This document shows, one piece after another, positions 1 to 64,000 of a stretch of 64,000 bases of DNA; the first letter of the stretch is position 1; every line of letters begins with the position of its first letter. The notes under the pieces are model-generated. The model ran no database searches, had not been told where the DNA came from, and worked only from the letters and a program-made list of their open reading frames with translations. The translations under genes were made by a program, and so were the position numbers. This DNA comes from Bolinopsis microptera (taxonomy: Eukaryota > Ctenophora > Tentaculata > Lobata > Bolinopsidae): positions 4,483,230 through 4,547,229 of the forward strand of contig NC_087079.1 of the NCBI RefSeq assembly GCF_026151205.1, written 5' to 3'.

Positions 1-1650
1 ATGAGTGTTACAGTTAAAATTGATGGTCATTATTGAACAGAAACGGTTCATTGACACATAGTTGAAGAAAGAAATTAAAAAGGGTAATAAATGTGGTCTG
101 TGGAGTGGTTTATATGTGTTTATGTTACAGTGTACGCGTGCGCGCGCGCGCGCGTACTTAACCATCTGTAGGCCAACATATTTAGTTTATGCTTAATTTC
201 TTTATATATTTTGTCACCACTAGAGTGCCCAATACTTTTAGTGAAGGTGTAATGTAAAACGGTTAACCACCAACTGTGGTATATCAAAAAAACCCCAAAA
301 GTGTACGCGTGCGCGCGCGCGCGTACTTAACCACCTGGAATGGCACAGCATTGAGATATCACCGTAATTCCAAAAGCAGAGTACACCATCCAGGTGCCCA
401 AAACTTTTGGCTATGGTCCCAATACCATAAAACCTTAGATGTGGCCATAATGTGGTTAAAACATGTTGATTTTGGACCTTCGGTCAACAGAAGCCATCAC
501 AAATTAACCATTATTCAGCACAATCTGACCTTTTGGTGCCTTATTTTGTTTTGATATTTGATTATGAGAGATAGCTGAAGGATAATAAGTGATTTTAAAG
601 ATAATGCAACAAAATGTGTGGCCGTATGGCGGTTAAAACGACCAAAAACACTGATTTTGGTCAATTTTAGACCTTTATTAACCATGATGGACGCAACATA
701 GGACTCAGCAATGTTTCTGGTCATATAAATGAGCAGGTAGTTATATCTAGATAATGTAGCATGGCCAGCTATAGCTTTACAAAGCTAATATGTGCTCTAA
801 AAATGGTTAATTAGTGCAAATATAGGGTATTTTCGAGACATTTTAACCACCTTAGCTGCACATTGATCGGAATGCATGAACTTGGGGTCAATTGTGCATT
901 TGCGAACAAATATACACTCATTTGGATAGCAAAGCATTATCTGAAGTTCATATTGTGGTTAATTTTCACTTTAATAGATGCCTTGTTCAACAGCCTAGCA
1001 AGTAATATAGCCCTTTTAACCACTTTTATGACAACATTTCTTGATAACTTTTATCAAGACCCTTCAAATGTCCTTTGTTGACCATAAAATGTTGACTAAA
1101 ATCATTAATAATGTTTTTATTGGTGGTTAACAACAAATTTTGACATTTTAACCATCTTTTTAGCACTTTTTACGAATATTAACCACCTCAAATCAACCAT
1201 ACTATTAAATTGCACATTTGTGATAAAAAATTATCATCCATGCACAAATGAACAACCAACACTATACATCTATAATCAGAGCAATATTTATAGCTCACCG
1301 TTCATCTTCAATTTAACCACCATTAGGACCACAAAATGCCCCCCATGAGGTTTGAAAACTTTTGTAATAGTTGCACCATGATATGATCTCAATATAATGA
1401 CTATTCAGTTCATAATATCATATCTCAAAATGGTGGTTAACCCTAAAACTGGTATTTTAACCACCATAGTGGCCACATAGATGACCCATTAACCACAATT
1501 ATTCAACATAACCGTACTGCAGTGTTTTGTGCACCAGAAAAACATCACTCCAACATTGAGATTAACCACAATGAGCTGCAACATAATGTTGAAGTCAACA
1601 TACTCAAATTGTGTGAAAAAAGTCAATGTCCACCAAGTTTCCCCAGATTT
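1..1650. repeat. Motif-dense non-coding stretch (TTAACCA repeats), cut by window edge
   Basis: I see no gene here. The 7-mer TTAACCA or its complement TGGTTAA occurs about 18 times, mostly as TTAACCACC/GGTGGTTAA, in both orientations (for example near 158, 262, 327, 452, 504, 678, 804, 843, 956, 1016, 1124, 1148, 1179, 1314, 1434, 1457, 1489, 1561). Chance would give well under one. Two copies of a palindromic alternating CG block (131-157 and 301-326) each run straight into a TTAACCA motif. The architecture resembles the element at 59328-62068. No terminal inverted repeat can be seen because the left end lies outside the window; a transposon is an inference. Confidence 0.6.
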
Positions 1651-1850
1651 GCTGCTATTGCTGTACAGGAATGTATATTTTATAATTATAATGTACTTTA
1701 CTACAGGAATGTATAGATCTGCATATATAACTAATGTTATAGCCCCAGAAAGAACCTTAATAATTACATAAGTTTTATAAAGTCAGGGTTTGAAAAGAAA
1801 ACCTTTATTTCATGTAGCTCCATTTCGGTTTCCTTAATTTAAATTATATA

Positions 1851-2152
1851 TTACTGTAGTAGTACTGTAGTAGTACTGTAGTAGTACTGTAGTAGTACTG
1901 TAGTAGTACTGTAGTAGTACTGTAGTAGTACTGTACACATAGTACTGTAGTAGTACTGTGGTAGTACTGTGGTAGTACTGTGGTAGTACTGTGGTAGTAC
2001 TGTAGTAGTACTATACTGTAGTAGTACTGTAGTAGTACTGTAGTAGTACTGTAGTAGTACTGTAGTAGTACTGTAGTAGTACTGTAGTAGTACTGTGGTA
2101 GTACTGTAGTAGTACTGTAGTAGTACTGTAGTAGTACTGTAGTACTTTAGTA
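1851..2152. repeat. 11-bp minisatellite
   Basis: About 27 copies of an 11-bp unit close to ACTGTAGTAGT, with GTGGTAGTACT variants in the middle. The long reading frame on the minus strand is only a product of the repeat. The 390 bp between it and the protease gene show no gene; a promoter would be expected there but no clear motif is seen. Confidence 0.9.
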
Positions 2153-2542
2153 TTTTAGTATGGGTGAAGTACCAGTAATACTGTATTTTAGTAGAGACAA
2201 AATCATAAAAATCCAAAACCGTAAAAGGCATTATAGTTGAAATATTACTTCGGCGTTTTATGTAATGTAGCAGTAGTTGTCCCCAATAAAAACACATCGC
2301 AACGCTGAAATGGTAAGATTGTTCGTCAAGTTGATTAATTTATCAAGTCGGCAGATGGTAGGGCGGTTAAATATAATCAAATTTTAACCGACATGATTTG
2401 ACACCTCAGGTGCGATTCTTTATACAAAATCTTACTCTAATTTCCTAAAGATCTGCTACAATGTTTTTCAATTGTTTTCTACATTTAATTTAAAAGCGCA
2501 GTCTTACGATTTCTTCAACCATCATATTTCTCAAACTCTAAA

Positions 2543-3676
2543 ATGTACCTGTTGGTTTTACAGCTGCTTTGCTGCGTAACAGCAGGCCATATCGACTACA
2601 GTGGCGTCCTGAACAGCTCCACTAAACTTCAGTATCTGTTTAAAGACTACTCCACACACTTTAACCTAAACCAGTTTCCTACCAGCGAGCTAGGATTGAG
2701 AGTCAGACTGTTCCGGAGGGAACTGCAGGATATATCACGTGACAACAAGTTGAACCGATGGGGGGCTGATTTAAATCAGTTCTCTGTGCTGACTTCAGAG
2801 GAGAAATCACAATATTTGGGTATGAACATATCTTCTGTTCTGCTGCATTCTCTTTCTACCACGGAGAACACAAACCAGCTCCAACTTTCTGAAGACGGAG
2901 CTGAAATGAAGGACTGGAGAAGTGGGGACCTGGTGACAGGAGTCAAACACCAGGGTAAATGCGGGAGTTGCTGGAGCTATGCTGCTGTTGGACCCATGGA
3001 GACTGTCTACGCCCAAGTCACAGGTAAGTTAAAGCAGTTCTCAGAGCAGGAGTTTGTGGACTGTGCCTACGCGGAGTCGTACGACTCATGTCGGGGCGGC
3101 TGGGTCACAACACCCTGGAACTACGCTGTGAAGTCAGGTCGGTTAGCTACACAGAGTGCTCTTCCTTACCTTGGTACTGATAGAAAGTGTGATGTAAGTT
3201 CCACCCACAACGGTCTAATAGCTGCTAAACTAACCGGTTACACATTCCTCGGATCAGGTGAACACAAGGTTATCTCCGGTCTCTCCGGTGGGGTTCTAGC
3301 AGCAGGGTTCAGAGTCTCTAACTCATTCTTTAGGTACAGTTCTGGCATCATAGCTGACGACACGTGTTACTCTGACTTCAGGGGCTACCACGCTGTTACC
3401 ATAGTGGGGTACACCCCTAGAGCTGTCATTGTGAAGAATAGCTGGGGTGTACACTGGGGAGAGAAAGGGTACTTCAACTGGGCACGAGGCCATGAGGGGT
3501 GCAACCTGTACAGTTATACTAGCACTGTGGAGATGAAGGTGACAGGAGAGGAGGATGGGGATGAGGCGTATAAAGCGGAGGAGGGAGAGGAGCCTTGTGT
3601 TGTGACTGATCCGGGGTGTCCGTGTGGGACTGTCAGGTGCGGGGATGAAATGTGTAGACACGAACACATGTGCTAG
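2543..3676 (+). CDS. Papain-family (C1A) cysteine protease, cathepsin-like, intronless
   Basis: A 377-residue secreted or lysosomal cysteine protease in one uninterrupted frame. The N-terminus (MYLLVLQLLCCVTAG) is a signal peptide. Residues about 27-90 form an I29 inhibitory propeptide with an ERFNIN-like helix (RVRLFRRELQDISRDNK) and NRWGADLNQFS. The mature domain has the oxyanion Gln137 and catalytic Cys143 (HQGKCGSCWSYAA), His283 (GYHAVTIVGY) and Asn299 (VKNSWGVHWGEKGYF), so it should be active. Odd points are the divergent central region and an acidic linker plus a Cys-rich tail (about 335-377, six Cys) not found in ordinary cathepsins. The start is the first Met of the signal peptide. 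It lies on the same strand just upstream of the first recognised CatSper2 exon. No close subtype (L, B, F) is assigned. Confidence 0.93.
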   Translation: MYLLVLQLLCCVTAGHIDYSGVLNSSTKLQYLFKDYSTHFNLNQFPTSELGLRVRLFRRELQDISRDNKLNRWGADLNQFSVLTSEEKSQYLGMNISSVLLHSLSTTENTNQLQLSEDGAEMKDWRSGDLVTGVKHQGKCGSCWSYAAVGPMETVYAQVTGKLKQFSEQEFVDCAYAESYDSCRGGWVTTPWNYAVKSGRLATQSALPYLGTDRKCDVSSTHNGLIAAKLTGYTFLGSGEHKVISGLSGGVLAAGFRVSNSFFRYSSGIIADDTCYSDFRGYHAVTIVGYTPRAVIVKNSWGVHWGEKGYFNWARGHEGCNLYSYTSTVEMKVTGEEDGDEAYKAEEGEEPCVVTDPGCPCGTVRCGDEMCRHEHMC

Positions 3677-3715
3677 AACCTTGTACTGACCCTGTCTTGT
3701 GCTAGAACGGGTGGG

Positions 3716-4431
3716 CGACAATTGACCCCCCGACAATTGACCCCCCGACAATTGACCCCCCGACAATTGACCCCCCGACAATTAACCCCCCGACAATTGA
3801 CCCCCGACAATTTACCCCCCGACAATTGACCCTCCGGCTGACCTTGACCCTGACCCAGGACCCGGGACCCAGGACCCAGGACCCAGGACCCAAGACCCAG
3901 GACCCAGGACCCAAGACCCAGGACCCAGGACCCAGGACCCAGGACCCAGGACCCTGACCCTGACCCTGACCCTGACCCTGACCCTGACCCTGACCCTGAC
4001 CCTGACCCTGACCTGACCCTAACCCTAACCCTAACCCTAACCCTGACCCTGACCCTGACCCAGGACCCTAACCCTAACCCTAACCCTAACCCTAACCCTA
4101 ACCCTAACCCTAACCCTAACCCTAACCCTAACCCTAACCCTAACCCTAACCCTGACCCAGGACACTGACCCTAACCCTAACCCTAACCCTAACCCTAACC
4201 CTGACCCAGGACCCTGACCCAGGATGCCGATCCAGGACCCTGACCCTAACCCGATCAATTGACCCCAGTGTAATTACATGGGGGGTCAATTGTCGGGGGG
4301 TCAATTGTCGTACTAAACCCTAGATTTCGCGACAATTGACCCCAGTGTAATTACATAGGGGTCAATTGTCGGGGGGTCAATTGTCGGGGGGTCAATTGTC
4401 GGGGGGTCAATTGTCGGGGGGTCAATTGTCG
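3716..4431. mobile_element. Inverted-repeat element built from CGACAATTGACCCC units, telomere-like core
   Basis: It begins 40 bp after the protease stop codon. The left end is several head-to-tail copies of CGACAATTGACCCCCC and the right end is the same unit in opposite orientation (GGGGGGTCAATTGTCG, several copies). Between them lie GGACCCA, CCCTGA and CCCTAA tandem blocks, then two small hairpins sharing the core CCCCAGTGTAATTACAT. There is no ORF. The paired ends suggest a non-autonomous transposon or fold-back; family unknown. Confidence 0.6.
4014..4205. repeat. Interstitial telomere-type repeat (CCCTAA)n
   Basis: More than 20 copies of CCCTAA, broken by CCCTGACCCAGGA interruptions and preceded by (CCCTGA)n at about 3950-4013 and (GGACCCA)n at about 3856-3950. 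CCCTAA is the metazoan telomere hexamer. It sits inside the inverted-repeat element, not at a chromosome end, since genes continue on both sides. Confidence 0.9.
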
Positions 4432-4979
4432 CGGTACCGCTAGAACATATTCGGAGTGTAAGAACACTGTGCTAGAGTATTGTAAATTGTTTAAGGATAG
4501 TTACTTTTTGGATGTAGAATATGTATTATTTAGCGTCGTTATTAATGGAATTAAAGATTGATGCCTGTTGTTTTAATACACAATGTGTTCAAAATTAATA
4601 AGAATTGAAAAACTTGCTATTGTTTATAATTCATAGGACCAAAATCAAATCTTTAACAAGTCGCCACATAATCATAAATTGTGTAGTTCAATCTATTAAG
4701 ATTTGTGTTCAACAAAGCAACAAAACAATTCATTCCTTTTCTCCCATTGCAATGGGTTTATAACTCAAACCAAATTTACAAATAATAATAATTCAAGATG
4801 AGTCAGACAGCGCGGTGGTAAATTTAAAATAAGTAGATTATAATCTTGTCTACAATTTTTTATATCCGAGAAAATGCCGAAAATCTGAAAAACAAGCTAT
4901 TATAGCTCACCAAACTTTAATTAACTGATATTGTATTTGCAAAGTTAGTATAAATATACACTTTGAACTATATTTTCAG
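4432..4979. other. Non-coding stretch before the first visible CatSper2 exon
   Basis: No exon, repeat or RNA gene is recognised. I searched both strands for the missing S1-S3 segments of CatSper2 and did not find them here. It ends in a good 3' splice site (ATATTTTCAG). Confidence 0.5.
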
Positions 4980-7900
4980 TCAGCTATACCGGAAGTTTTA
5001 AGACTGTTTATGACTCAAGCTAATAATGGGGATAATAACGATGTCGTCTCTCAAATCGCTGCATACATCAGGACATTCAAAATACTGCGCTCACTGAAGA
5101 TGGTATGTTTCTATAGACTATGTTTCGATACTGTGAAACTTTTATTTCTAGTCTCTAGACTACTTTGACGCCACGAAAAAGGATAAGATATTACTCGAAG
5201 GACCCACGATCATTAGTTACGCGAACAGTGCCTGTGTAAACTAAGTTTGCTTTACAGATAGCAAGATTTGGAAGTTTGAAGATAATAGTAATGACCATCC
5301 TTCAAGCGTTCCAGTCCATGGTGTTCATTCTAGTTCTGCTTCTCTCTATAGCTTACATTTTTGCTATCATGGCTGTCGTCTTCTTCAATACTGATAATCC
5401 TGAACTCAACGAATTCCAGGGAGCTTTTGAGTAAGTTACCTGTAATAGCTTTCACTATGCTTTTTGCCCTAAAAATGGATAGATTTAAACGGCGGGCGGG
5501 CGGCTGCCCCGTTATTTGTTACCAGTTTTGATACTTTGTCGTGAACTTGTCGTGAAGAAGAACGAGAGACTTACAGACGAGTAGAAAATACTACTGAGCC
5601 CTACAGACGAAATGCGCTTCCCAAATTCAGCATTGCTTCGTCAGGATACACTACGTATCCCCCAACCATCAACAAGCCACGAGTAGAAAACCAAGAGAAT
5701 AAGACTGCCCAAGATGAGTCTTTTTTATTGAAGCTCATAGAGAACATGAAGGCTGGTTTTCAGGAACAAATCGATGGCCTGAGAAACGAGATTATCATCG
5801 GGAGGGGGAAAGAGGTCCAACGCCAACCGATTCCCCAGCAACTGAACCCCACGGAGCTACCATGCCACCCCGCAACTCGAGCTGTTCCGGGACTGCACCC
5901 GCCCATCCCATACCCGTACATGATGGCACCACAGTGGTTCAGCCAGAACTTTCCACCATTGTCCTCTTAAATGGACAGAGCGTATCTCCGGCAGCTACTA
6001 GCAGCTCTAGATGGAAACTACCCTACATCCAGGAAACCATCATCGAAGGAAGTAGCTGCCCCCCACCATTCATAGCCATAACCGAGTCATGGCTAAAGAG
6101 TTACATCTCTGACGCTCAGGTGCAGATAAAAGACTATCAATCGTTCAGATCTGATAGACCAGAGAGAGTAGGAGGAGGTTGCCTCCTCTATGTTCATGAC
6201 CAGCTAGTGGTAACAGAAACCGATCACTACGAGGATAGAAGCAATAACATGGTCATGTGTTATGTTAAGTCATGCAACACCCTTTTTGCTACTGTCTACA
6301 GGCCCCCTGGAGCAGATACTTCGGGCTGGAAGAACTTACTAGACAGACTGCAAGCCAAAATAGACGCGATCTCAGAAAATACAACGGTGCCAGACATATA
6401 CGTTGTTGGAGATTTCAACTATCCAGAGATAGACTGGGAACATGGAGGCTTAAGAAGTGAAGCCAGGTGTCATGACTTTATAGAGTTTATAGACCGTAAC
6501 TTTCTAACACAGGTCGTAAACCAGTCAACAAGAGAAGGTAGCACCCTAGATCTTGTACTTACAAATGTTCCTAGGTATGTCGCAGAAGTAAAGGTGAACC
6601 CCACATCTTTATCAGACCACAGCTTGGTCGAAATTCAGCTTGGTTTTAATATGACTGGAAGAAAGAAGAACGAAACCAGCAAGATCGACCCAAACTCTTT
6701 CAGGGCAGTTGACTATCACAAAGCCGATTTTGTGGCAATCAGTGATTGCCTTCAGAAAGTCGACTGGCTGAAGCTCTGGGAACTCTGTGACGAGGACTTG
6801 AACGCTTTTCTGGAATTGTTCAAGCTAACAGTGCTCCAGATTACCTTGGAGTTCTCCCCAAAGAAAGAGAGTGCAGCGGAGATTACCTCAAGAAAGAGAA
6901 GAGGGAATAAGCACGTTTATGTCATGAAAAGAAGACGAAGGAAGATGAATGCTAGGATACGTGCATTACAGGAAATGAATCCTAGCTCGAGTTTAATCCC
7001 TAAACTGAAAACGGAGGTTTCACTGCTGTGTTACTCCATACAGGAAGGGACCCTTGAGAAACTGAACAAAAAAGAACTCCGGGCAGTCGATGCAATAAAG
7101 AAGAACCCCAAATACTTCTTTTCGTATGCCAAGCGTCTCCAGAAGACCAGATCTACGATCCCGGTGTTGAGAGATGAGACTGGGGCATTAGTGGACGACC
7201 CCAGTATCAAGGCAGAGTTACTTCAGAAGCAGTACCAGAAGGTATTTAGTAACCCTATGAGTGCCGATATTGATGAATGTATGAAGAGCCAAGGATTACC
7301 TCAGGGACTGGATTCCGGATTCAACGAGCTAAGCTTCACAAGAAAAGATATCATTGAAGCATTAGGAGAACTGGATCCCTATTCAGCCGCACCTGACGGA
7401 GAGATTCCTGCTAGGATACTCACAGCCTGCAAAGAACAACTTGCAGACCCGCTAACACTCCTCTGGCAGGAATCGTTCAGCAGTGGGTATATACCAGCGG
7501 AATTAAAGACCCAATATATCACCCCTATCTATAAGAAGGGGGACAGAACGGACCCAGCAAACTATAGACCAGTGTCTTTAACCTCGCACATCATAAAGAC
7601 ATTTGAGCGTGTAATCAGAAAAAACCTGGTTCGTCATCTGGAAGAGAACATGATGATCAATACGAACCAGCATGGGTTCAGAAAAAAGAGGAGTTGCATG
7701 ACGCAGCTTCTCAGTCACATCGAACAGATCTACAAATCACTCAACAATGATGAAGAAGTTGATGTGATTTACCTCGACTTTGCCAAAGCTTTTGACAAGG
7801 TCGACCATGCAGTGCTGCTAGCCAAGCTTGGTCGATACGGAATTGGTGGTCAGGCTTTAAGGTGGATCAAAGAGTTTTTGCTAAACAGAAAACAAACAGT

Positions 7901-10229
7901 CGTTGTTGAAGGTCACAAATCATCCTTCCAGCCAGTGGCAAGTGGGGTGCCACAAGGGACAGTCCTAGGACCGATCCTATTTATCCTGTACATCAACGAT
8001 CTGTTGAACAGCATTAGCTATAGTAACGGATTCAGCTTTGCAGACGACACAAAGCTGATTGGGGCTATCCGAGGAATGAGTAGTGTGGAGTTACTGCAAG
8101 ATGATCTCAACATAGTCATCGAGTGGTCACGTGTTAACAACATGGAGCTACACGAAAAGAAGTTTGAGGTTGTAAACTACCCCCTGAATGGATCAAAAGC
8201 TCTAAGAGAGCTCCCGTTCTACCCAGAGACTGTTGAATACACTACACCAAAAGGACACGCAATATCACCACAGGAAACTGTCAGAGACCTTGGAGTGTAT
8301 GTTAGCAGCAGTAGGTCATGGGGTCCTCACATTGAGAAGACAGTTCAAGGAGCTAGAAAAATGGCGGCTTGGACATTGAGTGCCTTTAGAGACCGGTCAC
8401 AAGTAGTCATGCTGACTTTATACAAAAGCATGGTTCGCTCCAAGCTAGAGTACTGCTGTCCAGTCTGGAACCCTACAAAAGTCACAGAGATACAAAAGCT
8501 GGAGACTGTACAGAGATCCTTTACTAGAAAGATATCTGGCTGCCGTGATCTCCAGTACTGGGACAGGCTGAAGAAGCTTAAGTTGATGTCCCTTCAGAGG
8601 CGGAGAGAGCGTTATTCTATTATTCATGTATGGAAAATTCTTAATGAACATGCTCCAAACGATACGGGCTTCGAGTTCAAGTCTCATCAAAGGCATGGTA
8701 TTAAGGCAGAGATCCCAGCCATGAACAAAAACGCACAGTTGTCGGTAAGAACAGATTACGACAACAGCTTTAGAGTTAGAGCAGCTCAGCTCTTCAACGT
8801 GCTCCCATCGGAGCTCCGGAGTATCACATTGCTAGACAGTTTCAAAGTTGGTCTAGGCAGATTTATGGAACAGTACCCAGACACACCACCGGTTCCGGGA
8901 TACACTCCGACAAACGATAACTCAATGCTGAGCTGGAGGAGGACGCACTCGATGCAGTTGTCCTGAGCACGCCCTGCCAAACTCACCAAAACGTACCAAA
9001 ACGTACGTAACTTGTGAACCTAATACACATAGTCCACCACATTACAAATTGGCACTATTTCGTAAAACTTCAGCCTTTTTCAACATTTCTCTTTCTCTTC
9101 AGCAATCTGTACCGAGCGATGATCACGCTATTCCAACTATTTACCATGGATCAGTGGTATGCACTGTTGAAATACCTCTGGATAGACAACAGCAAGTTCG
9201 AGTCAACACTCTACATCATACTCTGGGTCCTTTTCGGAGCGTTCATCTTCAAAAACATTTTCGTTGGTATCATGGGTTGGTAAAAATCGTTCGCATAACA
9301 AGTTTAAGATGTCCATTTTCTTTCTCACGACTAGCTTGATCCCTCGGTAATGAATCCTCAACAATACCAGTCCAAATAAAAACACTACTTCAGTGAACAA
9401 CTTCCAAGACATTTCGAGGGAGATAACATCAGAGCAGGACCAGGCACTGGCAGAGGAGGCGAAGGAGTTAGCACGGCTGGAACTGTTGGAGGAGCTCAAC
9501 CAGGCGGAGATGGAGGGGACTGGTGAGGACGATGAGACAATGTCTACCGTCCACAGTGAAACATCGTTAGTGAAATAACCGGAATAAAATGATCGTTGAT
9601 TATAATTATCATAGATATCACGTATATATATAGATATCACGTATAATATATAGCAATTAGCAATCAAAGAGAATATAAAACAAACAAAAGTCTAAATTTA
9701 CCCATATGAACTACACTCGCCTAACAAGATCAAATTCTCTTTTTCATTTTTTGCTTAGTCATCAAGTTAATTCCAGCCCACCTGACCTTGAAGAATATAT
9801 TGAAGGGTGATTTACAACACAATACAATACATCTTATATCTTGTATCTTGTTGTTGATTTACAAGTTTCAGGTGTGACGGAGGAGCTATGGGTCGTACAG
9901 AGAGTGAGGTGGAGTGGGAGAGGATGTTGAAAGCTAACATGGAAGCTTTGGACGACCCCAGCAAACTCCCGGAGGTCGCGTGGCCTAAAGAACTTCTTTA
10001 TAGGTTACTTTCGATTTATTTTTCACATTTAGTGTTGAACTATGTGTGCCCAATGTTATGCGGCAATAATTTAACGTCATTTTGAGGGAACAAGGGAAAC
10101 CTTCACCACTGTCAACTTAAATTACTGTCAGTATATTTATCACGTGATAAAACTGTGCCAGGTACTACATCGTGATGGAGAAGATTTCACTAAATCTGCA
10201 AGAGGGAGAAGAAATTCAGAAACTATTAG
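4980..10229 (+). CDS. CATSPER2: CatSper2-like sperm calcium channel alpha subunit, 3' part of gene
   Basis: Pore-forming subunit of the sperm flagellar Ca2+ channel. Exons read by hand: 4980-5102 (S3 end and S4, IRTFKILRSLKM), 5258-5430 (S4-S5 linker and S5), 9103-9275 (pore and S6, FQLFTMDQWYALL with the CatSper TxDxW filter), 9394 to about 9570 (VNNFQDISREI and an acidic coiled stretch), 9872-10003 (WERMLKANMEALDDPS, AWPKELLYR), 10162-10229 (YYIVMEKISLNL). Phases join for the first three junctions and for 10003/10162; the donor ending the fourth exon and the final exon are unsettled. The DxWYALL filter, the VxNFQ after S6 and the C-terminal WP-LF/LYRY pattern fit CatSper2 best among CatSper1-4. 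S1-S3 exons are not in 3700-4980, so either they lie beyond the protease gene or the gene is 5'-truncated. The 3.7-kb second intron holds a LINE. Confidence 0.85.
5728..5970 (+). CDS. LINE upstream frame (ORF1 remnant or 5' part)
   Basis: An 80-residue frame with a short charged helical start (LIENMKAGFQEQIDGLRNEI) and a Pro-rich tail, overlapping the start of ORF2 in another frame. The frame stays open upstream of this Met. It may be the end of ORF1. It carries no zinc knuckle. Confidence 0.4.
   Translation: MKLIENMKAGFQEQIDGLRNEIIIGRGKEVQRQPIPQQLNPTELPCHPATRAVPGLHPPIPYPYMMAPQWFSQNFPPLSS
5862..8966 (+). CDS. LINE ORF2: endonuclease and reverse transcriptase
   Basis: An uninterrupted 1034-residue protein that makes target-primed DNA copies of the element. 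An AP-type endonuclease occupies about residues 60-265 (ITESWL, YRPPGADTSGW, VVGDFNYPEIDW, STLDLVLTN, LSDHSLVEIQL). Reverse transcriptase spans about 480-780, with YLDFAKAFDKVDH, the GVPQGTVLGPILFILYINDL block and catalytic FADD (SFADDTKL). A C-terminal region follows (LEYCCPVWNP, RAAQLFNVLPSELR, PGYTPTNDNS). No stop or frameshift breaks it, so the copy looks young. The endonuclease N-terminus is short, and the true start may lie upstream. Clade within CR1/Jockey is not certain. Confidence 0.9.
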   Translation: MPPRNSSCSGTAPAHPIPVHDGTTVVQPELSTIVLLNGQSVSPAATSSSRWKLPYIQETIIEGSSCPPPFIAITESWLKSYISDAQVQIKDYQSFRSDRPERVGGGCLLYVHDQLVVTETDHYEDRSNNMVMCYVKSCNTLFATVYRPPGADTSGWKNLLDRLQAKIDAISENTTVPDIYVVGDFNYPEIDWEHGGLRSEARCHDFIEFIDRNFLTQVVNQSTREGSTLDLVLTNVPRYVAEVKVNPTSLSDHSLVEIQLGFNMTGRKKNETSKIDPNSFRAVDYHKADFVAISDCLQKVDWLKLWELCDEDLNAFLELFKLTVLQITLEFSPKKESAAEITSRKRRGNKHVYVMKRRRRKMNARIRALQEMNPSSSLIPKLKTEVSLLCYSIQEGTLEKLNKKELRAVDAIKKNPKYFFSYAKRLQKTRSTIPVLRDETGALVDDPSIKAELLQKQYQKVFSNPMSADIDECMKSQGLPQGLDSGFNELSFTRKDIIEALGELDPYSAAPDGEIPARILTACKEQLADPLTLLWQESFSSGYIPAELKTQYITPIYKKGDRTDPANYRPVSLTSHIIKTFERVIRKNLVRHLEENMMINTNQHGFRKKRSCMTQLLSHIEQIYKSLNNDEEVDVIYLDFAKAFDKVDHAVLLAKLGRYGIGGQALRWIKEFLLNRKQTVVVEGHKSSFQPVASGVPQGTVLGPILFILYINDLLNSISYSNGFSFADDTKLIGAIRGMSSVELLQDDLNIVIEWSRVNNMELHEKKFEVVNYPLNGSKALRELPFYPETVEYTTPKGHAISPQETVRDLGVYVSSSRSWGPHIEKTVQGARKMAAWTLSAFRDRSQVVMLTLYKSMVRSKLEYCCPVWNPTKVTEIQKLETVQRSFTRKISGCRDLQYWDRLKKLKLMSLQRRRERYSIIHVWKILNEHAPNDTGFEFKSHQRHGIKAEIPAMNKNAQLSVRTDYDNSFRVRAAQLFNVLPSELRSITLLDSFKVGLGRFMEQYPDTPPVPGYTPTNDNSMLSWRRTHSMQLS

Positions 10230-10893
10230 GTATTTTTATTTTTCCTCTAAACCTGCTTCGTATCATATTCATAAGATAATGATATGAGATAAGATCCAGA
10301 AAATAAAAGTACTTAAATGAGTATTTCATATTCGTGTATTCGCTAAATAAATACAGGATTGCACCAGAATTAACGAATGATGTATTTCATTACAATTTCG
10401 GCTAATTTCAGTATTTGCGTTGCTCAGCATGAATGACTATTGAATACGGAGATGGCAGCTCATTTAAGATTATGATAGTGAACGATCATCAGGATGATTG
10501 ATTGTAGCAGAATTTGTTTTTACAGGCTTCTTGTACTGCATCTCTGCCGGCTCGATTTCTGTAATTATGCAAATCTGCTGGGTAAATCAGATAACATTTT
10601 ATTTTGAAACTTAATTTGAGTTGTTAATATGTATTTCTTTTTATTGAATACACAATACAATTTACACAGGGTTACGAATCTCCTTAGGTTGCTCGTGCTC
10701 AATAGGCGCGGTACCAAGAAATCGCGTTATATTTTGGAACGCGCGTTAATAAAATTCTGATGAAAGCATATCTTTTTCTATTTCAGCAGCTACCGTAACA
10801 TTAATTACACTTTCTATACGTTCACCTGGCTTCAATTATTTCTTATCAAATAACACCTAATTAACAATTTACGGTTGAATTAAGCTATGAGCG

Positions 10894-13800
10894 ATGGATT
10901 CCAATGACGGGGATGAATTTGGACTGAACTACGAAAAGTACTACGGTCAAAGTTCGATATTTAGCGCCAGATTTGCCTTGGGAATCTTCACTGAGTTTAT
11001 CGGTGAGTGATGCATAGAGTTGTTCACCTCCGAATTTGCCGCTCACCTTTCCTAAGATAAGAAACTTTATTTAAAACACTGTCAGTCAGCGGTGTAACAT
11101 GTAACGTTTCGCCACTATAATCAGTGAACAGTGTCTTTCAATTCTGGATTGGTCTCTTATCTGTTAAACACCTTGTGTCCCATATTCGGCCGTTAGGCAA
11201 AGTCTGTCAAAACTCTATTGACTCTGTCATAATGCTTGAGAGTGGAGGAGGGTTCTGGAAACAAATAAGTGATTTGACAAGCTTTTTGTTTCAGTTTGAA
11301 CCCATAAAAGTGATCCTAATTTCAGGAACGTTCATCATCAATTATGTTGGATTACTAGCATGTCTGCTCCATGCCACCGACCAACTTGATGTCAATGCTT
11401 TAGTTGTTGGTTGCGCTTTCGGTGGATCGTACCTCTTTGTATCAAAAGTAGGTATCCAGGATTAATTATTTACCCCAATTTGATCATGATTTCGTCATCC
11501 TATTTATTTCAAATTTACGGCCTCAATAGCTAATAGTCTGTTATCAGTTGACAAAAGAGTAACTCAGAAGATTAAAAAGTAATGCTTTAGTGACCAAATA
11601 CTTAGTCTACCATAAAAATGTACTCACATTTTTGACTAAAATTGTTGCGAACCAAATTCAATGCGGCTAAATTAATACCATTAAATTAACTGAGATTTTG
11701 GTAGAGCATAAATACTTAAAACTTTGACATATAATAATCTATTGACATATAATAATCTATTGACATATAATAATCTATTGATTACTTCGCATCTGCTCAA
11801 AGTATCTTTCTTCCTCTTAATCCACTCAATTATGCTCAAAATCACATGTCCGACCGTAATCAAATTTCCATCACCTCGATTGTATCAAATGCTATCTAAT
11901 ATCTATAGTTGACTGACTAATTGGTTGCGGATGAGAAATTCAGTCAAAACTGTAAAATATTGGTCCTGGAATCTTCAATTGGAAATTTCATCTTCAAAAA
12001 CTGAAAATGGGACAGAGTATGGGACACTATGATTTTCCAATTTTCTTGGAGATTTCGACTTCCACTACCCCAATTTGGTTTCATACCATCATCAATTAAC
12101 TGACTAATTGGTTTTTGGGCAAACATTTCATCCAATCTGTCAAATTTGTGTTCAGAAAATTTCATATTTGAAAATGGGACAGACTTTTGAAAATACAACT
12201 TTTCGTTTTGTTAAACTTTCTGCTGTGGGCTTCCTCCGATCGAAATCAAACTTCCAGCACCTCAATCGTGTCATATGCCACCTATAGTTGACTGACTAAT
12301 TGGTTGCAGGCCAGAAATTCGGTCAAAACTGTAAAATTTTGGCCTTGGAAATTTCATCTTCAAAAACTGAAAATGGGACAGAGTATGGGACAATATGATT
12401 TTCCAATTTTCTTGGAGATTTCGACTTCCACTACCCCAATTTGGTTTCATACCATCATCAATTAACTGACTAATTGGTTTTTGGGCAAACGTTTCATCCA
12501 ATCTGTCAAATTTGTGTTCAGAAAATTTCATATTTGAAAATGGGACAGACTTTTGAAAATACAACTTTTCGTTTTGTTAAACTTTCTGCTGTGGGCTTCC
12601 TCCGATCGAAATCAAACTTCCAGCACCTCAATCGTGTCATATGCCACCTATAGTTGGCTGACTAATTGGTTGCAGTCCATAAATTCGGTCAAAACTGTAA
12701 AATGTTGGCTTGTGGAAATTTCATCTTCAAAAACTGAAAATGGGACAGAGTATGGGACAATATGATTTTCCAATTTTCTTGGAGATTTTGACTTCCACTA
12801 CCCCAATTTGGTTTCATACCATCATCAATTAACTGACTAATTGGTTTTTGGGCAAACATTTCATCCAATCTGTCAAATTTGTGTTCAGAAAATTTCATAT
12901 TTGAAAATGGGACAGACTTTTGAAAATACAACTTTTCGTTTTGTTAAACTTTCTGCTGTGGGCTTCCTCCGATCGAAATCAAACTTCCAGCACCTCAATC
13001 GAGTCATATGCCACCTATAGTTGACTGACTAATTGGTTGCAGTCCATAAATTCGGTCAAAACTGTAAAATGTTGGTTGTGGAAATTTCATCTTCAAAAAC
13101 TGAAAATGGGACAGAGTATGGGACAATATGATTTTCCAATTTTCTTGGAGATTTTAACTTCCACTACCCCAATTTGGTTTCATACCATCATCAATTAACT
13201 GACTAATTGGTTTTTGGGCAAACATTTCATCCAATCTGTCAAATTTGTGTTCAGAAAATTTCATATTTGAAAATGGGACAGACTTTTGAAAATACAACTT
13301 TTCGTTTTGTTAAACTTTCTGCTGTGGGCTTCCTCCGATCGAAATCAAATTTCCAGCACCTCAAACGTGTCATATGCCACCTCTAGTTGACTGACTAATT
13401 GGTAGCAGGCCAGAAATTCGGTCAAAACTGTGAAATTTTGGCCTTGGAAATTTCATCTTCAAAAACTGAAAATGGGACAGAGTATGGGACAGTATGATTT
13501 TCCAATTTTCTTGGAGATTTTGACTTCCACTACCCCAATTTGGTTTCATACCATCGTAAATTAACTGACTAATTGGTTTTTGGGCAAACATTTCATCCAA
13601 TCTGTCAAATTTTTGTTCAGAAAATTTCATATTTGAAAATGGGACAGACTTTTGAAAATACAACTTTTCGTTTTGTTAAACTTTCTGCTGTGGGCTTCCT
13701 CCGATCGAAATCAAACTTCCAGCACCTCAATCGTGTCATATGCCACCTATAGTTAACTGACTAATTGGTTGCAGGCCAGAAATTCGGTCAAAACTGTAAA

Positions 13801-16800
13801 ATTCTGGTCCTGGAAATTTCATCTTCAAAAACTGAAAATGGGACAGAGTATGGGACAATATGATTTTCCATTTTTCTTGGAGATTTTGACTTCCACTACC
13901 CCAATTTGGTTTCATACCATCGTAAATTAACTGACTAATTGGTTTTTGGGCAAACATTTCATCCAATCTGTCAAATTTGTGTTCAGAAAATTTCATATTT
14001 GAAAATGGGACAGACTTTTGAAAATACAACTTTTCGATTTGTTAAACTTTCTGCTGTGGGCTTCCTCCGATCGAAATCAAATTTCCAGCACCTCAATCGT
14101 GTCATATGCCACCTATAGTTGACTGACTAATTGATTGCAGTCCATAAATTCGGTCAAAACTGTAAAATGTTGGTCCTGGAAATTTCATCTTCAAAAACTG
14201 AAAATGGGACAGAGTATGGGATCGGGACAATATGATTTTCCAATTTTCTTGGAGATTTTGACTTCCACTACCCCAATTTGGTTTCATACCATCATCAATT
14301 AACTGACTAATTGGTTTTTGGGCAAACATTTCATCCAATCTGTCAAATTTGTGTACAGAAAATTTCATATTTGAAAATGGGACAGACTTTTGAAAATACA
14401 ACTTTTCGTTTTGTTAAACTTTCTGCTGTGGGCTTCCTCCGATCGAAATCAAACTTCCAGCACCTCAATCGAGTCATATGCCACCTATAGTTGGCTGACT
14501 AATTGGTTGCAGTCCATAAATTCGGTCAAAACTGTAAAATGTTGGTCGTGGAAATTTCATCTTCAAAAACTGAAAATGGGACAGAGTATGGGACAATATG
14601 ATTTTCCAATTTTCTTGGAGATTTTAACTTCCACTACCCCAATTTGGTTTCATACCATCATCAATTAACTGACTAATTGGTTTTTGGGCAAACATTTCAT
14701 CCAATCTGTCAAATTTGTGTTCAGAAAATTTCATATTTGAAAATGGGACAGACTTTTGAAAATACAACTTTTCGTTTTGTTAAACTTTCTGCTGTGGGCT
14801 TCCTCCGATCGAAATCAAACTTCCAGCACCTCAATCGTGTCATATCCCACCTATAGTTGGCTGACTAAGTGGTTGCAGGCCAGAAATTCGGTCAAAACTG
14901 TAAAATTCTGGTCCTGGAAATTTCATCTTCAAAAACTGAAAATGGGACAGAGTATGGGACAATATGATTTTCCAATTTTCTTGGAGATTTTGACTTCCAC
15001 TACCCCAATTTGGTTTCTTACCATCATCAATAAACTGACTAATTGGTTTTTGGGCAAACATTTCATCCAATCTGTCAAATTTGTGCTCAGAAAATTTCAT
15101 ATTTGAAAATGGGACAGACTTTTGAAAATACAACTTTTCGTTTTGTTAAACTTTCTGCTGTGGGCTTCCTCCGATCGAAATCAAATTTCCAGCACCTCAA
15201 TCGTGTCATATGCCACCTATAGTTGACTGACTAATTGGTTGCAGTCCATGAATTCGGTCAAAACTGTAAAATGTTGGTCCTGGAAATTTCATCTTCAAAA
15301 ACTGAAAATGGGACAGAGTATGGGATCGGGACAATATGATTTTCCAATTTTCTTGGAGATTTTGACTTCCACTACCCCAATTTGGTTTCATACCATCGTA
15401 AATTAACTGACTAATTGGTTTTTGGGCAAACATTTCATCCAATCTGTCAAATTTGTGTTCAGAAAATTTCATATTTGAAAATGGGACAGACTTTTGAAAA
15501 TACAACTTTTCGTTTTGTTAAACTTTCTGCTGTGGGCTTCCTCCGATCAAAATCAAACTTCCAGCACCTCAATCTTGTCATATGCCACCTATAGTTGGCT
15601 GACTAATTGGTTGCAGTCCATAAATTTGGTCAAAACTGTAAAATGTTGGTCCTGGAAATTTCATCTTCAAAAACTGAAAATGGGACAGAGTATGGGACAA
15701 TATGATTTTCCAATTTTCTTGGAGATTTTGACTTCCACTACCCCAATTTGGTTTCATACCATCGTCAATTAACTGACTAATTGGTTTTTGGGCAAACATT
15801 TCATCCAATCTGTCAAATTTGTGTTCAGAAAATTTCATATTTGAAAATGGGACAGACTTTTGAAAATACAACTTTTCGTTTTGTTAAACTTTCTGCTGTG
15901 GGCTTCCTCTGATCAAAATCAAACTTCCAGCACCTCAATCGTGTCACATGCCACCTATAGTTGACTGACTAATTGGTTGCAGGCCAGAAATTCGGTCAAA
16001 ACTGTAAAATTCTGGTCCTGGAAATTTCATCTTCAAAAACTGAAAATGGGACAGAGTATGGGACAATATGATTTTCCAATTTTCTTGGAGATTTTGACTT
16101 CCACTACCCCAATTTGGTTTCATACCATCATCAATTAACTGAATAATTGGTTTTTGGGCAAACGTTTCATCCAATCTGTCAAATTTGTGTTCAGAAAATT
16201 TCATATTTGAAAATGGGACAGACTTTTGAAAATACAACTTTTTGTTTTGTTAAACTTTCTGCTCTGGGCTTCCTCCGATCGAAATCAAACTTCCAGCACC
16301 TCAATCGTGTCATATGCCACCTATAGTTGACTGACTAATTGGTTGCAGGCCATAAATTCGGTCAAAACTGTAAAATGTTGGTCCTGTAAATTTCATCTTC
16401 AAAAACTGAAAATGGGACAGAGTATGGGACAATTTGATTTTCCAATTTTCTTTGAGATTTTGACTTCCACTACCCCAATTTGGTTTCATACCATCGTCAA
16501 TTAACTGACTAATTGGTTTCTGGGAAAAAATTTCATCCAATCTGTCAAATGTGTGTTCAGATATCTTCAAAAATGAAAATGGGAATCCTGACTCAGGACT
16601 TGAAATACAACTAATTTCAAAATTTCTGACTTTTGGTCAATTTTGGTAACTGAATTTATTGTAACTTTGATTATTCGTAACTTAGGTTTGTGGTTTCTAC
16701 GGTTACTCGGACCGCTACACTGGTCATATTGAATTTCAACACTTTTAAAAGCAAATTATGAATAATATATTAAGCTGCAACATGTTGGAAATGTATATTC

Positions 16801-19800
16801 TTCCTGTTAATGACGTTAGCCCACTAAATTTGGTTGGGAGTCGCCGGATATTCTCAATGAAGCAGTGTTAAGTCTCTTAAGATTCGATTAAATTTAGCTT
16901 AAATAGCTAAAGTTTAAAATCTAATTTTAAGTTGAATATAGAAGCCACGAACGTGTTGTTTATCAATTAAATTGAATCTTTAATGTTTAAATGGACCACT
17001 TCACTTGTGACATGGGGGAAATTCGTTAAATGTGATAATATCTGTAATCTGTCAAAGAAAAATATGATCACCCGAACATCATATCATTCCACTAAACTAT
17101 GTAAATTAAGCATTTTAATGTTATTCCGCAGATATTCCGGAAGATAGGGAGCTGTCATTTCAACCCAATGTTGTCGCTGTGTTCACTCTTCTTTGGTAAC
17201 CTGTCCATCCTCTACTGCTTCCTCTCTTTCCTGGCTCAGATTGCAGCAGTCAGCCTCGCTACCTCCGTCCTTACTTCTCTTCATAGGGAGTACGACATAC
17301 TCTACGCAACTGTCTTTAAGCCAGAAGGTTGGTTGAATTTGGAAATTTGCTTTTATTACAGTTGCAACTTTGGACCGAAATTAGCTTGTAGTCAGGGGTA
17401 GAGAAAACTTGCCTTGTCCTAGATATTGGAAACAATTAGCTCGAGTCAGGGGTAGTGAAAACTCGCCTTGTCCTAGATACTGGAAACTAGATAGCTTGTA
17501 GTCAGGGGTAGAGAAAACTTGCCTTGTCCTAGATACTGGAAACAATTAGCTTGTAGTCAGGGGTAGAGAAAACTTGCCTTGTCCTAGATATTGGAAACAA
17601 TTAGCTTGAGTCAGGGGTAGTGAAAACTCGCCTTGTCCTAGATACTGGAAACTAGATAGCTTGTAGTCAGGGGTAGTGAAAACTCGCCTTCTCCTAGATA
17701 TTGGAAACAATTAGCTTGTAGTCAGGGGTAGTGAAAACTCACCTTGTCCTAGATACTGGAGACTAGATAGCTTGTAGTCAGGGGTCGTGAAAACTTGCCT
17801 TGTCCTAGATACTGGAAACAATTAGCTTGTAGTTAGGGGTCGTGAAAACTTGCCTTGTCCTAGATACTGGAAACAATTAGCTTGTAGTTAGGGGTCGTGA
17901 AAACTTGCCTTGTCCTAGATACTGGAAACAATTAGCTTGTAGTTAGGGGTAGTGAAAACTCGCCTTGTCCTAGATACTGGAAACAATTAGCTTGTAGTCA
18001 GGGGTAGTGAAAACTCACCTTGTCCTAGATACTGGAAACTAGATAGCTTGTAGTCAGGGGTAGTGAAAACTTGCCTTGTCCTAGATACTGGAAACAATTA
18101 GCTTGTAGTTAGGGGTAGTGAAAACTCGCCTTGTCCTAGATACTGGAAACAATTAGCTTGTAGTTAGGGGTAGTGAAAACTCGCCTTGTCCTAGATACTG
18201 GAAACAATTAGCTTGTAGTCAGGGGTAGTGAAAACTCGCCTTGTCCTAGATACTGGAAACAATTAGCTTGCAGTCAGGGGTAGAGAAAACTTGCCTTGTC
18301 CTAGATACTGGAAACAATTAGCTTGTAGTCAGGGGTAGTGAAAACTCGCCTTGTCCTAGATACTGGAAACAATTAGCTTGTAGTCAGGGGTAGTGAAAAC
18401 TCGCCTTGTCCTAGATACTGGAAACAATTAGCTTGTAGTCAGGGGTAGTGAAAACTCGCCTTGTCCTAGATACTGGAAACAATTAGCTTGTAGTCAGGGG
18501 TAGAGAAAACTTGCCTTGTCCTAGATACTGGAAACAATTAGCTTGTAGTCAGGGGTAGTGAAAACTCGCCTTGTCCTAGATACTGGAAACAATTAGCTTG
18601 TAGTCAGAGGTAGTGAAAACTCGCTTTGTCCTAGATACTGGAAACAATTAGATTGAGTCAGGGGTAGTGAAAACTCGCCTTGTCCTAGATACTGGAAACT
18701 AGATAGCTTGTAGTCAGAGGTAGTGAAAACTCGCCTTGTCCTAGATACTGGAAACTAGATAGCTTGTAGTCAGGGGTAGTGAAAACTCGCCTTGTCCTAG
18801 ATACTGGAAACAATTAGCTTGTAGTCAGAGGTAGTGAAAACTCGCTTTGTCCTAGATACTGGAAACAATTAGATTGAGTCAGGGGTAGTGAAAACTCGCC
18901 TTGTCCTAGATACTGGAAACTAGATAGCTTGTAGTCAGGGGTAGTGAAAACTCGCCTTGTCCTAGATACTGGAAACTAGATAGCTTGTAGTCAGGGGTAG
19001 TGAAAACTCGCCTTCTCCTAGATACTGGAAACAATTAGCTTGTAGTCAGGGGTAGTGAAAACTCGCCTTGTCCTAGATACTGGAAACAATTAGCTTGTAG
19101 TCAGGGGTAGTGAAAACTCGCCTTGTCCTAGATACTGGAAACTAGATAGCTTGTAGTCAGGGGTAGTGAAAACTTGCCTTCTCCTAGATACTGGAAACTA
19201 GATAGCTTGTAGTCAGGGGTAGAGAATACTCGCATTCTCCTAGATACTGGAAACTAGATAGCTTGTAGTCAGGGGTAGTGAAAACTCGCCTTGTCCTAGA
19301 TACTGGAAACTAGATAGCTTGTAGTCAGGGGTCGTGAAAACTCGCCTTGTCCTAGATACTGGAATCGATTAGCTTGTAGTCAGGGGTAGTGAAAACTCGC
19401 CTTGTCCTAGATACTGGAAACTAGATAGCTTGTAGTCAGGGGTAGTGAAAACTCGCCTTGTCCTAGATACTGGAAACAATTAGCTTGTAGTCAGGGGTAG
19501 AGAAAACTTGCCTTGTCCTAGACACTGGAAACAATTAGCTTGTAGTCAGGGGTAGTGAAAACTTGCCTTGTCCTAGATATTGGAAACAATTAGCTTGTAG
19601 TCAGGGGTAGTGAAAACTCGCCTTCTCCTAGATACTGGAAACAATTTTAATCGTACTCGAATATTCCTAAATATGTACAAAGTTAATTCTGACCCGATTG
19701 GGTTAGGTTGTTTTTAATTACTAAACTAAACCCGCTCTCCAGGAATATCGACCATGGCAATGTTAGTCGCAGAATTTTCTGGCTCACTTCTAGTGATAAG

Positions 19801-22256
19801 CTCCAGATTGGTAACAACTGACAAGGCTAATCTCGATAACTACTACACTTCTCTCTCTATGGTGCTCTCCATTACTGTTTTCGTAAGTTCCATTTGACCG
19901 TTTAATTTTGTTATTGGAGTTTACCAGAGTCAATAAGTCGTATTCATACAAATATTTTAAAATTTGTATTCAGGAAGTCTAAATTTCTTTTTTATGCGAA
20001 TCTTGATAGTTTGAATTATGTTCACCCAGTTTCAGAGTATAAATATATGTTCTATATCGTAACATTTACTTCCCTTCGTTATAAACATCGTTATTAGTAC
20101 TACTGATTCTGTCCTGAAAAAAAAAATCAGACGTTTTTTCCATTAAATTATGTTCTATATTTACATTTTAGGCTATCATTATACTCCTATTGAACGAAAC
20201 GTCTATTGAATTGTCTTAGCTTATTGAAGTTGAATGATGTAAGATAACTAACAAATTCAGCATCATACTCCGTTCTACGTTCCATAAATGTATTGTAAAT
20301 CTATGATTTAAACACTTCTAACTATTTGGTCACTACTTGGTCACTACTTGGTCACGAATTAAACGCGGCAAGCATTTTATTTTTATTTGAATGGTTAGTT
20401 TTTATTTGAACAGCATGTACTACGTTTTTTGGCAAAACTGCAAATCAAGCCAGTGCTCAAAGTCAATTAAAAGCAGGTTCCTTAATTTTAGGAACTGTAG
20501 GTTACCTTGTTAAACGAGCGACAAGTTGGTGCTTTTTATTAGTTTTTGGGTAAATGACTAAATGAACCTCTCTAAATGCCTACAAAGTAAAAGCGAGTTT
20601 AAAAGTAAGTAAAGTATAAACTGCATAACTGTGCTTTATTTTTATTTTTGACAGAATAGTTTATGCTCTAACGATCGTTAATTGTAATTTTAAATTTTAA
20701 AAGGCAATGCCTACGGTTGATGGAAATCTAGCGTCCGCTAACCGGCGCAATTTTTGTTATTTTTGACAGAATAGTTTATGCTCTACCCTAACCCACAGAA
20801 GAATAAAATTCCCTTGAGAATAAATGGGTCATCTTAAAGTGGAAAACTGTGTAACATGCAGAATTAAAGTTGAACACAGTGCGTGCATAATGGAAGTGGA
20901 AAACAGTGCCTGCAAAATGGAAGTGGGACAAGGTGCGTGCATAATGAAAGTGAAACACTGTGCGCACAAAATTGTTCATTCTGGCACAATATTAGATTTG
21001 TGCACTCAATGTCAACCTCCTTAAACCGCAGATACCGTACAGTGGAGGAGCTATAAACCCAGCTCGTGCTATCGGAGCTAGTCTGTTCACCCTCCAGGAA
21101 GTCCCTGATTATTATTGGGTAACTTAAACTATATTCACACTTTTTATATTGCATCTGTAGCCATTTAATCGGGAGGATGTGTATGATGATTTATATTCTT
21201 TAAGTTTAAATCATTTATTTAACACCTTTAAGGCCACAGGGGGGGGGGGGGGGGGCCGAGCTCAATTTTGAGATTTTGAGATTTGTTGTAGATCTCGATC
21301 TAAATTTTCGAATGCTTTTGTTCCCACCGAAAACAAAGCTTCTCATCTGTAGATATCGCCCGTCAAATTTTGAGGTTTACCTGTAATTCTATTGTAAATG
21401 AAAACTTCAAATGCAATTTTGTTTAAAATCTATCTTCTTTTACAGTTTACGACATGGGACCTTGTAACTTGGAAACAATGTTTTTCAAGGTCTTGTCCAA
21501 TAGCCTAATGTAGCGATTTTTGATTTTTTGCTCCAAAGCTGAGATATTAGGTTAACCATGAGTGTGTGTCGCAAAATTGTCAACATAACAGTTAACCTCA
21601 TAAAAAGAGTAAGGAGCAAAATTTTAAAAATCGCTGCATCGTAACTAATTGTGGCTATCTTAGGAACATATGTTCCAAATTTGAGATAAAACGGATGAAA
21701 GCTCTAGGAGAAGGAACATTTTAAAGTTGGTTTCAGGAGAGCCAAAAGATTGATTTTGAACAGAACCGATTATTTGCGAGGTTAACTGATTAAATAGGCA
21801 ATAGTTGACCTCAATTTTACGACAAACTAGGCGCTCTGGGGGGCTAGGGGTGGTGCGCGAGCGTCAAGTAGTCTGTCAAATGGCCCCCCCTCCTGTGGCT
21901 TTAAGCTTTTTTTTCTTCCATTTTATCACTCCGAATTATTTTACCAGCGTGGTCTTCATCTTCAGATATATTGGTGTGACCCACTGGGGGCCTCCTTTAT
22001 TACAATCCTACCACTATCTTTATCTTCAGATCTAGATATATTGGTGTGGCCCACTGTTGGCCTCCTTTATTACAATCATACTACTGTCTTTATCTTCAGA
22101 CATATTGGTGTGGCCCACTGGGGGCCTCCTTTATTACAATCCTACTACTGTCTTTATCTTCAGATATATTGGTGTGGCCCACTGGGGGCCTCCTTTATTA
22201 CAATCCTACTACTGTTTACTGGCGTACTTCGCAAGAAAGACACAGCTACAGACTAA
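10894..22256 (+). CDS. Aquaporin-family channel, six exons, NPM/NPA motifs
   Basis: Membrane channel for water or small solutes. Exons: 10894-11002, 11326-11447, 17132-17327, 19743-19882, 21032-21118, 22164-22256; phases agree throughout and give 248 residues. Segments in order: N-terminus and TM1 (EYIG-type, FALGIFTEFIGTFIINYVG), TM2, loop B (GSCHFNPMLSL, where NPM replaces NPA), TM3 (LSFLAQIAAVSLAT), TM4 (MLVAEFSGSLLVISS), TM5 (short), loop E with intact NPAR (SGGAINPARAIGASLF), TM6 (YWCGPLGASFITILLLF) and a short tail RKKDTATD. The start is the Met giving a short acidic N-terminus; an earlier ATG four bases upstream is out of frame. Exon 6 exists as the last of four tandem copies with separate acceptors (21944-22190). 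Subfamily is unclear; the altered first motif resembles unorthodox aquaporins. Confidence 0.85.
11848..16590. repeat. 366-bp satellite array, about 13 copies, in aquaporin intron 2
   Basis: Copies are highly similar, with period 366-372 bp. Each unit is itself a dimer: the halves share ACTGACTAATTGGTT, AAATTTCATNTT and AAAATGGGACAGA but differ elsewhere, suggesting an older monomer of about 183 bp. The first (11848-11940) and last (after 16500) copies are partial and diverged. Reading frames of about 97 codons on either strand are repeat artefacts. Confidence 0.95.
17380..19646. repeat. 55/56-bp minisatellite, about 41 copies, in aquaporin intron 3
   Basis: The unit contains AGCTTGTAGTCAGGGGTAGT, then GAAAACTCGCCTTGTCCTAG and ATACTGGAAACAATT. 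Two length variants alternate (GGAAACAATTAGC versus GGAAACTAGATAGC). The array starts about 50 bp after the exon 3 donor and ends about 95 bp before the exon 4 acceptor, so it fills the intron. Confidence 0.95.
20640..20985. repeat. Direct repeat and degenerate tandem repeat in aquaporin intron 4
   Basis: The segment TTTTTGACAGAATAGTTTAT plus GCTCTA occurs twice (about 20647 and 20763). At 20840-20970 a degenerate unit of about 30 bp (GTGCGTGCATAATGRAAGTG) occurs about five times. The rest of the intron (19883-21031) shows nothing further. Confidence 0.6.
21232..21900. mobile_element. TTAA-flanked MITE with G-run ends, aquaporin intron 5
   Basis: The ends are TTAA|GGCCACAGGGGGGG and CCCCCCCTCCTGTGGCT|TTAA, that is, inverted termini starting in purines inside a TTAA duplication (21228-21231 and 21901-21904). 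The 669-bp inside has no ORF. TTAA targets with RR termini suit the Kolobok superfamily; piggyBac usually starts CCY. The family call is an inference. Confidence 0.65.
21944..22190 (+). repeat. Fourfold tandem copy of aquaporin exon 6 acceptor and start
   Basis: Unit of 64 bp (70 for the first): pyrimidine tract and TTATCTTCAG, then ATATATTGGTGTGGCCCACT and GGGGGCCTCCTTTATTACAA. Exon-like parts begin at 21966, 22036, 22100 and 22164. Only the fourth leads directly into the TM6 end and tail. Because 64 is not a multiple of 3, successive copies change frame, yet each remains open through the array. Confidence 0.9.
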
Positions 22257-22929
22257 ATCAACTTCAGGTAAGACATCCATTTACTTCAGAGTTCTGAATT
22301 TTGAGTGTTTCAAATTTTAAACGTCGATTCTCGATTCTAAGTGCCAAACACCGACCGAAATAAACAACCATGACCTAGCGGCTAGCTGAATGTATGTTTG
22401 GCACACTTTTGTGCAACAATAATCCAAACTGGTCAAGTTGTCGAACAAATACAATGTTGCTTCGATTCCTGTAATAAAAGAGCTATTTCCGATTTAATGT
22501 TATTAAACAAAGCAGAAAATTCACAACAATATAGACAAATATATAAAAATCGCACCAAAATGCAAAGAATAACTCAAAAAAAAGTCGAAAAAAACCAGTT
22601 AAGATAAAAAAACGTCGTCCCATTTGAAATCTTGTAAAACATAAGGAATACATTTAAAAACAGTTCGTTTGTCTTTGTTTACATGTGTGAATTAATAAAG
22701 TATAGGATTACCCTTTCATAGCTATAGTAGTAAGTTCAGTCTTGGCTGCAAGAGCCTGTCTTAGTAAATATAAAACCTTCTTTCTAGTCCACATATCATA
22801 TTAGGATACGTCAAATACCTGTTACAAGTCCCTATACTCATTTATAAGTCTCTTTCCACTATCACTTTAAGTGTCAATCTATCCGAACCACACGGCCAAA
22901 TTATATGGTCCTTCGTTCAATTTACGATT

Positions 22930-24260
22930 CAGGTTACAGGTGTTTTCTGTAAATCTCAGAAGCAGCAAGCTCTGTAACTTTACGGAAAAGTTTCTTCTCA
23001 ATTTTGAGAGGCAACAGCTCAAAAGTCAAAACTTTGTAGTTTCGACGAGAAGTTTCTTCTTAAATCTCAGATAAAGCAAGCTTTGTAATCTGCGCTAGAA
23101 GTTTCTTCTCAAATATAAGAGCAGTGTTTGCAAAAAGATACTCTTTAAATATCAGAGGTAGCAAGCTCTGTTGTTTTAGCAAAATGTTTCTTCTCAAATC
23201 TCCGAAGTCATAGGCTCTAGTTTTGATAAGAAGTTTTTACTCACATCGCAGAGCTATACTAGAGGCCACAGACTCTGTAGTTTTGGAGAGAATATTGAGC
23301 AGATTCTCTTTAAATTTCAGAGTTCAGAAGCTCTTAAGGGGGCAGGGGGGGGGTCTTTATGAAATTTCTCTCGAAATTGATTTTATAGTTGTTTCTAATA
23401 GAGGGAAGTGATATCTAACTGCTAATTTTGGTCCCATGGAAAAATATTGTTCCTAGACGAATTTATTGCCAGTCAAAGGTCAGCGCTCATGTGTAATTGT
23501 ATTGCGCGAGCGATTTTCAATCGCGCGCCCTGAAAATCGAGTCTAAAAATCTATCTCCTCATACATTTTTTGAGCAATCGCCTTGAAACTTTCAGGATAT
23601 ATTCTACGGACCATTTAGAAACTTTTGCTCGTTTTAGAATTTCGAGATAGGCCTTTAAAAATTTTGTATTAGATTTTGAAAATCTTGGACCTCTTTTTTT
23701 GACGATTTTTCCAGGTCCAAGATTTTCAAAATGGAATAAAAAATGTTTAAAGGCCTATCTCGAAATTCTAAAACGAGCAAAAGTTTTTAAATGGTCCTTA
23801 GAACATATCCTGAACGTTTCAAGGTGATTGCTCGAAAACTGTAGGAGGAGATAGATTTTTAGACTCGATTTTCAGGGCGCGCGATTGAAAATCGCTCGCG
23901 CAATACAATTATACATGAGCGCTGACCTTTGACTGGCAATAATTTCGTCTAGGAACGATATTTTTCCATGGGACCAAAAGTAGCAGATAGATATCACTCC
24001 CCTCTATTAGAAACAACTATAAAATCAATTTCGAGAGAAATTTCATAAAGACCCCCCCCTGCCCCCTTAAGTTTTGAAAAAAAGTTTCTCCTCAAATTTT
24101 AAGAGGATGCAAGCTCTGTAATCTTGGCGAGAATCTCAGAGGTCTGCACTTTAAGCTCTTTTGTTTTGGCAAGAAGTTGTCCTCAATTCTTAAAAGAAGC
24201 AGGATCTGTAGTTTTAGAGAGGCTTTCTCAGAGGCAGCAATCCCCTGTAGTTTTGACGAG
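22930..24260. repeat. Degenerate 49-bp minisatellite next to the homeobox stop codon, split by an insertion
   Basis: A unit near AAGCTCTGTAGTTTTGACGA, GAAGTTTCTTCTCAAATCTC, AGAGGCAGC is repeated with much divergence at 22930-23333 and again at 24071-24270. The last unit runs up to the stop codon of the homeobox gene on the minus strand (24272-24274), so the repeat forms its 3'UTR side. The fold-back element at 23338-24066 interrupts it. Between 22260 and 22930 I see no gene. Confidence 0.7.
23338..24066. mobile_element. 729-bp near-perfect palindromic (fold-back) element in TTAA
   Basis: Arms of about 355 bp pair almost perfectly around a short loop near 23700. Termini are GGGGGCAGGGGGGGG and its complement, flanked by TTAA on both sides (23334-23337, 24067-24070). 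No ORF. It is inserted into the 49-bp minisatellite, which resumes on the other side. Same terminal style as 21232-21900 and 52491-53858. Confidence 0.85.
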
Positions 24261-24271
24261 GATTGTCCTCC

Positions 24272-27200
24272 TCAAACTTCCGATGTTTCAAGGTCTGCAG
24301 ACTGCATAGAGTTTTGCTCCTGGAGAGCTGACTGAGAATTAGAGTTCTTGTCCATGAGGTCAACCGGGTCGATCTTCCTCTTGCACTTCGCACGTCTGTT
24401 CTGGAACCAGGTCTGAACTGAAATATATGGTATATTAGCATTTTGTTAGCATCTTGTTAACATCTTGTTAACATTTTGTTAACATCTTGTTAACATTTTG
24501 TTAGCATCTTGTTAACATTTTGTTAGCATCTTGTTAGCATCTTGTTAACATTTTGTTAGCATCTTGTTAACATTTTGTTAGCATCTTGTTAACATTTTGT
24601 TAGCATCTTGTTAACATTTTGTTAGCATCTTGATAACATTTTGTTAGCATCTTGTTAACATTTTGTTAGCATCTTGTTAACATTTTGTTAGCATTTTGTT
24701 AGCATCTTATTTCATAGATCTTTCAACATTGCGATGTTTAATGGGGAGCATCAAGACTCAACTTTGTGGAACAGGGCAAATAATTGAACTTTGTAAGCCG
24801 AGAGCCGTGATGGTCCCTAGTCCCTACTAAACACTACAATAGCATTTCGTTAACATTTTGATGGATATTTTTTGAAGATTTATAGTAGTGACTGAGCTTA
24901 TCGTAACGTAAAGTTAAATGGCTGAATTAATAGGAAAATGTGGCTGAACCTTTGGCGGGAAATGGTTGAGATATGTCTAGATTTGGTCAAAATGTCTCCG
25001 GAGTCCGGATTTTGTCCGGCTTTGGTCAACTTGATGAGTTTTTATTCTCCGACTGGAGGATTGCGGTGAAAAATGAGGAGCTTATTTTTTTTGACTGTGG
25101 GTGGTGGGATGGAAAGGCGTGACCATGGCAACGATAAACAATAGGCTCCACTCATAAAGTACGAATTTAGATATCTCTGCAATTAGACAGTGTTGTGTTT
25201 GTCGACTCAACTGCAGTGACTTAGAAGGTGTTGGTTCAACGATTCATTATACGTGACTTCGTGCTCAGATTTCAATTACTGGACAAAAAACATATAAAAT
25301 AGAACAGCTACCGACATATTTAGTCCCACCCGGCATTTTCTTTGATAGCATGAAGTATGTGTTAAAGTATCGTTTAAGTCAATGAAGGGACATGATAATC
25401 GGTAAGTGATTGTTACCCGTCAAACAAACTCCAGGTCACAAGCCAAGCCTCTCCGCTCGGGCAATGATTTCGGTATATTCCTAGTTTTATGATTTGGTGC
25501 CATACAAGTATCACTTTGCTCATCGATAGCTACACGAACCCTAATTTATGAAATTTGATATTTTAAAAGCACGGAAGTTGAACGGCAATGTGTTCAAAAC
25601 ATGAGGGATAGAATAAAAACACATTAAATTGACGTGATCACCACAGTTTCAAAGGACGGGAAATTTCCTCTTTAATTGTTTCACGGCTCAGCACCCCCCA
25701 GCTCAACTCAATTTTAAATCAATTTAACAATGATTTATCTCGCGGTAATTTTGAAATTTCCCATGCTCCACTCTAATCTGCCCGGGGTTACAACCAAACG
25801 TATTCTTAATTGATCACTCAATATAAAGAGGTGGTGGTCAAGGCAAGCTGCTACTATCACTTTGCTATTCCTGTCTGTTAAATCTGTGCAAATGATGATG
25901 TTTTGAGAACTAAAAAGGACCATTTAATGACCCGTAACTTTGTTTACTCAAGACTGGGAAATTGCAAGGAGTGTTTTACTACGTCGCTTATTGGACGGGA
26001 GAATTTTAATGGTCTATTACTTTGGGGCATTTAACTCAATCGTTTCAAACAAAATAGGCGTATAAATATTCAATCTGTAAACTTTAACTTACTTTATAAA
26101 GTTTGCACGACATGGGAAAGAAAGGTCCCGCTTTATTGAAAGTTTGCGGCTGATTGAAGTCTCAAAACATGTACGTGTACCAAATCCATTATCCCGTTCA
26201 TCAAGTGGTCACATTTAATGGATTCCAAGTAGTTACCTTGAACCGGTAAAAATGGATCTTTCCGATTATTCCCGAAGAAGAAATGAACTCTCTCCAAAGA
26301 ACCACCTACGTGGCAGCTGGTTATTTTGGCTTGGAATTATGATTGCCTGCGTGGCGTATTTGTCTCCGATTATTAGGGCAAGAGATATGGCACTGCGGGT
26401 GGAATTTAGGGAAACTCCACTTTCTCCCTAGCTCTACCCCTGTGTTGAGATAAATGCCAATTATTTTGTATTGCTAGGAAATTAGCATTAAAGTTAAAAT
26501 AATGTCAGACAGTGCTATTATCTCAACGTGACTAACGCCAAAGCGATTACCTTATTAAAGTGCTTATAATCGACTGCTCCTAGCTACTGGCACGCCAATT
26601 CAGCACGCCAATCGGTTCCCAGTTCTCGGGCGGGCAGCCAATCAGAGACAAGCATCTTCAGCAGGTGACTCGTTAATCGAGTTGGAGTATCGGTATTTAA
26701 CTTAGTCTGTGATTATCCCATTACTTTTTCGTTGCCCGTCAATCTTCACAAGTGAGGCGATTGAGACAGTGGTTAATAATTTAATAGTTTAATGCATTAG
26801 ACCGCATATAGAGCCGGTCTAGCACGGCTAATAAAATGGAAGTCAGCGTTTAGGAAGGGCTACCAGCAGTCAGTTTGCTGCATCTGTCCAATCAGGGTAC
26901 CTGTGCTCGGTCACGTGGGCCCTATTTCACTTCTTTAAATCAATTTTAAATCCTGTCAAGGCAATTTTAAAAAGCAATCAAGCGGTCAAGACTGGCCGTG
27001 GCAAGCGTAGCCAATCGAAGGTATGGCCTGGGGAATCAGTTAACTCGTTTTGTCGATTATGTAATGGGGTAATGGGGTTATTAGATAAGGAGGTAATGGG
27101 TCAGGTTTAATGACTGTGATTGGTGTGACTAACTCTGATCTCAAACTTAGACTTATCTAATATTAGAAGATCGCTTGAAGGGTTGTAACTGTCGGCTCTA

Positions 27201-30200
27201 GCAGGAAATGTATGTAAAAAGCTTTCAGAAAGTTCGAAGGTTTCACCTTGGGTTTTATGAATGATGGTAAGAAAAATTACCTTGTGTTTCGTTAAGATTG
27301 AGGAGGAAAGCTGTCTCCCGTCGTTTGTGGGGTGAAAGATAGTGCTGTTGCTGGAACAAGGATTCTAATGCCATCAGTTGGAGTTTTGTGAAGATTGTTC
27401 GCACTCGTCGTTGGGAGGTCCCGTTTTTTGTCGTGTAGGGTGTCAGGAGTTCTTGGTACCCTGAGGCAAGAAGTTTTTATAAAAGATGAAATGAATTATA
27501 AAAATCATTGGATAAACAATTAACATCTTAAATATTCAAAGTAAATTTTATTTGACAGTTCACTCGTGATCTGTCATCTGATGTTTCGGTGTCCCTAAAA
27601 TTAATTACACTTGGTAACTTGTTAAAGCATGTACAGATAGATTTCATCAATCAGAAACCTTTTTGAACTATGATGAATTTTAGGATGATCTCATGCTCAA
27701 TAATTTTGTATCCATATTAATGCTTTTTAAACAAAGTTACAAGTACAACGAATTCTTCATGTAGTGCATCCTGGGTTTGGACAGGATATGCCCACGTTTA
27801 AAATATGCCATTTTTATTTATTTTAGGTTATTTTAGTATTCCAATTCTCAATATGGCTAAAATGTTCAAAATCTAGGTTTTATATTGGGTTTATACTCAA
27901 ACTAAACCCACGATAATTCTTTAGTCTGACCTAGATAACAAGTTATATTTTCTCCATTCGAAGTACCTAAGCTCTATTCTGAATACAATTCTCTATTCTG
28001 AATACAATTCTCTATTCTGAATACAATTCTAAGTCGCACATCGCTCGCTTCTCAACTAATCTCAGACTGGCTTCCTCAACTTGTTATTTGCTGGCCCAAC
28101 GCTTCTAACGAGTTGCTCGACAATGAGAACACATCCGGGGCAAGGTCGCTAATTGACCGAAATCACATAACAGTCCCACGTTTTTGTTCACCTTGCTTAT
28201 ATCCCCCACCATAAAACATCACGTCACGTGTCTTATAATCTCGCTCAGATTGGCCGAACAGTTCTCACTGAGTTTCCCATTGGTTGGTTTTGTTTGGGAG
28301 GAAGCTAAGAATCGGTGTGCATACAATCGAATATCGATGATATGATGAGTGGGTGATCCCCCTGTTATAGGAAAGTTAATGGCCTGACCATCGGAGAATT
28401 CATTGTGTTGTTGTGATATTAGAAAATGGAGGAGCGGTCATCACTTAAAGAAGCAATTGGAATGGTTAAGGGAGGACGATGATTTAAAAATTGAATTAGA
28501 CCCGCCAACCCGTTTCGATCGGGTAGTAATAGTGGAGACATTGTCCCGATCATCAAATCGACGAGACCCCAGTTGCAGGAAAGACTCATCCAAGGATCTG
28601 CTTATCTTTAGTGACGACTTGACAAACGAAAATTGGAAGACTTTGAAATGAGACATGATGAGCGGCTGGGCTACCGACACATTTCTATAGTCATAAGCGG
28701 TCTGGGGGTGAGACAAGCAGAACTGGATCCGGGCTCTTGTATCGGAATCACTGTTACTACCGAGGAAACTAGAGAATTGGCTACTCAAATTGTTACGTCT
28801 CGTTTGAGTGGGTACGTTCGTTATATTGAACTTTTGGTCGATGGACTGGTTCAGAGTGGTGATGTTGGTTTCATTATAATTTGGGAATGGGAATGGGAAA
28901 CAGTTGGCTGGTCTGGAAACTGTTTTGTTGCACAGAGGCTTGTAAATCAAGTCTGATTGAATGGAACATTTGAATACTTAAAATTTTGTTGGATAATAAA
29001 GGACAGCTCATAATCTTCAAAGAAACAAAAGGAAACTCCTGTACATACAAGTATGGACATATTTCGAAGATATTTTTAATTTGAAATTGGACACAAATGG
29101 CGGAGTTATGGGCCAAAACCTGGTCATGTGGGTAATTATTTTTGTATGTACTGTAAGTAGGTAGGTAGGATTCCCACCTACTGCAAGTACATTGGGTTGA
29201 TATTGGGCATTTGAACTAGAGTCTAGAGTACAATCAGTAACAATTTGAACAATAAAATGAAAAAATGTCAGTAACAATTCAACTATCAAATGAAAGAATT
29301 TCAGTAACAATTTAACTATCAAATGAAAGAATTTCAATAGGTAACAATTACTAATTAGAACTGTGAAATGAGACGACTTACACTTACTTTCAGCATATTT
29401 TCCGAAATGTGATTGCAACTGAGCATAGGGAGACAGTCCGAGTGTGTAGAGACTTCCCAGAGCTGAAATGTTATTAAACGTTACTCAACATTTTCTTTAT
29501 TTAGTTACTTTTTACTTATTATACACAAATTTGTTGGTGAGTGGAAAACTGATCCGGAATCTGGAGTTCGAAGGTTTACTGTTTCTTCTCTTCCATCTTT
29601 TCTCGTCCATCGGTTTGCAGTTACCATGGTAACCTCTCTTTCTTTGCTCACCATAGCTCGTTTTAAGTTTCGATGACACAAACTTCTTAAATGAACTTTA
29701 AAAAGACAAGAAAATTCCCGCTCCCTTATGGGATGTTCAATATTACACTATCCATTATATGACGTGATATGTTGCACACTGATCACTAGTCAATATTTTA
29801 TTGTTCATTGTTGGCCTTTATCAGAACAACATCTGCACAACGAATGCTGGTACAAAAGAAGCGATTAGCAATCTGATTTTTTACCTCCTTAAATACCATA
29901 GCTTTTGACTTGAACTTGGAATTTGGCTTCGACAAATCATAAGCCAGTTGCGAAGATATTTGAAATCTGGCAGAAGTTCAACTCTAATAGAATCAGAAGT
30001 TGATTTTTGTTGATTATTTCATTTTCACGTATCACAATTAATAGATTTAGAGTCCTATTACATGATTTTCAAACACTTCAATAGAATATTTCAATTTTTA
30101 TCGTTTCAATTACCATAATATGTATATTGTATTTGTATACGTTTCCAGTGCCCATTCAGGTTAAGTATATTGTATTCAGTTTCATTCAATATTAGATCTG

Positions 30201-30916
30201 ACATCACTTTATGCAAGCTCAACTTGATTATTAATCAAACATGAATAAACATGGTAAGTAATTATAGTTACATCGCGAAATATCTCGGTGGTCTTACTCT
30301 TAGTCCTCGTGAATACGTAGCTGTGATTTTAGGAAATTGGCAACAGAAACTTATCATAACAAAAGAAATAAAGATCAAAGAGTGAACAAGGCTAACCTGC
30401 AGCCTGGGCGGGAGGGAGAGTCTGGGTGGGGAGGAAACTTGATAACCTGGAGGAGAAGCCCGGGGCTATAGAGTCCACGTATCTTGGCAGACTGGCTGTC
30501 CAGAGGGGCGGTGTACTTAGACCTGAACAAATTACTTTGGATAAATCTGTGCGTCTCTTTTTCGCCTATTTCCATTTCATCAATACTAAGACAAATATAC
30601 TGGTGACGAAACTGAACGATTTTAATTGATAGCAGTAAGTACAAGTGACTTAGTTTTTTATAGTAAAAATACTCTTAGTTCTACCTTCTTCACAGAAATA
30701 AGGGACTGGAAATATAATGCCTAATAATAAGTACAAATAACACCGAAAAAACTAACCGACAGATATGTTCACTGGAAAACTTGGCGAGTTCTGAGATAGT
30801 GATATAGACTTGTCGGGTGAGACCGAGAGATTGTGGGTCCTCTGAAGTTGGGCCACTAGATCCTTCTCCGGCTCTAAGATATCAGATATGTTGAACGAGC
30901 GTCTCGCGGTTACCAT
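24272..30916 (-). CDS. ANTP-class (NK-like, Msx-related) homeobox transcription factor, five exons
   Basis: DNA-binding regulator acting in the nucleus. Exons on the minus strand: 30916-30757, 30522-30397, 29462-29388, 27460-27281, 24417-24272; every junction is phase 1 and the total is 228 codons. Residues 5-15 hold an eh1-type repressor motif (RSFNISDILE), the Groucho-binding signature of NK-like factors. The middle is Ser/Pro rich (LYTLGLSPYAQLQSHF). The homeodomain lies at about 137-196: RVRTIFTKLQLMALESLF, QQHYLSPHKRRETAF, NLNETQVQTWFQNRRAKCKR. ALE, YLS, ETQV and WFQNRRAKxKR fit Msx; Thr at position 47 and Cys at position 55 (QTWF, AKCK) are unlike canonical Msx, so Bsx, Hex and Vent remain alternatives. 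The intron after homeodomain residue 44 splits the V45 codon. A short tail ends LETSEV. Confidence 0.9.
24431..24712. repeat. 11-bp array beside the acceptor of the last homeobox exon
   Basis: About 25 copies of TTGTTARCATY (often alternating as a 22-bp dimer) lying 14 bp inside the intron from the acceptor at 24418. Read on the gene's strand the units give repeated GCTAACA/GTTAACA, which resemble branch-point sequences. Confidence 0.9.
24713..27280. other. Homeobox intron 4, remainder
   Basis: No exon, ORF of interest or obvious element is seen on either strand. It contains scattered CCAAT/ATTGG boxes around 26590-27010, which may or may not be regulatory. Confidence 0.5.
27461..29387. other. 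Homeobox intron 3
   Basis: It holds three copies of CTCTATTCTGAATACAATT (about 27972-28030) and a degenerate triplet of AACAATTYAACTATCAAATG at 29240-29330. Open frames at 28403-28956 on both strands have no recognisable domain and no splice context, so I do not call them genes. Confidence 0.5.
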
Positions 30917-31130
30917 GGTGAGAATCAATGATTAAGGTCAGGCTGTCGGACAATCGTTAACTACAAAACGTTCAGCAATTTCTGTTGGTACGCGCGCAGT
31001 TCCCTTCCTTACAGCGGGGTGACGTGACGTCACGCGCGTCGTCAAGTCACGTGACCCAGATAATCTGTCACGTGGGGCGCCCACCTGACACGCGCTACCA
31101 GTAACATACTTAAAATTACTCACGTGATTT
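30917..31130 (-). promoter_or_regulatory. Probable promoter region of the homeobox gene
   Basis: Just upstream of the homeobox start, the local sequence turns CpG-rich. It has a full cAMP-response element TGACGTCA at 31025-31032 and three CACGTG E-boxes at 31048-31053, 31069-31074 and 31121-31126. The clustering is seen in the sequence; promoter function is inferred. Confidence 0.45.
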
Positions 31131-32432
31131 ACTTTAATTGTAATGACCCTTAAATCTGTTTCAATTGTTACAAAGATAACCGGAACACGGCCCGCTTTTA
31201 AAATGAAAATATTTCTATTAGCCTGAGCCCTGCTTTGTTTTTAATTAATTTCCGAATTGGGAGTCATACCATAAAATAGGAATTGAACACGGGCCTGGCT
31301 GGAGAGATCCGAGGTCAAAGCAACTCGCTAATTGCTTAATGCAATGATGGGCCGAGTAAAGCGGTTTCCATCATCAAATTACGGTTGTTTGAAACAGTTT
31401 ACATCGGAATCCTACAATAAGCGTTTCCGATCTTCCACAATCAATTATAAATCCTGTTACAGTATTACACGGAATACCGTGCTTGATGAACTTGAAGAGA
31501 TGGGAGAATGGGCAAAAATGCGATTTTTGGGGACGATTTAATCTTGAAATTAGTAATTGCCACGATTTGGAGGATTCCAGGTTCACTCTTTCACTCGATA
31601 TTGTTCTAATTTACCCAGTACTGCCTACCAAATATGTGGCAGACAGAAAAATTCACAAAATAAAATGCTCCAATTATAAATCAAAACACAACAAAATTCA
31701 TTGTTCATACTACAGAGGGCAATCAAAAAACAAATCTTAAGAAAATCAACCGGTCACAGAAATAATTAGTCCTGCTAAATATCTGTAACACCAGATATTA
31801 TAATATGTTTCCTTCACAAACTTTACATTTTATTTTTAACCCGATCTAGAAAGTACTTAAATTTAAACGCAAAAAGCAGTTGACTGTGCGAAAAGTGTCA
31901 TTATTTGTTAAGAAAACTGGAACCTTTAGGTAAATTTACATTTACAGATGCATTGTTGTAATATCAAAGATTTTTAGTAGAAGTGGACTTCATGATTGAT
32001 GAGGAATGAAAACAGTACAACAAACGTTTCGTGACAAAAATGATAGAAAAAAATAAAACTTTGTTCAAGAAAAACTCAAAGAAAATTGGAAACGTGGAAT
32101 CTTAACCTCAGTATACAAACAACGCTACCAAACCTTTCAACAAATTTTTCAATTCAAAAGCGCAATTCAAATCTAACCCGACAATTACTAGAACTAGTGT
32201 GTTACCATAGTTACACTACTAGTTACCATAGCTACTAGCTTAGTAAATAAAAGATCATGCTTAAAAACTTCAATTTAACTCCAAATTGCTCGAAGGTCAT
32301 TTGAACATGTCACCACTTCTTCAACAACAACAACTACAGTTCAATTTGTTAAAACGTTCGCCGCGTCCCGTATTGTCCTGCCCGAACATTCAGGTAAGCT
32401 ATGTGACGTTACAGTAGGAGTAAGAAGGAAAG
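31131..32432. other. Intergenic stretch between homeobox gene and VPS26
   Basis: No gene or repeat is recognised. It should hold distal promoter sequence of the homeobox gene and the 3'UTR of VPS26, both on the minus strand. Confidence 0.5.
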
Positions 32433-35400
32433 TTAGCTGACTTGGTTCTGTTGTATGCTTTCTAAAGCCACTACGCCCCTGTTTTCAGGTTTCAGAGACA
32501 ACGGTGATTTTCTCCACAGCGTGATTTCCTGAGGGTGAGGAAGAGGTTAAGGATAGTTCCGGAACGTTTATGGATTGTGGGCAGAAGATAATGCAAATAT
32601 TTATTTTGATTAACTTTTTCATGTTATTGAATATACCCATTTTGTAACTGTAAACATAAAATTAGGGGTCGTTCACATATATTACGTAATTAGGGGGGTT
32701 CCCAAATCATTATGCTAGTGTAATATTGTATTGGTAAAACTGATAACGGAGCGGGGGTACAAATTATTAAAAAAATTAATAACGTATTATATGTAAACGC
32801 CCCTTAGTACGTTATTTCTAGTTAAATTTTCATAATATACGCCCGCTCAGATTGGTGAGCTTGCACTAAAGAATCTGACAAAGAGCTCTACGTTCTTCAA
32901 TCATTTCGCTACAATTTTTTTCCACCTTTGCATTTATTGTGCGATGACTCGATTTAATGATGTTTTCACTTTTGTCTTCAACTATCGATTAGAAGAGTTG
33001 TGTACATGGACACACCATTGCGGCCAACTGATTACTGTAACTTGCACTCCCCACACGACCACAGACCTCAATTTAGGGTGATATCTTGATCAGTCCTCAA
33101 TTATCTCAACTAACAAGCTATAGATCTTGAAAATTGAGACATTTGTGCGGAGATTAAGAAAATCTAAGGGCTTTTATAAACTATTCACTTGCATGGGGGG
33201 GGGGGGGGGGGGGGCACTTGCATGCTTACTTACACTCCCCCTTAAAATATCAGTTAAAATGTTGCTGACAATCAACACTGAACCGCAGCAACCTAATGTT
33301 AATGATTATAACTTATTATTTTGCGGTGTATGTTTTTGTCTGTGAAACAATGGTACAGATATATGTGTGATCATGCAAAGTGTTTGTTTTAAGGCCGGGA
33401 CCCCGATATCTTCAGTGGGTAGATTAAAACAAAGATTGACATTTGTTTCTAAACATGATTTAACCATTTGAGGATGGTGCATTAGGCTACAGTTTGAGTT
33501 TGAAAGCCAGAGATCAGAAACACTTTATTGGGCCGCAAAATCTAAACGGAAGGACTGGCCCCCAAATCAAAGGCAAAATTAACATATTTTGTCAATTTTC
33601 ATGGTTGACCCACCTCCCGTATTGGAGTGCAACGATTTATCTTCATTGTTTATGATGTTAATTTCACTTCTATTTAACGAAACTTTCCAATCAAGCTCAC
33701 ATTATTTATTATCAGAATATATTTACTGGACAAACCATTTTCCCCTTTCCGAAACCCGGACATTTCGCACAATTATTTTTTGCTGTTTTCTTCCGCGGGC
33801 TCAATCAGTCTCCACTCTCCAGCACTTAACACCAACGTACGTATCGACATAATTTTTAACCGTGATTCCCAACCGCGGCCGCCCGACATGGCATAGGGTC
33901 AAAATGCTTCCCACATCACATATACAGCTCTTGATGATGATTAATCACTCTACACTAAACTGTCACGTGTCTTTTTTAACACTTCCTCTAGGTGGCTCTG
34001 AATGACTATTGGAAACCCTAACCTTCTAATCTGATCCCAACCCTAACCCAATCCCTAACTGAAGCATATGCTCAATGCTGAAACCCTAACCCTAACGAGA
34101 AATTAGACCAACTTCCTTATATGGTCATATATCGTGATCGATACAGTTTGTCGCCGATATCTCGCTAGGGGAGCATTTTAAACCTATGTCATGTGGGGTG
34201 ATTCGGAATCAGCGTTCGAAAATACATCGAATCAGGTAGATTTCAACTGTCAGGGGCACTTCAAAAATCTCGAAGATCGACTGTAGAGGGATTTAGCACG
34301 CCCGTACAGCTCTACCGTTTTCTGATGAAAGTGCTTGAAAACCACTCAAAATTTCGAGATTTTTAAGTACTTTTGTCACTTTTTTGACCAATTTCGCCAT
34401 CTTAGAGTTAAGGGTGGCAAAAGGAGGTTTCTGGGGACCGGTGATTGGTTCTGATTGTTTTCAGATCAGGGACACTGATTGACCCAAAAAATAAAATTGG
34501 ATAACTAGATCAAATATTTCAGAAATGGCCTTTACGCACAGTTGTCAGAAAACAGTAGAACGTGTTGCTACCAGTAGAACGTGTTGCTTACAGTAGAACG
34601 TGTTGGGCATAACAAGTTTTAGCTGTTTTTATACCAATTCCAATTTGGTCAATTTATACCAATTGACCAAAATTTGGTAAATTAATAGGCATGGGGTTGC
34701 GAAAGAAACTAACAGGGGTATCTATGTATGATGTATCCCTCGACGCCAGTCCACAGTCGAATTCGTCTGGCTAGGTAGTACTTAGTAGGTATCATAGGTA
34801 TCAGCTTGAACATCCTCTCAAAATACAAAATTTACGTCTGTCGCGTCTAGCGAGGTGCGCGCGTTTGAACATCATGTAGTCAGATCACGCGCCAGTCTAT
34901 GCGCCAAAATAAATCAACCTTTTACGTTTAAATGTTTTAGCGCTCAACGTCTTATTCGATATCATACTGTGACTGATTGTCCCACGACCGGAACCTTGAT
35001 CCTGAATCTACTTTAAAGTTGTGGTCAGTGGTGTTGAATTATATTAAAATCGCAACTGAATCAGCGGTCACATTAAATGTTCAATAACTTTCACAGCGGC
35101 ACGTTAATCGATTACAAGAATTTTAAATCATGAACTTCCAGCTACCTGTTGTTTGAAATATCTTCGATCTTCTTCGTCCACTAGGACTAAATTGAGGTAA
35201 TATCTGACAGAGAATTTCTTGTTTACATCTTTCATTGTTGGCGTGAGATCGTACGCAGACAAAAACAGTCGGATGGGTATCGATTCACCTGATTGGGGAC
35301 ATACCGTTATTTTCCCTTTACGTCGATCGTAATCTATCTAATACTCCGCCAAATACCACAAGATCCATCATTAAAATTATTTGCCTTAATTACTGCAAAT

Positions 35401-38400
35401 AAATGATTAGAACTGATATCATTATATACTTTTTTATCTTATCTTATGATAAAACTCTTCACCTCTGACTGGGGCACCGTCCATGATCTCATATCTGTTT
35501 ATCTGCTCATTTTCGTTATACGTGTTTGGACCTAGTTGTTAGTTTAAAAAAACGTATTAATAAGTGATCAGATATTATAGGTAATGCATCTTGGTTACTT
35601 ATTGAAACAAGGAACAATTTCAAACAGTTGCAGTTTTATCTTAAAAACATGTTTTATCTTAAATATTTTTTAAAAAGTTAGCTGATCGCATCACACACCT
35701 GATCCCGTGGTTTCCCTTTTTATTATCGATAATTCCATGTGTTTTATCTTTATTCGCACCAAAATAAAGTAGATTTTACCGACGATCACATCGTTCAAAT
35801 GATACCTGAAATTGTTACCACACTAAATAAATACCACAACAATTACTGTATGCTATGAAATAAGTTATACAAAATGTTGTACATCTCTCAGTGAACAATG
35901 ATATCACTGCACAACGATTAGTGCACATTAGATAGTATCACTCGCTACATTCTAGAAGAAATGTTACAATAATGCACTAATTTTCTACTCAGTAATGTTT
36001 CCAACTTACTTGCTCCGATTGTATTCGAACTCTATATGCAAGCAATCCTCAATACCGACTTCCATTTTGAGGGAAGAGTTGGTTTCTGGGTAACTAGACA
36101 GTTGGTGTACCATCAGCTCCTTCTCATGTATAATGTCAACCAGACGTCGCGAGATTGTTACACGCAGAAAATACCTGGATTGTTTCTAGGTTACACGCAG
36201 AAAATACCTGGATTGTTTCTAAGTTACACGCAGAAAATACCTGAATTGTTTCTAGGTTACACGCAGAAAATACCTGGATTGTTTCTAAGTTACACGCAGA
36301 AAATACCTGGATTGTTTCTAAGTTACATGCAGAAAATACCTGGATTGTTTCTAGGTTACACGCAGAAAATACCTGGATTGTTTCTAGGTTACACGCAAAA
36401 AATACCTGGATTGTTTCTAGGTTACACTCAGAAATACCTGGATTGTTTCTAGGTTACACGCAGAAAATACCTGGATTGTTTCTAGGTTACACGCAGAAAA
36501 TACCTGGATTGTTTCTAGGTTACACGCAGAAAATACCTGGATTGTTTCTGTATACTTTTCGCAATGAAACCTACTAATTCTCTATTAACATAATCAGGTG
36601 TTAGTTACTTTACTTCCACACAATATGGCAATATTTGTTTTCTCATATTCATTTATTCGCGACAAATAGGTCATTTTAGCCGCATTTTAGCTGCATTTCA
36701 TTCCATTATTTTCATAATTCATAAATATTTAATATGATTTGATTGGTAATTGGCTGGATTGGTAATTTATTTGATTGGCAGTTAACCTTGATTAGTAATT
36801 AATTGTGGGGTATATTCTGATTTTGGGTGGGCCCTTGCTTGTACAGGAGTTGCATCTGCACTCGATATCTGTGTTTTGGTGACCCACAAGCCATTTGACT
36901 ATATACATTTTAAGTATTTTGCATAGTAAACTAGCTTGCAGATCCAAACTTTCTCAGGTATATTTTGTAGTTTAATCCATTGTGTAATTTTTCGATTGAT
37001 TTAAAAGATTTCAATTTTTTTATTAGGACCACTGCACGCAATAGTGCGACAGTTTCACTGCTAATTATTAATTAACGTCTGAACGATTAACCTCGTGGAG
37101 CATTGTGACAGTCATTAAGTTATATTACTTCAAATTGTTTATATAATAGTATAAACACGTAACAGTTATATTCAAGTTATATTTATAGAGTTTATAAACT
37201 CTAATATACTTCAGTTTATCGTGACCGTTGCGTTGGGAAACATTAAAGACGTATGAAAACTCTATTTCGTTATCTCACTTGCTTAAAACCAGAAAAGTGA
37301 AATCGGACACTACAAAGTCAGTTAGGCTAGAATTACACAAAAATGTTACATCACTCACTTCACTGTTAAAAAGCATCATCAAGCACCTTAACAAATGTAT
37401 TGAATATTATCTTTAATGATAATCTCAGAATATGTGTCTGTCTGTGTGTGCGTGTGTAATTTACGCTAGTATATATATATACTTTATATATATAAAGTAA
37501 GTATTTATATGTTTATGTTATCGTGTAAACCAGCAAACTACTTAAAGTAGAGTGTTAGATAAGAGTAGATAAGAGCAGATAAGAGTAGATAAGAGCAGAT
37601 AAGAGTAGATAGAGTAGATAAGAGTAGGATTTGAAAAGCCACTGATGTTATCTTCTTCTAATCCAAAGTAAAAATATGTAGATACATCCTTCAAATCATT
37701 TCCATCCTGTAGTACAGAGAGGAGATGTACTTTGAGGGTAATGAATGTTGCTTTGAGTAAAATCAGGGACAATGAAGTCCTTGGTGGTATCTATTTATAT
37801 TTTCTACAGCCAAACATGGTCACAGAGGCAAATGGATGACGCAGTATGTTAATGTTGATAAGTTCGTAGAATAGGTTTGCTCAGGCTCTATCCGCAAAAT
37901 AGTGGTCTGCGATCTAAAGCAATATCAATACATAAGAGACACTAAGAGATTGAGCTATAACTTTACTGAGACTACTTTAGGATATTGTTTATGTGGTACG
38001 AAATTTGGGGATTTTTCAAAAACATCCCCATATTTCAGAATGATGTGCAACATGAATATATATCTCCTAAGGTATAAAACATAAAAGGAGTAACAGTAAC
38101 CTGAGTCTAACATTGCGCCCAGTGTAGGACTCGTACTGTTTCACCACTTTAAGGAACTCGAAAGGAAACGAACAGGACTCTGTTAAATCCCCCGGTCTGG
38201 CCAAGTCCTTGTCCAACTTCACGAACTCGTAGTGGTTACCCCGGTCGTAGTAGATCTCTGGGGAGATAACGTGTTATCTCATACTTCTCTTATCTCCCCT
38301 ATCAGGAATTTAACTACGCATTTTAAGGCTGAAACAAGAACTTCAAGTAAGAAAATAAGAAACACTTGAAGCTTCACCAGCACTTGTAATTCCTACAAAT

Positions 38401-40448
38401 GGTAACTACTTGGAACTGCGCCAAAGTACCGCGGTTTCTTGACCAATGACGTCAGCTGCAAACTACATTACCGATCACTAACCGATTAAATGTATAAGGG
38501 TGATCATAGTGACATGTCATGATTGGTGTTTACACCCTGTACACTGTAGTAATAGTCTACAATTATACTGTTATAGCTATTGGATATTGCTCTTCAATTC
38601 TATATTGTTCCATAAGTTCAGCTGTCGCTTTAAACTGTCATCGTGTAAATGGAAGTCTTAGCCCCTATTATATTTCCCTAACAATCCTAGGAACTCTATC
38701 TAGATTAGCTCTATGTTTACCTAACAATCCTAGGAACTCTATCTAGATTAGCTTTATGTTTACCTAACAATCCTAGGAACTCTATCTAGATTAGCTCTAT
38801 GTTTACCTATCTGTCCTAGGAATTCTATCTAGATTAGCTCTATGTTTCCCTAACAATCCTAGGAACTCTATCTCGATTAGCTCTATATTTACCTAACAAT
38901 CCTAGGAACTCTATCTAGATTAGTTCTATGTTTCCCTAACAATCCTAGGAACTATATCTAGATTAGTTCTATGTTTACCTAACAATCCTAGGAACTCTAT
39001 CTAGATTAGCTCTATGTTTACCTAACAATCCTAGGAACTCTATCTAGATTAGCTCTATGTTTACCTATAATCTGTCCTAGGAACTCTATCTAGATTAGCT
39101 CTATGTTTACCTATCTGTCCTAGGAACTCTATCTAGATTAGCTCTATGTTTACCTATCTGTCCTAGGAACTCTATCTAGATTAGCTCTATGTTTACCTAT
39201 AATCTGTCCTAGGAACTCTATCTAGATTAGCTCTATGTTTACCTATCTGTCCTAGGAACTCTATCTAGATTAGCTCTATGTTTACCTATCTGTCCTAGGA
39301 ACTCTATCTAGATTAGCTCTATGTTTACCTATCTGTCCTAGGAACTCTATCTAGATTAGCTCTATGTTTACCTATCTGTCCTAGGAACTCTATCTTGATT
39401 AGCTCTATGTTTACCTATCTGTCCTAGGAATTCTATCTAGATTAGCTCTATGTTTCCCTAACAATCCTAGGAACTCTATCTCGATTAGCTCTATATTTAC
39501 CTAACAATCCTAGGAACTCTATCTAGATTAGTTCTATGTTTACCTAACAATCCTAGGAACTATATCTAGATTAGTTCTATGTTTACCTAACAATCCTAGG
39601 AACTCTATCTAGATTAGCTCTATGTTTACCTAACAATCCTAGGAACTCTATCTAGATTAGCTCTATGTTTACCTATCTGTCCTAGGAACTCTATCTAGAT
39701 TAGCTCTATGTTTACCTATCTGTCCTAGGAACTCTATCTAGATTAGCTCTATGTTTACCTATCTGTCCTAGGAACTCTATCTAGATTAGCTCTATGTTTA
39801 CCTATCTGTCCTAGGAACTCTATCTAGATTAGCTCTATGTTTACCTATCTGTCCTAGGAACTCTATCTTGATTAGCTCTATGTTTACCTATCTGTCCTAG
39901 GAACTCTATCTAGATTAGCTCTGTATTTACCTATCTGTCCTAGTAACTCTATCTTGATTAGCTCTATGTTTACCTATCTGTCCTAGGAACTCTATCTTGA
40001 TGCCCTGATGTTCCAGTTTCTTGCCCTCCTGTTTGAGTTTGATGGTTACTTTTCCCGAAACGTTATCTCCATCGTAGAAGAGATGTTGGTACTCCTTACC
40101 ATCGTCCTCGATTAAAACTGGAACTTTAGTTCTTGTTTCCTCGTCTTCTAGAACTATTGAGACTGTCGCTGAGTTACCGTATCCCAACCAGCTCTGTGAT
40201 GATTTTGCAATTTGTAATTTGTAATTTATACAGACGAATTGGTCGATGATATTTCACAGTTCTGTGTTTTAATATTCAGCAGTAGCCATTGCAATTAACA
40301 CTTTTTTCTCGTGGCATATTACAGTGTATTATGTACCAAAGCTTAAGGCTTATACTGTTTCTGCTTTCACGTGGTAAGAGCCAACATGGTCATTTCAAAT
40401 AGTCATAATTATAGATAACAAAATTCAAGGAATGTAACTTACCACCAT
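32433..40448 (-). CDS. VPS26: Retromer subunit VPS26, eight exons
   Basis: Arrestin-fold subunit of the retromer cargo-recognition complex on endosomes, binding VPS35. Minus-strand exons: 40448-40443 (ATGGTG only), 40193-39974, 38257-38101, 36174-36010, 35805-35699, 35531-35463, 35288-35146, 32528-32433; phases close to 320 residues, against about 327 in vertebrates. Recognisable blocks: HLFYDGDNVSGKVTIKLKQ, LEHQGIKIEFLGQIE, YYDRGNHYEFVKLDKDLARP, YFLRVTISRRL, SSLKMEVGIEDCLHIEFEYN, YHLNDVIVGKIYF, YEIMDGAPVRGESIPIRLFL, KKFSVRYYLNLVLVDEEDRR and EITLWRK. The tail after EITLWRK is short and diverged. Two introns carry tandem arrays that include the splice junction itself (36157-36549 and 38683-39990). 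The six-base first exon is the least certain part. Confidence 0.95.
32665..32804. mobile_element. 140-bp MITE in VPS26 intron 7
   Basis: Inverted ends GGGGTCGTTCACATATATTA and GGGGCGTTTACATATAATAC (complement of the right end) with a TTA duplication on each side (32662-32664, 32805-32807). A related, internally inverted copy lies at 58720-58885. No ORF. Confidence 0.7.
32805..35145. other. VPS26 intron 7, remainder
   Basis: It holds a G-run of about 20 at 33196-33215 flanked by repeated CACTTGCATG, a degenerate telomere-like stretch (AACCCTAACC) at 34013-34097, and three copies of CAGTAGAACGTGTTG at 34554-34608. No exon or other gene is recognised. Confidence 0.55.
36157..36549. repeat. 33-bp array spanning the VPS26 exon 4 acceptor, about 12 copies
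   Basis: On the gene's strand the unit reads CTAGAAACAATCCAG|GTATTTTCTGCGTGTAAC, where the bar is the splice acceptor and the right part is the start of exon 4. The copy adjoining the exon (top at 36174) is the functional one. Units are nearly identical, with CTTAG for CCTAG as the main variant. Using a distal acceptor would add an in-frame TAG inside each unit. Confidence 0.92.
36550..38100. other. VPS26 intron 3, remainder
   Basis: No exon is recognised. It includes a short imperfect array of AGAGTAGATAAGAGCAGATA (37552-37626) and TA-rich dinucleotide runs near 37470-37495. Confidence 0.5.
38683..39990. repeat. 43-bp array spanning the VPS26 exon 2 donor, about 30 copies
   Basis: On the gene's strand the unit reads ATAGAGTTCCTAGGACAGATAG|GTAAAC followed by ATAGAGCTAATCTAG. 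The bar is the 5' splice site; the left part is the end of exon 2 (IEFLGQI). The exon-adjoining copy ends at 39974. Two junction variants occur (CCTAGGACAGATAG and CCTAGGATTGTTAG), both keeping G|GTAAAC in most units. A block of about 600 bp (38808 on and 39415 on) is itself duplicated. Confidence 0.93.
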
Positions 40449-40913
40449 TACTTGTGCGACTTCAGTATCTGCTAGGCCGATCTACCAAACTTCTGACATT
40501 GTCTAAATTATTATTATAGCATTTAGTGTTGTAGCCTATAATAAACAAGTAAAGTGTTTTAATAAGCAAAATAATTCTTATCTGGTGAAATAATTAGTTT
40601 TATCATCTGAATTTGTTTCCAATTTGTGTGATATAAATAATTTTTGTATGGTCAATGGGTGACATTTAACTTGGAAGTGCAAGAATTTACATTGTATATT
40701 CTATTGTAGTAAATGTGTATAAACATGACTTAATTACTCAAAAAATACAAAGTACAAAAATATAACAACTAACTAAACAACCAAAAAAAACGTAAAAAAA
40801 CTAATTCAAAAGAGAAAAAAAATACAAAACTAAAACAATAGAAAAGAAACGCAAACAACAAGTTATGGCAACAAGATATATAATGACGACGTCATCAAAC
40901 AACGCCTAAAACC

Positions 40914-41699
40914 TCAACCATTAACTTGCAACTGCCTCAGAACATCTCTAGACATGATATCCGCTAGCCTGACCGGCTCAGGAACCCTGTACCTGGAGCA
41001 CTTCATCACAACATGACATGCAGTTTCCAGTGACACTCTGTGTCCCTGTGACACGTACACAGGTTTAGTTGAGCCAGCTGTTGTTCTAACAGCACACCCT
41101 ATCACCACATTCTTCACATTCCTTATCTCGAATCTCTCCCCGGGGGAGTTAAGTTTGTCGATAGAACTCTTGTGGTCATCATCTCTGAGGCACCCCTCCA
41201 TTTGGTACAAGTTTTTAGCGACCCCAATACATGGTATATCACACGTGACCCCCGTTTGGCATGCCAACCCAAACTCTTTCTTGTGCAACCGGCCGTTACC
41301 GTCCACTATCAGCACATCTGGGTAGAATCCCGGGAATTGGGTTTTCACTGTTTTGAGGATTTGGGCTATGTGGGGCGTTTCACGGAATGCGAGGTACCCC
41401 GGAATGTAGTCACATGTCATTTTTATCATTTCGTTGCGACTGAAAACTGTTTCTAGGGTATCCAAATCGAGGACGGCTAGAGAGATGCACGCGTTGATAT
41501 TGTCGTTCTTGATGAAGGAGATGTCAATGCCACCTACATACTTGATATCACCATCGTATCTGTCTTTGAATTCCACTCTTTGTTTTAGAATTAACTGATA
41601 AGTATCAAAGTATAGTATCTTTATTGATCGTCGGAAGAGAAAGATGAGGGGTAGGAGGAAAATGACAAGAATTTGCCATCCTTCCCAATTATCTAGCAT
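40914..41699 (-). CDS. ENDOV: Endonuclease V
   Basis: Inosine-specific endonuclease; in animals it acts mainly on inosine-containing RNA. The frame gives 261 residues from the Met at 41699. Family blocks are all present: YVGGIDISF with the first metal-binding Asp, DYIPGYLAFRE with the wedge motif and catalytic Glu, LIVDGNGRLHKKEFGLA with the next Asp, IPCIGVAKNL, and VYVSQGHRVSLETA. Residues about 9-28 (WQILVIFLLPLIFLF) look like a membrane segment, unusual for the family; a small intron ending at the ACTTATCAG acceptor could instead remove it. A good acceptor (TGTATTTCAG) ends 6 nt before the chosen ATG, so I prefer this start to the upstream Met at 41771. It lies 479 bp after the ANAPC4 stop. 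Confidence 0.93.
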   Translation of the reverse strand: MLDNWEGWQILVIFLLPLIFLFRRSIKILYFDTYQLILKQRVEFKDRYDGDIKYVGGIDISFIKNDNINACISLAVLDLDTLETVFSRNEMIKMTCDYIPGYLAFRETPHIAQILKTVKTQFPGFYPDVLIVDGNGRLHKKEFGLACQTGVTCDIPCIGVAKNLYQMEGCLRDDDHKSSIDKLNSPGERFEIRNVKNVVIGCAVRTTAGSTKPVYVSQGHRVSLETACHVVMKCSRYRVPEPVRLADIMSRDVLRQLQVNG

Positions 41700-41704
41700 A
41701 GGAT

Positions 41705-41720
41705 GCTGAAATACATTGTT
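41705..41720 (-). promoter_or_regulatory. Splice acceptor 6 nt before ENDOV start
   Basis: AACAATGTATTTCAG|CATCCTATG on the minus strand. No upstream coding exon is visible in the 480 bp before it, so it is either a 5'UTR intron end or a trans-splicing acceptor. Confidence 0.5.
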
Positions 41721-42179
41721 TGTTATCTGTATATTGCTAACTATAAACCAGGTAAACTTCATACAGATCAAAATTTTGTCAGAGGGAAGTTATAAACTCA
41801 ATATTTTTACATGGTCAGGTTTTAAAAGTTCGAAATTTAGCTGTCCTAGAATTACCCGACCCGGAATTCGATGCACAGCATGAATAAAGGACATATTACC
41901 AAGGGCAAATAGAAATTTGCGTTAATTAAATTGTATTTAGACTGGTCACTGGTATCTCTAGCAAATCATGGATTATATAAATTAAATATTAATAACATCA
42001 ATGACAAAGCCTAATGCTGTAACTCTGTAATAAATTGTCAATTATATTAATACGAAATATCATCAATAGTCAACACTTGGTAACTTACGTCTGATCAAAT
42101 TATAAACAGAGCCGTAATTCAGAATTTTCCAAGAATCATAAATTTCTCTGGACTTCCCACAAAACTGAAAACTGATATC

Positions 42180-44060
42180 CTAATCCTCCCCGTTATCTTC
42201 ATCTAAATCTAATATCTGTATCCTACGGCCCTGGGCGGATAAAATAGCTCCTAAGCGTCTGTTCTCCGATATAAATATCTTCTGAGTATCCTGCGGCAAT
42301 TCCGTTTTAACTATGTCATCCTCAAAACAAATACACACAGTCTGTGTATTGTTAGCTGAGTTGGTGACAAGTATAAAGTCCCGGTCATACCCGAATATTT
42401 TAGTTATTCTCTCGGTTATGGTGTGTCTGTTCTGGTTACTGAGCTGGAGACCTTCATCAGATATAGATATCATGGTTATTATATTAGTATCATTGACATA
42501 CCTTAGGAGTTTTGAATCGCTGGATAGCGTGTACTGATCAGTAATATCAACAGAATGCACTGGGACGTTTAAATCGGGCAGACTAAGTTCAAAACATTTG
42601 AGGAGGGACTCAGTGAGAAGTATGTGGGATTGTACCAGAGAAAGTGATGGCTGAACCGTTAGATATGGTTTCTTATCTTTCAACAGAGTCAGTACAGTAT
42701 CCAGTATTTTGTTGTTGTAGTACTCAGGTGGCACCAGAATGTTCTCCTCAGAAAAGTACTGCCAGACTGTGTCGATGTTGAAGTGGTAGGTGTCCGCACG
42801 AGTAGCGAATAAGTTCCCTGTCTTGAGGAACTTCACCACAAGGTTCAGTTCATCTTCAGATATCTTCACTGTGGTACTGTTGCCGTCACTCAGTGAGATG
42901 GTGGCTTTCAGCAACCATTTTAAAAATGAACTCAGTTTAGCTTTTGAATGGGAGATACATTGTAGCATTTCCTGAGCTTTGATCATGAGACCCGATAGTT
43001 TGTTGATGGAATCTTGCACTGCAATCTCTTTTAAACCCAGCTCTCCATACCTATCATACCAACGTGACATTCCGAGAAGGAACTGCAGATGTGTAGCCAG
43101 CGCATAACAACAACACATGAAGTTCTGAGTTATAAGTTTCTCAATCCCCTCATACGATTGCATTGTAGATTGCAATAATTTTGATATTTCCTTCTCTTTC
43201 AGGGTGTGCACGAGAAAGTTCTCGAGGTCCATGGACGCAGCCCCAGTAACCAACAGATGAAGGAACTGTTCAGATAAATTACTAGGATGCAGGGACATGT
43301 GAAACGCAAACAACTTTTTATTGAACTCAGACAAAACATCATCCCAACAATCTGTCATCGCTTTGAAAGTGGACAAAAGATACTCCGACAAGGTCACAAC
43401 TTTGCTGTAAATCATAGTCACATCATTAATGTTAGTTGTGTGTCCAGCAAGTATCTCCGTGTTATACACGGTACATTTGGGAGAAGTCTCATCAGTAATA
43501 ACACACAGGCTCTTCCCATCCTGCGTAATCCCAACAGACTCAACACCCGCAGCAGATACAACGCCCACGTGCATCATGCCCTGCGCGGCTAGTCTCACAC
43601 ACTGCTTCTGCTTATCACAAAGCAACATCACATTCAGATCTGTTTTACTCTCCAGCAGATCTCTGATGGACATTATGTCTGTTTTAACGTCTTCAAGAGC
43701 AGGCAGATAGGGTTCAACAGGTCGGAGAAAGTTAACGTTGGAGGTTACAGCTACAGAGGACCATGCCACCACACCGTCCTGCGTGGAGGAGGAATGGAGC
43801 AAAGCACCACCCTCTACACTGTACATATTAACAACATCTTTAAAGCTAACAGCCAGTACTTTACCGTCACCCCTCCAAACGAGACCCTGGACCAGTCCTT
43901 CAGTGTCCTCCTTCACTGTCCACACCACCTGCCAAGACATGCACGTGCGGACCACAGAGAACTCGCCGTTATCGTACGAGAGAGCCAGGAGATCCATGGT
44001 TGGGGACCATGCTGCGTGTTCTATCGGGTTCGCTGAGGTCCGATCTACTTGAAATGTCAT
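42180..44060 (-). CDS. ANAPC4: Anaphase-promoting complex subunit 4
   Basis: Scaffold subunit of the APC/C ubiquitin ligase that drives anaphase and mitotic exit. A 626-residue intronless frame from the Met at 44060 (MTFQVDRTSANPIEHAAWSP). WD40 part: HAAWSPTMDLLALSYDNGEF, VVWTVKEDTEGLVQGLVW, GDGKVLAVSF. The APC4 helical domain lies at about 215-400 (LSEYLLSTFKAMTDCWDDVL, FLHLLVTGAASMDLENFL, LKWLLKATISLSDG). The C-terminal WD repeats end with LSAQGRRIQILDLDEDNGED, matching the acidic end of the family. It is shorter than human APC4 (808 aa), mainly lacking the acidic tail. An upstream Met at 44198 exists, but a splice acceptor ends 3 nt before 44060. Confidence 0.92.
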   Translation of the reverse strand: MTFQVDRTSANPIEHAAWSPTMDLLALSYDNGEFSVVRTCMSWQVVWTVKEDTEGLVQGLVWRGDGKVLAVSFKDVVNMYSVEGGALLHSSSTQDGVVAWSSVAVTSNVNFLRPVEPYLPALEDVKTDIMSIRDLLESKTDLNVMLLCDKQKQCVRLAAQGMMHVGVVSAAGVESVGITQDGKSLCVITDETSPKCTVYNTEILAGHTTNINDVTMIYSKVVTLSEYLLSTFKAMTDCWDDVLSEFNKKLFAFHMSLHPSNLSEQFLHLLVTGAASMDLENFLVHTLKEKEISKLLQSTMQSYEGIEKLITQNFMCCCYALATHLQFLLGMSRWYDRYGELGLKEIAVQDSINKLSGLMIKAQEMLQCISHSKAKLSSFLKWLLKATISLSDGNSTTVKISEDELNLVVKFLKTGNLFATRADTYHFNIDTVWQYFSEENILVPPEYYNNKILDTVLTLLKDKKPYLTVQPSLSLVQSHILLTESLLKCFELSLPDLNVPVHSVDITDQYTLSSDSKLLRYVNDTNIITMISISDEGLQLSNQNRHTITERITKIFGYDRDFILVTNSANNTQTVCICFEDDIVKTELPQDTQKIFISENRRLGAILSAQGRRIQILDLDEDNGED

Positions 44061-44062
44061 GA

Positions 44063-44085
44063 CCTGCTCAGGAGAAACATTAAAT
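44063..44085 (-). promoter_or_regulatory. Splice acceptor 3 nt before ANAPC4 start
   Basis: TTAATGTTTCTCCTGAGCAG|GTCATG on the minus strand: pyrimidine tract and AG right before the start codon. No coding exon is visible between here and NAA10. Confidence 0.5.
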
Positions 44086-44607
44086 ACATGTAAATTTTGT
44101 GGAATTTTAGAAAGAAACATACTTAAATAAAAAGGAAATTGATGTAAATCGTAAATTAAGAGTACGATATGGAATTTTTTGGAAAGCAAAACGTTCATAA
44201 GTTATTTTATTGGGATTTTGCTTCCCAACTTGAGTATAATCCAATTTATGATGTAACCAGGAAAACAAATATTTTATAAACGATAGTGAAGATCTACGTC
44301 CTAGAGTCAATTTCTTCCAATATTAGGGTAAGGTATTCGACTTACATTCTTTTAGTAGAAAATATTATATGAAAACTACAAAACATCATCTTTTATCTCG
44401 GGGCGAATTGAACTCTAAATCAACTGATCTCAAACATGGGTCTCTTTACTTTCAAACTACCAATACCAAAAATTATTTTAAATAACTGAACTTCCTTGTG
44501 TTAAAATGTGCGTGTAACCATGGCATTTCTTACTCCTCTCAAATATGCTACCATGAGCTCACTCCAACATATCATGTGCATCACATATATTAAGATAAAC
44601 TTTGAAG

Positions 44608-47309
44608 CTATTTTCCCGGACAAAGATTGTCACAGATGTTGGGATCAACGTTCGATAAGTTCAGTTCTCCGATTTTCTTTTCAAACTCTTCCTCCTCTTT
44701 ACTGGTGTCGATGTGAAGCTTGCCGTTTTCTTTGATTGGGGTTCTTTGTTCGAGCGCGTTCTTGTGTGAGCGCTTTCCCAGGCACCGCAGATGTTCTCTC
44801 GTTGTTTCAACCTGTTCTAGGAGGTTGCCTAGATCTTTCTTCATAGCGTAGGCATCTTCACCGTCTGCATAGTACTGAAATTGGAAACAAGTTCTGTCAA
44901 ATATCGACTGTTAAAATTGCCACGGTTTATTCTGAAATAATTTAATACAGAGTGGACAAGATAACAAAGTGTGATAATTGAGGACGTGTCACGTGACTCG
45001 AGCAAGTAATATTTGTGTATTATCAAAGCTATACAATCAGTACGCATAAGGCACTCCCATTGAACCAGGTAATATATCGTGGCAATTATTTGCAGCTACT
45101 AAAATACCACATACCTTAGGCTCAATGTCGTCCACCGCAAACTTCAACACAGTTTTGTACAAAGCCAGAGCAGCTCTGTTACTTTTTCTCACATGGAGAG
45201 ACACATATTTGGCCCCAAAGTTCTCCACCATAGCCCGAGATGCTTGGTCCATCAGCTTTTTAGCTAGACCCAGTCTCCGGTTAGAGCGCTTCACTGCCAG
45301 TGAGGTTATGTGACCGTGGGGGATCTGGAGGTAACCGTTTATCTATTTATTAAGATATACTGCAAGCTACAATACACATGGTACAATATACAAGGTACAA
45401 TATACAAGGTACAATATACAAGGTACAATATACAAGCTACAATATACAAGGTACAATATACAAGGTACAATATACAAGGTACAATATACAAGGTACAATA
45501 TACAAGGTACAATATACAAGGTACAATATACAAGGTACAATATACAAGGTACAATATACAAGGTACAATATACAAGGTACAATATACAAGCTACAATATA
45601 CAAGGTACAATATACAAGGTACAATATACAAGGTACAATATACAAGGTACAATATACAAGGTACAATATACAAGGTACAATATACGAGGTACAATATACA
45701 AGGTACAATATACGAGGTACAATATACAAGGTACAATATACAAGGTACAATACACATGGTACAATACATATGGTACAATATACAAGGTACAATATACAAG
45801 GTACAATATACAAGGTACAAGGTACAATATACAAGGTACAATATACAAGGTACAATATACAAGGTACAATATACAAGGTACAATATACAAGGTACAATAT
45901 ACAAGGTACAATATACAAGGTACAATATACAAGGTACAAGGTACAATATACAAGGTACAATATACAAGGTACAATATACAAGGTACAATATACAATATAC
46001 AAGGTACAATATACAAGGTACAATATACAAGGTACAATATACAAGGTACAATATACAAGGTACAATATACAAGGTACAATATACAAGGTACAATATACAA
46101 GGTACAATATACAAGGTACAAGGTACAATATACAGGGTACAATATAATACAAGGTACAATATACACACAATATAGACACAATATAGGTTCACTCAACATA
46201 TTTCCATAATTTGAGTTATTAACTTATTATTAAGTATTACAGGAAAACGATCATTCCAAGATATCTACAGTAGATTTAATAAATTAACACTTTTCTTACA
46301 TCATCTGGCTCTTCTTCCATTTTGGCGAGCACGTAACCGCATATTTTACCACTTTCATCCACTGCCACGTAACTCAACTGAGGCCAGCTCAGTCCGTGGT
46401 AAAAGTAATACCTGAAGTTAATAGGTTATAAAACATTTTACAAATTTTACATATTTTACATAATATATTTTATGTATTTCATAATGCATCATTATTAATG
46501 AACCATGGCGGGACTGGAGCATAAGTCAACACAATTGCAATGAGATGGAAGTACACTGAAAGATATTAGTATATAATTTGAAGATAGAGGAGAACAATTT
46601 CCCAACTGGATTGGAGTACTCGACCCTTCCATACATAGCAATCATGTAGGCAATGTATCGTTGCAATCATATGGCCCGGTGTAGACCGAATAAATCTTTA
46701 ATACAGGTTTAGTCATAACAACTATTTTTAAGGGTTAAATACCTTTCATGGAATTAACTGATGGGTTTATAATGTATATATACATAAATACCTCATTTCA
46801 TTTCATATTTACAAAATCATTGTTCGTTGTTAAACATCGTGATCATTTAATAATAATAATAATAATAGGATTATGGCCACATGGCCATCTCGACAAAACT
46901 TGAAACCCAACTGCACTCTACGCTATTGCAGTTCGCACAATATTATCAAAAAGAAAAATGTTCCTATCCGGAACATTTAATGATTAATTATTTTTAGGAC
47001 ATTTAAATGTTTATAAACATTTAAATGATCACGATGTTGAACAACGAACGATGATTTTGTAAATATGAAATGAAATGAGGTATTTATATCCTGCTCCTAT
47101 GATTAACCAATCAACACAATTCATGGAAGATCGTTAACAATGTCACTTGTTAGATCGGCTGACTGTGAGTGATGTGAACAAATGTGATTAATTAAATTAG
47201 ATTGTTTCAAATTAATGCCTTACTTCATCTGATAGTTTTCTGGCAAACAGAGAAGGTTGCAATGTTGCATGTTCATAAGGTCTGAGGTGGTGGCACATCT
47301 GATATGCAT
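44608..47309 (-). CDS. NAA10: N-alpha-acetyltransferase 10 (catalytic subunit of NatA), four exons
   Basis: GNAT enzyme that, with NAA15 on the ribosome, acetylates nascent N-termini. Exons on the minus strand: 47309-47224, 46411-46300, 45324-45115, 44874-44608; phases close to 224 residues. The first 155 residues are almost collinear with the animal protein: [71 protein letters not shown] (acetyl-CoA loop RRLGLA), [35 protein letters not shown]. The tail is a Lys/Glu-rich disordered segment, as in the family. Intron 1 holds a MITE, intron 2 a 14-bp array. A good acceptor (CTGTTCTTCTAG) lies 23 nt before the ATG. Confidence 0.96.
45365..46175. repeat. 14-bp array in NAA10 intron 2, about 58 copies
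   Basis: Unit ACAATATACAAGGT, starting 41 bp from the exon 3 acceptor, with a few ACACATGGT and GAGGT variants and occasional shortened units. The long open frames on all six readings are artefacts of the repeat. Confidence 0.95.
46784..47087. mobile_element. 304-bp fold-back MITE in NAA10 intron 1
   Basis: Terminal inverted repeats of about 70 bp begin ATAAATACCTCATTTCATTT and run through CGTTGTTAAACATCGTGATC; the centre has an (AAT)n run and GGCCACATGGCC. No ORF. Family unknown. Confidence 0.75.
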
Positions 47310-47735
47310 CTTGATCTTATGGGGCTGAGTTGCTAGAAGAACAGGTTTGTTATGAGAACAAAATGGGAACAATCATCGACTCAGCAATATTTATTACAAA
47401 ACAGCTATTTATATAATATTAGTATGTATCAATGAGGATTAAGATGATTTTAACAAAGGAAATTTAAGAAAGGAAAACATCTCAGAAAGTTACAATTTCA
47501 AATCAATAAACCATGATTTATAATCTGTATAAAATCTGTAAACACAAAACATTTGCATAATCTGTAAAAATTAGGTAACCAGTGACTTTAATATGTCATC
47601 AGTATTTAAGGAAATAGGAATGAATGTTCCATCTTCTTAAATTAAAGGGTTCAAAACAATAAATTAATATTAGAAATTAAATTATTACCATAAATAATCA
47701 ATAGAAATCATGTGGATGACTGCAGTGTACAACAA

Positions 47736-49562
47736 TTACGACAAATAACAGCTCTTTTCTTTCAACCCCTCAATAACAAAGTCCGAAAAAATTTGCCCGA
47801 TAGCTTTTCCTTGGGGATCTGTTTTTAATGAGGCCACACCGCCGCCACCAAGAGCATTGTCTAGGACAAAGTTGAACGCTCCGGTACCAGGTAAGTTGTA
47901 CTTTGTCACAACCAGATCTTCTCCCAGAAAACTGAGATACTCTTTAACAGCAGCTGAAGTTAACCTGGAATCTAATGCTTTGTATAATGATTTGTTTCTG
48001 CAGATGATCCCAAGATTTGCGGAGTTACCTTTGTCACCACTTCTCAGGAAAGCCAACTCTTCCAGTCGGAATGAACATTCCCCCTCATTGACTACATCAA
48101 TTATTGTCTCAGGCTGGGACTGAGGTTGAACGGGACTGAATTCTGTGTTGGAATTTGTGAATTCAGCATTATCTACAGTTATGTTCACCAAGTCCTTGGG
48201 ATAAAAAAATGGCTTGTACCTGAGGATAGGAGTGGGTTTAGGTCTTCCTCCAACAAGAGTAGTGAAACCTGGTGCCATGCCTGTACTTGCTCCTGCAATT
48301 TCTTTAGCCCACATTTCTAGTGCTGCCTTGTTTTTATGCCTTACGCTAGTCCAAACAACAACTTCTTTAGCACTACTTGACTTGATATCTTTTCCGTAGT
48401 TTGAACCACTTCCAAGACATTCAACATTTACTTCCTCAAAACTGCCCATGCCCATTTTAGAAAAGATTTTCTCACATCTCTCGATGGTACTCATTGAATT
48501 TAGGTGCCCCTTTTGGGCAGCATTTGGTCCAATCATTGGGGCCATTGATGTAGCTTTGTATCCATCTATGTATGTTGCACTAACTTTGTAAGTCGAAGAT
48601 GGAGGTTTACCCACTGCACCAGAGACTTCTACTTCATTCTTTGCCACTTCCTTTATTGAAACATTTGCAAAGTCACAATTTACATCAGGTAATGCATAGC
48701 ACTGAGAGTCTCCTATTTCATAAAGCATTTGTTCAGCAACTGTTCCAAATGAGACAAGACCGCCGGTTTTCACAGGTTTAGTCACTTTAAACACACCATC
48801 TGGCTGTACATCAACAATAGGAAATCCAACATTACTATAATCTGGTACCTGGTGCCAATCAGTGAAATTTCCTCCAGTAGACTGAGCACCACATTCAACA
48901 ATGTGACCAGCAAGGGAACCTTGGGCCAGTTTGTCAAATTCATTCATGTTCCAACCAAACCTATGAATCAGGGGCCCTAAAACAAGAGCAGAATCTACAC
49001 ATCTACCGGTAATTACGATATCAGCACCATTATCCAGAGCTTTGGCAATGGGCTCTGCACCTAAATAACAATTCATAGTATTGTAAGGAATACCTTCAAT
49101 CTCAGGAAGTTTGATCCCTTGATTGATCAAGTCATCTCCAACAACTGAAGCAACTTTTAAATTCAACCCAAACTGTTGCAAAAGTCCGCCCAACCTTTTA
49201 GCACAGGCATCAGGGTTAAGTCCACCAGCATTCACCACCACCTTTATCTTTTTTTCAACAATTTTTGGCCCATTAGGAGCTAAATGCTCAAAGAAATCTG
49301 GACAAAAGCCTAGCTCAGGCTTCTTTTTCTTCATTGCAGCAAGAATAGACATAGTGACTTCTGCAAGGTAATCACCAACAAGAAAATCAATGCTCCCTTT
49401 ATTTACTAACTGTTGAGAAGCAAAAGTACAGGAGTCACCCCAAAATCCAGAAAAGCATCCAATACGGACATTATCAGATGGCGAAGAGGAAAGGAATCGT
49501 TTTCTGCTGATTGACTGGGCAAACCATTTTGCACCAGTGAATGGTGATTTTCGTAAGAACAT
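47736..49562 (-). CDS. AtuA-family protein (acyclic terpene utilisation type), probably mitochondrial
   Basis: An intronless frame of 608 residues. The start MFLRKSPFTGAKWFAQSISR is basic and Ser-rich without acidic residues, like a mitochondrial presequence. The AtuA domain begins at about 33 (RIGCFSGFWGDS) and contains FLVGDYLAEVTMSIL, VVNAGGLNPDACAKRL, NCYLGAEPIAKALDNGADIV, ITGRCVDSALVLGPLIHRFG, SLAGHIVECGAQSTGGNFTD. The end (LAFLRSGDKGNSANLGIICR to GGGGVASLKTDPQGK) is the AtuA-like C-terminal domain. Bacterial AtuA takes part in citronellol/geraniol breakdown; the animal protein's substrate is unknown. A splice acceptor (AATATTTCAG) lies 4 nt before the ATG. The stop is 427 bp before NAA10. 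Confidence 0.9.
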   Translation of the reverse strand: MFLRKSPFTGAKWFAQSISRKRFLSSSPSDNVRIGCFSGFWGDSCTFASQQLVNKGSIDFLVGDYLAEVTMSILAAMKKKKPELGFCPDFFEHLAPNGPKIVEKKIKVVVNAGGLNPDACAKRLGGLLQQFGLNLKVASVVGDDLINQGIKLPEIEGIPYNTMNCYLGAEPIAKALDNGADIVITGRCVDSALVLGPLIHRFGWNMNEFDKLAQGSLAGHIVECGAQSTGGNFTDWHQVPDYSNVGFPIVDVQPDGVFKVTKPVKTGGLVSFGTVAEQMLYEIGDSQCYALPDVNCDFANVSIKEVAKNEVEVSGAVGKPPSSTYKVSATYIDGYKATSMAPMIGPNAAQKGHLNSMSTIERCEKIFSKMGMGSFEEVNVECLGSGSNYGKDIKSSSAKEVVVWTSVRHKNKAALEMWAKEIAGASTGMAPGFTTLVGGRPKPTPILRYKPFFYPKDLVNITVDNAEFTNSNTEFSPVQPQSQPETIIDVVNEGECSFRLEELAFLRSGDKGNSANLGIICRNKSLYKALDSRLTSAAVKEYLSFLGEDLVVTKYNLPGTGAFNFVLDNALGGGGVASLKTDPQGKAIGQIFSDFVIEGLKEKSCYLS

Positions 49563-49565
49563 TGT

Positions 49566-49582
49566 GCTGAAATATTAGTATG
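49566..49582 (-). promoter_or_regulatory. Splice acceptor 4 nt before AtuA-family start
   Basis: CTAATATTTCAG|CACAATG on the minus strand. As for ENDOV and ANAPC4, no upstream coding exon is seen; a LINE begins within 200 bp. Confidence 0.5.
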
Positions 49583-49734
49583 TAATACAGATTCAATAAA
49601 TCTTGCATTTATGCAACAAATAGAAAATAAACATGTCGTGAATATTTTAATCAGTTATGATGTTTTTCTTTCATAATATGTTCTCATTTTAATGAGACAG
49701 CTTGGTTTTTATTTTTTCTGTACTCTATTTAGTG

Positions 49735-51670
49735 TCAATGCAAATGGTTCTACTTACTAAGACCTGCTAAGCTTTTGTCTCAAGTTCGAAACCTGTCGTA
49801 TTTAATAACCTGTCGTTTTGTAATAACTTTGATGATATTCCTGAACACCAGCTTCTACCATGTCTTGTAGTCAGTCACCTTTTTGAAGTCAGAGAATTGA
49901 TCAAAGAATCTGGCATCAAAACCTCATCGATTGATCCACTACCTAAAGAACTCTTGTCAGAGCACCTTGAGCTAATCCTCCCTACCCTTTGTGATATTAT
50001 CAACGTTTCTCTTTCAACCGGAAGTATGGAGGGAATCAAGTTAGCACATCTCACTCCCCTGATCAAAGGAGATTCCCTAGACACTGAGAACTTAAAGAAT
50101 TATAGACCCATCTCTAATCTTACATTCATCGGTAAACTCATTGAGCGCTTTGTATTAAAATGCCTCAATGAACATCTAGCCAAGAATAATCTCAACATTG
50201 ACCACCAGTCTGGTTACAAAAAGCATCACAGCACAGAAACACTCCTCATTACCATAGTCAATGACCTCCTCATAGCCACTAATGAAAACACAGCAACAGT
50301 TGTAATGCTTTTAGACCTGAGTGCTGCATTCGACACAGTTGACCATTATATCAAATTGATCAATATATTGACGTGTGAGATTGGGATTGCGGGAACAGCC
50401 TTGAAATGGTTCGCCAGCTTCATCCGTGGTCGTTGTCAAAAAGTCAAGATAGGTGACCTAGAATCTGAAGAAATTGTAATAAAGTTTGGTGCCCCACAGG
50501 GCTCTGTCCTTGGCCCTGTGTTGTTTAATATCTACATATGCTCAATTTACTCTTCTGTAAAATCGAAGCAATTTCTGATCCATGGCTATGCTGATGATCA
50601 CCAGATCTACAAGTCATTTTCATCTGCTACAGAATATCAAGTCCTCAGCGAAGACCTGCCCTCCTGTTTTAGAGAAATCGAGACCTGGATGACGAACCAC
50701 TTCCTTCTTCTGAATCCAACTAAAACTGAAATTATAATTTTTGGTTCAAAACGTTTATTGTCAGAATTAGAAATTGGTGGTGTCTTCCTTAAATCTTCTG
50801 TCTGTATAAGACTTGTTAACGTTACTAAAAACATTGGCTTTACATTGGATTCCTCTCTGACTCTTAATCCTCAAATAAAGAAGCTTAAAGCTGCAAACTG
50901 CCACAAGATGCGGAATATTGCAAAGATGAAACCATTCCTCTCTGAAGATCAAATGCAAATCATCGTACAATCTCTTGTTATTAGTTCCCTTGACTACTGC
51001 AATGCACTTTACTATGGTACTAATCATTCTGTTTTGAAACAGCTACAATCTCTGCAAAACAGAGCATGTCGCTTAGTTAAAGGTCTAAAGAGGAGAGAAG
51101 AAGTTGAGCCCTACATAAAAGAACTTCATTGGCTTAAGGTACAAGAACATATTGAATTTAAAATACTCCTGCTAACTTTCAAACTGCTCCATGGACTAGC
51201 ACCTTCATACCTTGTCAAGTACAATCCCAGTGGTGGCAGAGATGTGTCTCTTCATTGCCCTATAAACAGTCCACCAAGAGCATTCTCTTCATCTGCTCCA
51301 AGATTATGGAACAACCTTCCTCAAGAAATCAGGAAATGTGTAAACATCAATGACTTTAAGGGAAAACTAAAAGCTCATCTGTTTAGAAAGTCCTTTGATA
51401 TGTACTGAGTATATAATACATTATCAGAAGATTTTAAAATCTTCATCCTACAGCAGGTCAATTTTACGCTTTAAATTAAATTATTCTAGGCTTCTAATTT
51501 TTTTAGGATTTTCGGGCAACATTCAAGATATTATTCTTTTCCGTGTTTCACTGTGTCGGCCAATAAAATTGTAGTGTAGGTCAGAAAAGGAGGCTCTATC
51601 CCGGGACACCAACATTTTTTGGGTTGGCACCCAGGAGAAAGCTGCCTTTAAGCAATAAGGAGACACATAA
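49735..51670 (+). mobile_element. 5'-truncated LINE (CR1/L2 type)
   Basis: It carries the reverse transcriptase half and a 3'UTR of about 250 bp. No endonuclease region is present, as expected of a copy cut short during reverse transcription. Ends are approximate. Confidence 0.8.
49897..51408 (+). CDS. LINE reverse transcriptase, partial ORF2
   Basis: About 503 residues; the frame is open upstream to about 49770. Motifs: HLTPLIKGD, NYRPISNLTFIGKLIERFV, LLDLSAAFDTVDH, FGAPQGSVLGPVLFNIYICS and catalytic YADD (GYADDHQIYKSF), then SLDYCNALYYG, RACRLVKG, LHWLKVQEHIEFKILLLTFK, and a C-terminus RAFSSSAPRLWNNLPQEIR. The RT core is unbroken. The sequence is quite unlike the LINE at 5862-8966. Confidence 0.85.
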   Translation: MIKESGIKTSSIDPLPKELLSEHLELILPTLCDIINVSLSTGSMEGIKLAHLTPLIKGDSLDTENLKNYRPISNLTFIGKLIERFVLKCLNEHLAKNNLNIDHQSGYKKHHSTETLLITIVNDLLIATNENTATVVMLLDLSAAFDTVDHYIKLINILTCEIGIAGTALKWFASFIRGRCQKVKIGDLESEEIVIKFGAPQGSVLGPVLFNIYICSIYSSVKSKQFLIHGYADDHQIYKSFSSATEYQVLSEDLPSCFREIETWMTNHFLLLNPTKTEIIIFGSKRLLSELEIGGVFLKSSVCIRLVNVTKNIGFTLDSSLTLNPQIKKLKAANCHKMRNIAKMKPFLSEDQMQIIVQSLVISSLDYCNALYYGTNHSVLKQLQSLQNRACRLVKGLKRREEVEPYIKELHWLKVQEHIEFKILLLTFKLLHGLAPSYLVKYNPSGGRDVSLHCPINSPPRAFSSSAPRLWNNLPQEIRKCVNINDFKGKLKAHLFRKSFDMY

Positions 51671-52490
51671 TGAATATCTTTGGTTTCATCCTTTTGTGGC
51701 AAAGAAGCGTTTTATAAATCTTTATTCCACTGGGAAATATTAATGAATTATTTATAGATAATGTATTAGATTTTATTAATTAATAAAATTGAATTTGATA
51801 AATTATTAATGTTGATGGAAAAATATATTTATTTAAATTATTTTTTTATTTAGTGCAATGATATTTTGTAGACACTTGTGATGATGTTATGTCATAATCT
51901 TTACTTACTTACTTACTTACTGCCTTATTCTTTGTATTTTGTCTCAAGTATTTTAGCATCTTCTTCCACTCTGTTTATTTCACTGTCTCTAGACTTATAT
52001 GTTGCCCAGATAATTTGACATGACTGTATTGGATTTTCTGTAACGTCAGTTACTGTTCTGCAGTAAGCTTTTTTAATAATTTTGTATTGAATATTGAAGT
52101 ATTCAGATTGTTTGTATATTTGGAGTTCTATACGTTCTATACGTATATTCTTAAAGAAATTTTAATATTTTATGATTTTTCATCTTTATTATCTTGTATA
52201 TCATTTTGTTAGTCTGATGAGTCTCATACATAGATTTCTTGAGGTCATCATCTATGTTTTGTTAGAACCTAACCTTTCTTGGATATCTTCTTGTTAGGTG
52301 TATCTGCCTTATTTAGTCAGGATTTCACTTGCAGCTATAAACTTCCGTTTTTACTCCTGTCCAAGGCGAGATGCACGATCTCGACTGTCATTTAGGTATC
52401 ATTTACAGCTGAGCATGAGCGTTAAATTTAAATTATTTAACCTTTTGGTGCTGTATAAAAATAACATCAATTTATTATTATTATTATTAA
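51671..52490. other. AT-rich spacer
   Basis: No gene. It includes a short (TTAC)n run at about 51900-51920, and an (ATT)n run that ends in the TTAA target of the next element. Confidence 0.5.
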
Positions 52491-53858
52491 GGGGGGGGGG
52501 CCAATGGATATTTTTTGTGAAACTTGATTTCGAGATAGCAGTTGACCAACAAACTAAGACCAGTGACCGAACTTTTGAGGGGGTCCCGGACCCCAACCGC
52601 CAAACGGTGCGCGCAGGGCAGCCACGCCCATATTTGGTCCAAATTAGGCCCAATTTAGCCAAATACCCTTAACATGCCCAAAACCCAGGTTTATGGTGCT
52701 CTACTTGTAGCTAGTGGTATCCTGAACTCGTATATGAAATTTCATCAAGATTGGACAAAAAATGACTGAGTTATGAGCCAAAAACCATATGCCCATATTT
52801 GGGCATATGCACCAAATTTGGTAGATTTCGTCCCATAAATTGGTCAAATATCAATATTTTTGAATGAAACTTACTTTATATGAAAGGTAAGCCTAAACTA
52901 CATATTATCTGTAAGTTATAGCTTTATATCTGTTTAAATGTGGATACTAAGGCAAAAAAACCACAAAAAATGTACTAAATTGCCCATATCTCGGTTCGCG
53001 ATATTCGCGGAATTGATCTCATTAAAATTGTAACAACTCAATCAGTTTTCAAAATTTTTGCATGAAATTTTCGGAATCGACTCGAAATCGCATTTCCACC
53101 TTATTTTAAATACGGATTTTTGATTTAGGCCTCCAAAAAAATTTGGCGGCCAAATTCTGAATTTTTGTGAGATAATTTTGGAATTTGGCCGCCAAATTTT
53201 TTTGGAGGCCTAAATCAAAAATCCGTATTTAAAATAAGGTGGAAATGCGATTTCGAGTCGATTCCGAAAATTTCATGCAAAAATTTTGAAAACTGATTGA
53301 GTTGTTACAATTTTAATGAGATCAATTCCGCGAATATCGCGAACCGAGATATGGGCAATTTAGTACATTTTTTGTGGTTTTTTTGCCTTAGTATCCACAT
53401 TTAAACAGATATAAAGCTATAACTTACAGATAATATGTAGTTTAGGCTTACCTTTCATATAAAGTAAGTTTCATTCAAAAATATTGATATTTGACCAATT
53501 TATGGGACGAAATCTACCAAATTTGGTGCGTATGCCCAAATATGGGCATATGGTTTTTGGCTCATAACTCAGTCATTTTTTGTCCAATCTTGATGAAATT
53601 TCATATACGAGTTCAGGATACCACTAGCTACAAGTAGAGCACCATAAACCTGGGTTTTGGGCATGTTAAGGGTATTTGGCTAAATTGGGCCTAATTTGGA
53701 CCAAATATGGGCGTGGCTGCCCTGCGCGCACCGTTTGGCGGTTGGGGTCCGGAACCCCCTCAAAAGTTCGGTCACTGGTCTTAGTTTGTTGGTCAACTGC
53801 TATCTCGAAATCAAGTTTCACAAAAAAATATCCATTGGCCCCCCCCCCCCCCCCCCCC
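52491..53858. mobile_element. 1.37-kb near-perfect palindrome in TTAA
   Basis: Arms of about 660 bp pair almost base for base around a loop at about 53165. Ends are a G-run then CCAATGG, and CCATTGG then a C-run, flanked by TTAA (52487-52490, 53859-53862). No ORF beyond short artefacts. Same TTAA/G-run style as 23338-24066. Diverged relatives of its arm lie at 62140-62345 and 63850-64000. Confidence 0.88.
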
Positions 53859-53862
53859 TTAA

Positions 53863-56180
53863 CTGAAACAAGAACTGAATGGAGCTGACCCATACTCTTA
53901 TCTACAAGAAGTTTTGATTCCAGCAAAAAGCAGCACGCAAAAATCATTTATTGGGAGAGTTGAATTTCTTTGGGGACAAAATGAATTTCTCTATCATCTA
54001 GCCAATTAAATAGATTAGAAACGAATAATAGTTCAAAGGTCTCATATAATATCATTTAGCTATCAACCTCGGATCACAACTTTGGGGATGTCAGAAACAG
54101 TATTTCTAAAGCGTATAAAAATATCAAAATATCAAGACTCTGCACACATCTCAGGGAAATGATATCACCTTATAGAGGAAGGATCATGGACCCCGAAATC
54201 CACCACTTTTCTGTACTTTCAAAGGTACTATTGAAAGCCAGAAATTTCCCGAAAATCGGGATTGCTGAAAGCATATGGCGCTCATCTTTAAAGGTCCCAT
54301 TTAGTGTAATAAAGTGTCCGTATCATGCCATGATTAAACTTATAATTGTATGGTTGTACCTGTAGACTGTTTTAGTTGACACTCAAGCCCAGTCCAACAG
54401 TGACAATAAAATAATGCCATGATTAAACTTATAATTGTATGGTTGTACCTGTAGACTGTTTTAGTTGACACTCAAGCCCAGTCCAACAGTGACAATAAAA
54501 TAACGCCTGATGGTGTAGAATCAATTTTAAAATTTGTTACTTTTTCAAAAAATCTAGTTTAAGTAAAACAAAATTTTTTTTAGTATAACAAAATTGTATT
54601 TTATACCCACAATCAATTCATATTTAGTATCACAAATATTTAAAGTTAAAATAACCATTCACAGAACACAGAAGTAGTTTTATTGTAACAAAATAATTTG
54701 TGATATGTGTGATGTGTAAAAGTGATAAATTAATAAATTAATTTACACTCAAAAAAGTACAAAAAATGCACCATTTTTACTTTGCAACACTGTTGTAGCG
54801 CGATGCGTTACTGTGCCGCGCAGCACACTCAATTATGCTTCTCGCTAGATCGGCGAAATGTGTTGACGGATGTTACTCGTTTAAATTTCTTCGAAGTAGC
54901 GCGTCCGCTTTCTTCTCGATGGCAATTACCTGAGGACCCCAGGCTATTATGTTCATTAACATAGCCTGGTGAGACTGAACCCTCTAATACGCGCAAGTCT
55001 CTCTGACGGGCGCGTTTTTGCGCGTGGAATGCTGAGCGCGCAAAATATATGTTTTGTAATGATAATCGCATATCGGTAGACCTTTTAAAAGCAGTATGTG
55101 ACAGAGTGGCAACAAGCCGACAAGCGACATGTTGTAAGTTACAAGTGCGGTAGCGTGATACTTTATGAAGTTTCTCATTTGTTTTGGTCAATTTGCAATT
55201 GCAATTGCAATCCCGAACTTAGACGGATCAAAGGTTTCATGATGGTTACTATTACTTAATTGTTAATGATCACACGACAACTCGCCTCGCCTAGCATTCC
55301 ACACCAAAAACGCGACCAATGTCATTCCACCATATTATATATCAATCGTGTTAAAGAACACAAAAGCCGGAGGTCTAAAGGTAAATACAATCAAGTGGAA
55401 AAAGGTGGTAGACATATCACAGAATTTATGTCAACTTTCATATTTTAATCATTTTATTACATAATTTAAAGATCATATTCTAATAATTTTATTACATAAT
55501 TTAAAGAGAACGGTTAATAATGGAGTCATTCGTAAACTATTGACAAATAGCTATTCACGAGAGTGCTCAGTTGTCAGTGCTACAGCCAGTACCATTACCA
55601 AATACACAAATCACTCATAATATTTTCAGCTTTAAACTTACCCGGGGACCCCGGGCTTTGTGTTCTCAAACACAGTAGTTATATTAATATTAGATTTTAG
55701 TAAATATGCTTGATTCATGACTGATACGTGTATGAAAACCTAAAACGGGGTCCCCAGGTACTCAATCGATTAGATATGTAAAAGATTCCGATACGAGGGA
55801 TTATCATACCTCATGCTAGGTATGCATTTTCGTATGATACAGAATGACATTAACTGCGGAGCACCGTACTGAGTTTCACAACAAGGTCTACAATAAACTG
55901 AAACATTAAACATGTGAAGATGATTGATCACTCAGTACTCGACCAACTGCACGTAGCATACTTTAACACGTACTACTTCAAGTAGTCCTTACAGACTATT
56001 AAAAATCTAAACCCAAATTAGAGTGTAGAACGTATGTTGAAAACCCTTACCCGTACGACTACAACAAATTATACCAACATCCTTATTTGGTCATACTATC
56101 TGGTCATTATAAAGAGGTTCATAAAAGGAAAACATATCCAAATAATTTTTTATCAATTAAGATAATTTTACGTTCATAAG
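53863..56180. other. Gene-poor stretch with one 89-bp tandem duplication
   Basis: An 89-bp unit beginning ATGCCATGATTAAAC and ending GACAATAAAAT occurs twice in tandem (54325-54413, 54414-54503), almost without change. A hairpin CAGGCTATTATGTTCATTAA / CATAGCCTG lies at 54940-54970. A 120-codon minus-strand frame at 54829-55191 has no recognisable domain. Confidence 0.5.
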
Positions 56181-56189
56181 GCTCAAAGA

Positions 56190-57090
56190 GTTTGTTGGCC
56201 TATTCTTGCTGCAAGGAGAGCTCTTCGCTCTAGAGGTAGGTCTTTATCAAACAAGGATAGTGGGACTGGGACGAGCTTTTCAGTCAGGTCCATGTTTGCC
56301 TCTTCAGGACTGCCGTAGTGATGGCTGATACTATGTCCACACTCTTGTACCTTTGAAGACTCTGTAACAAACGGGTGTCGGCGGAGGCTGTAGATTCAAG
56401 GAAAGGAGCGCTGAACCAAGCTCTCAAATAAACGAAGACAACAAAGTGAGCCATCTTCTGCACGTTTCTCTTCTTCGTACAGTGAATTGGTATCTAGTTA
56501 AGAAAAGCCATCTAGAATGTAGATGGACTTAGCCATCCATCTGGCATGGTGGTCAGCTCCAGGTCTTTGTATCTGGAAGACGTATCCTTTCTTCATATCT
56601 ATGCTTTCTCTATGGATTAGTTTAGCAAGCTCTAGGAATTCCTTGTAATGTTCTGGGCTGGTTGTTGAGTTGACGGATGTGATTAATAAAGGATAGAATA
56701 TCTCCTACGTCGTTCCTTTAGCGCGTAGGGATATCGGGAAGGACGATGTTCTGCAGATCGAGATCTACCCAGGAGGTCTTCATGATCTTGAAAAGGGTTA
56801 CTTCGAGTGATATTGTGTCACCGAACAGTTGCTTGGAGGCAGATCCTCTTACAAGCTCCGCCTCCAGGACGTGATGTCTGCAGGCCATCCAGAGGATCTG
56901 TCGATTGAGGACCTGCTGAAGAGAAGTACATGCTCTTTTGTGAACTCCAGTATTGGATGATGTCGTATCAAATCCAACGGCTATTATTTTATCTGCTAGG
57001 TCCGGTCGTCGAGAATCTTCTTCACTTTGTCTGCTTCGTCCTAGTCCTTTTAGACTGAAGAGTAACTAGTCGTACAGATTGCGAGTATCT
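56190..57090 (-). pseudogene. Decayed mobile-element-like coding stretch, several breaks
   Basis: On the minus strand, short pieces in different frames read like one protein family common in cnidarian genomes: IIAVGFDTTSSNTG, MACRHHVLEAELVRG, LFKIMKTSWVDLDLQN, then RPGADHHARWMAKSIYILDG, then HFVVFVYLRAWFSAPFLEST and FDKDLPLERRALLAARIGQQ. The FDTTSSNTG and CRHH parts could be an RNase-H-like fold, suggesting a transposase, but I cannot name the superfamily. It is an old copy, not a working gene. Confidence 0.5.
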
Positions 57091-57860
57091 TGTTCTCCTC
57101 CTCTTGTACTAGGACCATAGCCAGTCTGTTTACTTAACTAAACCCTCCGAGGTCTGTTTTCGTCAAAATTTATCTGTCTGACATCAGAGGTAAAGTCTCT
57201 TTTTATCTTTGCTGCTTACTCTGATCGGACTGTGACAACGTGCAGTGGACTTTGAGAGGGAAAACTGCTTCATATCCCCGTGTCTCCACTGAGCAGTGAG
57301 ATGCAGTGTCTCCTCAAACCGTCACTGAGGGAAAGAAAATAAGCTACTACGTGTGAAAATGAGGGGAAAATGTTCAACTTCTATCATGAAATTACCAAAT
57401 TAACAAATCTGATTCATTTTTAATCAAAGATGAATATGCAAGGCGGCTTTTAGTTTTAACAACCAGTGTTTAAGCCAGGAAGGATAGTTTTATTTTAAAA
57501 TAATGTATACCTGAATTTTAGAGATACAACTGCAGCCAAGACTGATATCAAGACGATTGAACTCCGCAAATTTCTGGCCAGAAATAGATCATCTTTCATT
57601 ATTGTAGATCACCTCCTGAAAAATAGGTGTGCGTTTAGAAATCTATTTAGAATTTATAAGCTAAGTCTTATAATATTCCAGTTACGTGGGATGAGTTGCA
57701 TGGGTACAAATTGTCGGAAAAGTGATTGATTACGTAATATAAAGTGGTTTTGTAATATACAAACAAACATAAACACAAATTCATGGGATAAGTGCGTGGC
57801 TGTATTAATTGACGTTGAATGATCCATGTTACGTGTCATATGGAATGTGGTTCTAGAATC
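57091..57860. other. Spacer
   Basis: Nothing recognisable apart from possible further decayed parts of the preceding element up to about 57330. Confidence 0.4.
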
Positions 57861-57869
57861 AGAGACAGT

Positions 57870-58396
57870 GAGAGTGATATCAGGGTTAGGAAAGGAAGAG
57901 CATGGGGAGCATGCCACACTCTCAAAAAACTTTGGAAATCTAACCTTAGAAAGTCTATCAAGACCAGAGTGTTCACAGCACTAGTCGAGTCGGTGCTTCT
58001 ATACGGTTCTGAGACTTGGACTATGACGAAAAGGCTGGAGAAGATGGTTGCTATACACGAATGTTAAGAATGGCCCTTAACATCAATCAATATCGAGACC
58101 ATGTCAGCAACCACAGTCTGTACGGTGATCTTCCTAAAGTCAGCTCCAAGATAACCCAACGAAGGCTCAGACTTGCAGGTCATGCTCACCGACATCCGGA
58201 GCTGACACTGAACAAACTGATCCTCTGGAAGCCGAGTCATGGGCATACTAACAGGGGGCGACCTTACTTAACACTACTAGATAACCTAAAAGCAGATACT
58301 GGGCTGAAATCAGTAGATGAGATAGCTAGACTGATGGAGGACAGAAAGCTGTGGAGAACTGTTGTCAATGGATCTCGGGAATACTACCCGCCTTAA
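57870..58396 (+). pseudogene. LINE 3' fragment (RT C-terminal region)
   Basis: Only the end of a LINE ORF2 remains: TRVFTALVESVLLYGSETWT, then in the next frame RMLRMALNINQYRDHVSNHS, RRLRLAGHAHRHPEL, GRPYLTLLDNLKADTGLKSV and RKLWRTVVNGSREYYPP. A single-base frameshift separates the two parts near 58060. The tail AAGTCAGTAAGTCAG is a short 3' repeat of the type some LINEs carry. Confidence 0.75.
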
Positions 58397-58542
58397 GTCA
58401 GTAAGTCAGTATCTTGAAAATTCCCAGCACGTTTGGGATGTAAAATAAACTGTGTCCTTAACAGTGAACATTCTTTTTAAATTTTTGACGGAAATTACCA
58501 GTAAGTGAAGAAAAAATAAAACATTGTAACCCAAATATCAAC

Positions 58543-58679
58543 TACCGTCTTCAACCGGCGAAGTTTTCTTTCTCTTAGTAGGGGTGAGCGATTGAAGGGG
58601 TGATAGAGGTGGTAGCGTAACTAAGTCTAAAGGGTCGATCACTTTACCGTCTGTACGCGACAATTCACGTAACGTACTT
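58543..58679 (-). CDS. Possible last exon of an unrecognised gene
   Basis: A minus-strand open stretch after a possible acceptor (TTATTTAAG) reads TLRELSRTDGKVIDPLDLVT, LPPLSPLQSLTPTKRKKTSP, VEDGS, stop. Codon use and composition look protein-like (Pro/Ser-rich with a basic patch), but no partner exon or family was found. Confidence 0.25.
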
Positions 58680-58719
58680 AAATAATAGTTATTGACACGG
58701 TATTGTGTCGAATGATTTA

Positions 58720-58885
58720 GGGACAGTTCACATATTACGTAATTAGGTTATCACTATTGGCCAATTCTAACACCTCCCCACCCCCACTACGTTATCAATT
58801 TTACAGATAGTATAGCTATTGTGTCATAATAACACTAGCGTAATCTAAATCATTTGATGATTTGAAACCCCCGCCCTGCCCCATC
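58720..58885. mobile_element. MITE related to 32665-32804
   Basis: The left end GGGACAGTTCACATATTACG matches the left end of the intron 7 element. The middle matches it in the opposite orientation (GCTAGTGTTATTATG, TTGATAACGTAGTGGGGG on the complement). Right end approximate. Confidence 0.5.
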
Positions 58886-59091
58886 GGCTGATCGGCACGC
58901 CCGGGAGCGCGGTAAAATATAGAAATATATGCTGAAGTGAGTGTGGTTTATATAAAACTTTCGGATACATTTGATGAATGAATTTGTGCGTGACTATAAA
59001 ATTATGGCATGACTAGAGCCGCGCGCACGTGCCAGCTACCACACATTTGAAACTTATTCTTACAATAACACTAATTACAGTGGAATGTGTA

Positions 59092-59259
59092 ATGTCAAAT
59101 GGGAGCGGTGTGTACAGAACTGAGTGTAGCCGTGTGTACGGAGGAGCTGTAGGTGACATCTAAGAAGATAATATGCCATTATTCCGTTTTATTAATATTA
59201 CAGTATTTGGCGACTGGCTGGCCGATGGTGCTGTGTATCTTTTGGAAGGGCAATACAAG
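59092..59259 (+). CDS. Possible first two exons of an unrecognised gene
   Basis: ATG at 59092 opens MSNGSGVYRTECSRVYGGAV, with a possible donor at 59153, a 51-bp intron, then 59204-59259 reading FGDWLADGAVYLLEGQYK up to a possible donor (AAG|GTCAGC). Phases agree. An acceptor-like CTAATTACAG lies 11 nt before the ATG. The continuation would be beyond the element at 59328. No family is recognised. Confidence 0.25.
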
Positions 59260-59327
59260 GTCAGCAATATAAAGTATATCCCCGGGTCAAAATCGGAAAA
59301 AATCCTATATTTTAATATACTTTAATA

Positions 59328-62068
59328 CGGGTAAACCGCCCCTAAAACGTCACCTGTTTTTTGGGCCCAGATTGCCGAGTTAGGGCTAAATTTACAGGGT
59401 TCTGAAGTGTCTAGGAATAATATTTAAACCTTTTTCTAGCCTGCCAGGAAGATTTAGAAATTTGAAAATAAAATCAGGTACAATTTTTTTGACGTTGAAA
59501 TGGAGTCACTTTTAAAACACCACCCCTAAAATGTCAACTCTATATGTGTGATAATTACAAAATATACAGAAGGCCTGATTTATCTTTTGTCACTAGTATT
59601 AATTGTTTTGTCTTATTAAAACATTAAGCTACTTGAAAACATTCACTCACTAAAGGAAGTACCTCAAAACCGTAATCATCCCTTAAAATGTCACGTGCAC
59701 CACCCCTAAAACGTCAGCTAAAACAGGTTGTGTAGCACTCAGAATGTTGCTCAATTATTAATTTTAACCACTTCTGGGAAAAATATAACCTATTTCTGAG
59801 AGGTGTCGACCAGAATTTCTCTCTCTGTTGAAAAAAAATGGTGGAATTTAGTCAATTTACTTTTTGCGACATTTTGGGGACTTTTTTTTGAATACCCAGA
59901 ACTTACGGCAAAACAGTAACTCAGTCAACAAAATTTACACCTGTAGTTAGATTATCTAGTTATAAACTAACAATTGGCACAGAAGAAATGGATTCAATGT
60001 GATTTTAACCTTGTGCAAATTGCATGTTTTGATTGCATTTTTTGGGATTTTTAACATCATCCTGCATTTTGGCAATTTTAGTGACCTGTAGTTAACTAAG
60101 CCAACCCATTAATCGATCTGACCTTCTCTATAGACTAGATTTGACTGCTTTTAGCAAAATTGAATGTCAAAAACTACGGTTTTTGGTACTTACTAGTTTA
60201 TGGTAAACCTATGATATGCCCCCTAAAATGTCATTTTTTTTCTCCCCTAAAATGTCAAATTTTTATTTTGTTCGCATGGTGTGCGATAATAGCTCTTGTT
60301 TTGGCACTTGTTAATTATTAACATCAACTATTAACGAAATGTGAGTATGCATTGCATCTTAGGAAAAGCCTGAGTAATTTGATCAGGTTAAAATGACATT
60401 TTAGGGGGGATAATTAGACATTTTAGGGGATGTTTATTGCAATTAATGGGAAATTGGTAGATCACCGACCGGCTATAAGCCGGTTATAAGCCGGCTATAA
60501 ACCGGCTTATAGCCGGCTACAATTTTTATAGCCGGCTATAAGCCGGCTTATAGCCGGTTAGTAGCCGCTTACATTTGTTGTTGAGCGACGGCTATTAGCC
60601 GGTTATAAGCCGGTCTACTGGAATGATTCTTCGGAATTTCGCTGGATTGTACAACTTTCGTCTTGGTAGATTCCAAACACAAGGAAATTTTCCTTCTGGT
60701 TGGTAATATACTCAATGATGGGAGTATAGTGTATTGGCTATGCCCCGCTTACTAGTTTAGCTCTTTCTAGTCCCCTGCTACACGGCATGTAAACAGGGAT
60801 TGGCTAGTTAGAGGCGGTCCGTGTAGGCCTTACACTGTGCTTTCAGCAGTACTCATAAGCCGGCTATTAGCCGTTTAGGTATCGGCTATAAGAAATTCAG
60901 TGAAAACGGCTATTAGCCGGTTATAAGCCGGCTATTAGCCGTTTAGGTATCGAAAGTGGTTATAAGCCGGCTATAAGCCGGTTATAAGATATTAACTCAA
61001 CTTCATCGTACTGAACGATAGTCAGGAGCCGGCTATAAGAAATTCAGCGAAAACGGCTATTAGCCGGTTATAAGCCGGCTATTAGCCGTTTAGGTATCGA
61101 AAGTGGTTATAAGCCGGCTATAAGCCGGCTATAAGATATTAACTTAACTTCATCGTACTGAACTGAGCTAATATCTTATAACCGGCTTATAGCCGGCTTA
61201 TAACCACTTTCGATACCTAAACGGCTAATAGCCGGCTTATAACCGGCTAATAGCCGTTTTCACTGAATTTCTTATAGCCGGCTCCTGACTATCGTTCAGT
61301 ACGATGTAGTTGAGTTAATATCTTATAACCGGCTTATAGCCGGCTTATAACCACTTTTAATACCAAAACGGCTAATAGCAGGCTTATAACCGGCTAATAG
61401 CCGTCGCTCAACAACAAATGTAAGCGGCTACTAACCGGCTATAAGCCGGCTTATAGCCGGCTATAAAAATTGTAGCCGGCTATAAGCCGGCTTATAGCCG
61501 GTTAGTAGCCGGCTTATAGCCGGTCGGTGATCTACCAACTGGCCCAATTAATAAAATAAAACTAATTCCTTGAGCTGCCAAAGCTTTCCAATATTACCAT
61601 TAGATGCTAAATATGATGTTTAATAGGCTGGTACCTCCATTTTATGGTGCTTGTACTCTCAAAGCCAGAATCTGATAAAATGACATTTTAGGGGGCGGCC
61701 AGGTGACATTTTAGGGGAGGGTAGTAATATTGAGTAATGTATAACTTTCCATATCTCCAGTCATATGTACAAAGTTGCTAAAATATGTAAATATCACTAT
61801 CCTAGACCAAAACCGAGTTAATATTAATGAATTCCAGAGTTATAAAATTGTGCGCTTTTTTTCAAAAGTAAAAAATTCGTACAAAGTGAAAAAAATGCCC
61901 TTATGGCATCATTTAGATTCAATTTCAGGATGTGGCAGGGTCTGAATGATATTTTTTTATGTTTAGGAGTTACAAATGATTAGGTAAGATACTTTTTAAG
62001 AAGATGGGATCCAATCAAATAAGAGTGGCGTTTTAGGGGTGGGTGACATTTTAGGGGCGGTTTACCCG
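59328..62068. mobile_element. 2.7-kb non-coding inverted-repeat element, TA-flanked, with subterminal motif arrays
   Basis: The ends are perfect inverted repeats for at least 18 bp (CGGGTAAACCGCCCCTAAAA onward, one mismatch at Y in AAAAYGTCACC), flanked by TA (59326-59327, 62069-62070). Within it the motif CCCCTAAAAYGTCA occurs at least eleven times, pointing right in the left half (near 59338, 59524, 59680, 59702, 60222, 60240) and left in the right half (near 60390, 60418, 61680, 61705, 62030, 62045). No ORF longer than about 60 codons exists. This is the layout of a non-autonomous DNA transposon with transposase-binding subterminal repeats; superfamily unknown. Confidence 0.8.
60454..61538. 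mobile_element. 1.1-kb palindrome of GCCGGCTATAA units nested in the larger element
   Basis: Perfect 30-bp inverted ends start TTGGTAGATCACCGACCGGC. Nearly all of the arms consist of AGCCGGCTATA / TAAGCCGGCTTATAGCC units, themselves palindromic, so many alternative hairpins are possible. A unique loop region lies at about 60640-60850. No ORF. Confidence 0.8.
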
Positions 62069-62139
62069 TATACCTACAATTAGAATATTTATATTCTTCG
62101 TTAAGATTTACATGATGAACTATATTTTTCGCTTAGATT

Positions 62140-62345
62140 CGCAAGATAAGCCTGTTTTAGGACTAGTACATGGATTTACATCCAAATTGGTCAAAAATTG
62201 GCTGAGTTATGAGCTTTAAAAAATATGCCCACATCTGGGCATACGATTTTGCCCAAATTTGCTTTTGCCTAAATTCGATCAAACTTCAATATTTTTTAAT
62301 GAGACTAACTCTATGTGAAAGATATACCTCAGTGTTTGTTGAATA
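62140..62345. mobile_element. Diverged arm of a palindrome-type element, left piece
   Basis: It matches the arm of 52491-53858 over landmarks such as GGCTGAGTTATGAGC and ATATGCCCACATCTGGGCAT and TTCAATATTTTTTAATGAGA. The remainder appears at 63850-64000 after two insertions. Confidence 0.6.
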
Positions 62346-62470
62346 TACCTTACTCGGGAATATTATGACTGGAATAAAGTGGTGGGTTTTGGGAAATTCC
62401 GCCATATTTTTCCCGGTCATTAATTTTCCCAGTCATAAATTAACCCGCTATAATGTTCCTGAGTAAGGTA
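62346..62470. mobile_element. 125-bp MITE with 20-bp ends, plus partial copy at 62497-62587
   Basis: Ends TACCTTACTCGGGAATATTA and its complement (ATAATGTTCCTGAGTAAGGTA at the right). The second copy (62497-62587) shares GGTGGGTTTTGG to CGAGTAAGGTA but lacks the left end. Confidence 0.75.
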
Positions 62471-62593
62471 AACTAATAGTAATACATTTTGATGCTTGGT
62501 GGGTTTTGGAAAATTCCGCCATATTTTTCCCGGTCATTAATTTTCCCAGTCATAAATTAACCCGCTATAATATTCCCGAGTAAGGTAGTGAAT

Positions 62594-63838
62594 TATTAAT
62601 CAACTATATACAGCAAACACAAGATAATATAAATTAAATCATAAAATCGAGTGGCCGAGTAGTCTCGACTCACCCATAACTTCTCCAAAGGCGTCTATCA
62701 TGAGCTTTGTACACTAAATCATTAAAATTACTTAAACTAAATCTTTTATTTACAATCACAATAATTTGTTTTGTCATAATGTCTTTTAATAATAAATCAA
62801 ATAAATTTGAACGAGGTCTGCCCCTCCTTCCTTTGTAGTCAAAACATCCTAAACATGCAAATCTGAAAGATAAGAAGGCGGGAGTGTCATCACCGCTTCT
62901 GAGAACGTGCCCAAGCATCTTCCATCTTGCTTTCTTGATCCTTTCAGTAAGGGGTCTGACATTACATCTCTTATATAAATTCTCGTTGCTGATAACCGTA
63001 GGCCAATAGGTGTTGATTATCTGTCTCAGATGCTTCCTTTGAAGAACGTCGACAGATGCCATTACGGTTTCAGGAGCAGCCCAGCTGCTACAGTTATACA
63101 ACAACACTGAAGTGACAAGAGCTTCGTACAGCTTCAGCTTTCTACTCTCACTGATCTGAACAGAGCTATTCAACCAGACTTTCTTGTAGGTGTAGAAGGC
63201 AACATTGGCTTTGTTGCGTCTGTTGACAATATCTCTTTCTGAACAGAGCTTTGATCCTAATAGCACTGACTCTCGCCACTCTTCATCTCCTCTAATTTTA
63301 TTGCCATGGGCATCTAAAGCATCTGTATCTGCCAAATACACTCTTGTAAACACCGTCTTTGATTCGTTAACAAAGAGACTCCAATCCTTTAGTATATCAC
63401 TGGCAATCTCTAGTATCTTCACCAGGCTCTGACCATCTTCACTCAGAAGCTCAGCATCGTCAGCATAGGCGGACTCTAACGGGAGGCCTCTATCAGAGAC
63501 TGGGGGGTTCGGTCTAGGAATCGTGACACTGATCACGGCTCTGATGTGATTCAGGGCACCGGCAAGGGTCAATGTAAACACTTTACCTGCCAGACTGTCT
63601 CCCTGGTAAGCGCCAATATTAATCACAAATTCACCAGACTCAGATCTGTTGACCGTCACCTTGAGCTTTGTATTTGAGAGGAGGTACTGAACTAGGCGAA
63701 TGTCGTCTCTAGAGCATCCTGCATCAATGAGGAGGTTGATGATGGTCTGTCTGCGGATAGTATTAAACGCAGCGGTCATGTCAATGTTGATTTTACTATA
63801 CTCAAACTCGCGCCTGGTAACCACTGATGTCAACATTC
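62594..63838 (-). mobile_element. 5'-truncated LINE with 11-bp target duplication
   Basis: AGGTAGTGAAT flanks it exactly (62583-62593 and 63839-63849). The copy starts within the RT domain and ends with a short 3'UTR. It landed in an older palindrome-type element. Confidence 0.8.
62670..63836 (-). CDS. LINE reverse transcriptase, partial
   Basis: 388 residues, unbroken from the truncation point to the stop. Motifs: NIDMTAAFNTIRRQTIINLL, GAYQGDSLAGKVFTLTL, catalytic YADD (SAYADDAELLSEDGQSL), VNESKTVFTRVY, LYEALVTSVLLYNCSSWAAP, ARWKMLGHVLRSGDDTPAFL, GRRGRPRSNLFDLL, AHDRRLWRSYG. The GAYQGDSLAGK block is unlike the PQGT/PQGS form of the other two LINEs, so it belongs to another clade (RTE- or R4-like, uncertain). 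Confidence 0.85.
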   Translation of the reverse strand: MLTSVVTRREFEYSKINIDMTAAFNTIRRQTIINLLIDAGCSRDDIRLVQYLLSNTKLKVTVNRSESGEFVINIGAYQGDSLAGKVFTLTLAGALNHIRAVISVTIPRPNPPVSDRGLPLESAYADDAELLSEDGQSLVKILEIASDILKDWSLFVNESKTVFTRVYLADTDALDAHGNKIRGDEEWRESVLLGSKLCSERDIVNRRNKANVAFYTYKKVWLNSSVQISESRKLKLYEALVTSVLLYNCSSWAAPETVMASVDVLQRKHLRQIINTYWPTVISNENLYKRCNVRPLTERIKKARWKMLGHVLRSGDDTPAFLSFRFACLGCFDYKGRRGRPRSNLFDLLLKDIMTKQIIVIVNKRFSLSNFNDLVYKAHDRRLWRSYG

Positions 63839-63849
63839 AGGTAGTGAAT

Positions 63850-64000
63850 ACTAAGTAAAAAGACCTCTATAAAAAAAATTGGGAAAATTGCACATAATAT
63901 CTCGGTTCGGAATACTAGCCAAAACTATGACTTTATTAAAATTGAAATAACTCTATCAGTTTTCAATATTTTTGCAAGAACTTTTTGGAATCGATTAAGA
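63850..64000. mobile_element. Diverged arm of a palindrome-type element, right piece, cut by window end
   Basis: It matches 52975-53095 of the 1.37-kb palindrome: TATCTCGGTTCG, TTATTAAAATTG, CAGTTTTCAATATTTTTGCA, TTTTTGGAATCGA. Confidence 0.6.

Follow-up and report, generated by a model that had tools for sequence, protein, structure and literature searches.

Minisatellites across splice junctions of two consecutive introns of the VPS26 gene in Bolinopsis microptera

The VPS26 locus and its donor array

How is the correct donor selected when the end of an exon, together with its 5' splice site, is repeated about 30 times in tandem in the intron that follows? This question is raised by a minus-strand gene in the window, i.e., the whole stretch of 64,000 nt of Bolinopsis microptera DNA analysed here, which a preliminary description had taken for VPS26. 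The assignment stands: a Pfam profile search yields a match to PF03643 (E 1.3e-129), and the predicted protein is similar to the solved structure of VPS26B (2r51, E 5.2e-142), with the solved VPS26A also close. The coding sequence consists of 320 codons from eight joined exons, followed by TAA, and the coding region spans ~8 kb. When the protein was searched against the animal's own genome (264.65 Mb), all seven matches were found at one locus and none elsewhere; given 320 open codons and the only VPS26 locus found, a pseudogene is not supported. The features of the gene are the following (window positions).

40443..40448, minus strand: end of exon 1, first two codons ATG GTG (from exon joining)
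39974..40193, minus strand: exon 2, whose last 28 nt (39974-40001) served as founder for the exon portion of the 43-nt unit
38258..39973, minus strand: intron 2, 1716 nt, roughly three quarters taken up by the array
38678..39973, minus strand: 30 intronic units, each an exon end with donor (28 of 43 nt, two of 46 nt)
38101..38257, minus strand: exon 3 (from exon joining)
36175..38100, minus strand: intron 3, 1926 nt
36175..36549, minus strand: array of 11 additional exon 4 acceptors, at the 3' end of intron 3
36010..36174, minus strand: exon 4, whose first 18 nt served as founder for the exon portion of the 33-nt unit
35699..35805, minus strand: exon 5 (from exon joining)
35463..35531, minus strand: exon 6 (from exon joining)
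35146..35288, minus strand: exon 7 (from exon joining)
32433..32528, minus strand: exon 8, coding part including the TAA stop

Exon 2 thus lies between introns of 249 nt (intron 1) and 1716 nt, and exon 4 between introns of 1926 and 204 nt. At four of the seven VPS26 acceptors, including the founder of the acceptor array described below, AG is directly followed by GT (window 35289-36175, minus strand).

Exon 2 ends in ...GGACAGATAG/GTAAACAT (39974/39973; slashes mark splice boundaries), a weak donor that agrees with 6 of the 9 letters of CAGGTAAGT. The tandem copies of 43 bp reported previously are confirmed by a TRF call at 38685-40001 (period 43, 30.5 copies, 94% matches, score 2167); in addition, an 18-nt piece of the unit matches the window 30 times, whereas shuffles predict 0.08 matches, and with these two results a chance repeat is rejected. 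In the sense order, the unit consists of 15 intron nt (GTAAACATAGAGCTA) and 28 exon-like nt ending in GACAGATAG, and its founder straddles the exon 2/intron 2 junction, taking in the terminal 28 nt of the exon and the opening 15 nt of the intron, so that the exon part is longer than the ~22 nt originally given. The terminal 28 nt of exon 2 agree with the unit consensus in 27 letters, and the intronic run, as assembled, continues for 30 units down to 38678. A DNA query of two units against the same genome gave at least 20 matches, and the 20 listed are all in the donor array; with the unit found nowhere else among these matches, a dispersed satellite that landed in VPS26 is not supported.

Across the 31 unit boundaries (the native one and the 30 intronic ones), GT is kept at 27, i.e., at 26 of the 30 distal ones, and AGGT is likewise present at 27/31. 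The native nine letters, TAG/GTAAAC, occur at 24/31 and TAG/GTAAAT at 3/31, whereas the other four boundaries read GG, having lost the T of GT; the earlier count of about 30 near-identical donors therefore holds for most units but not for all. There are 11 distinct unit sequences once the 3-nt insertion is removed, arranged with a block repeat of 14 units (9/16 units identical at that lag). Within the unit, the donor letters do not stand out in their diversity, and special selection on them is not seen. Every unit also keeps, 27 nt before its end, the motif CTAAT, which is branch-point-like by consensus. The length of intron 2 is no multiple of the unit.

The acceptor array and the choice of sites

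A mirror array, absent from the preliminary description, is located at the other end of the next intron. At 36157-36549, a unit of 33 nt, CTAGAAACAATCCAG/GTATTTTCTGCGTGTAAC, joins 15 nt of intron 3 to the first 18 nt of exon 4 and is present in 11 upstream copies (10 units of 33 nt and one of 32 nt). AGGT is found at all 12 boundaries of this array, and each acceptor is directly followed by a donor motif (CAG/GTATTT). The pyrimidine tract before the acceptor, CTAGAAACAATCCAG, is poor by eye, and this includes the native exon 4 acceptor; the length of intron 3 is no multiple of 33 nt. With one array across the exon 2/intron 2 junction and another across the intron 3/exon 4 junction, two consecutive introns of VPS26 are affected.

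The reading frame separates the copies. Joined to exon 3 in silico, the first distal donor boundary leads to a stop after 96 residues and the other 29 to a stop after 90, in agreement with the original statement that a distal donor breaks the frame or meets a stop; thus, among the donors tested, only the first gives the full protein. Use of the upstream acceptors, also in silico, results in a stop after 134 residues in 10 of the 11 cases and after 130 in one. Furthermore, a protein of a relative (P0002; 321 aa, 98% identical over the query) contains the native exon 2/3 and 3/4 junctions. It comes from a contig of 1,858 nt, compared with the ~8 kb of the VPS26 coding region, and this contig is therefore probably a cDNA of the relative, which itself may lack the arrays. 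Taken together, the frame and the relative's protein indicate that the exon-proximal sites are the correct ones. The exon 2 end and its donor at the unit boundary were placed properly from the outset.

We consider it probable that both arrays are minisatellites which crossed splice junctions, that exon definition picks the exon-proximal sites, that nonsense-mediated decay deals with the errors, and that the arrays are tolerated passengers. Judging from the anatomy, the first minisatellite would have started when the exon 2/intron 2 junction of single-copy VPS26 was duplicated in tandem; slippage and block duplication would have raised the number of intronic exon ends with donor to 30, and the second minisatellite would have arisen across the intron 3/exon 4 junction. 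By analogy with human data, the exon 2 acceptor most likely pairs with the nearest, first-transcribed donor, and the exon 4 donor with the nearest acceptor; early-stop products of the other copies would be removed by nonsense-mediated decay. The arrays would then be mainly passengers rather than a device with a selected function.

The human data in question are those of PMC9225289. According to the available text of that study, where near-equal donors precede a long intron in human genes, the winner is the donor nearest to the upstream acceptor; this preference for the upstream donor is stronger if the preceding intron is short and clearest in the short-long class, and in exon-defined minigenes with two identical donors the upstream one was used exclusively. 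Acceptors in the class with a long intron before and a short one after mimic exon definition. In these classes, exon 4 is long-short, and exon 2 is short-long, although at the border, with an intron 1 of 249 nt against a cut-off of <250 for short introns. Hence, for both arrays, the human rule points to the correct site, and we infer by analogy that the rule applies to VPS26 in this animal as well. The choice of the first donor, previously called a real puzzle, is to this extent less of one, given the published rule and the introns around exon 2. A further point in favour is IFI6, where splicing reportedly uses two downstream repeat units as well as the native donor (PMC4526556, in the text available). 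Several statements in PMC9225289 count against the account: for acceptors of long-long exons, the upstream preference is lost only in part; the downstream donor has the advantage in ~60% of all human events when strength is left uncorrected; the classical in vitro rule cited in the study selects the donor with the shortest distance across the intron; and when the twin donors were weakened, larger minigene exons were skipped, the VPS26 donor being weak as well.

Other readings of the two arrays are less likely. Dual-specific or recursive splicing could buffer both arrays, a further round of splicing removing the errors. Owing to the AG at the end of the exon tail, a segment included by use of a distal donor starts with GT and ends with AG, as is the case for 30 of 30 such segments, and could be removed in that round to give the correct mRNA. 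Moreover, CAG/GTATT is recreated at all 11 upstream acceptors, a possible ratchet towards the last copy, and the branch-point-like CTAAT recurs in every unit. Against this reading, exons often end in AG anyway, the pyrimidine tracts are poor, and several nearer AGs occur within the unit; in addition, the real intron 2, at 1716 nt, is no multiple of 43, and a 59-nt acceptor array beyond the window reads CTACAG/GC, without AG/GT. Although second-step removal is discussed for dual-specific sites in repeats (PMC10809524, in the text available), we regard this reading as unlikely for VPS26. Its genome-wide extension is about as unlikely: minisatellites would repeatedly engulf the junctions of ordinary genes, which would survive because GT...AG segments left by wrongly chosen copies are excised in another round, dual-specific boundaries thus acting as self-correcting ratchets ending at the exon-proximal site.

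A selected role of the donor array, such as holding U1 or slowing splicing, both suggested in the preliminary description, or setting the share of unproductive VPS26 mRNA, could be read from the 27 GT donors within one intron and from the occurrence of arrays in two introns of one gene. We find it improbable given that GT is lost at four boundaries, that block duplication homogenised the array while the donor letters vary as the rest of the unit does, and that arrays are common locally (~16% of 264 kb). Tandem arrays are also prone to assembly error, and the true genome might have one or few copies; nevertheless, with 11 distinct unit sequences in a definite order, in an 18.5-Mb contig, and with similar arrays at other exon ends, an artefact is very improbable, the exact copy number being uncertain.

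Arrays near other exon ends

A further question is whether VPS26 is an isolated case. Two likely further cases lie beyond the window, at exons predicted without homology. A predicted coiled-coil exon ~47 kb away (L018:7255-7662) ends in GAGTCTGAGAG/GTAAGA; next to it comes a 34-nt array in which the boundary AGAG/GTAAGA recurs eight times and three more boundaries have AGAA before GTA, the last at the array end. At ~98 kb (L028:8433-8674), a 59-nt array contains four CTACAG/GCACAT acceptors, the last of which opens a predicted exon. Pfam gave one match below the cut-off for the former exon and none for the latter. At five myosin loci, inspected by eye, 3 of 15 arrays with a score of at least 100 are within ~13 nt of a splice site, and an intact splice site is copied in none of these three; the automatically called junctions of seven myosin loci (16 introns) were left out.

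For a broader count, exons were predicted in the 264 kb without homology, with codon scores from five window genes and a general splice consensus; this predictor missed VPS26 exon 2 and placed exon 4 11 nt off. Near-end arrays were those that stopped no more than 30 nt outside or 9 nt inside the end of a predicted exon. With the window excluded, 58 arrays were compared with random placement, and the near-end arrays numbered 11 versus 3.1 expected at exon threshold 10 (p<0.001), 10 versus 2.2 at threshold 13 (p<0.001), 6 versus 1.6 at 16 (p 0.006) and 4 versus 1.3 at 19 (p 0.04). Among the same 58, there is no enrichment of arrays that run 10-45 nt across an exon end (3, 2, 2 and 1 versus 2.9, 2.1, 1.5 and 1.2 at thresholds 10, 13, 16 and 19). 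The zone 31-90 nt from the exon end is also raised (8, 7, 6 and 4 versus 4.3, 3.1, 2.3 and 1.9 at these thresholds), so that part of the near-end effect reflects a preference of arrays for introns. In the joint test, 12/58 arrays were found versus 4.2 (p 0.0005) at threshold 13 and 8/58 versus 3.1 (p 0.01) at threshold 16 with the window excluded; with the window included, p was 0.007, 0.0015, 0.02, 0.11 and 0.12 at thresholds 10 to 22, and a 15-nt limit at threshold 16 gave p 0.12. Single-site calls at 15 settings gave ratios from 0.8 to 3.4, ~1 under lax settings, and the other edge tests gave 6/154 array edges versus 1.2% and 15/65 edges versus 12.5%. The evidence for clustering of arrays near exon ends beyond VPS26 is thus suggestive and falls short of proof. 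The simplest reading is that arrays expand within introns until they reach the exons, the occasional crossing of a junction being tolerated; a mechanism that targets splice sites is not supported by these results.

Several further arrays were noted. A 22-nt array (window 24435-24705, minus strand) with the motifs GCTAAC and GTTAAC, branch-point-like by consensus, stops 17 nt short of a homeodomain exon's acceptor. In a GNAT acetyltransferase gene that resembles NAA10 by eye, a 14-nt array (window 45363-46165, minus strand) occupies the greater part of an intron and stops ~38 nt before the acceptor. An array of 55 nt in 41 copies (window 17379-19646, plus strand) makes up ~94% of an intron of an aquaporin-like gene with a weak MIP match (E 1.2e-5); another, of 366 nt, has 12.5 copies with 96% matches (window 11980-16584). 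In L017 (plus strand), a predicted exon has a 10-nt array upstream (2556-3208), which stops 12 nt short of it, and an 11-nt array downstream (3362-3567), which starts 8 nt beyond it. At L028:4866-5383 (minus strand), a 48-nt array extends from the final coding codons and the TAA stop of an EF-hand gene; reading-frame ends, like splice sites, can thus be copied. Long open frames, putative non-LTR reverse transcriptases by eye, are present at window 5718-8966 (plus), 49771-51408 (plus) and 62670-63836 (minus).

Comparison with known systems

The VPS26 locus suggests that a splice junction can become a minisatellite without loss of the gene. It amounts to a natural experiment on splice-site choice, with 27 GT donors followed in the next intron by 12 near-identical acceptors, in a conserved gene in which each wrong site tested in silico leads to an early stop. 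Order, proximity and exon definition could be measured here with site strength held equal, and a dose series would be available should copy-number alleles exist.

Among the known systems, the human IFI6 minisatellite, with a repeat unit of 12 nt, is the closest precedent. VPS26 shares with this type the donor-bearing tandem units (27/31 with GT), the first of which overlaps the exon end. As far as the available text of PMC4526556 goes, the IFI6 minisatellite is likewise located at an exon end with a donor in each unit, and two downstream units act as donors besides the first, giving three mRNAs. Relative to this description, what is new in VPS26 is the frame-breaking unit of 43 nt, the 27 GT boundaries, the matching acceptor array of intron 3 and the setting in a conserved gene found once in the genome, with likely further cases nearby.

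The other parallels, each drawn from the text available for the source, are less close. In human UBC (PMC10809524), AG/GT is also present at the unit boundaries and each can potentially serve as donor and acceptor, but the units are coding and the introns are multiples of the unit, neither of which holds for VPS26, where the array is intronic, the acceptor lies outside it and double use is a potential read from sequence. In the potato RdRp gene, a case of intron gain (PMC4974935, which also states the AGGT model), tandem duplication across a splice junction similarly copied the signals; there, however, a single duplication led to a new intron, whereas in VPS26 there are 30 and 11 extra copies within introns, with no new intron apparent. 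A worm minisatellite has been linked to alternative splicing (PMC4039745), with no copied splice site in that account as available. Finally, the system of PMC9225289 resembles VPS26 in that identical donors compete and position decides, although it involves two donors in human cells, compared with 27 donors in an uncharacterised animal.
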